DNA from: Cytidiella melzeri
Lineage: Eukaryota > Basidiomycota > Agaricomycetes > Polyporales > Irpicaceae
Length of the DNA stretch: 49,622 nucleotides
Assembly (NCBI GenBank): GCA_022592445.1
Contig: JABYQR010000323.1
Location: 1 to 49,622 of the forward strand
Reading direction: 5' to 3'
The notes beneath the pieces were generated by a model. It was not told where the DNA came from. It ran no database searches and was given only the letters and a program-made list of their open reading frames with translations. A program made the translations under genes and the position numbers. Positions within the stretch are counted from its first letter, which is position 1; each line of letters begins with the position of its first letter. This document shows, in pieces, positions 1 through 49,622 of the stretch.

Positions 1-1463
1 TTTCAATCACCGTACCATCAGAAACGAGTCTTACGACCCAGAAGAAGGACACGAAGCCTGTGAAACTCAGCCCTGTCCAAACCGATACAACGGTATTGCA
101 TATCCCGGTCGGTATGCAAACCAGTATCGACCCATTCATTATTGGCAAGAAGCTCGTATCCTTGAATCCCTCCCACCACTGCCTGAAGAAGACTTCGATC
201 GAACGTTTACACAGGAGGAATATCAGATGGATTCTACCAACGTCTCTCAACATGCATCAAGGGTACCCACACCAGCCCATGTACATGAGCCACCTCCCCC
301 TCCCTCTGCAGAACAATTGCTGCAAGCACTCCTCCTTGGTCAGCAACAGCTGACCCAAGCCATCACAGTGTTGATCCAGAATCAGCAGCAACCGGTCAAC
401 AACAAGTCTAGGGAAAGGGTGGTAGAGAAACCTGCCAGCTTCAAAGGCAATGCCAGCAGTGATGCACGTCGTTTCCTAGCTGCCTTCTCGACTGTCCCCG
501 TTCAATGCCCAAGGCGGTCAGACGTGGTTAGACCACCTTTGGATTTCATCAGCCCTGTCATTTATGACAGAAGACGCAGCAGTTTGGGCTACCCCCCATA
601 TGGACCTGATTGCTAGTCATCAGATGGCGTTCAATGGTGACTGGGATGACTTCAGGACAGCATTCAAGGCCCGATTTGAACCAGTGGATAAAATGGTAGA
701 CGCTAAAGCCAAGCTTCGGGAGCTCTGGCAAGGCAAAAAGACGGTTCCCGAATACACGGCCCGTTTCCGGGAAATTATGGACAGGACAGGGTACTCAACA
801 CAAGACCTCCGTAATCGCTACTACGAACATCTGAGTACAACGATCAAGGATGAATTAGTCCACACCGCGCGACCTCATATCACCCTCGTTAACCTCATCA
901 ATGTGGCTACAGACATTGACAATCGTCTTCGTGTTCGAGCCCAAGAGAAAGCTCGAGAACAAGGTCGAACTGTCCCCAACCTGTTCAAGTCTACCCCGGT
1001 CTCTACCTCGTCCCCGTCTCCCTTCGTCCAAACACCTCGTGACTCCAATGCCATAGAAATTGATGCTACCAAAGTAGGACCCAACGGAAAAACGCGCGCC
1101 AACTTCATGAAGGCCATGAATGGCAGATGTTACGGATGTGGATCAAAGGATCACCAAAAGAAGGATGGAAAACACGATTGTGAACTGTGCGGACATTGTG
1201 GTGGCAACCATCAGACACAAGTTTGCCAAAGCCGGTTCCTCGGATACCCACCCAGGCAACAGAAGGTGGCTGCTAGTACCCTCTTTGATCCATCCACTCC
1301 GGTTCCCTCGTCGTCCTCGTCCATGAGGCCCCTGCCTAATCCACCTGCCGCCTCCGTCGCCAGCTCCTCGTCACCAAGTCCGTTTGACTACGATGCCATC
1401 ATGAAGCAGATGTCATCACTCACGGACAAAGTCAAGCAGCTGGGTAATCAAAGGGATTTTTAG
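1..1463 (+). pseudogene. gag: gag of element A (frameshifted)
   Basis: The Gag start by analogy with C is the ATG at 227 (MDSTN). The upstream in-frame segment with the conserved QPCPNRY motif is present from the window start, but one of its cysteines is changed (ESYD against ECYD in C). The capsid-like region is broken near 490: about 26 bases present in B and C (after LAAFS) are missing, which shifts the frame, and reading resumes from 564. The C-terminal half keeps two zinc-knuckle-like clusters (CYGCG..., then C-x2-C-x3-H-x4-C at about 1180-1225) and ends at TAG 1461-1463 in the same GGGATTTTTAG context as the other copies. It is not expected to make full-length Gag. Confidence 0.85.
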
Positions 1464-2753
1464 AGAGGACTCCAGGTGAAACCACACCCTTGAGTCCCTC
1501 AAGAAAGACCTATATAGAAGAAGTGGAGGACAATGATGATTCCCCCACGGACACAGTTTTTAACGCCCTTGTAGTAAATACCCGTCCCGCACAGCAGCCC
1601 GATTCGCAACCTTCAGTTTTATTTAACAACATGTATAACTACTTCGAAACCTTGTCGTCTTGCATAGTACCAGAAATAGACCCGCTTAGCATGCACTTCC
1701 GAGTTCCTATCACGCTCAAAGGAGTGTTTAGAGAACAAGGCATCAAAGCCATGATTGACTCAGGAGCCACCGCCTTATTCCTGAGTCAAGACTTTGTCAA
1801 TCGGCACCGAGTACGTACAGTTCCCTTAGAAAGACAGATCCCACTCCATAACATCGATGGGACTCTAAATCAAGGAGGACGTATAACACACAGAGCAGAG
1901 CTCGAACTACAAGTTGGGGCTATCAAAGAAAATGCAACCTTTTTGGTCACAGACATCGGACCAGAAGACTGCATTCTAGGTCTACCCTGGCTTCGCAAAG
2001 CAAACCCCAAGATCAATTGGGCTACCGGAGAAATGGAACTGGAAGCCGAAGAAGACTTCGAACCCTTCCAGTCTATCACAGCCAATCGGAAACAGAGACG
2101 AGCCTGGCTCAGAGCCGGTATCATTCAGGACACAAAAGAAGAACTTTGGTCCTGTGCCAGCTTTACGTACTCCACAGACATCGCTGCTAAAGCCCATCAA
2201 TCTAAAGAACAACGGACGTTCGAACAGATGGTTCCAGAGGAATACCGCAGACACCAGAAAGTCTTTTCAGAAGAAGCATCACAGCGTCTCCCTGAGCATC
2301 AGCCCTGGGATCATATGATTGATCTGACAGAGAACCCAAAGATGTTCAGATCCAAGGTCTACCCCATGTCTCCGAATGAACAAGCGGAGCTGGACAAGTT
2401 TATTGAGGAAAACCTAGCGAAAGGATATATTGTTCCCTCCAAATCGCCTATGGCCTCACCGGTATTCTTCGTCAAGAAGAAGGATGGCAAGCTCCGGCTT
2501 GTTCAGGATTATCGACGGTTAAATGACATCACAATCAAAAACCGCTACACACTCCCCTTGGTATCAGATATTACCAATCGGCTTCGTCAAGCCAGAATCT
2601 TCACCAAGTTTGACGTACGATGGGGTTATCATAACATTCGGATCAAGGAAAATGACGAATGGAAGGGTGCATTTGTGACAAACCGAGGGCTGTTTGAGCC
2701 TAAGGTGATGTTGTTTGGCATGACCAATTCTCCTGCCACGTTTCAAGCAATGA
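1460..2753 (+). pseudogene. pol: pol of element A: protease and partial reverse transcriptase
   Basis: This is in the -1 frame relative to the gag end. The aspartic protease active-site motif IDSGATALF lies at about 1755. The linker (PWDHMIDL) follows at about 2310 and the RT fingers motif ([19 protein letters not shown]) at about 2465-2520. RT palm motif [12 protein letters not shown] is at about 2610 and the [15 protein letters not shown] motif ends at 2753. The frame is open throughout, which is better than in B or C, but the YLDD catalytic box, RNase H and integrase are absent because the sequence is cut by the LTR at 2754. The product would be inactive as a polymerase. Confidence 0.88.
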
Positions 2754-3277
2754 TGACATGGATAGTCCAACAGAGACCGGATTTTTCCAACAATGTCACC
2801 AGTTTACAGCCTTAGGCGCCTATCTAGAGCGCTTATTTTCCGGCTAGGAATGTTACCAGACCTAACCCTAACCCAGGTCACGTGACATCCTGCCTTATTT
2901 ATCAATAGTCCAGACCCAAACCCTAGACTCAATCTGGAGCGGTTCCAGATCAACCTAGGCTATTGTTCTATTGTTCTCCTTCCATTGTTAGGGATTCCCC
3001 AGGGATTCCCCAGGGATTCCCCCAGTTCTTATTGTCTTATTGTCTTTCGTCTATTGTCTTCTGTCTATTGTTAGGGATTCCCCAGGGATTCCCCAGTTTC
3101 TATTGTTCTATTGTTCCAGTTTCTATTGTTCTATTGTCTTATTGTTCTAGCTCTATTGTTCTACGTACCCTGGTCTTTGACAGCTACCCTGGTCCCTTAT
3201 TGTTCTATTGTTACTCCAGCCCCACAGTTACTCCAGTCCCTAGTGTGGGAACTTGTGCACAGACCACCCAGCCACAG

Positions 3278-3321
3278 TATATATAGTAGCCCTTACCCTC
3301 CCTAGCTCTGCATCTTGACCT
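3278..3321 (+). promoter_or_regulatory. LTR promoter and self-primer motif, element B
   Basis: TATATATA at 3278-3285 is followed, at normal TATA-to-start spacing, by ATCTTGACCT at 3312-3321. The latter is the exact reverse complement of AGGTCAAGAT (3547-3556) just after the LTR, so it is the likely transcript 5' end and reverse-transcription self-primer. The start site is inferred from spacing, not mapped. Confidence 0.7.
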
Positions 3322-3342
3322 CTCTGTCATTTGCACTGCTAG

Positions 3343-3402
3343 GTGAGTTACTGCATGTAACTTAGTATCATATCTTATTACCTCTGTCATTTGCACTGCT
3401 AG
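3343..3402 (+). other. LTR intron, element B
   Basis: 60 nt, GTGAGT donor and CTAG acceptor. The last 21 nt of the preceding exon (from CTCTGTCATTTGCA) are repeated exactly as the last 21 nt of the intron. The only ATG of the first ~1.47 kb of the predicted transcript (3354) lies inside this intron. Confidence 0.65.
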
Positions 3403-3546
3403 TATCCGGCCTTTGAGCCTGCTTGCCTGCTCATCATCGACTTTGACCTTGTTGTCGTCGTTGAAGATCCACTTCCACTTCCACTCCCTCCCCTCTCTAC
3501 CCTTGTTTAGGGTTTAGTAGTATAGCAGCAGTCGCTCCGCGACATT

Positions 3547-3556
3547 AGGTCAAGAT
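3547..3556 (+). other. Primer-binding site for self-priming, element B
   Basis: AGGTCAAGAT, two bases (TT) after the LTR end, is perfectly complementary to the LTR motif at 3312-3321. I see no match to an ordinary tRNA 3' end (no TGG start), which favours Tf1-type self-priming. Confidence 0.7.
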
Positions 3557-3648
3557 ACCACACAGCTACCGGCACGACTGCCCTTAGCTTGGATCAAGTC
3601 TTCCTGTCCCCCCAGTTTTAAAAAGTTTATTCCCCCCTACGTTTGAGA

Positions 3649-3717
3649 GTAAGCCATCGCCGTCCGTCTTGACGTGCTTGATCGCTGACTCGTTCACTTT
3701 CCGTGGTTGATTCTTAG
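3649..3717 (+). other. Leader intron creating the ORF1 start codon, element B
   Basis: 69 nt: donor GTAAGC after ...TTTGAGA, CTGAC branch-type motif at about 3684, acceptor TTCTTAG. Splicing joins A (3648) to TG (3718-3719) and makes ATG CCG AAA. Identical in layout to C (22417-22485) and analogous in D (39321-39393). Confidence 0.65.
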
Positions 3718-4475
3718 TGCCGAAAGAATCCCACTCCCGTTTCACCGCTCGTCCAGATCCTTTGCACAAGGATCTGAACCAAGCGCGTCGAGAAGTCAAG
3801 ATCCATCGCGCCTTGCCCCAGGCCGTGTTTGATCAACTCGACGCAGAGCACGCACGTGGCAAGAGCCACAAGTACACGGAGAAGGAGCTCAAGGCTATTG
3901 CCTCCTACGTCGGTCGCCGTAAACCCAAGGGTTCTGCCCTCACACACAGATTCCCCACTGCAGAGGAGTTTGAGAAACTCCGTGCTGAGTCCAAAGAGTT
4001 CGCTGCCCGTACCGCACGCGAACGAGCTGAGGCCTTAGCAAGTCTTCCTAAGAAGCCTTCGTTAGCAGAACGCTTCCCAGCCCGGCCAGCCACCAACCCT
4101 GGTGCAGCCCTCATAGCCGCAAAGCCGACTCTCATCGACTTCCAAAAGCACACCCTTGAAGACCTTCAAGGAATCTTCACTCCAAAGCTCACCGCCACCC
4201 TCCAACGCCTGTCGATTCTACCCACCATCAACAAGTACCAACAGCTTAACGAAGGCACGAGGCGTAACTTTGAGAAAGAGAAACAGAAGTTAGAAAAGCT
4301 TCTGGAGGAGCTACCAACCCGAGCCACTGTCATCACTCAGCGTGAGTGGCAGCTGCTGGATTGGGGTTTAAAGGCAATAGGAGGAATTAGTTTCAAGGGT
4401 CTAAGAAGGAATTACGTACAAGTTTTCAAAGGTTTAGACAGAGTTTGGTCGGACGAGTACTTCGTATCGTTCTAG
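3718..4475 (+). CDS. ORF1 of element B, uncharacterised retrotransposon protein
   Basis: 252 codons counting a split Met. Without splicing the frame opens at GTG, not ATG, and contains no internal Met. The product is basic, with an N-terminal region rich in R/K, a probable helical stretch (EEFEKLRAESKEFAARTA, about residues 82-99), the motif TLIDFQK (about 140), GIFTPKLTATL (about 152) and a conserved C-terminal block REWQLLDWGLKAIG (about 212). The stop is a single TAG and the same frame continues into gag. It is almost identical to ORF1 of C and clearly related to ORF1 of D. I recognise no named domain. The frame is intact here although gag and pol of B are broken. Confidence 0.75.
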
Positions 4476-4781
4476 AAATACAGTGTGGCTTCTCAAAGTC
4501 CCAGAAGTAGTGTTTGGTCTAGAGATCATCTCCCCTGTGAGAACTACCCACACGCTTTCAATCACCAGACCATCAGAGACGGGTGTTACGACCCAGAAGA
4601 AGGACACGAAGCCTGTGAAACTCAGCCCTGTCCAAACCGATACAACGGTATTGCATATCCCGGTCGGTACGCAAACCAGTATCGACCCATTCATCATTGG
4701 CAGGAAGCTCGTATCCTTGAATCCCTCCCACCCTTGCCTGAAGAAGACTTCGATCGAACCTTCACGCAGGAGCAATACCAG

Positions 4782-6037
4782 ATGGATTCCACCAACATGT
4801 CCCAGCATGCTTCTAGGGCAGCAACCCCAGCCCCCGCACAAGAACCGTCTCCGCCCCCCACAGCAGAAAAACTTCTGCATGCGCTACTCCTCGGTCAGCA
4901 ACAGCTGACACAAGCGATCACAGCGCTGGTTCAAAACCAGCAACCGGTCAACAACAGGTCAAGGGAAAGGGTTGTAGAGAAACCCGCTAGTTTCAAGGGC
5001 AATGCAAGTAGTGACGCGCGTCGCTTTCTAGCTGCCTTCTCAATGTACGCACAGTTTAATGAGAAGCTGTCGCCGTACAATGCCCAAGGTGGTCAGACCC
5101 GGTTAGACCATCTTTGGATCTCGTCGGCCTTGTCATTTATGACCGAGGATGCAGCAGTTTGGGCTACGCCCCACATGGATTTAATTGCCAGCCATCAAAT
5201 GGCATTCAATGGTGATTGGGACGATTTCAAGGCGGCGTTCAAAGCACGATTTGAACCAGTTGACGAAATGGTGGATGCTAAGGCCAAGCTCAGGGAGCTA
5301 TGGCAAGGCAAGAAAACGGTTCCGGAATACACGGCACGATTCAGGGAAATCATGGACAGGACCGGCTACTCGACACAAGACCTTCGTGACCGGTACTACG
5401 AACACCTGAGTACTACCATCAAGGATGAGCTGGTTCACACCGCAAGGCCTCACGTCACTCTCGTAGACCTGATCAACGTTGCTACAGACATTGACAATCG
5501 TCTTCGTGTTCGAGCTCAAGAGAAAGCTCGTGAACAAGGTCGAACGGTCCCCAACCTGTTCAAAACCACTCCGGTCTCCACCTCGTCCCCGGCTCCCTTC
5601 GTCCAAGCACCTCGTGACTCCAATGCCATGGAAATCGATGCTACCAAGGTTGGACCTAACGGAAAAACACGCGCCGACTTCATGAAGGCTATGAACGGCA
5701 GATGTTACGGATGCGGATCGAAGGATCATCAGAAGAAGGACGGAAAACATGATCGTGAACTGTGCGGACATTGTGGTGGCAACCATCAAACGCAGGTTTG
5801 CCAAAGTCGATTCCTTGGGTACCCACCTAGGCAACAGAAGGTGGCTGCAAATACTCTGTTTGATCCATCAACTCCGGCTCCCTCGTCGTCCTCGTCTACA
5901 AGGCCCCTGCCTAATCCACCCGCCCCTCCGTCGCCAGCTCCTCGTCACCAAGTCCGTTCGACTACGATGCCATTATGAAGCAGATGTCATCGCTCACGGA
6001 CCAGGTCAAGCAGCTGGGTAATCAAAGGGATTTTTAG
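4782..6037 (+). pseudogene. gag: gag of element B (frameshifted near the C-terminus)
   Basis: Start chosen at ATG 4782 (MDSTNMSQ), the first ATG of the predicted spliced transcript after ORF1. The upstream in-frame segment 4485-4781 carries the CENYP and QPCPNRY motifs. The capsid-like region (SSDARRFLAAFSMYAQF, then FMTEDAAVWATP) is intact, followed by CYGCGSKDHQKKDGKHD and CGHCGGNHQTQVC zinc-knuckle-like clusters. Near 5925 a small deletion in the Pro/Ser-rich tail, relative to A and C, shifts the frame and gives an early stop at 5976-5978. The ancestral stop in GGGATTTTTAG is at 6035-6037. Confidence 0.85.
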
Positions 6038-9000
6038 AACGGACTCCAGGTGAAACCGCACCCTCGAGTCCCTCTAGAAAGACCTACATAGAAGAAGTGG
6101 AGGACAATGATGATTCCCCCACGGACATAGTTTTTAACGCCCCTGTAGTAAATACCCGCCCCGCACAGCAGCCCGATTCGCAATCTTCAGTTTTATTTAA
6201 CGACATGTATAACTACTACGAAACCTTGTCGTCTTGCATAGTGCCTGAAATAGACCCGCTTAGCATGCATTTCCGAGTTCCAATTACGCTCAAAGGAGTG
6301 TTCAGAGAAAAGGGCATCAAAGCTATGATTGACTCAGGAGCCACTGCATTGTTCCTGAGTCAAGACTTTGTCAACCGGCACCGAGTACGTACGGTCCCTT
6401 AGAAAGGCAGATCCCACTCCACAACATCGATGGGACTCTAAATCAAGGAGGACGCATCACACACAGAGCAGAGCTCGAACTACAAGTTGGGGCTATCAAA
6501 GAAAACGCAACATTTTTGGTCACGGACATCGGACCAGAAGATTGCATTTTAGGCCTACCCTGGCTTCGCAAAGCAAACCCCAAGATCAATTGGGCTACCG
6601 GAGAAATGGAACTGGAAGCCGAAGAAGACTTCGAACCCTTCCAGTCTATCACAGCCAATCGAAAGCAGAGACGAGCCTGGCTCAGAGCCGGTATCATTCA
6701 GGACACCAAAGAAGAGCTTTGGTCCTGTGCTAGCTATACGTACTCTACAGACATTGCAGCTAAGGCCCATCAATCCAAAGAGCAACAGACGTTCGAACAG
6801 ATGGTTCCAGAAGAATACCGCAGACACCAGAAAGTCTTTTCCGAAGAAGCATCACAGCGCCTCCCAGAGCACCAACCCTGGGATCACACGATTGATCTAA
6901 CAGAGAACCCAAAGATGTTCAGATCCAAGGTCTACCCCATGTCTCCGAATGAACAAGCGGAGTTAGACAAGTTTATTGAGGAAAACCTAGCGAAAGGATA
7001 TATTGTCCCATCCAAGTCGCCCATGGCCTCACCGGTATTCTTCGTCAAGAAGAAGGATGGCAAGCTTCGGCTTGTTCAGGATTATCGACGGTTGAATGAC
7101 ATCACGATCAAAAACCGCTACCCACTTCCCTTGGTATCAGACATTACCAATCGACTTCGCCAAGCCAAAATCTTCACTAAGTTTGACGTACGATGGGGTT
7201 ACCATAACATTCGGATCAAAGAAAATGACGAATGGAAGGGTGCATTTGTGACAAACCGAGGGCTGTTCGAGCCTAAGGTGATGTTGTTTGGCATGACCAA
7301 TTCTCCAGCCACGTTTCAAGCAATGATGAACTCCATCTTTGCTGATCTCATCGCGGAAGGAAAGGTCTCTGTGTACCTGGATGACATCCTCATCTTCAGC
7401 TCAGACATCACGGAACATCGTAAACTCGTCCATGAAGTACTAGCAAGACTTGAAGCCAATGACCTGTACCTTCGCCCCGAGAAATGCGAATTTGAACAGT
7501 CACAAGTCGAGTACTTAGGTCTAATCATTGGTAACGGAAAGATCCGTATGGACTCGGGTAAAATAGAAGCTATCACCAACTGGCCGGTACCACAGAACCT
7601 CCGTGATGTACGCGGCTTCATTGGATTTGCCAACTTCTACCGACGTTTCATCAAGGACTTTGCCGGCATACTCGTCCCCTACATGATCTCACCAAGAAAG
7701 ACCAACCTTGGAAGTGGGGAGAAGCACAGCAGAACGCTTTCAGATGCTCAAAGATGCGTTCACTCAGGAACCAATTCTAGTCACATGGGAACCCGATCGC
7801 CCCACACGTATTGAAGTTGATGCGTCTGGCTTTGCAACTGGAGGGTTCTATTGCAGAAACTAGAGGATGGACAATGGCACCCGGTAGCGTTTCGGTCTCA
7901 GTCTATGGCCGAAGCGGAACGGAACTACGAGATCTATGATCGAGAAATGCTTGCTATCATCAGAGCTCTCGAAGATTGGCGTCACTATCTGGAAGGATTA
8001 CCCGCGCCCTTCGAGATTATCACAGATCATCAGAATCTGCAGTACTGGCGTACCGCTCAGGATCTGTCTAGACGACAAGCTCGGTGGTCCTTATACCTTA
8101 GCCGGTTTGACTTTGTGTTAACACACAAACCCGGAAAGACCCTTACTCAAGGGGACCCATTAACCAAGTCAGAACCCTGGAAGTTCTAGATGCATCAGAC
8201 AACAAGGAACAAGTTGTGCTGAAACCCGAATACTTCCAGACAATAGCCGCCTCAAGTACTCCGGAGTCAGATCCGTTAGAGTCACGAATTAAGGACATCA
8301 GTATTCGAGAAGCAGAGGTAGTCCAGGGACTAGCCAAACTTAGGAAGGATGGACCCCAAAAGTTGACTGACGGTGAACTTGAGTGGGAAGAAGACAATGG
8401 ACTGGTCTACTACAAAGGAAAGCTGTACATTTCGAAGGATCGAGAAGTCGTAGGGAGATTGTACGACGATGCCATGATGCGTTACCAGCAGGACATCCCG
8501 GCAAACACGCAACCCTGGAACTAGTCACACGGCATTATTGGTGGCCTCGCATGGCATCATTTGTAGAACAGTACGTCCTCGGATGTGACAAGTGTCAACA
8601 AACCAAACCAGCACAGCACCCTGTGGCCCCAATACAGCCCATCGAAGTACCAGACGGACCTTGGCAGGTGGTTGGTGTAGACTTAGTCGGACCGTTCCCA
8701 CGTAGTAAGGGATTCGACATGATTGCCGTGTACACAGACTTGTACAGCAAGCAAACACATGTAATCCCAACCCAGTCTACTGTCACAGCTGACGGTATAG
8801 CCGATCTTCACATCAAAGAAGTGTTCAGGCTCCACGGCATTCCCCGACAGTTTATATCCGATAGAGGACCCCAGTTTGCAGCTCGTGTCATGCAAGCGTT
8901 GTACAAACGACTAGGCATCATTGACACCATGACTACCGCCTACCACCCTCAGGCCAATGGTCAAACGGAAAGAACAAATCAAGAGGTAGAAAAGATTCTA

Positions 9001-9502
9001 CGACTCTTTGTTGACCAACGACAAGATGATTGGGCAGAATACATCCCAGTGGCTGAATTCGCCATCAACTCTCGTGTCAACTCATCTACACAGCACTCTC
9101 CGTTTGAAGTCATGTACGGGTATCTACCGGACTTTACCATTCCTATTGGTCGTCAAAGTCGTATGCCAAATCTAGACGCACGCCTAGAAAAGCTCAGACA
9201 GGTTCGGGCAGAAGCCGAAGCTGCCTCGCGTCTCTCTAAGGAAAAGATGGCCGAAGCTTCCGGATACACCCGTAGAGCTACTCCAGTCTTCAAGGAAGGG
9301 GACCTCGTGTGGTTGTCTTCCAAGAACGTCAAAGTACATCAGCAGTCTGACAAGCTAGGGCCTAGACAGCTTGGTCCCTTCACAGTTCTTCAGAAGACCG
9401 GTGAACATACATATCAGATCAAACTCAAATCCGGATATCGTATTCACGACAACATCAACGTCGAACGGCTATCTCCGTATCGAGAAAATGAAGTAAACGG
9501 CC
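6034..9502 (+). pseudogene. pol: pol of element B (PR-RT-RH-IN), multiply frameshifted
   Basis: The order is protease (IDSGATALF, about 6330), RT ([29 protein letters not shown] at about 7375), RNase H (DREMLAI about 7940; DHQNLQYW about 8028), integrase zinc-binding region (YWWPRM ... CDKCQ about 8540-8600), and integrase core with SDRGPQFAA (about 8860) and the YHPQANGQTERTNQE motif (about 8942). One-base indels against C and E break the frame near 6400, 7675, 7843, 8163, 8450 and 8510. The integrase GPY/F-like region is present (LGPRQLGPFTVL, about 9357), but the chromodomain is lost at 9502. Non-functional. Confidence 0.9.
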
Positions 9503-10004
9503 AGATTGCTTCACATCAAATTGACCAGGATTTGACATCATTTGCCAGCAGGAGTGGAGTTTGAATCTGAGTCTAAATGACTTTTTTCAGTAGACCGGTC
9601 ATAACTTGCTCAATTCCACTTCAATTGACAGGATCTTTGTACCAGGATGTTGCCACAAAATAGGGCTATCCAATTGTGTATTATATGTACAGATTTTTAC
9701 CCATATGCAGTCTGCAAAAGTCAAAAACTGCATATTGATTGCAAAAGTGATCTGATACAAAGTTATAAAGAGCTGATAACAAGGCCAGTGTGAAGCCATC
9801 AGCTGTATTTATTGTTTGACACTGTTACTGTCTGTATTCTGCCATCAACTTCCCACAACTTGGAGGACAAAAAGGTCACATCTGAAAAAGCATCAATGTG
9901 CTGGAGCACACTGGAACAATTCTTCTTCATTCTTCAGGAATTGTAACAGTACCTTGGAAGCTAACTATAAATTCTCAACCCCTACATTTTTGGACAATGT
10001 AAAT

Positions 10005-10835
10005 TTGTGGCTGTGTCAGCAGTGAGTACTGCATCTGATTGTTCCACAAAGTTTCAAGACTGTTAGTTGCTCTCTCAGCAGGAGTTACAATCAGGACACG
10101 GCCTGTGGCAGTTCCAATGGGGGTGATGCAGCTCAGACATCAACAGGACATGGTTGCATCAGCAGCAACCACTGCATCATTGTTGCTTAAGGTTTCACAA
10201 CCATGAGTTGCTCTCTAAGGAGGAATTAAAATCAGAACATAGCCTGCGGCAGTTCTAATGGGGCTGAAACAGTTCAGACATCAACGAGATGTGGTTTCAG
10301 CAGCATAAAGCACTGCCTTTGATTCTTCCATACAGTTTCACAACCACCAGTTGCTCTATGAGCAGGAGTTACAATCAGAACACAGCAGCTCTGATAGGAG
10401 TGAGGCAGTGCAGACATCAGCTAGATGTGGTTTCATCAGCAGCCAGTGCTGCGTTCAATTGCCCCACAAAGTTTCACAACCACTACTTTCTAAGCAGAAA
10501 TTACAGCTGTAGCAGCTCCAATAGGGGCGTCGCAGTCCAGACATCAACAGCACATCATTGCATTGGCAGCAGGCACTGCATTCAATTGCTTCAACAAGTT
10601 TTACAACCATTAGTAGGAGTTACAATCACAACACAGCCTGTGGCAGTTTCCATGGGAGTGAGGCAGTTCAGACATCAACAGGGTGTGGTTGCATTAGCAG
10701 CAAGCGCTGCATCTGGTTGTTTCATAAAGTTTCACACCCACTAGTTGCTCTCTGAGCAGGAGTTACAATGAGAACACAGCCTGTGGGAGTTTCAATGTGA
10801 ACGAGGCAGTTCAGACATCAACAGGAAACATGTAA
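10005..10835. repeat. Tandem array of 120-145 bp units
   Basis: Six or more diverged units, each containing GGAGTTACAATCAGAACACA, then CAGTTCAGACATCAACAG, TGCATCAGCAGCAA and TTTCACAACCA. Units begin near 10081, 10219, 10364, 10497, 10616 and 10759. Further units occur at 11625-11940 and, inverted, at 13840-14130. Small open frames here are composition effects without coding signs. Confidence 0.75.
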
Positions 10836-12735
10836 CATGTTTGAGCAATTGATCTAATGAGACACCCCCAAGCTGTTCATTGTTGAGCCAAGTAATTCTC
10901 CAGAATTAGCAGTGAACACTGCACAAGATTAATGACAAGATATATGAAGCCCCTTGCTACCATTGGTGACTACTTTTATCATTGTATGGCTCCTTTTCCT
11001 GCAACCAAACTTATCAATTGTAGTAAGATCACTTTATCCCAGATCAAGTTGCCTATCAAAAGTGTCACCAATAGCAAATGCCTGTTATACAGTCAATATT
11101 CATGGCCAGATGGCTTGGCAAGGTCCTTACCAGGAACAGAGTTGTTTACTGAGGTTTTTTTGGTAACAAAGTCACAGGCGCAATTTACTATTTCATGCTG
11201 TACAATTTATTCAATTTTCTATCAATAACATAACCACTAGTAACCCTGCTCCTGCAGTTTATCAAATTGTATCTAGATTATCAAACATAGTTCAACACCA
11301 TTAACGAGAAGACACATGTCAAACAATCTTTATCTCTATGCTCTACTCCACAAACTTGTTGTAATTCTGTACTCACACCCATTGTTGCATTTCAAACAAT
11401 ACAGCACAGTCCCTCTTCTTTCATGAACAACTGTGTGCTCCAGTGAAGAAAAACCACCAAATTACTATACATGACTCATTGAAGAAGCTATTCCCAACAA
11501 AATTACTTGTTCAGGCTGCTACCAGCACCAAGTTTACTTACAAATCTGGCTCAAAAAGTAATATGTCATTCAATCTTCAGGAATTGTACTTGCCGCTTGC
11601 TGGCCTTGCTAACACTAGTTCCAATAGGGGTGATGCAGTTCAGACATCAACAGGACATGGTTGCATCAGCAGCAACCACTGCACCAGATTGTTCCACAAA
11701 GTTTCACAACCATCGGTTGATCTCTAAGAAGGAGTTACAATCAGAACACAGCCTGTGGCAGTTCTAGTGGGGCTGATGCAGTTCAGAAATTGACAGGACA
11801 TGGTTGCATCACCATAGAGCACTGCCTTTGGTTCTTCCACACAGTTTCACAACCACTAGTTGCTCTCTGAACAAGAGTTACAATCAGAACACAGCCTGTG
11901 GGAGTGTTAATGTGAACAAGACAGTTCAGACATCAACAGGACACATGTAACATGTTTGAGCAATTGATCTAATGAGACACCCCCAAGCTGTTCATTGTTG
12001 AACCAAGTAATTCTCTAGAACCAGCAGTGAACACTGCACAAAATTAATGACAAGATATATGAAGCCCCTTGCTACCATTGGCAACTACCTTCATCAATGT
12101 ATTGCCCCTTTTCCTGCAACCAAACTTATTAATTGTAGTACAGTCACTTTATCCCAGATCAAGTTGCATATCAAAGATGTCACTAATAGCAAATTCTTGT
12201 AATACAGTCAATATTCATGACCAGATGGCTTGGCAAGGTCCTTACCAGGAACAGAGTTGTTTACTGAGGTTTTTTTTGGTAACAAAGTCACAGGTGCAAT
12301 TAACTGATTCATGCTATATGATTTATTCAATTTGCTACCAATGACATAGTCACTTGTAGCCCTGCTCCTGCAGTTTACCAAATTTTATCTTGATCATTTA
12401 ACATAGTTCAATACCATTAAGAAGAAGACGCATGTCAAACAATCTTTATCTCCATGCTCTACTCCACAAACTTGTTTTGATTCCGTGCTCACACCCATTG
12501 TTGCACTTGTAACAATACAGTACAATTCCCCTTCTTTCATGAATGATTGTGTGCCTCAGTGAAGACAAACCACCAACTTACTAAACATTACTCATTGAAG
12601 AAGCTATTCCCAACAAAATGACTTGTTCAGGCTGCTACCAGCACCAATTTTACTCACAAATCTGGCTCAAAATGTAATATTTCATTCAATCTTCACAAAT
12701 TGTACTTTTCGCTTGCCAGCCTTGCTAACGTTAGT
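10760..12735. repeat. Direct duplication, period about 1.11 kb
   Basis: 10760-11618 and 11874-12735 are copies at about 90% by eye; both run from GAGTTACAATxAGAACACAGCC to the block TTGCTAACxxTAG. The ends resemble the terminal repeat of the 19437-20017 element (AATTGTACTTGCCGCTTGC). A third, inverted copy follows from 12731 and is split by the solo LTR at 13053. No gene is visible. Confidence 0.75.
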
Positions 12736-13052
12736 GCAACAATGGGCATGAGGACAGAAATAAAAGATGTTTGTACAGTAGAGCTTAGTGATAAGGGTTG
12801 TTTGAGATGTGCACATAATATAGATACAATTTGGGAAAACTGCAGGAGCAGGATTACAAGGTATAATGCTACTGATAGTAGACTGAATAAGTTATATAGC
12901 CTGCAATATTTGCTAGAGCCAGAGACTTTGTAACAAAAGGAAACCTCAGTAAACACCTGTGTTCCTTATAAGGACCTTGCAAAGTAATCTGGTCATGAAT
13001 ATTGACTGTCGTAAGGGAGTTTGCTACTGGTGACACAGTGGATAGGTAACTT

Positions 13053-13575
13053 TGTCAAAGCGAGACCGTATCGCTGATTATCGGACATTGGATCTATGGA
13101 CAATGTAGATAAGATATGTAGATAGATAAGATCAGATAGTACATAGCATGTGATTCCACCATCCTTGTGGTCACACACGATGCAATACTTGCACCATATG
13201 GCATCGTGTTCCAGTAGTTTCCATGACTGAATAGCAGAAGTACCATGAGGCTTCTGCATGACTCATATTTCATATACCAAATGTATTGAGCTTACTAAAG
13301 GCTCAGTCAGCACCATTCAGTTATGTAGGATGCTCAGTCATTGCTTACATTCTCTATTCAGTAGTATTAGCAAGCAGGACTGTGCATTACCAATCATTAC
13401 TCATAGGATTACCAATCCTTACCAATCCTTACTCATATGACATTACTGTAGCATTAGTAATCTAGTTACAGACATGTATATATACAGCTCCTAGAGAGCA
13501 GAGAAATAATAAGACACTTACTCCCAGAGTTAGTTGACTCTCCTAGTCATCCCCTACACTCGTAACTTTCAAACA
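13053..13575 (+). mobile_element. Solo LTR (523 bp), Copia-like size, with AACTT duplication
   Basis: Starts TGTCAAAG, ends AAACA; flanked by AACTT at 13048-13052 and 13576-13580. The empty site is visible in the paralogous copies: GATAGG-C-AACTT-GATCTGG in reverse complement of 11038-11060 matches the flanks joined through one AACTT. TATATATA near 13480 and AATAATAA shortly after fit a U3-R layout on the plus strand. Superfamily is a guess from length. Confidence 0.8.
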
Positions 13576-14418
13576 AACTTGATCTGGTATAAAGTGACGG
13601 TACTACAATTGATAAGCACAATTGCAGGAAAAGAAGCCAGACATTGATGAAGGTAGTTGCAAATGGTAGCAAGGGACTTCACATATCTTATCATTAATAT
13701 TGTACAGTGTTTACTGCTGATGCAACAATCACTTGTGGTGCTCATCAAAACTAACTGCTGATGACAGAAAATTAATTCCTCCAAGGATGAAGCGCTTGAG
13801 GGTGTCTCATTAGATTGACTCCCAAAACATGTTACAGGTGTCCTGTTGGTGTCTGAACTGCTTCATCACCATTGGAACTGCTAAAAGCTGTGTTCTGATT
13901 GTAACTCCTGCCTAGAGAGCAGCTGATGGTTGTCAAACTTTGCAGAAGAATCAGATGCAGTGCTTGCTGCTGATGCAACCACATCCTGTTGATGTCTGAG
14001 CTGCCTCATCCCCATTGGGACTGCCACAGGTTGTGTTTCAATTGTAACTCTTGCTTGGAGAGCAACTAATGTTGGTGAGACTTGGTAGAATAACCAGATG
14101 CAGTGCTCACTGCTGATGCAACCACAAATTTACATTGGCCAAGAATTGCATCTGAAAAGGCATCAATGTGCTGGAGCACCCTGGTACAATTTGATTCATT
14201 CTTCAGGAACTGTAACTGGTTCAAAATCAACTGCAATCAATCACCCTTGACCCAGTAGTGCTTTTGTTAACTGATAGGAGCTGGAGGCTATTTCAATTGC
14301 AACAACTTTGATCATCATGCATCACTGATTGTTGCCTTATATGCTGGCCTAACCAAATAAAGACACATTACAAGCATATCTGCACTGTTTGTTGCATCAG
14401 CATAGCAGAACCAAAAGG

Positions 14419-14427
14419 TATATAAAG
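14419..14427 (+). promoter_or_regulatory. TATA box of the small secreted-protein gene
   Basis: TATATAAAG about 310 bp upstream of the ATG at 14730, followed by a pyrimidine-rich leader with a consensus intron. Confidence 0.5.
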
Positions 14428-14649
14428 CCCATTGCAACCATCATCCTTGTACCCCAGCACACCTACATTTTTCCAGACCTTTCATTGCTTCAGTGCTGGC
14501 CACTGAGTACTGTGTTGTTCACATTGCACTTGTCTTGGCTCACTTTATTGAAACTGGTCTGACACCTAGCTGTCTTATTGTCTCCTCAATCTTTGTCAAA
14601 TCACCCTTCCTGTTACCCTGGGTCTTTTTACTGCTTCAGCACTGGTTTG

Positions 14650-14710
14650 GTAAGTAAATGGTTGCCTGCATTGCACTTGCCTCAGGTCACTGTACTGGTC
14701 ATTCTTACAG
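14650..14710 (+). other. 5' UTR intron of the secreted-protein gene
   Basis: 61 nt: GTAAGT donor, TTCTTACAG acceptor, ending 19 nt before the ATG at 14730. It removes an upstream ATG (14658). Confidence 0.55.
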
Positions 14711-14729
14711 CTAGTCAAAGCTACACATC

Positions 14730-15164
14730 ATGCAGCTCTCAACCTCTTTCATTTTGGTTGTTGTCATGTTCACTAGTGCATTCCACATGGCAACTGTGTC
14801 TGCTCTCCCACACAGCAGTACAGAAGTCTGCCACCATTCAATTCTCTCCAGCAGCCACCACAGCTTGGTGAGGCGGATGAAAAATGGAGAGGAATATTGG
14901 GCAGGTCTTGCTCATCTGGATGGACTGGATGAAGCAGAGGTCCTTGATGCCTATAAGAAGGTTGGGCTTGCAAGAATGGGGCGGAGCATGTATAATGTCT
15001 TGAAACTCAAGATAAGGTTGTTTCCAGGAAGTGTCAGGCCAGAAATAATTGCAGCTACCAAGGTGTGGGACAAGGCACTTGCTGTTGAAGAAAAAGCAAG
15101 AAGAAGGAACTACAAGTTTGTTACAGGTGACCATGGTCGATCATATTGGATTGGTAGGGAGTAA
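14730..15164 (+). CDS. Small secreted protein, unknown function
   Basis: 144 aa, ATG start and TAA stop. Residues 1-26 form a typical signal peptide (hydrophobic FILVVVMFTSAF, cleavage likely after VSALP). The mature part is basic and has one cysteine (about residue 34), a charged helix-like stretch (DGLDEAEVLDAYKKVGLARM, about 64-83) and a basic tail (KARRRNYKF). I recognise no family. A TATA box and a consensus intron in the leader make it a credible host gene rather than a chance frame. It lies alone within the inverted-repeat region, between short inverted copies at 14150-14216 and 15530-15580. Small secreted proteins in repeat-rich fungal DNA are often effector candidates; that is context only. 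Confidence 0.55.
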   Translation: MQLSTSFILVVVMFTSAFHMATVSALPHSSTEVCHHSILSSSHHSLVRRMKNGEEYWAGLAHLDGLDEAEVLDAYKKVGLARMGRSMYNVLKLKIRLFPGSVRPEIIAATKVWDKALAVEEKARRRNYKFVTGDHGRSYWIGRE

Positions 15165-16189
15165 TGGACTTTGACAGTACTAATCATGGACTTGGTCTGA
15201 TTGGACACTTCTACATCTTTTGTTCTATGTTGGTGTCTTGTTGGAAATGCATGTTATAAAGTAGTTTCCTATGCGCTGTCTCAAGGTTGTTTCAAGGTAA
15301 TAAAGTTCCTACAGTCTTGATAAGGGAATTATGTAGCCCTATATAGTAACTGTAGTGGTAACCATTACATCAGCTGAGACGTACAGATATGGGTTCTGTG
15401 GACTAAGTAGTATGTAGCACTGTAGAAGTACTGTATGTACATTTACACCTGTGTTCTAGTGGCATAGGAGATAACATGGAAAGCATGTAGTACCCAGAGG
15501 ATGCCTAAAGCATATGTCTGAGGCCAAGTTACAATTCTTGAAGAATGAAGTAGAATTGTTCCAGTGCAGGCAACTGCTATGATGTCCCCATAGATTAACG
15601 CAAATGTCTCCCAAAATGTGGAAATTTGATGGGCAATACACTGAGTAACAGTTTCTGTATTGGTGAAATGAATTGAATCAATGGAACTACATTATCTTTG
15701 CTACTAGCCCTTCATCAATTAGTGATAGATCACATTTTCCAACCAAAATAGAGTTTTAGATTTTTACAGCTGGCAAATGGGCGCATATGGGTACAACTTA
15801 TACACCGGTGGATAGCACTATGTCTTGCCAATGAGCTGGTAACAAAATCTTCCAATTTGGAGCGGATTTGAGGAAGTTATGGCCAGATTACTGGAAAATG
15901 TTGCTCAGACTCAGATTGAAACTTAGCTTATCCCTTCTGTTACAAACTTGTAAAGGATATATTAGCAGTTTGTTACTCCCATCAATCACATGCATTGATG
16001 TGTGTAATGACTATCACAAAGCCTTCTTCACACAGCAGTCAGGGCAAAACAAATGTGCATGACTGTCTTTTGTCAGAGTTTGACCAAGAAAGTGGGTTGC
16101 TCAGGTCATCAGCATGACACACATGCATTTCTATTGGCCCAGCAACTCTGTGAGTTTGTGACCCACTGAGTTATTACGTGGGTCTTTTA
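15165..16189. other. Intergenic, repeat remnants
   Basis: No gene seen. 15530-15920 holds the inverted partner of 9550-9960. The rest is AT-rich, with only short frames lacking support. Confidence 0.5.
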
Positions 16190-18101
16190 ATACAGGCACA
16201 TTGGTAAGAAAAGGTATTACTAGTAACAAAATTACTTATAACGGTAAGTATTCCTGACATGTTTGTAATGAAAGTTGTTACTAGTAACAAAATTACCTAT
16301 CAAAGTAAGTGTTCCTGGTAGATAAGTTATTATAAGCAATACATTGATAACACAAGTGAGAATTCAGGACTAAACAACAAATTAAGTAATATGGACAAGG
16401 TAGTTGTACAAGCTGTAATCAACCATAATGTTATTCATCCAAGTAAGTGTTGTGGATGGCCCGACTAGCCCTTATCTTTCGCAAATTTACCTATTGTTTT
16501 TATCTGTAAAACTCCGGCCTGCAACCCAGTTGCAACCTCTCTGCACAAACTCCTTTGCACGTCTATTAAGCGCCCGTATCACATGGCTTAGATGCTCCAC
16601 ACGGTCATGTTACTTGCTACTACGTCACACTGGCATGTGACTTAGCTTAAGTAAGACCACATGGCTACAACCACATGGCTCAGCCCATAGCTAGGGTTTG
16701 ATGTCATAGATGACATCCACATGGACTCCTTTTGTTCTTTCCTTATTGTTCTCTTTATGGAAGGATGTTCTCACAGGTGTGGGAATGGAACAAATAGTTG
16801 GTCTCCTTTTAGATAGATCCTCTCACAAGTAGAGTTCTTGGCAAGGTCTAGACAATAGCTATTGTTCTCCTTTAGGTAGTTCTTTTGTTCTTCGTTCACA
16901 CGGCTTCTTGCAAAGCCTGCCCTTAACATGGTCTGTGCGCAGGTCCCTGAAGTCTATATAAGCAGCTGCATGTACGCTCCTAGCTCCCATCTCGACCTCT
17001 TGGTCTTTACTGCGCTAGGTAAGCAAACCCCTCTTGTACTACATGGCGGGTAGTATCAATCTAACTTGGTCTTTACTGGGCTAGATTTCTGAATAAGTTT
17101 GATAGCTGGTGAACACATTGTGCTTCACACCTGCCACCACCTCTTTGTTGTCATCCACAGCGTGTCCCTGTTTGTCACGTCGAGCCCTGTCTCTGTGTCA
17201 GTAAGTATTCCACCTGAGGTAGTAACAAAAGTGAAACTTGCTAACAAAATTACTTGAAAAGGTAAGAGTACAAATTTACTTATAGAAAGTCAGTCCTTGT
17301 CGTAATTAGGTGAGAAAAGCTGTCATTGATGACAAATTCACTTATCAAAGTAGGAATTCCAGTGAAATTCAGAACAAAGCTGGTTATTGGTAACAAGACT
17401 GCTGATAAAGGTGAGGATTTAAAGCTATCCAACATCAAGTGTTCTGGTCATGTTAGTAACAAAAGCTGTTTCAAATAATAAAGTAACCTGTTTTAATCAA
17501 CACTCAAGTACTGTGGGCAAGGTAGTAATAGAAGCTGTTCTCAATAGACATACTGTAATGTCAAGCATTCCAGGCAAGAAGTAATAAAAGTGGTTACTTG
17601 GAAGAAACTTATGTGAGTCAGTATTTTGGTTCAATTGGACATCAAGTCATTAGTCATATAATTTTCTTAAGAAAGTACAGATCAAAATTTAACAAAATTT
17701 AAGCATTCTGAGCATGTTATTAATGAAAGCTGTTACCAGAAACAATATTGCTTAGGTACTTTGGTTGAACTATTTTCTGGGCAAGTTAGTCACAAAAAGT
17801 TGTTAATGGTGCCAAAATTGCTGATAAAAGTAATATTTCCTTGGCAAATTAAAAACAAAAGCTGTTACCAGTAAACAAGTTACAAGTTACTTGTAAAGGT
17901 AAGGGTTCACAATCACTTAGGAAGTCAATGTTATGGGCAAGCGAGCAACTATACAAGATTGCATATAAAAGTGAGGATCCCAAACCTGTTAGTCACAAAA
18001 ATTGACACCAGTATCAAGATTATGCTCATGAAAGTAAGTATTCCAGGCTTGTTAGTCATGGAAGTTGAAGTTGTTGCTAGTCACTTATAACAGGGTTGGT
18101 C
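16190..18101. repeat. AT-rich minisatellite, units about 60-80 bp, split by a solo LTR
   Basis: Diverged units of the type GTTAGTAACAAAAGCTGTTA, followed by AAAATTACTTATAAAGGTAAG and TATTCCAGGCA, occur at 16190-16447 and again at 17201-18090. The family-2 solo LTR at 16448-17200 separates the two blocks. No coding frame. Confidence 0.7.
16448..17200 (+). mobile_element. Solo LTR of gypsy family 2, GTAAG duplication
   Basis: 753 bp, TGTTGTGG ... GTGTCA, flanked by GTAAG at 16443-16447 and 17201-17205. Homologous along its length to the 5' LTR of D (38490-39245). It has a CTATATAAG TATA region, the primer-type motif ATCTCGACCT (16989-16998) and the LTR intron with its repeated 20-mer; here the two copies differ at one base. 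It arose by LTR-LTR recombination. Confidence 0.92.
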
Positions 18102-18896
18102 TGTCGCGGAGCAACTGCTGCTATACTGATAAACTCTAAACAAGGGTGGAGAAGAGGGGGAGTGGAAGTGGAAGTGGATCTCCAACAACAACAACGAGGT
18201 CAAAGTTGATGATAAGCAGGCAAGCAGGCTCAGAGGCCGGATACTAGCAGTGCAAATGACAGAGTTAATAGGGGATGATACTTAAGTTACAGGTAGTAAC
18301 TCACCTGGCAGTGCAAATGACAGAGAGGTCAAGATGCAGAGCTAGGGAGGGTAAGGGCTACTATATATACTGTTGGCTGGGTGGTCTGTGCGCAAGTTCC
18401 CACACTACGGACTGGAGTAACTGTGGGGCTGGAGTAACAATAGAACAATAAGGGACCAGGGTAACTGTCAAGGACCAGAGTAGCTGTCAAAGACCAGGGT
18501 ACGTAGAACAATAGAGCTAGAACAATAGGACAATAGAACAATGGAATAGGAACAATAGAACAATAGAAACTGGGGGAATCCCTGGGGAATCTCTAACAAT
18601 AGATAGAAGACAATAGATGAAAGACAATAGGACAATAAGAACTGGGGGAATCCCTGGGGAATCCCTAACAATGGAAGGAGAACAATAGAACAATAGCCTA
18701 GGTTGATCCAGAACCGCTCCAGATGGAGTCTAGGGTTTGCGTCTGGACTATTGATAAATAAGGCAGGATGTCACGTGACCTGGGTTAGGTCTGGTAACAC
18801 TCCTAGCCGGAAAATAAGCGCTCTGGATAGGCGCCTAATGCTATAAACTTGTGACAGTGTTGGAAAAATCCGGTCTCTGTTGGACTATCCATGTCA
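18102..18896 (-). mobile_element. Solo LTR of gypsy family 1 (minus), TGGTC duplication
   Basis: 795 bp, reverse complement of the family-1 LTR (TGTCGCGG ... CCATGTCA on plus), flanked by TGGTC at 18097-18101 and 18897-18901. It contains the primer motif (AGGTCAAGAT on plus, 18326-18335) and the LTR intron with its 21-nt repeats, which differ at one base here. Confidence 0.93.
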
Positions 18897-18901
18897 TGGT
18901 C

Positions 18902-19436
18902 TAGGCAGGTCAATCATGGCAGTGAACATCCCAGACAAGGTACAATGGAGACTGTTTGCCAGTCACAACCTTATCTTTGCAGTCAGGCCTTCCAGTACAA
19001 GCTACCAACATAGAATATTGCAAGCAATCCAGCTAGTCAAAAGATTGTCACTAATCAAAAGGTAGTCTATGAGAGTGAGTATTATCAGGAATGTCAGTTA
19101 ACAAAGTTAGTAGAGAAGTTCATTTCCAAGGTTACTACAGTTTTGAACCACAACAGACGTCGTAGGTGACTCCAAGCACATTTGTCATGTAACAGTATCT
19201 TCTAGGTGCTGTTGCTCACAACAAGGTGATGTTGACAGATACATTTAGTCTCCACTCAAATCTTGTGGTTATGCTGTGCATATGCCCCCTTGTTTTTGAA
19301 CAAAGCTGAATTGCTGAAGTGAATATAGCACAATGACTCACTCAAACAAAAAAATATTTGATGACACAATCAAATCTGCCACATTATCTTTTTGCCAAGT
19401 TTCATAGGTGAAGCAGTAGATACAGGTTGATGAGTT
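18902..19436. other. Repeat-derived DNA, partial copy of the 19437-20017 element
   Basis: About 18970-19245 is a diverged direct copy of 19484-19504 plus 19731-19975 (shared TACAAGCTACxAACA, CCAGCTAGTCA, TATGAGAGTGAGTA). It lacks the 226-bp insertion, so it documents that insertion's empty site. No gene seen. Confidence 0.6.
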
Positions 19437-20017
19437 CAGGAATTGTACTTGCCGCATGCCAGCCCGGCTACCACTGGTTTTCTCTGCAGTCAAACCTTCC
19501 AGTATGTTGTTATTTTAGGTTTTCCGCCTTATTTTTGTTTGTTTCCGTTTGTTCCCGCCGCCCGCCTTCGTCATTCTGCGCGGATTACTTGTTCAGATAT
19601 TCGCTTTTTGTCCTATCCACTTTACTAAAATAACATAAAAACCCTGTTCTGCGTAGCAATTCTAATAACATGGTTTTCCCTTGTTTCAAGCCCCCCTCCC
19701 GTGCGTGCTCTAAACCCTGCAAAAACAACACAGTACAAGCTACAAACAGAATATACTGCAAGCATTCCAGCTAGTCATATAAGTATCACTAATAGAAAGG
19801 TTGTTTATGAGAGTGAGTACTGTCAGGAATGTTGCTTATGTATATTACTAGAGAACTTCATTTCTGAGGTTACTACAATTGTTGACTGCAACAGACATTG
19901 CAGGTGATTGTCAGCACATTTCTTATGTAATGATACCTTTTTGGTGCCATGGATCACAACAGTGTGATGTTAACAACTAGCGTTAGCAGGGCCGGCAAGC
20001 GGCAAGTACAATTCCTG
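19437..20017. mobile_element. Candidate DNA element with about 40-bp terminal inverted repeats
   Basis: Left end CAGGAATTGTACTTGCCGC, then ATGCCAGCCC; right end is the inverted CAGGAATTGTACTTGCCGC, then TTGCCGGCCC. The flanks ATGAGTT (19430-19436) and ATGACTT (20018-20024) are a 7-bp near-match. No transposase frame, so it would be non-autonomous (MITE-like). The same terminal motif occurs at 11577-11618 and 12690-12735. Confidence 0.5.
19505..19730. mobile_element. Short solo LTR (226 bp), CAGTA duplication
   Basis: Starts TGTTGTT and ends AACAACA, a perfect 7-bp inversion. Flanked by CAGTA at 19500-19504 and 19731-19735. The related copy near 18980-18995 reads CTTCCAGTACAAG without the insert, confirming a precise insertion. 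Base composition differs sharply from its host element. Confidence 0.75.
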
Positions 20018-20143
20018 ATGACTTGATACATTTCCCAGAATATCATGAATATCAATAAATCAGAATTCAATGTCACGCAGGTAATACATTTCTCACAATA
20101 TCATAGATATTAATAAATTAGATGTCATTATTGCGCAGGTATC

Positions 20144-21441
20144 TTAAATATCACAAGATGTGCAAATTGCTACAGTACTGGTCCAACTGTGTTTTGCTGA
20201 TGCCAACATGGTGCAATTTACACCATTCATGTTTCCATCATATTCAGTATGTCTAACTGTACTGATACCATTGTCGAACCACAGATCTCCGTTATCTCTG
20301 ACTATACGAGATGTATAGTGATTATTTCCAGTAAATGCTGCCACGCAGTTTGTAATTGTATCCACTAACGTTAATAACATGTTGAAACCTGACAACCAGT
20401 TCTTCCTATATACAAATTGCAATGAACAGTGGTGCATGATCAAATTTGTATATATTCACCATTACGCTGTGACAGTCACTGCATTTCTTTCCAGACTTTG
20501 TTCTCAATAGAGCTGTCATCCATGCAGACGTAATTTGAGCATTACATGTTCCTGCTTGTATTGCTTTATTTCTCCATGCAGACTTTGTACATTGCCACAT
20601 TAGAGAGTTGGAAAATAAGCTAGAAGATTTTTCATTGCAACATACAATGCAGTACACAGTTTTGACAATATGGCTAACATCAGGTTTGAGTAGAATTTCA
20701 TATAATTCTCTAACATTATTGCCTGTTGTAGTGATTGAAAACACACTTGGATCTTTACAATGAAATGCAAGCTGTATACGGTCTCACGCTTTATCTATAT
20801 CATCTGAGTCAAGATCTACACCTTCAAACATGTCACAAAATATTTTCAAATATTCATTTGTTGTTGATGTCAATTTACACCATTCTTCTGGTGTATGCCT
20901 CATAATGCTAAATATCATAGTGAACATACTATCAAATGCACAGCTATATGTTTGACCATTCCATACAAAACCCATAGGGCCATTGAGTACAGGTATACGG
21001 TCATTGATATTTGTTTTTCTGCCATTTACATGGCTGGGTGGAACTTTCCTGATGTTCAATTTCTTTCTGTCTATGCTGTTTATTAATACGAACACCTTTT
21101 AGCCTACTCAGTTGATTGATCTGTACAGTACCCTGAACAGGAATATATTGTCTGGCATCAGTATTGACTCCCAACGGTTTTTTCCTGCTAGTTTCAGGTT
21201 TAGATGTAGATTGTTTTGTCAGTCTTTTCTTTTTGTCAAGTACTTGCCATTCTGCTTCTTGGAATGGATCACCAATATCATAGGTGTTGATTAACTCCCA
21301 TTGTAACGGACTAGGCATTGTTCTAGAAACATAGTCACTTCCTCTTGCATATCTATATGATGATATTAGATGGCTCCGTGTTGTACCACCTACACCCTTG
21401 GGTAATTTTGAAACGCAATCTTGTAAGCTCATCTGAAACAT
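20144..21441 (-). pseudogene. Ubiquitin-specific-peptidase-like cysteine protease, broken
   Basis: Minus-strand frames form one gene. A basic N-terminal part (about 21318-21060) leads to WNGQTYSCAFDSMFTMIF (about 20960-20910), a clan CA nucleophile-cysteine box. Then come CSDCH (zinc-like) with FDHAPLF (about 20495-20425) and NNHYTSRIVRDNGDLWF (about 20315-20270), a USP-type histidine box. Between these an in-frame TGA (20784-20786) interrupts DIDKA and DRIQL; CGA to TGA would explain it. Two frame changes can be explained by introns: GTACAG...AACAG (51 nt, near 21065-21115) and GTATAT...GTTAG (49 nt, near 20365-20415). The family is an assignment by motif only. The upstream frame overlaps the end of the JmjC-like gene, so the true start may be the Met at 21318. 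Confidence 0.5.
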
Positions 21442-21572
21442 AGCGTTTGGGCCACATGATCATGCAAGCCAAGGATATAAGCGACTTCCGAGATACTGTA
21501 GTAGAGGTTATATGCAAAGATAGCTAACAATGGGCTCTCGGTTACTCACCTCGTGGTTTCTCATAGGCCAAG
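21353..21572 (-). pseudogene. JmjC-like host gene, 3' part (cut off by element C)
   Basis: Reading minus from the CCAAG duplication, the sequence continues the frame of the fragment at 29378-30688: FYL is followed by AYEKPR. A GTGAGT donor (intron 21496-21549, 54 nt, CTACAG acceptor) then joins in phase to an exon containing MIMWPKRYVSDEL and ending at TAG 21353-21355. The in-phase splice after removing element C supports one continuous gene before the insertion. Confidence 0.6.
21568..21572. other. Target-site duplication CCAAG, left copy of element C
   Basis: CCAAG here and at 29378-29382 flanks the TG...CA ends of C exactly. Confidence 0.95.
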
Positions 21573-21880
21573 TGACATGGATAGTCCAACAGAGACCGGA
21601 TTTTTCCAACAATGTCACCAGTTTACAGCCTTAGGCGCCTATCTAGAGCGCTTATTTTCCGGCTAGGAGTGTTACCGGACCTAACCCTAACCCGGGTCAC
21701 GTGACATCCTGCCTTATTTATCAATAGTCCAAACCCAAACCCTAGACTCAATCTAGAGCGGTTCCAGATCAACCTAGGCTATTGTTCTATTGTTCCTCTT
21801 CCATTGATGGGGATTCCCCAGGGATTCCCCCAGGTCTTATTGTTCTATTGTTCTTATCCTATTATTGTTCTACGTACCCT

Positions 21881-21956
21881 GGTCCTTGACAGTTACTCAG
21901 GTCCTTGACAGTTACTCAGGTCCTTGACAGTTACTCAGGTCCTTGACAGTTACCCT
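21881..21956 (+). repeat. Four tandem 19-bp units in the LTR U3
   Basis: GGTCCTTGACAGTTACTCA x4 (the last unit ends in CCC). The 3' LTR also has four. E and the minus solo LTR have two, B has one. The position upstream of TATA suggests enhancer-like repeats; this is inference. Confidence 0.8.
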
Positions 21957-22043
21957 GGTTCTTTATTGTTCTATTGTTACTCCAGTCCCACAGTTACTCC
22001 AGTCCCTAGTGTGGGAACTGGTGCACAGACCACCCAGACCCAG

Positions 22044-22087
22044 TATATATAGTACCCCTTACCCTTCCTGGTTCTGCATCTTGACCT
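22044..22087 (+). promoter_or_regulatory. LTR promoter and self-primer motif, element C
   Basis: TATATATA at 22044-22051, then ATCTTGACCT at 22078-22087. The second motif is the exact reverse complement of 22314-22323. In Tf1 the transcript 5' end primes reverse transcription, so this motif should lie at or next to the transcript start. Confidence 0.72.
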
Positions 22088-22108
22088 CTTCGTCATTTGC
22101 ACTGCCAG

Positions 22109-22169
22109 GTGAGTTACTCCATGTAACCTAGTATAAGCATAATATTAACTTCGTCATTTGCACTGCCAG
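22109..22169 (+). other. LTR intron, element C
   Basis: 61 nt, GTGAGT ... TTAAC ... CAG. The 21 nt before the donor (22088-22108) and the last 21 nt of the intron (22149-22169) are identical, beginning CTTCGTCATTTGCA. The first exon copy directly follows the self-primer motif. The intron holds the only ATG (22121) between the start and Gag. Confidence 0.68.
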
Positions 22170-22313
22170 TATCCGGCCTCTGAGCCTGCTTGCCTGCTTA
22201 TCATCGACTTTGACCTTGTTGTCGTCGTTGGAGATCCACTTCCACTTCCACTTCCCCTCTTCTCTGCCCTTGTGTAGGGTTTAGCAGTACAGCAGCAGTC
22301 GCTCCGCGACATT

Positions 22314-22323
22314 AGGTCAAGAT
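22314..22323 (+). other. Self-priming site of element C
   Basis: AGGTCAAGAT, two bases after the LTR, pairs perfectly with the predicted transcript 5' end. The TT spacer is consistent with the two extra bases normally removed by integrase. Confidence 0.75.
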
Positions 22324-22416
22324 ACCATACAGCTACCGGCACGACTGCCCTTAGCTTGGATCAAGTTTTCCTGTCCCCCCAGTTTTAAAAAAGTTTATTC
22401 CCCCCTACGTTTGAGA

Positions 22417-22485
22417 GTAAGCCATCGCCGTCCGTCTTGACGTGCTTGATCGCTGACTCGTTCACTTTCCGTGGTTGATTCTTAG
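22417..22485 (+). other. Leader intron that creates the ORF1 AUG, element C
   Basis: 69 nt. Donor GAGA/GTAAGC, CTGAC branch-type site with A at 22456, pyrimidine-rich tract, acceptor TTCTTAG. The exon before ends in A (22416) and the exon after begins TG (22486), so splicing forms ATG CCG AAA at the start of ORF1. Element D has the same junction logic with different intron sequence. Confidence 0.7.
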
Positions 22486-23243
22486 TGCCGAAAGAATCCC
22501 ACTCCCGTTTCACCGCTCGTCCAGATCCTTTGCACAAGGATCTGAACCAAGCGCGTCGAGAAGTCAAGATCCATCGCGCCTTGCCCCAGGCCGTGTTTGA
22601 TCAACTCGACGCAGAGCACGCACGTGGCAAGAGCCACAAGTACACGGAGAAGGAGCTCAAGGCTATTGCCTCCTACGTCGGTCGCCGTAAACCCAAGGGT
22701 TCTGCCCTCACACACAGATTCCCCACTGCAGAGGAGTTTGAGAAACTCCGTGCTGAGTCCAAAGAGTTCGCTGCCCGTACCGCACGCAAACGAGCCGAGG
22801 CCTTAGCAAGTCTTCCTAAGAAGCCTTCGTTAGCAGAACGCTTCCCAGCCCGGCCAGCCACCAACCCTGGTGCAGCCCTCATAGCCGCAAAGCCGACTCT
22901 CATCGACTTCCAAAAGCACACCCTTGAAGACCTTCAAGGAATCTTCACTCCAAAGCTCACCGCCACCCTCCAACGCCTGTCGATTCTACCCACCATCGAC
23001 AAGTATCAACAGCTTCACAAAGACACGAGGCGTAACTTTGAACAAGAGAAACAGAAGTTAGAAAAGCTTCTGGAGGAGTTACCAGCCCGAGCCACTGTCA
23101 TCACTCAGCGTGAGTGGCAGCTGCTGGATTGGGGTTTAAAGGCAATAGGAGGAATTAGTTTCAAGGGTCTAAGAAGGAATTACGTACAAGTTTTCAAAGG
23201 TTTAGACAGAGTTTGGTCGGACGAGTACTTCGTATCGTTCTAG
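22486..23243 (+). CDS. ORF1 of element C, uncharacterised conserved protein
   Basis: 252 codons with a split start codon (A at 22416 plus TG at 22486-22487). Unspliced, the frame is preceded by TGA at 22476 and opens at GTG. There is no Met codon and no ATG in any plus frame across it. Compared with D, the blocks LIDF, DL.GIF.PKLTA, REWQLLDWG.KAIG, SFK.L and SD.YF are conserved, so protein-level selection acts over the whole length. The helical, charged middle (about 80-105) could be coiled coil. Basic overall, with no signal peptide or membrane segment seen. It ends in one TAG and the same frame runs on into gag. Nucleic-acid binding or a Gag-accessory role is possible but unproven. Confidence 0.78.
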
Positions 23244-23549
23244 AAATACAGTGTGGCTTCTCAAAGTCCCAGAAGTAGTGTTTGGTCTAGAGATCATCTC
23301 CCCTGTGAGAACTACCCACACGCTTTCAATCACCAGACCATCAGAGACGAGTGTTACGACCCAGAAGAAGGACACGAAGCCTGTGAAACTCAGCCCTGTC
23401 CAAACCGATACAACGGTATTGCATATCCCGGTCGGTACGCAAACCAGTATCGACCCATTCATCATTGGCAGGAAGCTCGTATCCTTGAATCCCTCCCACC
23501 CTTGCCTGAAGAAGACTTCGATCGAACCTTCACGCAGGAGCAATACCAG
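23244..23549 (+). other. Conserved open segment between the ORF1 UAG and the Gag ATG, element C
   Basis: 102 codons in frame with both ORF1 and gag, without ATG. It contains four cysteines around CENYP ... CYDPEEGHEACETQPCPNRY. The matching D segment (40122-40355) has CDNC ... YECDKQPCPNRY. Conservation of QPCPNRY and the cysteine spacing implies it is translated, by UAG readthrough or an unseen splice. Confidence 0.6.
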
Positions 23550-24809
23550 ATGGATTCCACCAACATGTCCCAGCATGCTTCTAGGGCAGCAACCCCAGCC
23601 CCCGCACAAGAACCGTCTCCGCCCCCCACAGCAGAAAAACTTCTGCATGCGCTACTCCTCGGTCAGCAACAGCTGACACAAGCGATCACAGCGCTGGTTC
23701 AGAACCAGCAACAACCAGTTAACAACAGGTCACGGGAAAGGGTTGTAGAAAAACCCGCTAGTTTTAAGGGCAATGCTAGTAGTGACGCGCGTCGCTTTCT
23801 GGCCGCCTTCTCAATGTACGCACAGTTTAATGAGAAACTGTCGCCATACAATGCCCAAGGGGGTCAGACCCGATTAGACCACCTCTGGATTTCGTCGGCT
23901 CTGTCATTTATGACAGAAGATGCGGCAGTTTGGGCTACGCCTCACATGGACTTGATTGCCAGTCATCAAATGGCATTCAATGGTGACTGGGACGACTTCA
24001 GAACGGCGTTCAAAGCACGATTTGAACCGGTTGATGAAATGGTGGATGCCAAGGCCAAGCTCAGGGAGCTGTGGCAAGGCAAAAAGACGGTTCCCGAGTA
24101 CACGGCCCGATTCCGGGAGATCATGGATAGGACAGGCTACTCAACACAGGACCTCAGGGATCGGTATTATGAACATCTGAGCACCACAATTAAGGATGAA
24201 CTAGTCCACACCGCACGGTCCCATGTCACCCTTGTCGATCTCATCAATGTGGCCACCGACATTGACAATCGTCTTCGGGTTCGAGCTCAAGAAAAAGCTC
24301 GTGAGCAAGGTCGAACCGTCCCCAACGTGTTCAAATCTACCCCGGTCTCCACCTCGTCCCCGGCTCCTTTTGTTCAACCGTCTCGCGATTCCAATGCTAT
24401 GGAAATTGATGCCACTAAAGTCGGTCCCAATGGGAAAACACGTGCTGATTTCATGAAAGCAATGAATGGAAGATGCTACGGATGTGGATCTAAGGAGCAC
24501 CAGAAGAAAGACGGCAAACATGATCGAGAATTGTGTGGACACTGTGGAGGCAACCATCAGACGCAAGTGTGCCAAAGCCGGTTCCTTGGGTACCCACCTA
24601 GGCAACAGAAGGTGGCTGCCAACACTCTGTTCGATCCGTCCACTTCGGCCCCCTCGTCGTCCTCGTCCGCGAGGCCCTTACCTACCCCGCCCGCCGCAAC
24701 CGTCGCCAGCTCTTCGTCTTCAACTCCGTTTGACTACGATGCCATCATGAAGCAGATGTCATCGCTCACGGATCAAGTCAAGCAGCTGGGAAATCAAAGG
24801 GATTTTTAG
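23550..24809 (+). CDS. gag: Gag of element C
   Basis: 419 codons from ATG 23550 (MDSTNMSQ) to TAG 24807-24809. The N-terminus is Pro-rich. The capsid-like region (EKPASFKGNASSDARRFL, FMTEDAAVWATPHMDL, FKARFEPVDEMVDAK, VPEYTARFREIM) matches retrotransposon Gag of the gypsy type. Two cysteine clusters follow: CYGCGSKEHQKKDGKHDREL with nearby C, then C-x2-C-x3-H-x4-C. A Ser/Pro-rich tail ends in a coiled stretch (MKQMSSLTDQVKQLG). It is intact. The ATG is the first one on the unspliced RNA apart from that in the LTR intron. The stop lies in GGGATTTTTAG, where pol overlaps in the -1 frame. Confidence 0.88.
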   Translation: MDSTNMSQHASRAATPAPAQEPSPPPTAEKLLHALLLGQQQLTQAITALVQNQQQPVNNRSRERVVEKPASFKGNASSDARRFLAAFSMYAQFNEKLSPYNAQGGQTRLDHLWISSALSFMTEDAAVWATPHMDLIASHQMAFNGDWDDFRTAFKARFEPVDEMVDAKAKLRELWQGKKTVPEYTARFREIMDRTGYSTQDLRDRYYEHLSTTIKDELVHTARSHVTLVDLINVATDIDNRLRVRAQEKAREQGRTVPNVFKSTPVSTSSPAPFVQPSRDSNAMEIDATKVGPNGKTRADFMKAMNGRCYGCGSKEHQKKDGKHDRELCGHCGGNHQTQVCQSRFLGYPPRQQKVAANTLFDPSTSAPSSSSSARPLPTPPAATVASSSSSTPFDYDAIMKQMSSLTDQVKQLGNQRDF

Positions 24810-27800
24810 AAAGGACTCCAGGTGAAACCGCACCCTCGAGTCCCTCTAGAAAGACCTACGTAGAAGAAGTGGAGGACAATGATGATTCCCCCACGGACAC
24901 AGTTTTTAGCATGCCTGTAGTAATTACCCGCCCCGCTCAGCAACCTGATTCGCCGCCTTCAGCTTTATTTAACGACATGTATAACTACTACGAAACCTTG
25001 TCGTCTTGCATAGTGCCTGAAATAGATCCGCTTAGCATGCATTTCCGAGTTCCAATTACGCTCAAAGGAGTGTTCAGAGAAAAGGGCATCAAAGCTATGA
25101 TTGACTCAGGAGCCACCGCATTGTTCCTAAGTCAAGACTTTGTCAACCGGCACCGAGTACGTACGGTCCCCTTAGAAAGACAGATCCCACTCCACAACAT
25201 CGATGGGACTCTAAATCAAGGAGGACGTATCACACACAGAGCAGAGCTCGAACTACAAGTTGGGGCTATCAAAGAAAACGCAACATTTTTGGTCACAGAC
25301 ATCGGACCAGAAGATTGCATTCTAGGCCTACCCTGGCTTCGCAAAGCAAACCCCAAGATCAATTGGGCTACCGGAGAAATGGAACTGGAAGCCGAAGAAG
25401 ACTTCGAACCCTTCCAGTCTATCACAGCCAATCGGAAGCAGAGACGAGCCTGGCTCAGAGCCGGTATCATTCAGGACACCAAAGAAGAGCTTTGGTCCTG
25501 TGCTAGCTATACGTACTCTACAGACATTGCAGGCTAAGGCCCATCAATCCAAAGAGCAACAGACTTCGAACAGATGGTTCCAGAAGAATACCGCATGCAC
25601 CAGAAAGTCTTTTCCGAAGAAGCATCACAGCGCCTCCCAGAGCACCAACCCTGGGATCACACGATTGATCTAACAGAGAACCCAAGATGTTCAGATCCAA
25701 GGTCTACCCCATGTCTCCGAATGAACAAGCGGAGTTAGACAAGTTTATTGAGGAAAACCTAGCGAAAGGATATATTGTCCCATCCAAGTCGCCCATGGCC
25801 TCACCGGTATTCTTCGTCAAGAAGAAGGATGGCAAGCTTCGGCTTGTTCAGGATTATCGACGGTTGAATGACATCACGATCAAAAACCGCTACCCACTCC
25901 CCTTGGTATCAGACATTACCAATCGACTTCGTCAAGCCAAAATCTTCACTAAGTTTGACGTACGATGGGGTTACCATAACATTCGGATCAAAGAAAATGA
26001 CGAATGGAAGGGTGCATTTGTGACAAACCGAGGGCTGTTCGAGCCTAAGGTGATGTTGTTTGGCATGACCAATTCTCCAGCCACGTTTCAAGCAATGATG
26101 AACTCCATCTTTGCTGATCTCATTGCGGAAGGAAAGGTCTCAGTGTACCTGGATGACATCCTCATCTTCAGCTCAGACATCACGGAACATCGTAAACTTG
26201 TCCATGAAGTACTAGCAAGACTTGAAGCCAATGACCTGTACCTTCGCCCCGAAAAATGCGAATTTGAACAGTCACAAGTCGAGTACCTAGGTTTAATCAT
26301 TGGTAACGGAAAGATCCGTATGGACTCGGGTAAAATAGAAGCTATCACCAATTGGCCGGTACCACAGAACCTCCGTGATGTACGCGGCTTCATTGGATTT
26401 GCCAACTTCTACCGACGTTTCATCAAGGACTTTGCACGGCATACTCGTCCTCTTCACGATCTCACCAAGAAAGACCAACCTTGGAAGTGGGGAGAAGCAC
26501 AGCAGAACGCTTTTCAAATGCTCAAAGATGCGTTCACTCAGGAACCAATTCTAGTCACATGGGAACCCGATCGCCCACACGTATTGAAGTTGATGCGTCT
26601 GGCTTTGCAACTGGAGGGGTTCTACTGCAGAAACTAGAGGATGGACAATGGCACCCAGTAGCGTTTCGGTCTCAGTCTATGGCCGAAGCGGAACGGAACT
26701 ATGAGATCTATGATCGAGAAATGCTTGCTATCATCAGAGCTCTCGAAGATTGGCGTCACTATCTGGAAGGATTACCCGCGCCCTTCGAAATCATCACAGA
26801 TCATCAGAATCTGCAGTACTGGCGAACCGCCCAGGACCTGTCTAGACGACAAGCTCGGTGGTCTTTGTACCTTAGCCGGTTTGACTTTGTGTTAACACAC
26901 AAACCCGGAAAGACCCTTACTCAAGGGGACCCATTATCCCGAGTCAGAACCCTGGAAGTTCTAGATGCATCAGACAACAAGGAACAAGTTGTGCTGAAAC
27001 CCGAATACTTCCAGACAATAGCCGCCTCAAGTACTCTGGAGTCAGATCCGTTAGAGTCACGAATTAAGGACATCAGTATTCGAGAAGCAGAGGTAGTCCA
27101 GGGACTAGCCAAACTTAGAAAGGATGGACCCCGAAAGTTGACTGACGGTGGACTTGAGTGGGAAGAAGACAATGGACTGGTCTACTACAAAGGAAGCTGT
27201 ACATTCCGAAGGATCGAGAAGTTCGCAGGGAGATTGTACGACGATGCCATGATGCGTTACCGGCAGGACATCCCGGCAAACATGCAACCCTAGAACTGGT
27301 TACACGACACTATTGGTGGCCTCGCATGGCATCATTTGTAGAACAATACGTCCTTGGATGTGACAAATGTCAGCGAGCCAAACCGGCACAGCACCCGGTG
27401 GCCCCAATACAGCCCATCGAAGTACCAGACGGACCTTGGCAGGTGGTTGGTGTAGACTTAGTCGGACCACTCCCACGTAGTAAGGGATTCGACATGATTG
27501 CCGTGTACACAGACTTGTACAGCAAGCAAACACATGTAGTCCCAACCCAGTCTACTGTCACAGCGGACGGTATAGCCGACCTTCACATCAAAGAAGTGTT
27601 CAGGCTCCACGGCATTCCCCGACAGTTCATATCCGATAGAGGACCCCAGTTTGCAGCTCGTGTCATGCAAGCGTTGTACAAACGGCTAGGCATCACTGGC
27701 GCCATGACTACCGCCTACCACCCTCAGGCCAATGGTCAAACGGAAAGAACAAATCAAGAGGTAGAAAAGATTCTACGACTCTTTGTTGACCAACGACAAG

Positions 27801-28620
27801 ATGATTGGGCAGAATACATCCCAGTGGCTGAATTCGCCATCAACTCTCGTGTCAACTCATCTACGCAGCACTCTCCGTTTGAAGTCATGTACGGGTATCT
27901 ACCGGATTTTACCATTCCCATTGGTCGTCAAAGTCGCATGCCAACCTAGATGCACGTCTAGAAAAGCTCAGACAGGTTCGGGCAGAAGCTGAAGCTGCCT
28001 CGCGTCTATCTAAGGAAAAGATGGCCGAAGCTTCCGCATACACCCGCAGAACTACTCCAGTCTTCAAGGAAGGGGACCTCGTGTGGTTGTCTTCCAAGAA
28101 CGTCAAAGTACATCAGCAGTCTGACAAGCTAGGGCCTAGACAGCTTGGTCCATTCACAGTTCTTCAGAAAACCGGTGAACATACGTATCGGATCAAACTC
28201 AAATCCGGATATCGTATTCACGACAACATCAACGTTGAACGGCTATCTCCGTATCGAGGAAACGAAGTAAACGGCCTCATACCAGAACCACCAGCACCGA
28301 TCATAGTAGATGATCAACAAGTCTATGAAGTCGAGAAGATCCTAGACAGTCGGATCTATCGGAAGCAAATGCAGTACCTAGTCAAATGGAAAGGCTATGG
28401 AGAAGGCGATGTAACGTGGGAACCTGCAGTAAATCTGACCAATGCGAAAGAGAGCATTGCAGAGTTCCATGCCAGACATACCAATGCACCCCAGAAATTG
28501 CCCAAAGCACTCTTCGACTCCATTCCTTGGAAACCGTTGGAGAACATCACAGAAGCTATTGCATCTGACCTCGAGTGGGCAGATGGTAGAGTCCCTGGTC
28601 TTAGTTCATCGAGGCGATGA
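24806..28620 (+). pseudogene. pol: pol of element C (PR-RT-RH-IN-chromodomain) with one-base indels
   Basis: It enters in the -1 frame at TTT TTA G. Protease IDSGATALF is at about 25097 and [10 protein letters not shown] at about 26146. RNase H has the DREMLAI and DHQNLQYW motifs (about 26712 and 26800). Integrase has an HHCC region (the YWWPRM ... CDKCQ part at about 27312-27375), the SDRGPQFAA block (about 27631) and YHPQANGQTERTNQE (about 27716). Then come LGPRQLGPFTVL and the chromodomain YEVEKILDSRIYRKQMQYLV ... WEP (about 28324-28425), ending at TGA 28620. Frame breaks relative to E lie near 25535, 25684, 26575, 27194, 27226 and 27946, with a TGG-to-TAG change at about 27292. All breaks are single bases. 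Confidence 0.9.
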
Positions 28621-28625
28621 ATTTT

Positions 28626-28635
28626 AGGAGGGGGG
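28626..28635 (+). other. Polypurine tract of element C
   Basis: AGGAGGGGGG, three bases (TAA) before the 3' LTR. The same sequence precedes the LTRs of D and E. Confidence 0.88.
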
Positions 28636-28638
28636 TAA

Positions 28639-29377
28639 TGACATGGATAGTCCAACAGAGACCGGATTTTTCCAACAATGTCACCAGTTTACAGCCTTAG
28701 GCGCCTATCTAGAGCGCTTATTTTCCGGCTAGGAGTGTTACCGGACCTAACCCTAACCCGGGTCACGTGACATCCTGCCTTATTTATCAATAGTCCAGAC
28801 CCAAACCCTAGACTCAGTCTGGAGCGGTTCCAGATCAACCTAGGCTATTGTTCTATTGTTCCTCTTCCATTGATGGGGATTCCCCAGGGATTCCCCCAGG
28901 TCTTATTGTTCTATTGTTCTTATCCTATTATTGTTCTACGTACCCTGGTCCTTGACAGTTACTCAGGTCCTTGACAGTTACTCAGGTCCTTGACAGTTAC
29001 TCAGGTCCTTGACAGTTACCCTGGTTCTTTATTGTTCTATTGTTACTCCAGTCCCACAGTTACTCCAGTCCCTAGTGTGGGAACTGGTGCACAGACCACC
29101 CAGACCCAGTATATATAGTACCCCTTACCCTCCCTGGTTCTGCATCTTGACCTCTTCGTCATTTGCACTGCCAGGTGAGTTACTCCATGTAACCTAGTAT
29201 AAGCATAATATTAACTTCGTCATTTGCACTGCCAGTATCCGGCCTCTGAGCCTGCTTGCCTGCTTATCATCGACTTTGACCTTGTTGTCGTCGTTGGAGA
29301 TCCACTTCCACTTCCTCTTCCCCTCTTCTCTGCCCTTGTGTAGGGTTTAGCAGTACAGCAGCAGTCGCTCCGCGACA
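28639..29377 (+). repeat. 3' LTR of element C
   Basis: 739 bp, differing from the 5' LTR by about five substitutions (four transitions, one transversion). Followed by CCAAG at 29378-29382. Confidence 0.96.
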
Positions 29378-30688
29378 CCAAGTAGAAAACGAGTCTACCA
29401 AGAAGTCGTATTGTACCGGGATGCGTAGCATTTGTGCTTCTTTGATTAGTGAGAACGGCACAGACACAAGTCATCTCGGTCAGGTGCATAGTTTCCATCA
29501 TTAAGAAGTGGCCGCCTGTCACAATAGCATTCTCCAGCGTGTATAATTGATGAAGAATACCTGGAGGCTGGATACTGACAGCAGAGAATTCAAAGAGTGT
29601 CGAAAGAAGTAGGGAATCACCTACAAGATCATTCAGGTGTCAGAATCAGGTTGTGGGGTGCGGCCAAGGAAGCTATAGATTCTAGATTGTGGCAGTGAGC
29701 AACTTGTTTCAAATGATCCAGCATTGCGGGGACTGCTTCCGTAGATGAAAATTTTGATTGGAGATAAGACCACAATTTTGTGCCTTTCTTGATGTGCGCA
29801 AACGTCGCCAGCCCAGCGGCATCGTGATGTAGCCCCGTAAAGACGCCTGTCGAGCCAAACAATGCCCAGGAGCACTGATGCACTGCGTCCCAATCCATTG
29901 ACTGTGGACTGAATGAATTGTTCCCCTTGTGGATGGCTTTGCGTAAGTCATTGAGCTTCTGCTTCTTCTGTGCATGACCTTCGGGCTCAAAATCTCCACT
30001 GTCAAAGGTTGTAGGTGCCGATGGCTTGCGCTTTGCAGCAGGCTGAAAGCCAATTGAGCAAGTACCCAACATTGCTCGGGCAGAGGTGGATAACTGCCTA
30101 TGATACCACGGTAGGCTCCATTTCCTCAATATTATGACGACATGCTTTGAACAAACCGAATTATGTATGGTGGAGAGCCTTCCAGAGGAGTTGCAATGTC
30201 TAAGCAGTTCACGCACTGCTGTGGGTCATTGGCTGCAGAGAGGAATGATCTTATATCACCCTTGACAAGACGAATGGCTAGAAACATAGTTCAGTATCAG
30301 TCTGGCAATCATTTGCAATTGTGATGAACCCACTATTTTTCTTCCCTTATCCTCTGTACTGTTCTGAGCTAGACGAAACCATCAGCACATGAGGAGCAGG
30401 AAGCAAATGATGATTACGCTCACCCAGCCATTCAATAAGGGAAACGTCTGGTGATTGTGATGCTAAAGCGCAAAGGCATTTCTCGTTCCATTCATATTCA
30501 GGTTCGCTCTCCGTTGCACCGAGCACTAGGACCACGCAACGACGTGCTAACGCCTCTCGAGCAGATTCAACATGTTCTTCCCATACGCTCATAGGACTCC
30601 CAGCTGGTAATGTTTGGAGGACCGTCACAAGTGGTGGACCACCATCAGGTAAAGCATAGCACAGGTGCACCCACGGATCAACCCGCAC
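29378..30688 (-). pseudogene. JmjC-like oxygenase domain gene, 5' part (interrupted by element C)
   Basis: Minus-strand exons in order: an N-terminal region (about 30688-30347, ending LLPAPHVLMVSSS); after an intron with GTACAG...TTTCTAG (about 30271-30353), an exon with KGDIRSFLSAAND and CVNCLDI (about 30270-30135); then PAAKRKPSAPTT, and the core SMDWDAVHQCSWALFG, TGLHHDAAGLATFAHIKKG (HxD iron-binding motif, about 29845-29785). The last exon has PPGILHQLYTLENAIVTGGHF, with the distal His in GGHF (about 29555-29495), and METMHLTEM. The H-x-D...H arrangement is typical of JmjC 2-oxoglutarate/Fe(II) oxygenases, and the layout resembles a JmjC family abundant in mushrooms. One frame change near 29635 is either a small intron or an indel. 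The frame reaches element C at 29382 and resumes at 21572. Confidence 0.6.
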
Positions 30689-30810
30689 CTGTACCCGCAG
30701 GTATGTGGTGCACCAATCCTCCTACCCAGAACTGCACAGGTAAGTTAGCACCAGGTACCTGACCTGCAGGTACAGGTACCCACCACATATGGGTCACCCA
30801 CAGGTAAGAA
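30655..30810. repeat. Palindromic GCAGGTAC-rich short repeats
   Basis: Repeated ACCTGCAGGTAC / CCCGCAGGTA / CAGGTACCCAC motifs, many self-complementary. Such motifs resemble subterminal repeats of hAT-type transposons, but no clear element ends can be defined. Confidence 0.45.
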
Positions 30811-30896
30811 GTTGCCTTATACGGATGTCACGTGCAAGCACTGGAACTTGGCTCGGAGACGTGCGAGATTACAATCCTGCCATGTGAGGGGCAGTT

Positions 30897-31090
30897 CACC
30901 ACGACAGTTCAAGACATCAAAGCCCAACATTGCCACCACCACTCTTGAACTCTTGCAAGTGAATGCATTTGCTGCGTTGAGTGATATTGAGTTTGCCACA
31001 ACAGTTCGAGACATCAAAGACCAATACCGGCACCACCACTCTTGATCTCTCGCCAGTGAATGCATTTGCTGCATTGAGTGATATTTACAG
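30897..31090. repeat. Two-copy tandem duplication (about 100 bp)
   Basis: The block running from ACAGTTCRAGACATCAAAG through CACCACTCTTGA to GTGAATGCATTTGCTGC and TTGAGTGATAT occurs at about 30903-30990 and again at about 31002-31085, roughly 90% alike. Confidence 0.7.
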
Positions 31091-31542
31091 TGAGTTATAT
31101 TCATGCGCAGAGAGTGAGCTGGAGGTGTGGCAGCACCAAAGGTTTGACACGCACAAAGTGAGACACTGAGCAACTACTCCAGCAGATTGATGGTGTACGA
31201 GCGACTCACAATAACTACTCCGCGAGGTAGCCATGAGAGGCAGTTTGACATCCTACGTACCTTCATTGCACACCGACGAGGAGGTGCATAGAGGCTGCTG
31301 CCTGAGCAACATAGCACGGCGCGGCCCTTCAAACCACTCTGGTGACCAGCGCCTGATACCGCGTGCCATGACCTCCTCACTCCCTCCAAATTTGCCTCTG
31401 CCCTCTCGCTATTTGTCGCTCAACGGGGCAACTTGTTCTCTCATCAAAATGGCATCAAGACCACCTATACACACGGCCAGCTTTGGGCACCGTCAGCTTC
31501 ACACTTTGTCTTTCCCCGCTACGCTCAACTCGATAGCCTGCC
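31091..31542. other. No supported gene
   Basis: One open frame (31233-31598, plus) has no domain and no clear start context. I see nothing else. Confidence 0.4.
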
Positions 31543-31892
31543 ATGCTGCACTCAAACAAGCACACCAGGCCCCGCAAACGAGCTCAAACAGCCAATAGCA
31601 AAAGTGACGACGAGGATGCAGCGGGGACCAACGCCATAGGCAGGACTTCAAGCCCTAAGTCTCTTGTGGTTGAGAAGCAGTCCGCCTTCGACCTCAAATG
31701 GAAGGTGGCTGAGCGCACCAATGAAGAGGTTCTTGGTGAGTTCATTCATTGAACTGACACACGCACATAGCATCTGACAACAAGAAATGTAGCCGCGCAA
31801 AGTAAAACTTGGGAGTCCAATTTGTACGCACATTTCTGGCATCCTGAGATTGTTGTCGAGTGTAAGGGGTGTCTTCTTGGATGCACACAAGG
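31543..31892 (+). pseudogene. Possible BED-finger / hAT-like transposase N-terminal remnant
   Basis: ATG-started frame at about 31543 (basic, then KSDDEDAAG, LVVEKQSAFDLKWKV). It runs to a GTGAGT donor near 31736, with CTGAC and CATAG acceptor at about 31770. Downstream, TWESNLYAHFWHPEIVVECK with a nearby C resembles the W...HF...C pattern of BED-type zinc fingers of hAT transposases, but a stop (TAA near 31801) or frame change separates the parts. Only weak motif evidence. Confidence 0.3.
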
Positions 31893-31898
31893 TAAGTA

Positions 31899-32144
31899 TG
31901 ACCAATATGTATTCGGAACCTACATGTGTACCAGATAAAAAGATGTCCTCTAAATCTACCAGATCTCAGTCCTAAATACTGAGATCTGCTACTGCGTAGT
32001 ACTACTATATGTTGTATGCTATTTTCTCACAATGGGCGCTGGCCCACTATCTAATCAGTACGAGTAAAAGGCCAGATCTACTGATCTGGCCACAGGATGC
32101 TTGCGCATCAGGTAGTGCTTGCACACATGTATCAAGCCCTAACA
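31899..32144 (-). mobile_element. Candidate short 3' LTR (minus)
   Basis: On minus the sequence AGGGGGAGGG (a polypurine tract, 32145-32154) is followed by TGTTAGGGC, a common LTR start. A matching CA end could lie at 31899. About 246 bp, with an imperfect palindrome around TCAGTCCTAAATACTGA. No partner LTR or target duplication was found, so the call rests on the PPT-LTR junction only. Confidence 0.35.
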
Positions 32145-32337
32145 CCCTCCCCCTAGACGAGACATCGGGTATGCGATGGAAGTTGAAGAACCAGCAGTTG
32201 ATGATGTATGTAGTGTGGCCTTGCGGCCGAGTGTATGCAATGATGGGTCCCTACATGGTAGGGCCCAATGGTTCTGACTTCTCCGAGCCGTGGTCGGAAG
32301 GTGACGGTGACCTCGAAGGTGGCAGGGGGGACAAAGG

Positions 32338-34776
32338 TTAATCCCGCGGGAACACGGCCGACAGCCACTGGTTGATCTCAGCAACCTGTGGTGAGGTGAT
32401 GATCTCGATGTCGAGGGACAGTAGTTCACCTGTCACCCCACGCAGCCATCAACGGACATTGTCCTCCGTGGGTTCTTCGGTCATGGCAGTTGTCCCGAAC
32501 AACTGCAATGCTGTAGGCTTGATCTCCTCCTTGCCAACCGCGATGAGAGCTCGAATGAACTCGATGGACGTCGTGGTCAACGAGGACAGTAGTCCCAGGC
32601 GGGCGACTCTGATCATCCCCCTGAGACGGTCCGAGTTTCCTACTCGGCGAGTGACTGGGTCCCTTTCGATTCCAGTGATCTCGACGTTTGGATTTGCGTT
32701 GAGATAACAAATCCAAGTCTCAATGACCTGGGGTGCTAGACTTGCGCCCGGGTCACTCGTGGGCACCATTGGGGGTGCGGGCCTTGTGTTTGCCTGCCGG
32801 CGAGGGGGACGGTTTGCAGGTTGCCCTGCACGAGTAGTGTGTTGTGCGGGTTGCCCCGCGCGTGGTGGTAGGCGCATCATGTTGGATGGCCCGGAGGGAG
32901 GTGGTCGGCTCTCGATGCTGGCAAGCCATTCCTCGTGCGTGTGCGTGGACGGTCCCGGCGCGAAGGGGTTGTGTCGAGGGGGTGAGGACGTGGACGGGGC
33001 AGCAGGTTGACCTGCATGCAATGTCTTTGCCTTCTTCTTCTTCTTCCCCTTCTCAGCCTGCTGCTGAGTCCTGTCTCGCAGTGGGTACCAGGTAGGCCTT
33101 GGTGGGGACTCCCTCACGGCTTCCTGTTTGGCAGCCGTTCGTTGATTGCGGGGGACCTGGTTGCAGTGATGGACGTAGAGCTTCCAGCACTCGTACGCCT
33201 CAGAGTTGCACTGATCGTGCGCAACGTCGCGGAGGTGCCTAACCTCGCCGACGGTCCTGGGAAACAGCCAGTGCCCAGGGTTCTGTCCATTGGATGCGTA
33301 CAGCTGCAGAGCTCTGCGGCTGTTGTCGAGCTGCCTCAGCAGACTGGGCCTCACACGTGTGAGGCGCGTGCAGTCAGGTCCCACAGCACCCCAACGTACG
33401 GTCCCTAGACCAGTGGTGAAGCCGTGCCGCTCAGACTCGGTCTGGCGGCCTAGTGGCCAGTGGGCTGGGTAGCCCAGGAACCCGTAAGGGTAGAGCTTCA
33501 GCTTGTGCTTCGTCCAGTTCACCCCCGTGATTGGATTGATCATGTTTTTGTTTGGGGGCACGTCTGGCAGGCGGTCCTCACAATCCACTGGGATACCGTA
33601 TATAATGCGATATCCTCGGTTCACCACGTCGGGGCGAATGATTATTGGTACGCCCTGCGGGTCCCTCAGTGGGATGAGCCTGTTGTACACACTTGTGTTG
33701 CTGATGTGGACGTGGGCATTGGGGTCCCTGGCTCCCGGGGCGCGGTACCAATCGATAGTTGGGGGCCATTGCTGTGAGGCTGGCTCCAGTCGTTGTGCGA
33801 GTGCAGCCCCTTGCGGGGCGGGTGTGATACGCTCTGCGAGCAATACTGGTGGAGGCGTTGCCTCGCGAGGTTCAGTCTTGTCAACTGTCATGCGCTCCTC
33901 TAAGGGTGCGCGCGGGGGAGTTGCCTCCAGGTGTAAAGTCCTGGATGGACCCGCCTGTCTCTCCTCCTCATCAATCTGGCGGTCGTACTCCTCTGCCTCC
34001 TTCCTTGCCTTTGCACGAGCCCTTTTTGCCCCACGCTTCGTGGTTGGCTTGTCATTGTATTCGCTCCAATCCTCCTCCCACTCGTCCCGCCCTTCTCTGT
34101 AGTGGTCGCGAGCAATCTCAAAGTGGTGAATCTGCTTCTTGAGATCCTCCGTCGGGACCGTTGCAAAACGGTTCGATGCCGCTTCCCTAGATCGTGCGCG
34201 TCCACACTGTGCAAGCTCCCTCCAAAGATCCTCACTCTTGAACTCCTGGTACTTGAGTTCGGATTCTGAACGGCCCAGAGCGTCCTTGGTCCCGCTGAGG
34301 CGTTCCTTGCAACGTTGCAGCTTCTCTAGATAGTAGTCGCAGTTGTGCCGTAAGCGGTCTACGTTGTCGTGTAGCCAATTGTTCTCCTGACGGAGATAAT
34401 TGAGCTTGCGCGAGTCGGCTCGTGGAGCTGTGACAGTGTCCCGTTGATTTTGCCGTGTAGGCAGAGATTGCAGCCGCTGTTCCACCACAAGGGCGTTGTT
34501 GAACGAGGCGGACTGGGCGGGGCTGGCCCTGTGCACCATCCAGTCAGAGCACACGGGGCAGCCGATAGGGTGCACAACTCCTACACCTGGGATATGGGCC
34601 CATGGTGCGTTGTCGTCGCCAGACAGCGGTGAGGAGCTCCTCCTACGCTTCCGTGAGGAGCGGGAGGACTCTCCTCTGGACTGCTGTGAGTCCCGTGAGC
34701 CGCTTGCACGGCGATCCTCGCGTGAGCGAAGAGAGGGTGTTGCACGGTCTGTGCAATTTTGGGGGCAGCGAGGCAA
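32338..34776 (-). pseudogene. Large uncharacterised ORF (about 812 codons, one internal TGA)
   Basis: The frame is open from 34776 to a TGA at 32449-32451, and then 36 more codons (WLRGVTGELLSLDIEI..., ending SAVFPRD) to TAA at 32338-32340. The first in-frame ATG is only at about residue 80. An ATG near 34800 (MRTVTRPLASLP) would join the frame if a run of five C's were four, so a one-base slip may have broken the start. Features: Arg/Ser-rich N-terminus, CPVCSDW, long coiled-coil regions (about 130-260, RQENNWLHDNVDRLRHNCDY, DLKKQIHHFEIARDHYREGR), a conserved-looking central part (IIRPDVVNRGYRIIYGIPVD, about 390) and a Pro-rich, basic tail. GC-rich, unlike the flanking repeats. It may be a Gag-like protein of a non-autonomous LTR element (PPT and candidate LTR lie just downstream) or a host gene. 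No family recognised. Confidence 0.45.
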
Positions 34777-35092
34777 GTGGTCTCGTGACCGTCCTCATCC
34801 TTGCTCGTCCCAAGAGCCTTGGCTTCTGCTTGTTGAAATTTTGTTTGGAGTGAGTTGTAGAGTTTGAGAAAGTGAAGTGGTGTTAAAGCGTGAGCCTGAG
34901 TGAGTTTGTTGGGAGGTGGTGGTCGTTGGAAAGAGAGGTCACCGCTTGCAGCATGCAGTAAACGGCAATCAGGGGCGTCTACGCGTATCCCAATGTGGGA
35001 TTTGCATCCGGAGCGCCCAAATTTTCCGCCAAGTGAATGAAATTGACAGAACCTTGGAGATCCAAGGTATTTTGTGCGGTGTCCCGCCGATC
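34777..35092. other. Spacer between element F pol and the large ORF
   Basis: On minus it contains TTGGCGGAAAATTTGGGCGC (35011-35030), which could be a primer-binding region, then a pyrimidine-rich leader. No complete LTR identified. Confidence 0.35.
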
Positions 35093-35793
35093 TTATCTTA
35101 TCTGGGATAATTCTTGCACTGAATTCACCCCTTGGGTGTCGAGGTAATTGTCCAGTGCTGAGCACTCGTCTACATTGGCGAGTGGCTCCCAAGTCTCGTC
35201 TCCTAGGTTCCATTTGACGTGGAACTTCAAGGACCTGCCAGTCCACTTGTGGTCGTCGATCTCTTCGACTACCCGCTCCCCCTCCTCGGGGTTCCCCATG
35301 TCGTAGAATACCCGTGTTTCCCGGTGAGGGAATAATAAATTGTTGTTTCTCTCGTGGCGTCTGAGTCTACTGATGTGAAACGTGGGATGGATCTGTCGCC
35401 AGACTAGATCCTCCGGCAGTTTCAGAGTGTAATTAGAGGTGGCTGGGTGGGCCACTTCAATCTTGTAGGGGCCAATAAATTTTGGTAACAACTTTTTAGC
35501 CCGGCCTTTCGGCAGGTGTAGATTCTCGGTAGAGAGATAAATATATTCCCCTTCTTTCAGGGGTTTGGGTTTCCCCTCAGAGAGACTTTTGTCTCGATGC
35601 CTGTTATTGGCATGATAGGTCTGGTGGACCCGACTATTGATTATCGCGTCGTGCGCAAGCATGAGGTTATCGAGTGCCTTTTGGGCAAACGGCTGAACGA
35701 CGGGCAGCTTACTGTCCGGTATAGCCCTGCTCATGCAGGGTATGTGTCCCCCAGTAAGTTCAAACGGTGCGAACCCGGTCGAACTACTGGCGG
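35093..35793 (-). pseudogene. pol: Element F integrase C-terminus and chromodomain
   Basis: Reading minus: SSSTGFAPFELTGGHIP, then MSRAIPD, NNRHRDKSLSEG, LLPKFIGPYKIE (GPY/F module), IHPTFHISRLRRHE, and the chromodomain VVEEIDDHKWTGRSLKFHV followed by KWNLGDETWEPLANV. Ends at the stop at 35093. Open frame of at least 213 codons, but separated from the integrase core by insertion G. The chromodomain normally targets chromovirus integration to marked chromatin. Confidence 0.85.
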
Positions 35794-36343
35794 TGATACG
35801 CCCGGAAATTGGCTAGGCGCGGAGACCCGGCAGCAGCCCGCCATTTGCGCGGCCCGCGTCATCCTGAGCGGCAAGTCCCTCCACTTTCCCAGCGTCACGG
35901 GCACGAGGAGTTCGCCGAGGTCACGAGAAGTTCGCCAAGGATCCGAGGACTTGACAAGGAGCAGCAGCGCGCCGGAAACATCCGAGGCCGAGGAATCGCA
36001 CCGAAATCTGACTCACCGACACGCCCCTTTTGCATCGGAGCATGGGCCGGCCAGCCACCAAGTGTTTCGGACACGGGTCGGACCAACGGTAGAAGAAACT
36101 TGACGCGCGAACCCCGTTTCAGGAAGACTCCTATCACGCCACGCTGTGCAACTCCTGGACGGCGCCTCATTACCTGCTCGCGACGGTTGGCGCCTCTGCA
36201 GCGCAAGGGCGCGCGCCGCTACTCCGCGTCGACTCGCTGGACATTTTGCCTCCGCAGACGGAAGTATTCTGCCACCCCGTTTCCTCGCTCTCGCGTTTGG
36301 GTTTAGGCCATAGAAGGAAAGGTTTAGGAGAGGGTCTTCAGGG

Positions 36344-36354
36344 TATATAAAAAG
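36344..36354 (+). promoter_or_regulatory. TATA box within insertion G
   Basis: TATATAAAAAG, with the first following ATG at 36508. Consistent with an LTR promoter or the promoter of the ORF it contains. Confidence 0.5.
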
Positions 36355-36507
36355 GTGTTGCTTGTACTGCGTAGAGGGGGGAGAAAATCAATCCACACAC
36401 CAGTTACCAGAGTATATTTTACACTTTGCGCTCGCGTCGAGGGAGTCTCTTCGCGTCCCTAGCTGTAGCCTCTCCTGCGTTGCCTCATTGCGATCTCTTC
36501 CACGTTT

Positions 36508-37035
36508 ATGCCCGCGGCGTCCAACAACGACAACCCGCCTCGAGCCTGCCGCTGCTGTCCCACTGTTCCCCATTCACCCACCGGCCGTTGCCCTTTCAGT
36601 CCGCGCCCGCGCGAGATTCAACGCCGTTATCCCACCATCCCCGCGCCCACGCCGCCGCCCGAGCCCTCTGCAGCGCCTACGGTCTCCCCTGAGAGACCTA
36701 CTCCTAAATCACCCTCGCCAGCGTCGTCCGTCGCATCTGTCGCGGACTCGCTCGATAACTGCTCCTATTGCGACACTCAGAGCGACCATCCAATTCCCCT
36801 ACGTACAGGACCTTTCGTCCCACTCGACTGCGATCGCCCGCGCGCGCCGCACCCAGATTGCTGGCTATCTCCAGACTTTGAAGGCGAGGGTCACGAGTGC
36901 GAACTAGTACAGTTCAATCTTACCAGCTCTACCAACGTCGTCGTTGGACACGCGTTTGCTTGTAATACGCATCGCCGCTCGGGAGGTGTTGTTCTACACT
37001 ACCGCCCCCGCGCGCAGTCTGTCGAGTCCACTTGA
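36508..37035 (+). CDS. 175-aa Pro-rich, Cys-containing ORF inside insertion G
   Basis: ATG is the first after the TATA box. Starts MPAASNNDNPPRACRCCPTV and carries a Pro/Ser-rich stretch (PTPPPEPSAAPTVSPERPTP), then NCSYCDTQSDHPIP, CWLSPDFEGEGHECEL and HAFACNTH, so repeated Cys/His pairs in the C-terminal half could bind metal. No family recognised. If G is a solo LTR, this would be an LTR-encoded ORF and may be fortuitous in GC-rich DNA; the Cys/His spacing and promoter placement argue mildly for a real product. Confidence 0.4.
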   Translation: MPAASNNDNPPRACRCCPTVPHSPTGRCPFSPRPREIQRRYPTIPAPTPPPEPSAAPTVSPERPTPKSPSPASSVASVADSLDNCSYCDTQSDHPIPLRTGPFVPLDCDRPRAPHPDCWLSPDFEGEGHECELVQFNLTSSTNVVVGHAFACNTHRRSGGVVLHYRPRAQSVEST

Positions 37036-37621
37036 CGGCGATCTCACATAGCCTTCCGCTACGACTCGCGCGCCATTAGTTTATCTTTCTCTCACACTTC
37101 CTTTCGGCTTCGTTATACTGCGTTTGCTTTTACTGCGTTATCTTACTGCGTTACTGCGTTGCGTTTCATCTTCACTGCGTCGAGCTTACTGCGTTCACTT
37201 TCACTGCGCCCGCGTTTTACAGCGACCACTTCATCTTCACCAGCGACCGCGTTTTGTGTTCGAGATTCATATTGCGTCTGCGTTTATCTTCTGCGTCCCT
37301 CCGCGCGCCGTTTTCCTACAAGCCGCGACCTTTCACGCGCGCTCTCTTGGAGCCGCGCTATAACTCTTTCGCCTTCACCGCGCCGACTTGCCCCTTTTAC
37401 CCGCGATACGCGTGGTAGTTGCCCGTCTAGTTCCCTTCATATAAACAATATCACAAAAACCTTGTCGCTCTTTTAGCACAGGTAAAACTAGGACTCTTAG
37501 ACCACCTCGCATTACTTTAACACTTCCGCGCTTCCACACCTTTACACTTCTATTGCCACTTCGTGGGTGGTTGTGTTGTCTTTAAGGTTGTTCTTAGTTA
37601 GAAGTGTGACTAAGTGTCTCA

Positions 37622-38489
37622 GCGGCTGCATTCAGGGCAAACTCAGTCATGGGAAGTTGGTCTACCCAGTTGCTCTGGTCAGGTTTAATCAGGGCGCAAA
37701 GCACCTGGGTAGTGGAGCAGTTAGCCTGCTCAGTAGCCCCATCCGTCTGAGGATGGAAGGCTGTCGACATCAGTAGTCAAGTCCCTAACAGCCTCTGTAC
37801 CTCCTTCCAGAAGGCTGAGGTAAATTTCGAATCCCTGTCGCTAAAAATGGACTCGGCGACACCATGTAGTCGGACTATGTCCCTCACATAGAGCCATGCA
37901 AGTTCGCTAGCCTTAATCTTCGTAGTGACTGGAATCAAGTGTACATTAGACGTGAGTCTGCAAAGTACTACCCAAAGGTAGTCCAGCCCTTGACACTTAG
38001 GGAACGGCCCCAAGAAGTCCATCGCTATGGACTGCCAAGGGTATGCCGGTATGGGCAACGGGTGAAGTAGCCCTGCTGGTAGCGTGTTACTGGTCTTTGT
38101 TGTTTGGCAGAGTCCACAGCTGAGGCAGAACTTAATCACGTCCTTCCCTAGCGTAGGCCACCAGTACAGTTCCCTGATGTACTCTGCCGTCTTTCAATGG
38201 CCATAGTGCCCCAGTGTAAGGTGGGCATTGTCGATGATGATGTCGACAAGCATTCTCGCTCAACTTTGATCCTGGGGATACAAAGTACTCCGTTGCCAAA
38301 GCGGTTCTTGGTAAAAAGGAATCCATTGCGCTCTGTGAACGCACAGTATTCCGTTGGTGCCTTTTCGACCTTCAAGAGTGTGGGGTCGGACTTGTATCCT
38401 AAACAGATAATGCCCTCAAAATTATCGAGCAATTTCATCCTTTCGGATAGTGGTGCGATGTCCTCGCTGGGCTCTATGGCAGCTGGGTC
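37622..38489 (-). pseudogene. pol: Element F RNase H-integrase region, broken
   Basis: Minus: the linker NGFLFTKNRFGNGVLCIPRI, then, after a frame change near 38255, the integrase zinc-binding HHCC region (AHLTLGHYGH ... YWWPTLGKDV ... CLSCGLC). The core follows: IAMDFLGPFPKCQGLDYLWV, FSDRDSKFTSAFW, and, after an in-frame TGA (37777-37779), STAFHPQTDGATEQAN and WVDQLPMTEFALNAA up to the G insertion. Another in-frame TGA (38194-38196) follows GHYGH. Both stops are explained by CGA to TGA. Confidence 0.82.
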
Positions 38490-38996
38490 TGTCATGGATG
38501 GCCTGACTAGCCCTTATTTTTCGCATTTTATCTCTAGTTTATAGCTTGAAACCTAGCTTGAAACCCAGTTGCAATCTAGCTTGCAGCCCTCTCTGCACAC
38601 GTCTATGAAGCGCCCGTATCACGTGGCTTAGACGCTCCACACGGTCACATTACTTGCTACTACGTCACACTGGCATGTGACTTAGCTTAAGTAAGACCAC
38701 ATGGCTACAAGCACATGGCTCAGCCCATAGCTAGGGTTTGATGTCATAGATACTGTTCACATGGGCTCCTTATTGTTCTTTCCCTATTGTTCTCTTTATG
38801 GAAGGATGTTCTCACAGGTGTGGGAATGGAATACAATAGTTGGTCTCCTTTTAGATAGATTCTCTCACGAGTAGAGTTCTTAGCAAGGTCTAGACAATAG
38901 CTATTGTTCTCCTTTAGGTAGTTCTTTTGTTCTTTGTTCACATGGCTTCTTGCAAAGCCTGCCCTCAACATGGTCTGTGCGCAGGTCCCTGAAGTC

Positions 38997-39040
38997 TATA
39001 TAAGCAGCTACATGTACGCTCCTAGCCCCCATCTCGACCT
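38997..39040 (+). promoter_or_regulatory. LTR promoter and self-primer motif, element D
   Basis: TATATAA at 38997-39003; ATCTCGACCT at 39031-39040 pairs with AGCTCGAGAT at 39248-39257 in 9 of 10 positions. Confidence 0.68.
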
Positions 39041-39060
39041 CTTGGTCTTTACTGGGCTAG

Positions 39061-39128
39061 GTAAGCAAACCCCTCCTGTACTACATAGCTAGTAGTACCC
39101 AATACTAACTTGGTCTTTACTGGGCTAG
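39061..39128 (+). other. LTR intron, element D
   Basis: 68 nt, donor GTAAGC, perfect TACTAAC branch site (39103-39109), acceptor TAG. The 20-mer CTTGGTCTTTACTGGGCTAG ends the exon (39041-39060) and is repeated exactly at the intron end (39109-39128). Confidence 0.75.
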
Positions 39129-39247
39129 ATACTTGTATAAAGTCTGATAGCTGGTGAGAGCACTGTGCTACACGCCTGCCACCACCTCCTCTTCGATATC
39201 CACATCGTGTACCTGTCTGCCACGTGGAGCCCTGTCTCCGTGTCATT

Positions 39248-39257
39248 AGCTCGAGAT
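39248..39257 (+). other. Self-priming site of element D
   Basis: AGCTCGAGAT, two bases (TT) after the LTR, as in family 1. The fifth base of the transcript motif (T to C) and its partner (A to G) differ together between families. Confidence 0.68.
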
Positions 39258-39320
39258 TGTTGTGGAAAACCCTGGGTCCCCCATTCCCACCGTTTTAAAA
39301 AGTTTATTCCTGTTTGACGA

Positions 39321-39393
39321 GTACGTCTCCGGTCTTCTCATACCGTTGAGCTATACTTAGGTCGTCCGTTTCTACCCCCTGCACATTGTCTAG
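39321..39393 (+). other. Leader intron that creates the ORF1 AUG, element D
   Basis: 73 nt, donor GACGA/GTACGT and acceptor GTCTAG. Splicing joins A (39320) to TG (39394) and forms ATG CCT AAG. No strong branch consensus is visible, so this intron is less certain alone, but position and junction match family 1. Confidence 0.6.
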
Positions 39394-40121
39394 TGCCTAA
39401 GGACACACGCCCCCGTTTTTCTAAGAACCTCTCTACAACTGAGCCTCAGCTCAAGAGGTCTCTTCCATCATCATTTCTTGACGCTCTCGCTGAAAAGCGT
39501 AAGAGCGGTCAACCTCATTGCTGGTCTGACAAAGACCTGGTCACTGTCGCGAAGTACGTGTCCAAGAAGCCGCCTGTCAAAGGCATCACCCTCACTGTCC
39601 CCTCTTACGAGGAAAACCAACAACTTCGCGCTTCTGCCAGAGCATACGGAGAACGCGCCGCTGAAGAACGTGCTCGCACTCTAGCTGAGCAGCGAACCCA
39701 CAAGCCAACTCTCTCGGAGCGGCTTGCTAAGCTTCCCCCGCCCACTCCCGCTCCCGCTGCACCCAAACCGATGTTGATAGACTTCAAGAAGCTATCACCG
39801 GTTGACCTCGTCGGCATCTTCAGGCCGAAACTCACCGCCGTCCGCACCCACCTGCAAGCTCTCACAGAACTTGAAGAACTCCTGAACCGCGCCAACCCCG
39901 ACCACCGTCGCGCGCTGCTTCACCTTGTCAACAAGGTTAATCGTTTCCTCAACCGAGTCAACAATCTCGCACCTGTCATAGCAGACCGCGAGTGGCAGCT
40001 CCTAGACTGGGGTTGCAAAGCAATTGGGAAAGTTTCCTTTAAGCAGCTTTGCAAAAACTACGACAAAGTCCTTGCACAACTTAACGTAGTAAATAGTGAT
40101 AGCTATTTTGAGTGGATCTAG
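39394..40121 (+). CDS. ORF1 of element D, uncharacterised conserved protein
   Basis: 242 codons with a split start codon; unspliced it opens at GTG. One internal Met (ATG 39771) is the only ATG between the transcript start and the Gag ATG. Matches family-1 ORF1 from the MPK start, through ARAYGERAAEERARTLAEQ (about 72-90), PMLIDFKK, GIFRPKLTAV and DREWQLLDWGCKAIG, to SDSYF near the end. Basic and probably helical. It stops at one TAG (40119-40121), with gag continuing in the same frame. Function unknown; conservation between families indicates a real product. Confidence 0.75.
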
Positions 40122-40355
40122 CGGATCCATAAGTTTTTGCCCACCACGTCTTGCGATAATTGTATACACTTCTTCGATTCAAGCGCGGTCACAGACGACC
40201 ATTTCTACGGAGGAATATTCTACGAGTGTGACAAACAACCGTGCCCAAATCGATACACTCAGGCAGACTCAACTGAAGCCGTCAACAGCGAGTATTACTC
40301 TGAACATCACCAGACGCCCACCGAAAAAAATTTACATCTTATCACGCACAAAGAC
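40122..40355 (+). other. Conserved open segment between the ORF1 UAG and the Gag ATG, element D
   Basis: 78 codons in frame with ORF1 and gag, no ATG. CDNC at about residue 10 and YECDKQPCPNRY near residue 40 parallel the family-1 segment (CENY ... QPCPNRY). Confidence 0.58.
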
Positions 40356-41606
40356 ATGGATCAGAACCAACAGAACGCTGCTCCCGACGCCGCCCCAGCT
40401 GCCGCTGCTAACCTGAGTGCTCAGGACATCCTCAACATGTTCGGGGTCTTGACACAAAGAATGGTAGACCTCACCAATCAGGTGGCTGCCTTGGCAGCTG
40501 TTCAGGCACCAGCCATTGCCGCGGCCACGCACACGTCCCAAGAACGGAGTATTGTCGAGAAACCAGTCTCTTTCAAGGGAAAGATGTCGTCAGAAGCAAG
40601 GCTTTTCTGACATGCTTTCATCGTCTGGGCCCAGAACCAGGGCAAAGCGTTCTTTCAACAGGACGCGCAAGGCCAGGTCTGGGTGGACAACAATGGCGCG
40701 AGGATCTTTGATCCTCATAAACTCATCACCAGTGCCCTGTCGTTCATGCAGGACAACGCTGCTGACTGGGCTCACCCTCACATTGAGGAGCTGGCCAGTA
40801 GCAAACCAGCTTTTGGCAATAGCTGGGATACATTTATCGAGGCTTTCAAAGCCAAACTTGAGCCTATAGACGCTGTCATGGAGGCCAAGACAAAGATCGC
40901 CAACATGAAGCAAGGCAACAAGACCTTCGCCGCCCACATCTCCGAGTTTGAGACATGGGCCCCTCGCACTGGCTGGAGCCAGCAGGACCTCTTTGATTGT
41001 CTCAAGTCGAGCTTGAGCACCGAGTACTTGCAACGCGTCTTGTACTTCCAAACCCGCGCCGCCACCTATGACGCACTCAAAGACCAATGCAAAGCGGTCG
41101 ATGCTCAACTTGCAGACCTCCGCAACAGCACTGGCAAGGTCATGGTGGACAGCTCGTCAGGGCATGGCAAGTCCCATCAGCAGGCGTTCCGCGATCCCAA
41201 CGCTATGGAGATTGACGCCTCCCGATTCTCTGCCTCGTTTGACTCGCTCTTTGCGGGTCTGGGCAAACAGGAGATCTTCCAGAAATGGAAGAAGAAGATG
41301 AGCAAGCGTTGCTCGGTTTGTGGATCTGAGAGTCACAAGAAGAGGGACTCAAAGCACCCAGACAACCCGGTCTGCAACCACTGCGGTGGTACCGGTCACT
41401 GGGGGGCAGTTTGCCTGAAACGGCTCCAAGGCGTCCCTAAGGGACAGAAAGTCGCTGTGACCTCGTCGACCTCGTCGACCACTAATGCACCGAAGCAAGA
41501 TGCATCCAGTGACAAGGATGCTAAGATTTCTGCTCTCAAGGACATGCTGGACATCCAGAAAAAGCAAATGGATGAGATGGCAGCCAAAATCAATGCGGTG
41601 TTTTGA
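40356..41606 (+). pseudogene. gag: Gag of element D (one nonsense codon)
   Basis: ATG 40356 (MDQNQQNAAPDAA) to TGA 41604-41606. The capsid-like region (EKPVSFKGKMSSEARLF, FMQDNAADWAHPHIEE, FKAKLEPIDAVMEAKT) corresponds to family 1. A zinc-knuckle-like cluster, CSVCGSESHKKRDSKHPDNP, is followed by a canonical C-x2-C-x4-H-x4-C (CNHCGGTGHWGAVC). The tail is a coiled stretch (LKDMLDIQKKQMDEMAAK). An in-frame TGA at 40608-40610 (after EARLF) breaks it early. The end overlaps pol in the -1 frame at TTTTGA. Confidence 0.88.
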
Positions 41607-44600
41607 AGCGGACTTGTGACACAGCCGCAGCTGTGAGTCCCCCCGATACCCTGTCCTTGTCTCCTTTGTTGCCTTCTTCGTCTTCTGCCTCGTCTTTCTC
41701 GTGTACAACGTCTACTCCATGCCCGTTGTCTACTATCTCCTCGTGTACTATATTGTCGCTAGATCGGTTATCATCTCATTTCCATGTACATGTACTAGTT
41801 AAAGGTCTGAATAGAAGCATTCGCGTTCCTGCTATGATCGATTCAGGAGCTACGGCTTTATTCATCGGTCATCAGTTCGTCAAAAAGCATAAGATTATTC
41901 AGCACCCACTCGAAAGGGTTATCTCATTGCACAATATCGACGGAACTAAGAATAAAGCTGGCGGATTAACGCACTTCGTTCGCCTTACACTCACTGTTGG
42001 AGACCACACAGAAAAGGCGGAGTTTCTTGTCACGGACTTGGGTCCAGAAGACATCATACTTGGGCTACCATGGCTCAAGCGCGTAAACCCTACCGTCAAC
42101 TGGGAAAAAGGAGAAATGACGATTCCGAGCGGCTCGGAAGAATCTCCTGATGAACCTTTCCAGAAGGTTGATGGTAATCGCAAAGAACGTAGACAGTGGG
42201 TCAAAGCCGGGATTATCCAAGACACCACTGATGAAGTCTGGTGTATGGCCGGCTTCACCTACTCTACCAAGCTTGCTGCCGAAGCAAATGAAGCTAAAGC
42301 TCAGCGCTCCTTGGAAGGCATCGTTCCATCAGAGTACCATGGACACGCTAAAGTCTTCTCTGAGGAAGAGTCTAATCGGCTACCCCAGCATCAGCCCTGG
42401 GACCATTTGATTGATCTCAAACCAGACGCTCCTGAGACCATCAAATTGAAAGTTTACCCCATGCCTTTGAATGAACAAGCCAAGCTTGACAAGTTCATTC
42501 AAGAAAACAACAAACTCCGACTTATTCAGGACTACCGCAAACTCAACGACATCATGGTAAAGAATCGTTACCCACTACCGCTTGCTACCGATATCATCAA
42601 CAAGCTCAAGGGTGCAAAGATCTTCACCAAGTTCGATGTTTGTTGGGGATATCACAATGTCCGCATCAAAGAAGGAGATGAATACAAAGCGGCTTGCCTT
42701 ACCAACCGAGGACTCTTTGAACCTAAAGTCATGTTCTTCGGTCTCACGAACTCACCCGCTACCTTCCAAGCTCTGATGGACAACATCTTCGCCGAACTCG
42801 TTGCCGAGGGCAAGGTGGCTGTCTATCTAGATGATATCTTGATCTGGAGCAACAACCTGAGAGAGCACCGCAAGGTTGTACACGAAGTCCTCGAGCGACT
42901 TCAACAGCACGACCTCTACCTTCGGCCGGAAAAGTGCGAGTTTGAGAAATCTGAGATCGAGTATCTCGGGTTGATCATTCGCACCGGCGAAGTAGCTATG
43001 GACCCTGTCAAAGTCCAAGCAGTTTCTACATGGCCCACACCCAAGAACCTCAAAGAAGTCAGAGGATTCATTGGGTTTGCCAACTTCTACCGCCGCTTCA
43101 TTCAAGACTTCTCAAAGCACGCACGGCCTCTACACGACCTGACTAAGAAGGACGTACCGTTCGTCTGGGGTCCAGCACAGCAGACTGCCTTCACGTTGCT
43201 AAAGAAGGCCTTTAACACTAAGCCTATCTTGGCAGTCTGGGACCCTGAACTCCCTGCGCGTCTAGAAGTCAATGCCTCGGGCTATGCAACCGGTGGAATC
43301 ATCTCCCAGAAATCAAAGGAAGATGGATTCTACCACCCTATCGCCTACCGGTCCGCATCTATGACTGAAGCAGAGCGTAACTACAAAATCTTTGATCGGG
43401 AGATGTTAGCCATCACCGAGGCTATCAAAGATTGGCGCCACTACCTTGAGGGGCTCAAGGAACCGTTTGAGAACTGGACAGATCACGCAAACCTGCAGTA
43501 CTGGAAGACTGCGCAACACCTCACTCGACGTCAAGCACGTTGGTCATTACTTTTGGCTGACTTTGACTTCGTGTTGGTACACAAGCCCGGTAGTACCATG
43601 ATGCACGCTGATCCTCTCTCTCGTCTTCACTCCCACGCTGTCACGGACGAAGAAGACAACAAGGATCAGGTGGTACTAAAACCGGAACACTTCCGGATCC
43701 TCGCTACCAGTGCACTTGCCACTGCTTCTCCACTCGAATCAAAGATCCGAGAATGCACGGAGCAAGAAGCAGAAGTCGCACAAGCTCTAGCTACACTTCG
43801 AAAGAAGGGTCCGCGCAAACTTGTCGGCGGTTTACTCGAATGGGAAGAGAGTGACGGACTCATCTATTACAAGGGAAAACTCTACATTACTAACAACAAA
43901 GAGCTCTGTTACGAAATTGTCAAATCTTGCCATGACACACCCGCGGCTGGTCATCCGGGCAAACACGGCACCATAGAGCTAGTCTCACGACACTATTGGT
44001 GGCCAAAGATGAATGCCTTCGTCAAGACTTACATACTAGGTTGTGATTGCTGTCAATGCTACAAGTCAGCTCCACACCCTAAAGCAGTACTACAGCCTCA
44101 GGAAACTCCGGCCAGACCTTGGGAACATGTCGGAGTAGATCTCATGACTCAGCTACCACCTTCTAAGGGATTTGATTGGATTGCAGTCTACGTCGACCAT
44201 TACTCTGATCAAACGTACATCATCCCTACTACCACTAAAGTTAACGCTGAGGGGATTGCCGATCTACACTACAAAGAAGTATTCCGACTTCACGGCATTC
44301 CCAAGAAGGTGTTCTCTGACCGAGGACCCCAGTTTGCAGCGCGCTTCATGCGTGCGCTCTATCACCGCCTGGGCATAGAAACTGGTTTTACGACCGCGTA
44401 TCATCTGCAAGGAAATGGCAAAGTCGAACGCAAAAACCAGGATATTGAACAGTATCTGCGTCTATTCTGTCAGCAACGACAAGAAAATTGGGTCAATCAT
44501 CTACCGGCGGCTGAGTTTGCACTCAACTTGCGAGTACATGAGGGTAACTCCCAAACACCGTTTGAAGTCATCTACGGATATCGCCCCGACTTCACTATAC

Positions 44601-45340
44601 CAGTCGGCAAGCGAAGCAATATCCCATCACTCGATAAGCGCCTTGACAACATGGCTTGAGTACACAAGGAGACCGAAGCAGCTCTTCGTCTAAGCAAAGA
44701 AAAGATGAAGCAACTCTACAAGTCTGAGAAGCGCTCTCCACGCGTCTTCCAAGTAGGGGACATGGTCTGGCTGAACGCTAAGAACGTCCAGATCCACCAG
44801 GCTACCCCTAAACTCGGTCCTCAACAACTCGGCCCGTACAAGGTCATTGAACGCATTGGCGATCTTGACTACAAGCTTGATCTACCCAGCTATCTCCGAA
44901 TCCACCCTGTTTTCCACATCAACCGTCTAAGTCCCTGGCACGACAACGGCAAAGACGTACCTCCACCTCCTGATCCTATCGTCATAGAAGGAGAAGAACA
45001 GTACGTCGTTGAAAAGGTGCTAGACAGCAGGCTACACGGACGTTGGAAGAAATTGCAATTCCTTGTCAAATGGGAAGGGTATTCAGACGGACACAATAGC
45101 TGGGAACCAGTTGAAAACCTCGAGAACAGTCAAGAAGCGATTGACAACTTCTACAAAGCAAACCCCGGAGCACCCCGGGTCATCACAGCTTCACTCTTTG
45201 CGGATCTCCGCTCACATTTTTGGGAATTCAATACCCAGACCGACCCCGCTTTCCTTCGCACGATCCATCCGTCTACATATGATATTAGCTGGGATGAAGG
45301 CAAATACATCGGTCTGGATATCTCAAGAACATCACACTGA
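41603..45340 (+). pseudogene. pol: pol of element D (PR-RT-RH-IN-chromodomain), RT deletion and one nonsense codon
   Basis: Frame -1 to gag. Protease IDSGATALF (about 41838), RT FDVCWGYHNVRI and YLDDILIWS (about 42823), RNase H DREMLAI (about 43398), integrase zinc region (HPGKHGTIELVSRHYWWPKM ... CDCCQ), core with SDRGPQFAA (about 44318) and an E-bearing YHLQGNGKVERKNQD (about 44400), GPY/F (LGPQQLGPYKVI) and chromodomain (YVVEKVLDSRLHGRWKKLQF ... WEP, about 45002-45110). About 24 codons of the RT fingers, including the VFFVKKKDG block of family 1, are deleted in frame at about 42508. A TGA at 44657-44659 splits the integrase tail. The frame is otherwise intact over 1245 codons. Confidence 0.9.
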
Positions 45341-45492
45341 CGGGTAACGTCGAGTCAATGACACCAGAAGGGGAGAAACTTCCTAGCATCCTTCTGACTA
45401 GACAATCGGGGCAATTCTGCTGAATCCCTGTAGACGGGTAGAAGACCTCTATCACCACAGTACAGTGATGCTTCGCGAGGACGCTTGATTTT

Positions 45493-45502
45493 AGGAGGGG
45501 GG
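45493..45502 (+). other. Polypurine tract of element D
   Basis: AGGAGGGGGG followed by TAA and the LTR start, as in C. Confidence 0.85.
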
Positions 45503-45505
45503 TAA

Positions 45506-45516
45506 TGTTGTGGATG
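45506..45516 (+). repeat. First 11 bp of the 3' LTR of element D
   Basis: TGTTGTGGATG, identical to the start of the family-2 solo LTR at 16448, then cut by element E. GGATG (45512-45516) should be the target duplication of E. Confidence 0.85.
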
Positions 45517-46216
45517 TGTCGCGGAGCGACTGCTGCTATGCTGATAACCCTAGAAAGGGAGTGAAAGAGAGAGGAAGGGGGTGGATCTCCAACGACGACA
45601 ACGAGGTCAAAGTCGATGATGGGCAGGCAAGCAGGCACTTGAGGCCGGATACTGGCAGTGCAAATGACGAAGTTAATAGCATGCTTATACTAGGTTACAT
45701 GGAGTAACTCACCTGGCAGTGCAAATGACGAAGAGGTCAAGATGCAGAACCAGGAAGGGTAAGGGGTACTATATATACTGTGTCTGGGTGGTCTGTGCAC
45801 CAGTTCCCACACTAGGGACTGGAGTAACTGTGGGACTGGAGTAACAATAAAACAATAAGGAACCCGGGGTAACTGTCAAGGACCTGAGTAACTGTCAAGG
45901 ACCGGGGTACGTAGAACAATAGAACTAGAACAATACAACAATAGAACAATAAGACCTGGGGGAATCCCTGGGGAATCCCCATCAATGGAAGAGGAACAAT
46001 AGAACAATAGCCTAGGTTGATCTGGAACCGCTCAAGACTGAGTCTAGGGTTTGGGTCTGGACTATTGATAAATAAGGCAGGATGTCACGTGACCCAGGTT
46101 AGGGTTAGGTCCGGTAACACTCCTAGCCGGAAAATAAGCGCTCTAGATAGGCGCCTAAGGCTGTAAACTTGTGAAAATATTGGAAAAATCCGGTCTCTGT
46201 TGGACTATCCATGTCA
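45517..46216 (-). repeat. 3' LTR of element E
   Basis: 700 bp, minus orientation (TGTCGCGG ... CCATGTCA on plus). Two 19-bp units, primer-type motif (AGGTCAAGAT on plus, 45734-45743), and LTR intron with identical 21-nt repeats. Confidence 0.94.
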
Positions 46217-46219
46217 TTA

Positions 46220-46229
46220 CCCCCCTCCT
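46220..46229 (-). other. Polypurine tract of element E
   Basis: CCCCCCTCCT on plus, i.e. AGGAGGGGGG on minus, next to the LTR. Confidence 0.85.
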
Positions 46230-46234
46230 AAAAT

Positions 46235-49200
46235 TCATCGCCTCGATGAACTAAGACCAGGGACTCTACCATCTGCCCACTCGAGGTCAGATGCTATAGC
46301 TTCTGTGATGTTCTCCAACGGTTTCCAAGGAATGGAGTCGAAGAGTGCTTTGGGTAATCTCTGAGGCGCGTTGGTATGTCTGGCGTGGAACTCTGCAATG
46401 CTCTCTTTCGCATTGGTCAGATTTACTGCAGGTTCCCACGTTACATCGCCTTCTCCATAGCCTTTCCATTTGACTAGGTACTGCATTTGCTTCCGATAGA
46501 TCCGACTGTCTAGGATCTTCTCGACTTCATAGACTTGTTGATCATCTACTATGATCGGTGCTGGTGGTTCTGGTATGAGGCCGTTTACTTCGTTTCCTCG
46601 ATACGGAGATAGCCGTTCGACGTTGATGTTGTCGTGAATATGATATCCGGATTTGAGTTTGATCCGATATGTATGTTCACCGGTCTTCTGAAGAACTGTG
46701 AAGGGACCAAGCTGTCTAGGCCCTAGCTTGTCAGACTGCTGATGTACTTTGACGTTCTTGGAAGACAACCACACGAGGTCCCCTTCCTTGAAGACTGGAG
46801 TAGCTCTACGGGTATATCCGGAAGCTTCGACCATCTTTTCCTTAGAGAGACGCGAGGCAGCTTCGGCTTCTGCCCGAACCTGTCTGAGCTTTTCTAGGCG
46901 TGCGTCTAGATTTGGCATACGACTTTGACGACCAATAGGAATGGTAAAGTCCGGTAGATACCCGTACATGACTTCAAACGGAGAGTGCTGAGTAGATGAG
47001 TTGACCCGGGAGTTGATGGCGAATTCAGCCACTGGGATGTATTCTGCCCAATCATCTTGTCGTTGGTCAACAAAGAGTCGTAGAATCTTTTCTACCTCTT
47101 GATTGGTTCTTTCCGTTTGACCATTGGCCTGAGGGTGGTAGGCGGTAGTCATGGCGCCAGTGATGCCTAGCCGTTTGTACAACGCTTGCATGACACGAGC
47201 TGCAAACTGGGGTCCTCTATCGGATACGAACTGTCGGGGAATGCCGTGGAGCCTGAACACCTCTCTGATGTGAAGGTCGGCTATACCGTCTGCTGTGACC
47301 GTAGATTGAGTTGGAATTACATGTGTTTGCTTGCTGTACAAGTCTGTGTACACGGCAATCATGTCAAAACCTTTACTGCGTGGGAGTGGTCCGACTAAGT
47401 CTACACCAACCACCTGCCAAGGTCCGTCTGGTACTTCGATAGGCTGTATTGGGGCAACCGGGTGCTGTGCTGATTTGGTCCGCTGACACTTGTCACATCC
47501 GAGGACGTATTGTTCTACGAATGATGCCATACGAGGCCACCAATAGTGCCGTGTTACTAGTTCCAGGGTTGCGTGTTTGCCCGGATGTCCTGCTGGTAGT
47601 GCATCGTGGCATCGACGTACAATCTCCTTTCGGACTTCTCGATCTTTAGGAATGTACAGCTTTCCTTTGTAGTACACCAGTCCGCTGTCTTCTTCCCACT
47701 CTAGTCCACCATCTGTCAACTTCCGGGGTCCGTCCTTCTTTAGCTTGGCTAATCCCTGAACCACCTCTGCTTCTCGAAGGCTGATGTCTCTGATTCGAGC
47801 TTCCAATGGGTCTGTTTCTAGAGTACTTGAGGCAGCTATGGTTTGGAAGTATTCGGGTTTCAGCACAACTTGTTCTTTGTTGTCTGATGCATCTAGTACT
47901 TCCAAGGTTCTAACTCTGGACAGCGGGTCACCTTGAGTAAGGGTCTTTCCGGGTTTGTGGGTCAACACGAAATCAAACCGGCTAAGGTATAAGGACCACC
48001 GAGCTTGTCGTCTAGACAGGTCCTGAGCGGTACGCCAGTACTGCAGATTCTGATGATCTGTGATAATCTCGAAGGGCGCGGGTAATCCTTCCAGATAGTG
48101 ACGCCAATCTTCGAGAGCTCTGATGATAGCGAGCATTTCTCGATCATAGATCTCATAGTTCCGTTCTGCTTCGGCCATAGACTGAGACCGGAACGCTACC
48201 GGGTGCCATTGTCCATCCTCTAGTTTCTGCAATAGAACTCCTCCGGTTGCAAAGCCAGACGCATCAACTTCAATACGTGTGGGGCGATCGGGTTCCCATG
48301 TGACTAGGATGGGTTCCTGAGTGAACGCATCTTTGAGCATTTGAAAGGCGTTCTGCTGTGCTTCTCCCCACTTCCAAGGTTGGTCTTTCTTGGTGAGATC
48401 GTGAAGAGGACGAGTATGCCGCGCAAAGTCCTTGATGAAACGTCGGTAGAAGTTGGCAAATCCAATGAAACCGCGTACATCACGGAGGTTCTGTGGTACC
48501 GGCCAATTGGTGATAGCTTCTATTTTACCCGAGTCCATACGGATCTTTCCATCACCAATGATTAAACCTAGGTACTCGACCTGTGACTGTTCAAATTCGC
48601 ATTTTTCGGGGCGAAGATACAAGTCGTTGGCTTCAAGTCGAGATAGTACCTCATGAACAATTTTCCGGTGTTCCGCAATGTCTGAACTGAAGACAAGGAT
48701 GTCATCTAAGTAGACCGAGACCTTTCCTTCCGCAATGAGATCAGCAAAGATGGAATTCATCATTGCTTGAAACGTGGCCGGAGAATTGGTCATGCCAAAC
48801 AACATCACCTTAGGCTCAAACAGCCCTCGGTTTGTCACAAATGCACCCTTCCATTCGTCATTTTCCTTGATCCGAATGTTATGATAACCCCATCGTACGT
48901 CAAACTTGGTGAAGATTCTGGCTTGACGAAGCCGATTGGTAATATCTGATACCAAGGGAGTGGGTAGCGGTTTTTGATTGTGATGTCATTTAACCGTCGA
49001 TAATCCTGAACAAGCCGGAGCTTGCCGTCCTTCTTCTTGACGAAGAATACCGGTGAGGCCATAGGCGATTTGGAGGGAACAATATATCCTTTCGCTAGGT
49101 TTTCCTCAATAAACTTGTCTAGCTCCGCTTGTTCATTTGGAGACATGGGGTAGACCTTGGATCTGAACATCTTGGGGTTCTCGGTCAGATCAATCGTATG

Positions 49201-49622
49201 ATCCCAGGGCTGATGCTCGGGGAGACGCTGTGATGCTTCTTCTGAAAAGACTTTCTGGTGTCTGCGGTATTCCTCTGGAACCATCTGTTCGAACGTCCGT
49301 TGTTCTTTGGATTGATGGGCTTTAGCAGCGATGTCTGTGGAGTACGTAAAGCTGGCACAGGACCAAAGTTCTTCTTTTGTGTCCTGAATGATACCGGCTC
49401 TGAGCCAGGCTCGTCTCTGTTTCCGATTGGCTGTGATAGACTGGAAGGGTTCGAAGTCTTCTTCGGCTTCCAGTTCCATTTCTCCGGTAGCCCAATTGAT
49501 CTTGGGGTTTGCTTTGCGAAGCCAGGTAGACCTAGAATGCAGTCTTCTGGTCCGATGTCTGTGACCAAAAAGGTTGCATTTTCTTTGATAGCCCCAACTT
49601 GTAGTTCGAGCTCTGCTCTGTG
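46235..49622 (-). pseudogene. pol: pol of element E (PR-RT-RH-IN-chromodomain), nearly intact
   Basis: Best preserved pol of the window: 906 uninterrupted codons (48955-46235) from RT to the end. [22 protein letters not shown] (about 48700), RNase [18 protein letters not shown] and DHQNLQYW, integrase HPGKHATLELVTRHYWWPRM with CDKCQ, SDRGPQFAA, YHPQANGQTERTNQE, LGPRQLGPFTVL and chromodomain YEVEKILDSRIYRKQMQYLV ... WEPAVNL. Upstream, one-base losses in C-runs at about 48957 (CCCC to CCC) and about 49530 (CCC to CC) shift the frame, so the polyprotein is formally broken. Start lies outside the window. Confidence 0.92.

What the first reader, a model, noticed from the sequence alone, without database searches (positions are those of the whole stretch)
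22412..22500. ORF1 start codon created by splicing (A/TG) in two gypsy families
Seen: ORF1 has no ATG start in B, C (family 1) or D (family 2). In each, a GT-AG intron of 69-73 nt ends exactly before TGCCNAARGA, and the upstream exon ends in A: GAGA/GTAAGC...TTCTTAG/TGCCG in C (22417-22485), GACGA/GTACGT...GTCTAG/TGCCT in D (39321-39393). Joining gives ATG CCN AAR, Met-Pro-Lys, in both families although the intron sequences differ. Inference: splicing switches on ORF1 translation, while the unspliced RNA serves as genome and Gag-Pol message. The intron lies downstream of the primer site, so its retention in all copies means unspliced RNA is what gets reverse transcribed.
Basis: partly seen in the sequence, partly recalled or inferred. 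Interest (0 to 1): 0.92.

Follow-up and report, generated by a model that had tools for sequence, protein, structure and literature searches.

The report
Splice-or-scan start switch in retrotransposons
Two related families of likely fungal jumping genes carry a first gene whose start codon exists only once a short intron is removed from its RNA, and the 1-1.4 kb of RNA before their second gene is nearly free of start codons, so splicing likely decides which of the two proteins a given RNA molecule makes.

Summary
Splicing is no longer only inferred: the same genome holds eight copies lacking the ORF1 intron exactly at the predicted junction (1 family 1, 7 family 2, against 298 intron-bearing family-2 donors). 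These are best read as relics of reverse-transcribed spliced RNA, so 'retention in all copies' is wrong. New: ORF1 avoids ATG in all three frames (off-frame 1 observed against 73.6 expected, and 3 against 59.3; the most depleted of 64 trinucleotides). With the ORF1 intron kept and a second, LTR intron removed, the first ATG after the inferred RNA start is gag's in 19 of 23 and 16 of 20 elements. Best model: unspliced RNA is genome and Gag message by scanning; splicing builds the AUG and turns ORF1 on. Also new: the LTR intron is flanked by a 20-21-nt repeat, identical in 80 of 91 elements, running from the inferred self-primer cut to the splice donor, so strand transfer could write the intron back. 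No RNA data were available; ORF1's function is unknown; in family 2 gag often starts 40-90 nt after ORF1, and a constrained spacer in family 1 is not explained by scanning.

The parts
21573..22311 (+). 5' LTR of copy C (3' LTR 28639-29377, 99.3% identical; CCAAG next to both outer ends)
   Evidence: blastn within the window and printed flanks
22078..22087 (+). ATCTTGACCT, inferred 5' end of the RNA and self-primer (RNA start not mapped)
   Evidence: exact reverse complement of 22314-22323; no mismatch in 75 of 91 elements
22088..22108 (+). repeat copy 1 (tag), end of exon 1
   Evidence: identical to 22149-22169
22109..22169 (+). predicted LTR intron, GTGAGT...TATTAAC...CCAG, ending in repeat copy 2 (22149-22169); holds an ATG (22121) followed at once by TAA
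   Evidence: sequence; tags identical in 80 of 91 elements
22314..22323 (+). primer-binding site AGGTCAAGAT, 2 nt after the LTR
22417..22485 (+). ORF1 intron of copy C
   Evidence: intron-less relic L123 joins 22416 to 22486
22486..23243 (+). ORF1 of copy C; ATG made by exon-final A 22416 + TG 22486-22487; stop TAG 23241-23243; no ATG in any frame
23244..23549 (+). open region between ORF1 stop and gag ATG in gag frame, no ATG, third-position-biased substitutions in family 1
23550..24809 (+). gag from its ATG (Retrotrans_gag)
   Evidence: first ATG after the inferred RNA start once the LTR intron is left out
3649..3717 (+). ORF1 intron of copy B
3343..3402 (+). predicted LTR intron of copy B, tags CTCTGTCATTTGCACTGCTAG at 3322 and 3382 (third tag type, again identical)
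3718..4475 (+). ORF1 of copy B
39031..39040 (+). family-2 inferred self-primer ATCTCGACCT (copy D); its primer site 39248-39257 has one mismatch in D
39061..39128 (+). predicted LTR intron of copy D, GTAAGC...TACTAAC...CTAG, tags at 39041 and 39109
39321..39393 (+). ORF1 intron of copy D
   Evidence: seven intron-less relatives L131-L137
39394..40121 (+). ORF1 of copy D, with one private in-frame ATG at 39771
40356..40610 (+). gag start of copy D (an in-frame TGA at 40608-40610 ends it)

Best explanation
These Ty3/gypsy elements likely choose between two proteins by splicing: removing a 69-73-nt intron joins A to TG and makes the start codon of ORF1, while RNA that keeps the intron offers ribosomes almost no AUG before gag and so would be translated from gag's AUG by scanning. 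Shown by sequence: the intron and its A|TG junction, precise intron-less copies, avoidance of ATG in all three frames of ORF1, and a nearly ATG-free path from the inferred RNA start to gag. Inferred: that the two RNAs coexist, that ribosomes scan more than 1 kb to gag, that unspliced RNA is the usual genome, and that ORF1 is made from the spliced RNA. A second intron inside the LTR is inferred to be removed from both RNAs; in many copies this would also remove the only AUGs of the leader. The RNA is inferred to prime its own reverse transcription, because its inferred first 10 nt pair with the site just after the LTR.
For: Exact junctions in genomic DNA: 1 family-1 copy (the only exact match of 8 hits with up to 2 mismatches; the other 7 show no similarity to the element, and the backward control also gave 3 hits) and 7 of 7 family-2 hits (control 0), each missing just the predicted intron, with no repeat at the intron ends that could explain a deletion. 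The nearest sampled relative of each of the 6 family-2 relics tested is intron-bearing, e.g. L134 and L073 99.4%, L135 and L092 98.7% (L131 left out). ATG depletion, intact ORF1s only: off-frame 1 vs 73.6 expected in family 1 (25 of 39 copies intact) and 3 vs 59.3 in family 2 (20 of 40 intact, 19 distinct); in frame 1 of 6275 and 1 of 4579 codons. Over all aligned copies ORF1 has no ATG in 31/39 and 27/40. Gag's next 1063 nt in copy C holds 30 ATG. Path from inferred RNA start to gag without ATG: 19/23 and 16/20 elements. Copy C: 0 ATG in 1411 nt, shuffle mean 10.4, minimum 2 in 2000. Met is also rare elsewhere: 6 in 3565 residues after the start in 15 homologues, five of them from one species.
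Against: No RNA, ribosome or TSS data. The family-1 region between the ORF1 stop and gag has no ATG in copy C yet shows protein-like substitution (134/73/426 by codon position in 23 distinct pieces; 18 of 23 have no stop in gag's frame), so something translates it: readthrough or a non-AUG start. Scanning alone does not explain this. The 3 family-2 pieces in the same test show no such bias (29/24/28). In 17 of 20 family-2 elements gag starts about 40-90 nt after the ORF1 stop, where reinitiation on the spliced RNA is also possible, and all 20 intact family-2 ORF1s end in TAG. Unspliced ORF1 keeps an in-frame GTG that could be a weak start. 4 of 23 and 4 of 20 elements do have upstream ATGs; copy D has one too.
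Confidence: 0.8

Rival explanations
1. ORF1 and Gag are made from one spliced RNA: ORF1 is read first, and Gag follows by stop readthrough or reinitiation; the intron-bearing RNA is only the genome.
For: In family 1 ORF1, the spacer and gag share one frame and the spacer is under protein-like constraint. In 17 of 20 family-2 elements gag starts about 40-90 nt after the ORF1 stop, and all 20 intact family-2 ORF1s end in TAG.
Against: Neither process needs ATG to be missing from the two off-frames inside ORF1, the strongest depletion of all 64 trinucleotides. In family 1 the stop varies (19 TAG, 3 TGA, 1 TAA among 23 distinct pieces). By the distances, gag is out of the ORF1 frame in 11 of 20 family-2 elements (damaged copies included), against readthrough there.
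Confidence: 0.13
2. The intron is an ordinary, constitutively spliced 5' intron; ORF1 is always on, intron-bearing genomic RNA is a minor leftover, and ATG loss reflects composition or a Met-poor protein.
For: Splice signals are good and intron-less copies exist.
Against: Off-frame ATG loss is not a protein or composition effect (codon-order shuffles; dinucleotide shuffles). Intron-less copies are about 2% in family 2 (7 against 298), so most templates kept the intron.
Confidence: 0.05
3. The intron-less copies are chance deletions or assembly errors, and ORF1 starts at GTG or another non-AUG codon without splicing.
For: A GTG stands in frame at the start of unspliced ORF1.
Against: Eight deletions with the same two ends, in two families of different intron sequence and without end repeats, are not expected by chance.
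Confidence: 0.02

Closest known systems
springer-subclade insect endogenous retroviruses (env spliced from an AU dinucleotide; PMC12992720, passages read)
   Same: A start codon split between two exons, in a Ty3/gypsy-type element
   Different: There splicing serves env. Here it serves a gag-upstream ORF of no known family, and that ORF is almost free of AUGs.
Rice tungro bacilliform virus and badnaviruses, leaky scanning through AUG-free ORFs (PMC5902531, passages read)
   Same: Long ORFs kept free of internal AUGs so that ribosomes reach the polyprotein AUG
   Different: In RTBV the upstream ORF starts at AUU on the same RNA; here its AUG exists only after splicing.
Tf1 / Tj1 self-primed LTR retrotransposons (PMC4600332, passages read; Tf1/Sushi and Tcn1 groups in PMC6317226, passages read)
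   Same: Primer site complementary to the 5' end of the element's own RNA; SH3_Tf2-1 Pfam match in pol
   Different: Here the pairing segment is followed by an intron inside the LTR bounded by a repeat, and there is an extra ORF before gag.
Spliced integrated retrotransposed elements (SpIREs) of human L1 (PMC5860796, seen only in listings 40 and 48 with the start of the abstract)
   Same: Genomic copies that record spliced RNA of a retroelement
   Different: L1 is a non-LTR element; there is no start codon made by the junction in what I saw.
Ogre/Tat plant elements (PMC6317226, passage read; their gag-upstream ORF is recalled)
   Same: Partial splicing of element RNA to control expression; an extra ORF before gag (recalled)
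   Different: [quoted passage not shown] it does not make a start codon.

Membership tests
Ty3/gypsy chromovirus | RT, RNase H and integrase with a C-terminal chromodomain | tested here: met
   Family-1 copy E pol: RVT_1, RT_RNaseH, Integrase_H2C2, rve, SH3_Tf2-1, Chromo; D pol not scanned
Tf1/Sushi-like self-primed elements | primer site complementary to the RNA's 5' end | tested here: met
   No mismatch in 75 of 91 elements, 1 in 9, 2 in 1, 3 or more in 6; the families differ on both sides (T:A versus C:G) and still pair. RNA start not mapped.
Tf1/Sushi-like self-primed elements | RT phylogeny within the group | not tested
   no tree of RT was built
Tf1/Sushi-like self-primed elements | cleavage of the RNA to free the primer | not testable with these tools
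   needs biochemistry
Splice-created start codon (springer env type) | exon junction splits the AUG | tested here: met
   A|TG in 39/39 and 39/40 copies; eight joined copies
Splice-created start codon (springer env type) | the spliced ORF is env | tested here: not met
   ORF1 lies before gag; no Pfam match at E <= 0.001 in any of 18 members
RTBV-type leaky scanning | upstream ORF without internal AUG in any frame | tested here: met
   no ATG in ORF1 in 31/39 and 27/40 copies; depletion
RTBV-type leaky scanning | downstream ORF shown to be reached by scanning | not testable with these tools
   needs translation assays
Ogre/Tat | intron between protease and RT | not tested
   not searched for

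The most novel reading that the evidence does not exclude
The element carries an intron inside its LTR that reverse transcription writes back. The 20-21-nt end of exon 1, exactly the stretch between the self-primer cut and the 5' splice site, is repeated at the 3' end of the intron. Strong-stop DNA copied from spliced RNA can then land on the second repeat in the 3' LTR and be extended through the intron, restoring it in the new LTR. The same RNA uses a second intron, in ORF1, as a one-way translational switch that cannot be restored, which is why its loss leaves only scattered relics.
Probability: 0.45. Interest if true: 0.92.

Novelty: new variant of a known kind. Interest (0 to 1): 0.82.

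Why it matters
Retroelements must use one RNA both as message and as genome. Here the choice appears to rest on whether a single A meets TG. The genome itself records both outcomes, so the switch can be tested in any fungus that expresses such elements. If the LTR intron is written back by strand transfer, it would be a way for a retroelement to keep an intron through reverse transcription, the step expected to erase introns.

Full report
What was checked. Copies B (3649-3717), C (22417-22485) and D (39321-39393) each have a GT-AG intron of 69-73 nt that ends before TGCCNAARGA, with an exon-final A upstream. Copy C is a full-length insertion with LTRs 21573-22311 and 28639-29377 that are 99.3% alike, and CCAAG at both outer ends. 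Pol of copy E, of family 1, has reverse transcriptase, RNase H, integrase and a chromodomain, so family 1 is a Ty3/gypsy chromovirus.

Copies in the same genome. The window lies in a held genome of 49.7 Mb. I aligned 39 of 40 listed family-1 hits (one hit, cut by a contig end, was not fetched) and 40 of 40 listed family-2 hits; both lists are lower bounds. The junction letters A|GT...AG|TG are kept in 39/39 and 39/40. The one exception lost a base of the acceptor. Variants at the seven critical letters are 0/273 and 1/280, against about 1% elsewhere in the intron. This is mild evidence, as the copies are young.

Evidence that the intron is removed. Patterns for the predicted joined sequence found one exact family-1 copy (of 8 hits with up to 2 mismatches; the other 7 do not resemble the element, and the backward control gave 3 hits) and seven family-2 copies (6 exact, 1 with one mismatch; control 0). 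Alignment shows that just the intron is missing, with the leader and ORF1 continuous on both sides. The intron ends share no repeat, so eight equal deletions are not expected. They are best read as DNA copies of spliced RNA. In family 2, 298 places keep the donor (up to 3 mismatches) against 7 without the intron; no such count was made for family 1. In a tree of leader plus ORF1 start (L131 and L075 left out) the intron-less copies are scattered: L134 sits with intron-bearing L073 (99.4%), L135 with L092 (98.7%), L136 nearest L080 (93%), L133 nearest L069 (90%). Only L132 and L137, both on long branches, fall together; by identity their nearest sampled copies are also intron-bearing. So the losses look repeated and have not visibly spread.

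The ATG-free ORF1. From the acceptor to gag's ATG, copy C has 0 ATG in 1064 nt (shuffle mean 7.4; none of 1000 shuffles reached 0) and copy D has 1 in 962 (mean 7.3; 2 of 1000 shuffles as low), while the next 1063 nt of gag in C hold 30. Over all aligned copies ORF1 has no ATG in 31 of 39 and 27 of 40. Among intact ORF1s (25 of 39; 20 of 40, 19 distinct) ATG is the most depleted of the 64 trinucleotides in the two off-frames: 1 against 73.6 expected from codon-order shuffles, and 3 against 59.3. In frame it is 1 of 6275 and 1 of 4579 codons. The copies with most ATGs (L019, L032, L041, L075) no longer resemble ORF1 at its end, as expected for interrupted copies. With the ORF1 intron kept and the LTR intron left out, no ATG precedes gag in 19 of 23 family-1 elements (1399-1420 nt) and 16 of 20 family-2 elements (1057-1265 nt); these are the elements whose held piece reached a recognised gag start. 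Fifteen homologues, five of them from Phanerochaete carnosa and ten from unnamed sources, hold 6 Met in 3565 residues after the start, so the avoidance is wider than this genome.

Reading. RNA that keeps the intron has gag's AUG as its first AUG in most elements; RNA that loses the intron gains an AUG at ORF1, with a purine at -3 in C and D. I infer that splicing is the switch between Gag(-Pol) and ORF1. This joins two things known apart: a start codon split by an intron, as in springer env (PMC12992720, passages), and AUG-free ORFs passed by scanning ribosomes, as in rice tungro bacilliform virus (PMC5902531, passages).

What does not fit. In family 1 the 102 codons between the ORF1 stop and gag's ATG in copy C are open in gag's frame and have no ATG; among 23 distinct pieces 18 have no stop in that frame, and substitutions fall 134, 73 and 426 at codon positions 1, 2 and 3 (changes shared by related copies count more than once). 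Something translates them, and plain scanning to gag's ATG does not. The three family-2 pieces in the same test show no bias (29, 24, 28). The family-1 stop is TAG in 19, TGA in 3 and TAA in 1 of the 23 pieces, but all 20 intact family-2 ORF1s end in TAG. In 17 of 20 family-2 elements gag starts about 40-90 nt after the ORF1 stop, in variable frame, so reinitiation after ORF1 is not excluded there.

The LTR intron and the self-primer. Each LTR holds GTGAGT...TATTAAC...CCAG (family 1, copy C) or GTAAGC...TACTAAC...CTAG (family 2, copy D). The last 20-21 nt of the intron repeat the last 20-21 nt of exon 1. In 91 elements the two copies are identical in 80 and differ by one or two letters in 11. 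Three tag types exist, and each is found on both sides. Directly before the first tag stand 10 nt that are the exact reverse complement of the site 2 nt after the LTR (75 of 91 with no mismatch, 9 with one, 1 with two, 6 with three or more). The families differ at one pair, T:A against C:G. This is the arrangement of self-primed elements such as Tf1 and Tj1 (PMC4600332, passages). The repeat thus starts where the primer would be cut and ends at the splice donor. I infer that strong-stop DNA from RNA lacking the LTR intron can anneal to the second tag in the 3' LTR and restore the intron. Six of the eight ORF1-intron-less copies keep the LTR intron, one (L132) lacks it, and one (L131) is cut off at the tag. 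LTRs without the intron are not rare (162 against 1151; 42 against 577; pattern counts), but deletion between the tags would give the same product, so they prove nothing alone. In 48 of 78 elements the LTR intron holds an ATG, and with it left out 73 of 78 leaders have none up to the ORF1 donor.

ORF1 itself. It is a helical protein by prediction (mean pLDDT 75, pTM 0.44) with a better-modelled C-terminal bundle and no informative match. Its role is unknown; a regulator of the intron-bearing RNA is a guess.

Limits. There is no RNA evidence, the RNA start is inferred, the host is known only as a likely fungus from its P. carnosa relatives, and copy D carries private damage.

Noticed in passing
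22109-22169, 39061-39128, 3343-3402: A second predicted intron lies inside the LTR, bounded by a perfect 20-21-nt repeat; three tag types occur in this one window, each identical on both sides.
   Followed up: yes
22078-22087 with 22314-22323: The inferred 5' end of the RNA is the exact reverse complement of the primer site after the LTR, with a compensating difference between families.
   Followed up: yes
23244-23549: A region between ORF1 and gag without ATG is under protein-like constraint in gag's frame in family 1; how it is translated is unclear.
   Followed up: partly
10008-12570: Several direct repeats with about 143- and 1115-nt spacing lie downstream of copy B.
   Followed up: no
32449-34794 (-): A 781-aa open frame with no Pfam match at E <= 0.1.
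   Followed up: partly
16660-17203 and 18102-18896 (-): Matches to the family-2 and family-1 LTRs away from the elements named here.
   Followed up: no
45517-46216 (-) and 46235-48985 (-): Copy E of family 1, minus strand, with a long open pol.
   Followed up: partly
40608-40610 and 39771: Copy D has an in-frame stop in gag and a private ATG inside ORF1, and its LTR stretch 38700-39250 matched only 16660-17203 elsewhere in the window, so D is a damaged or truncated copy.
   Followed up: partly
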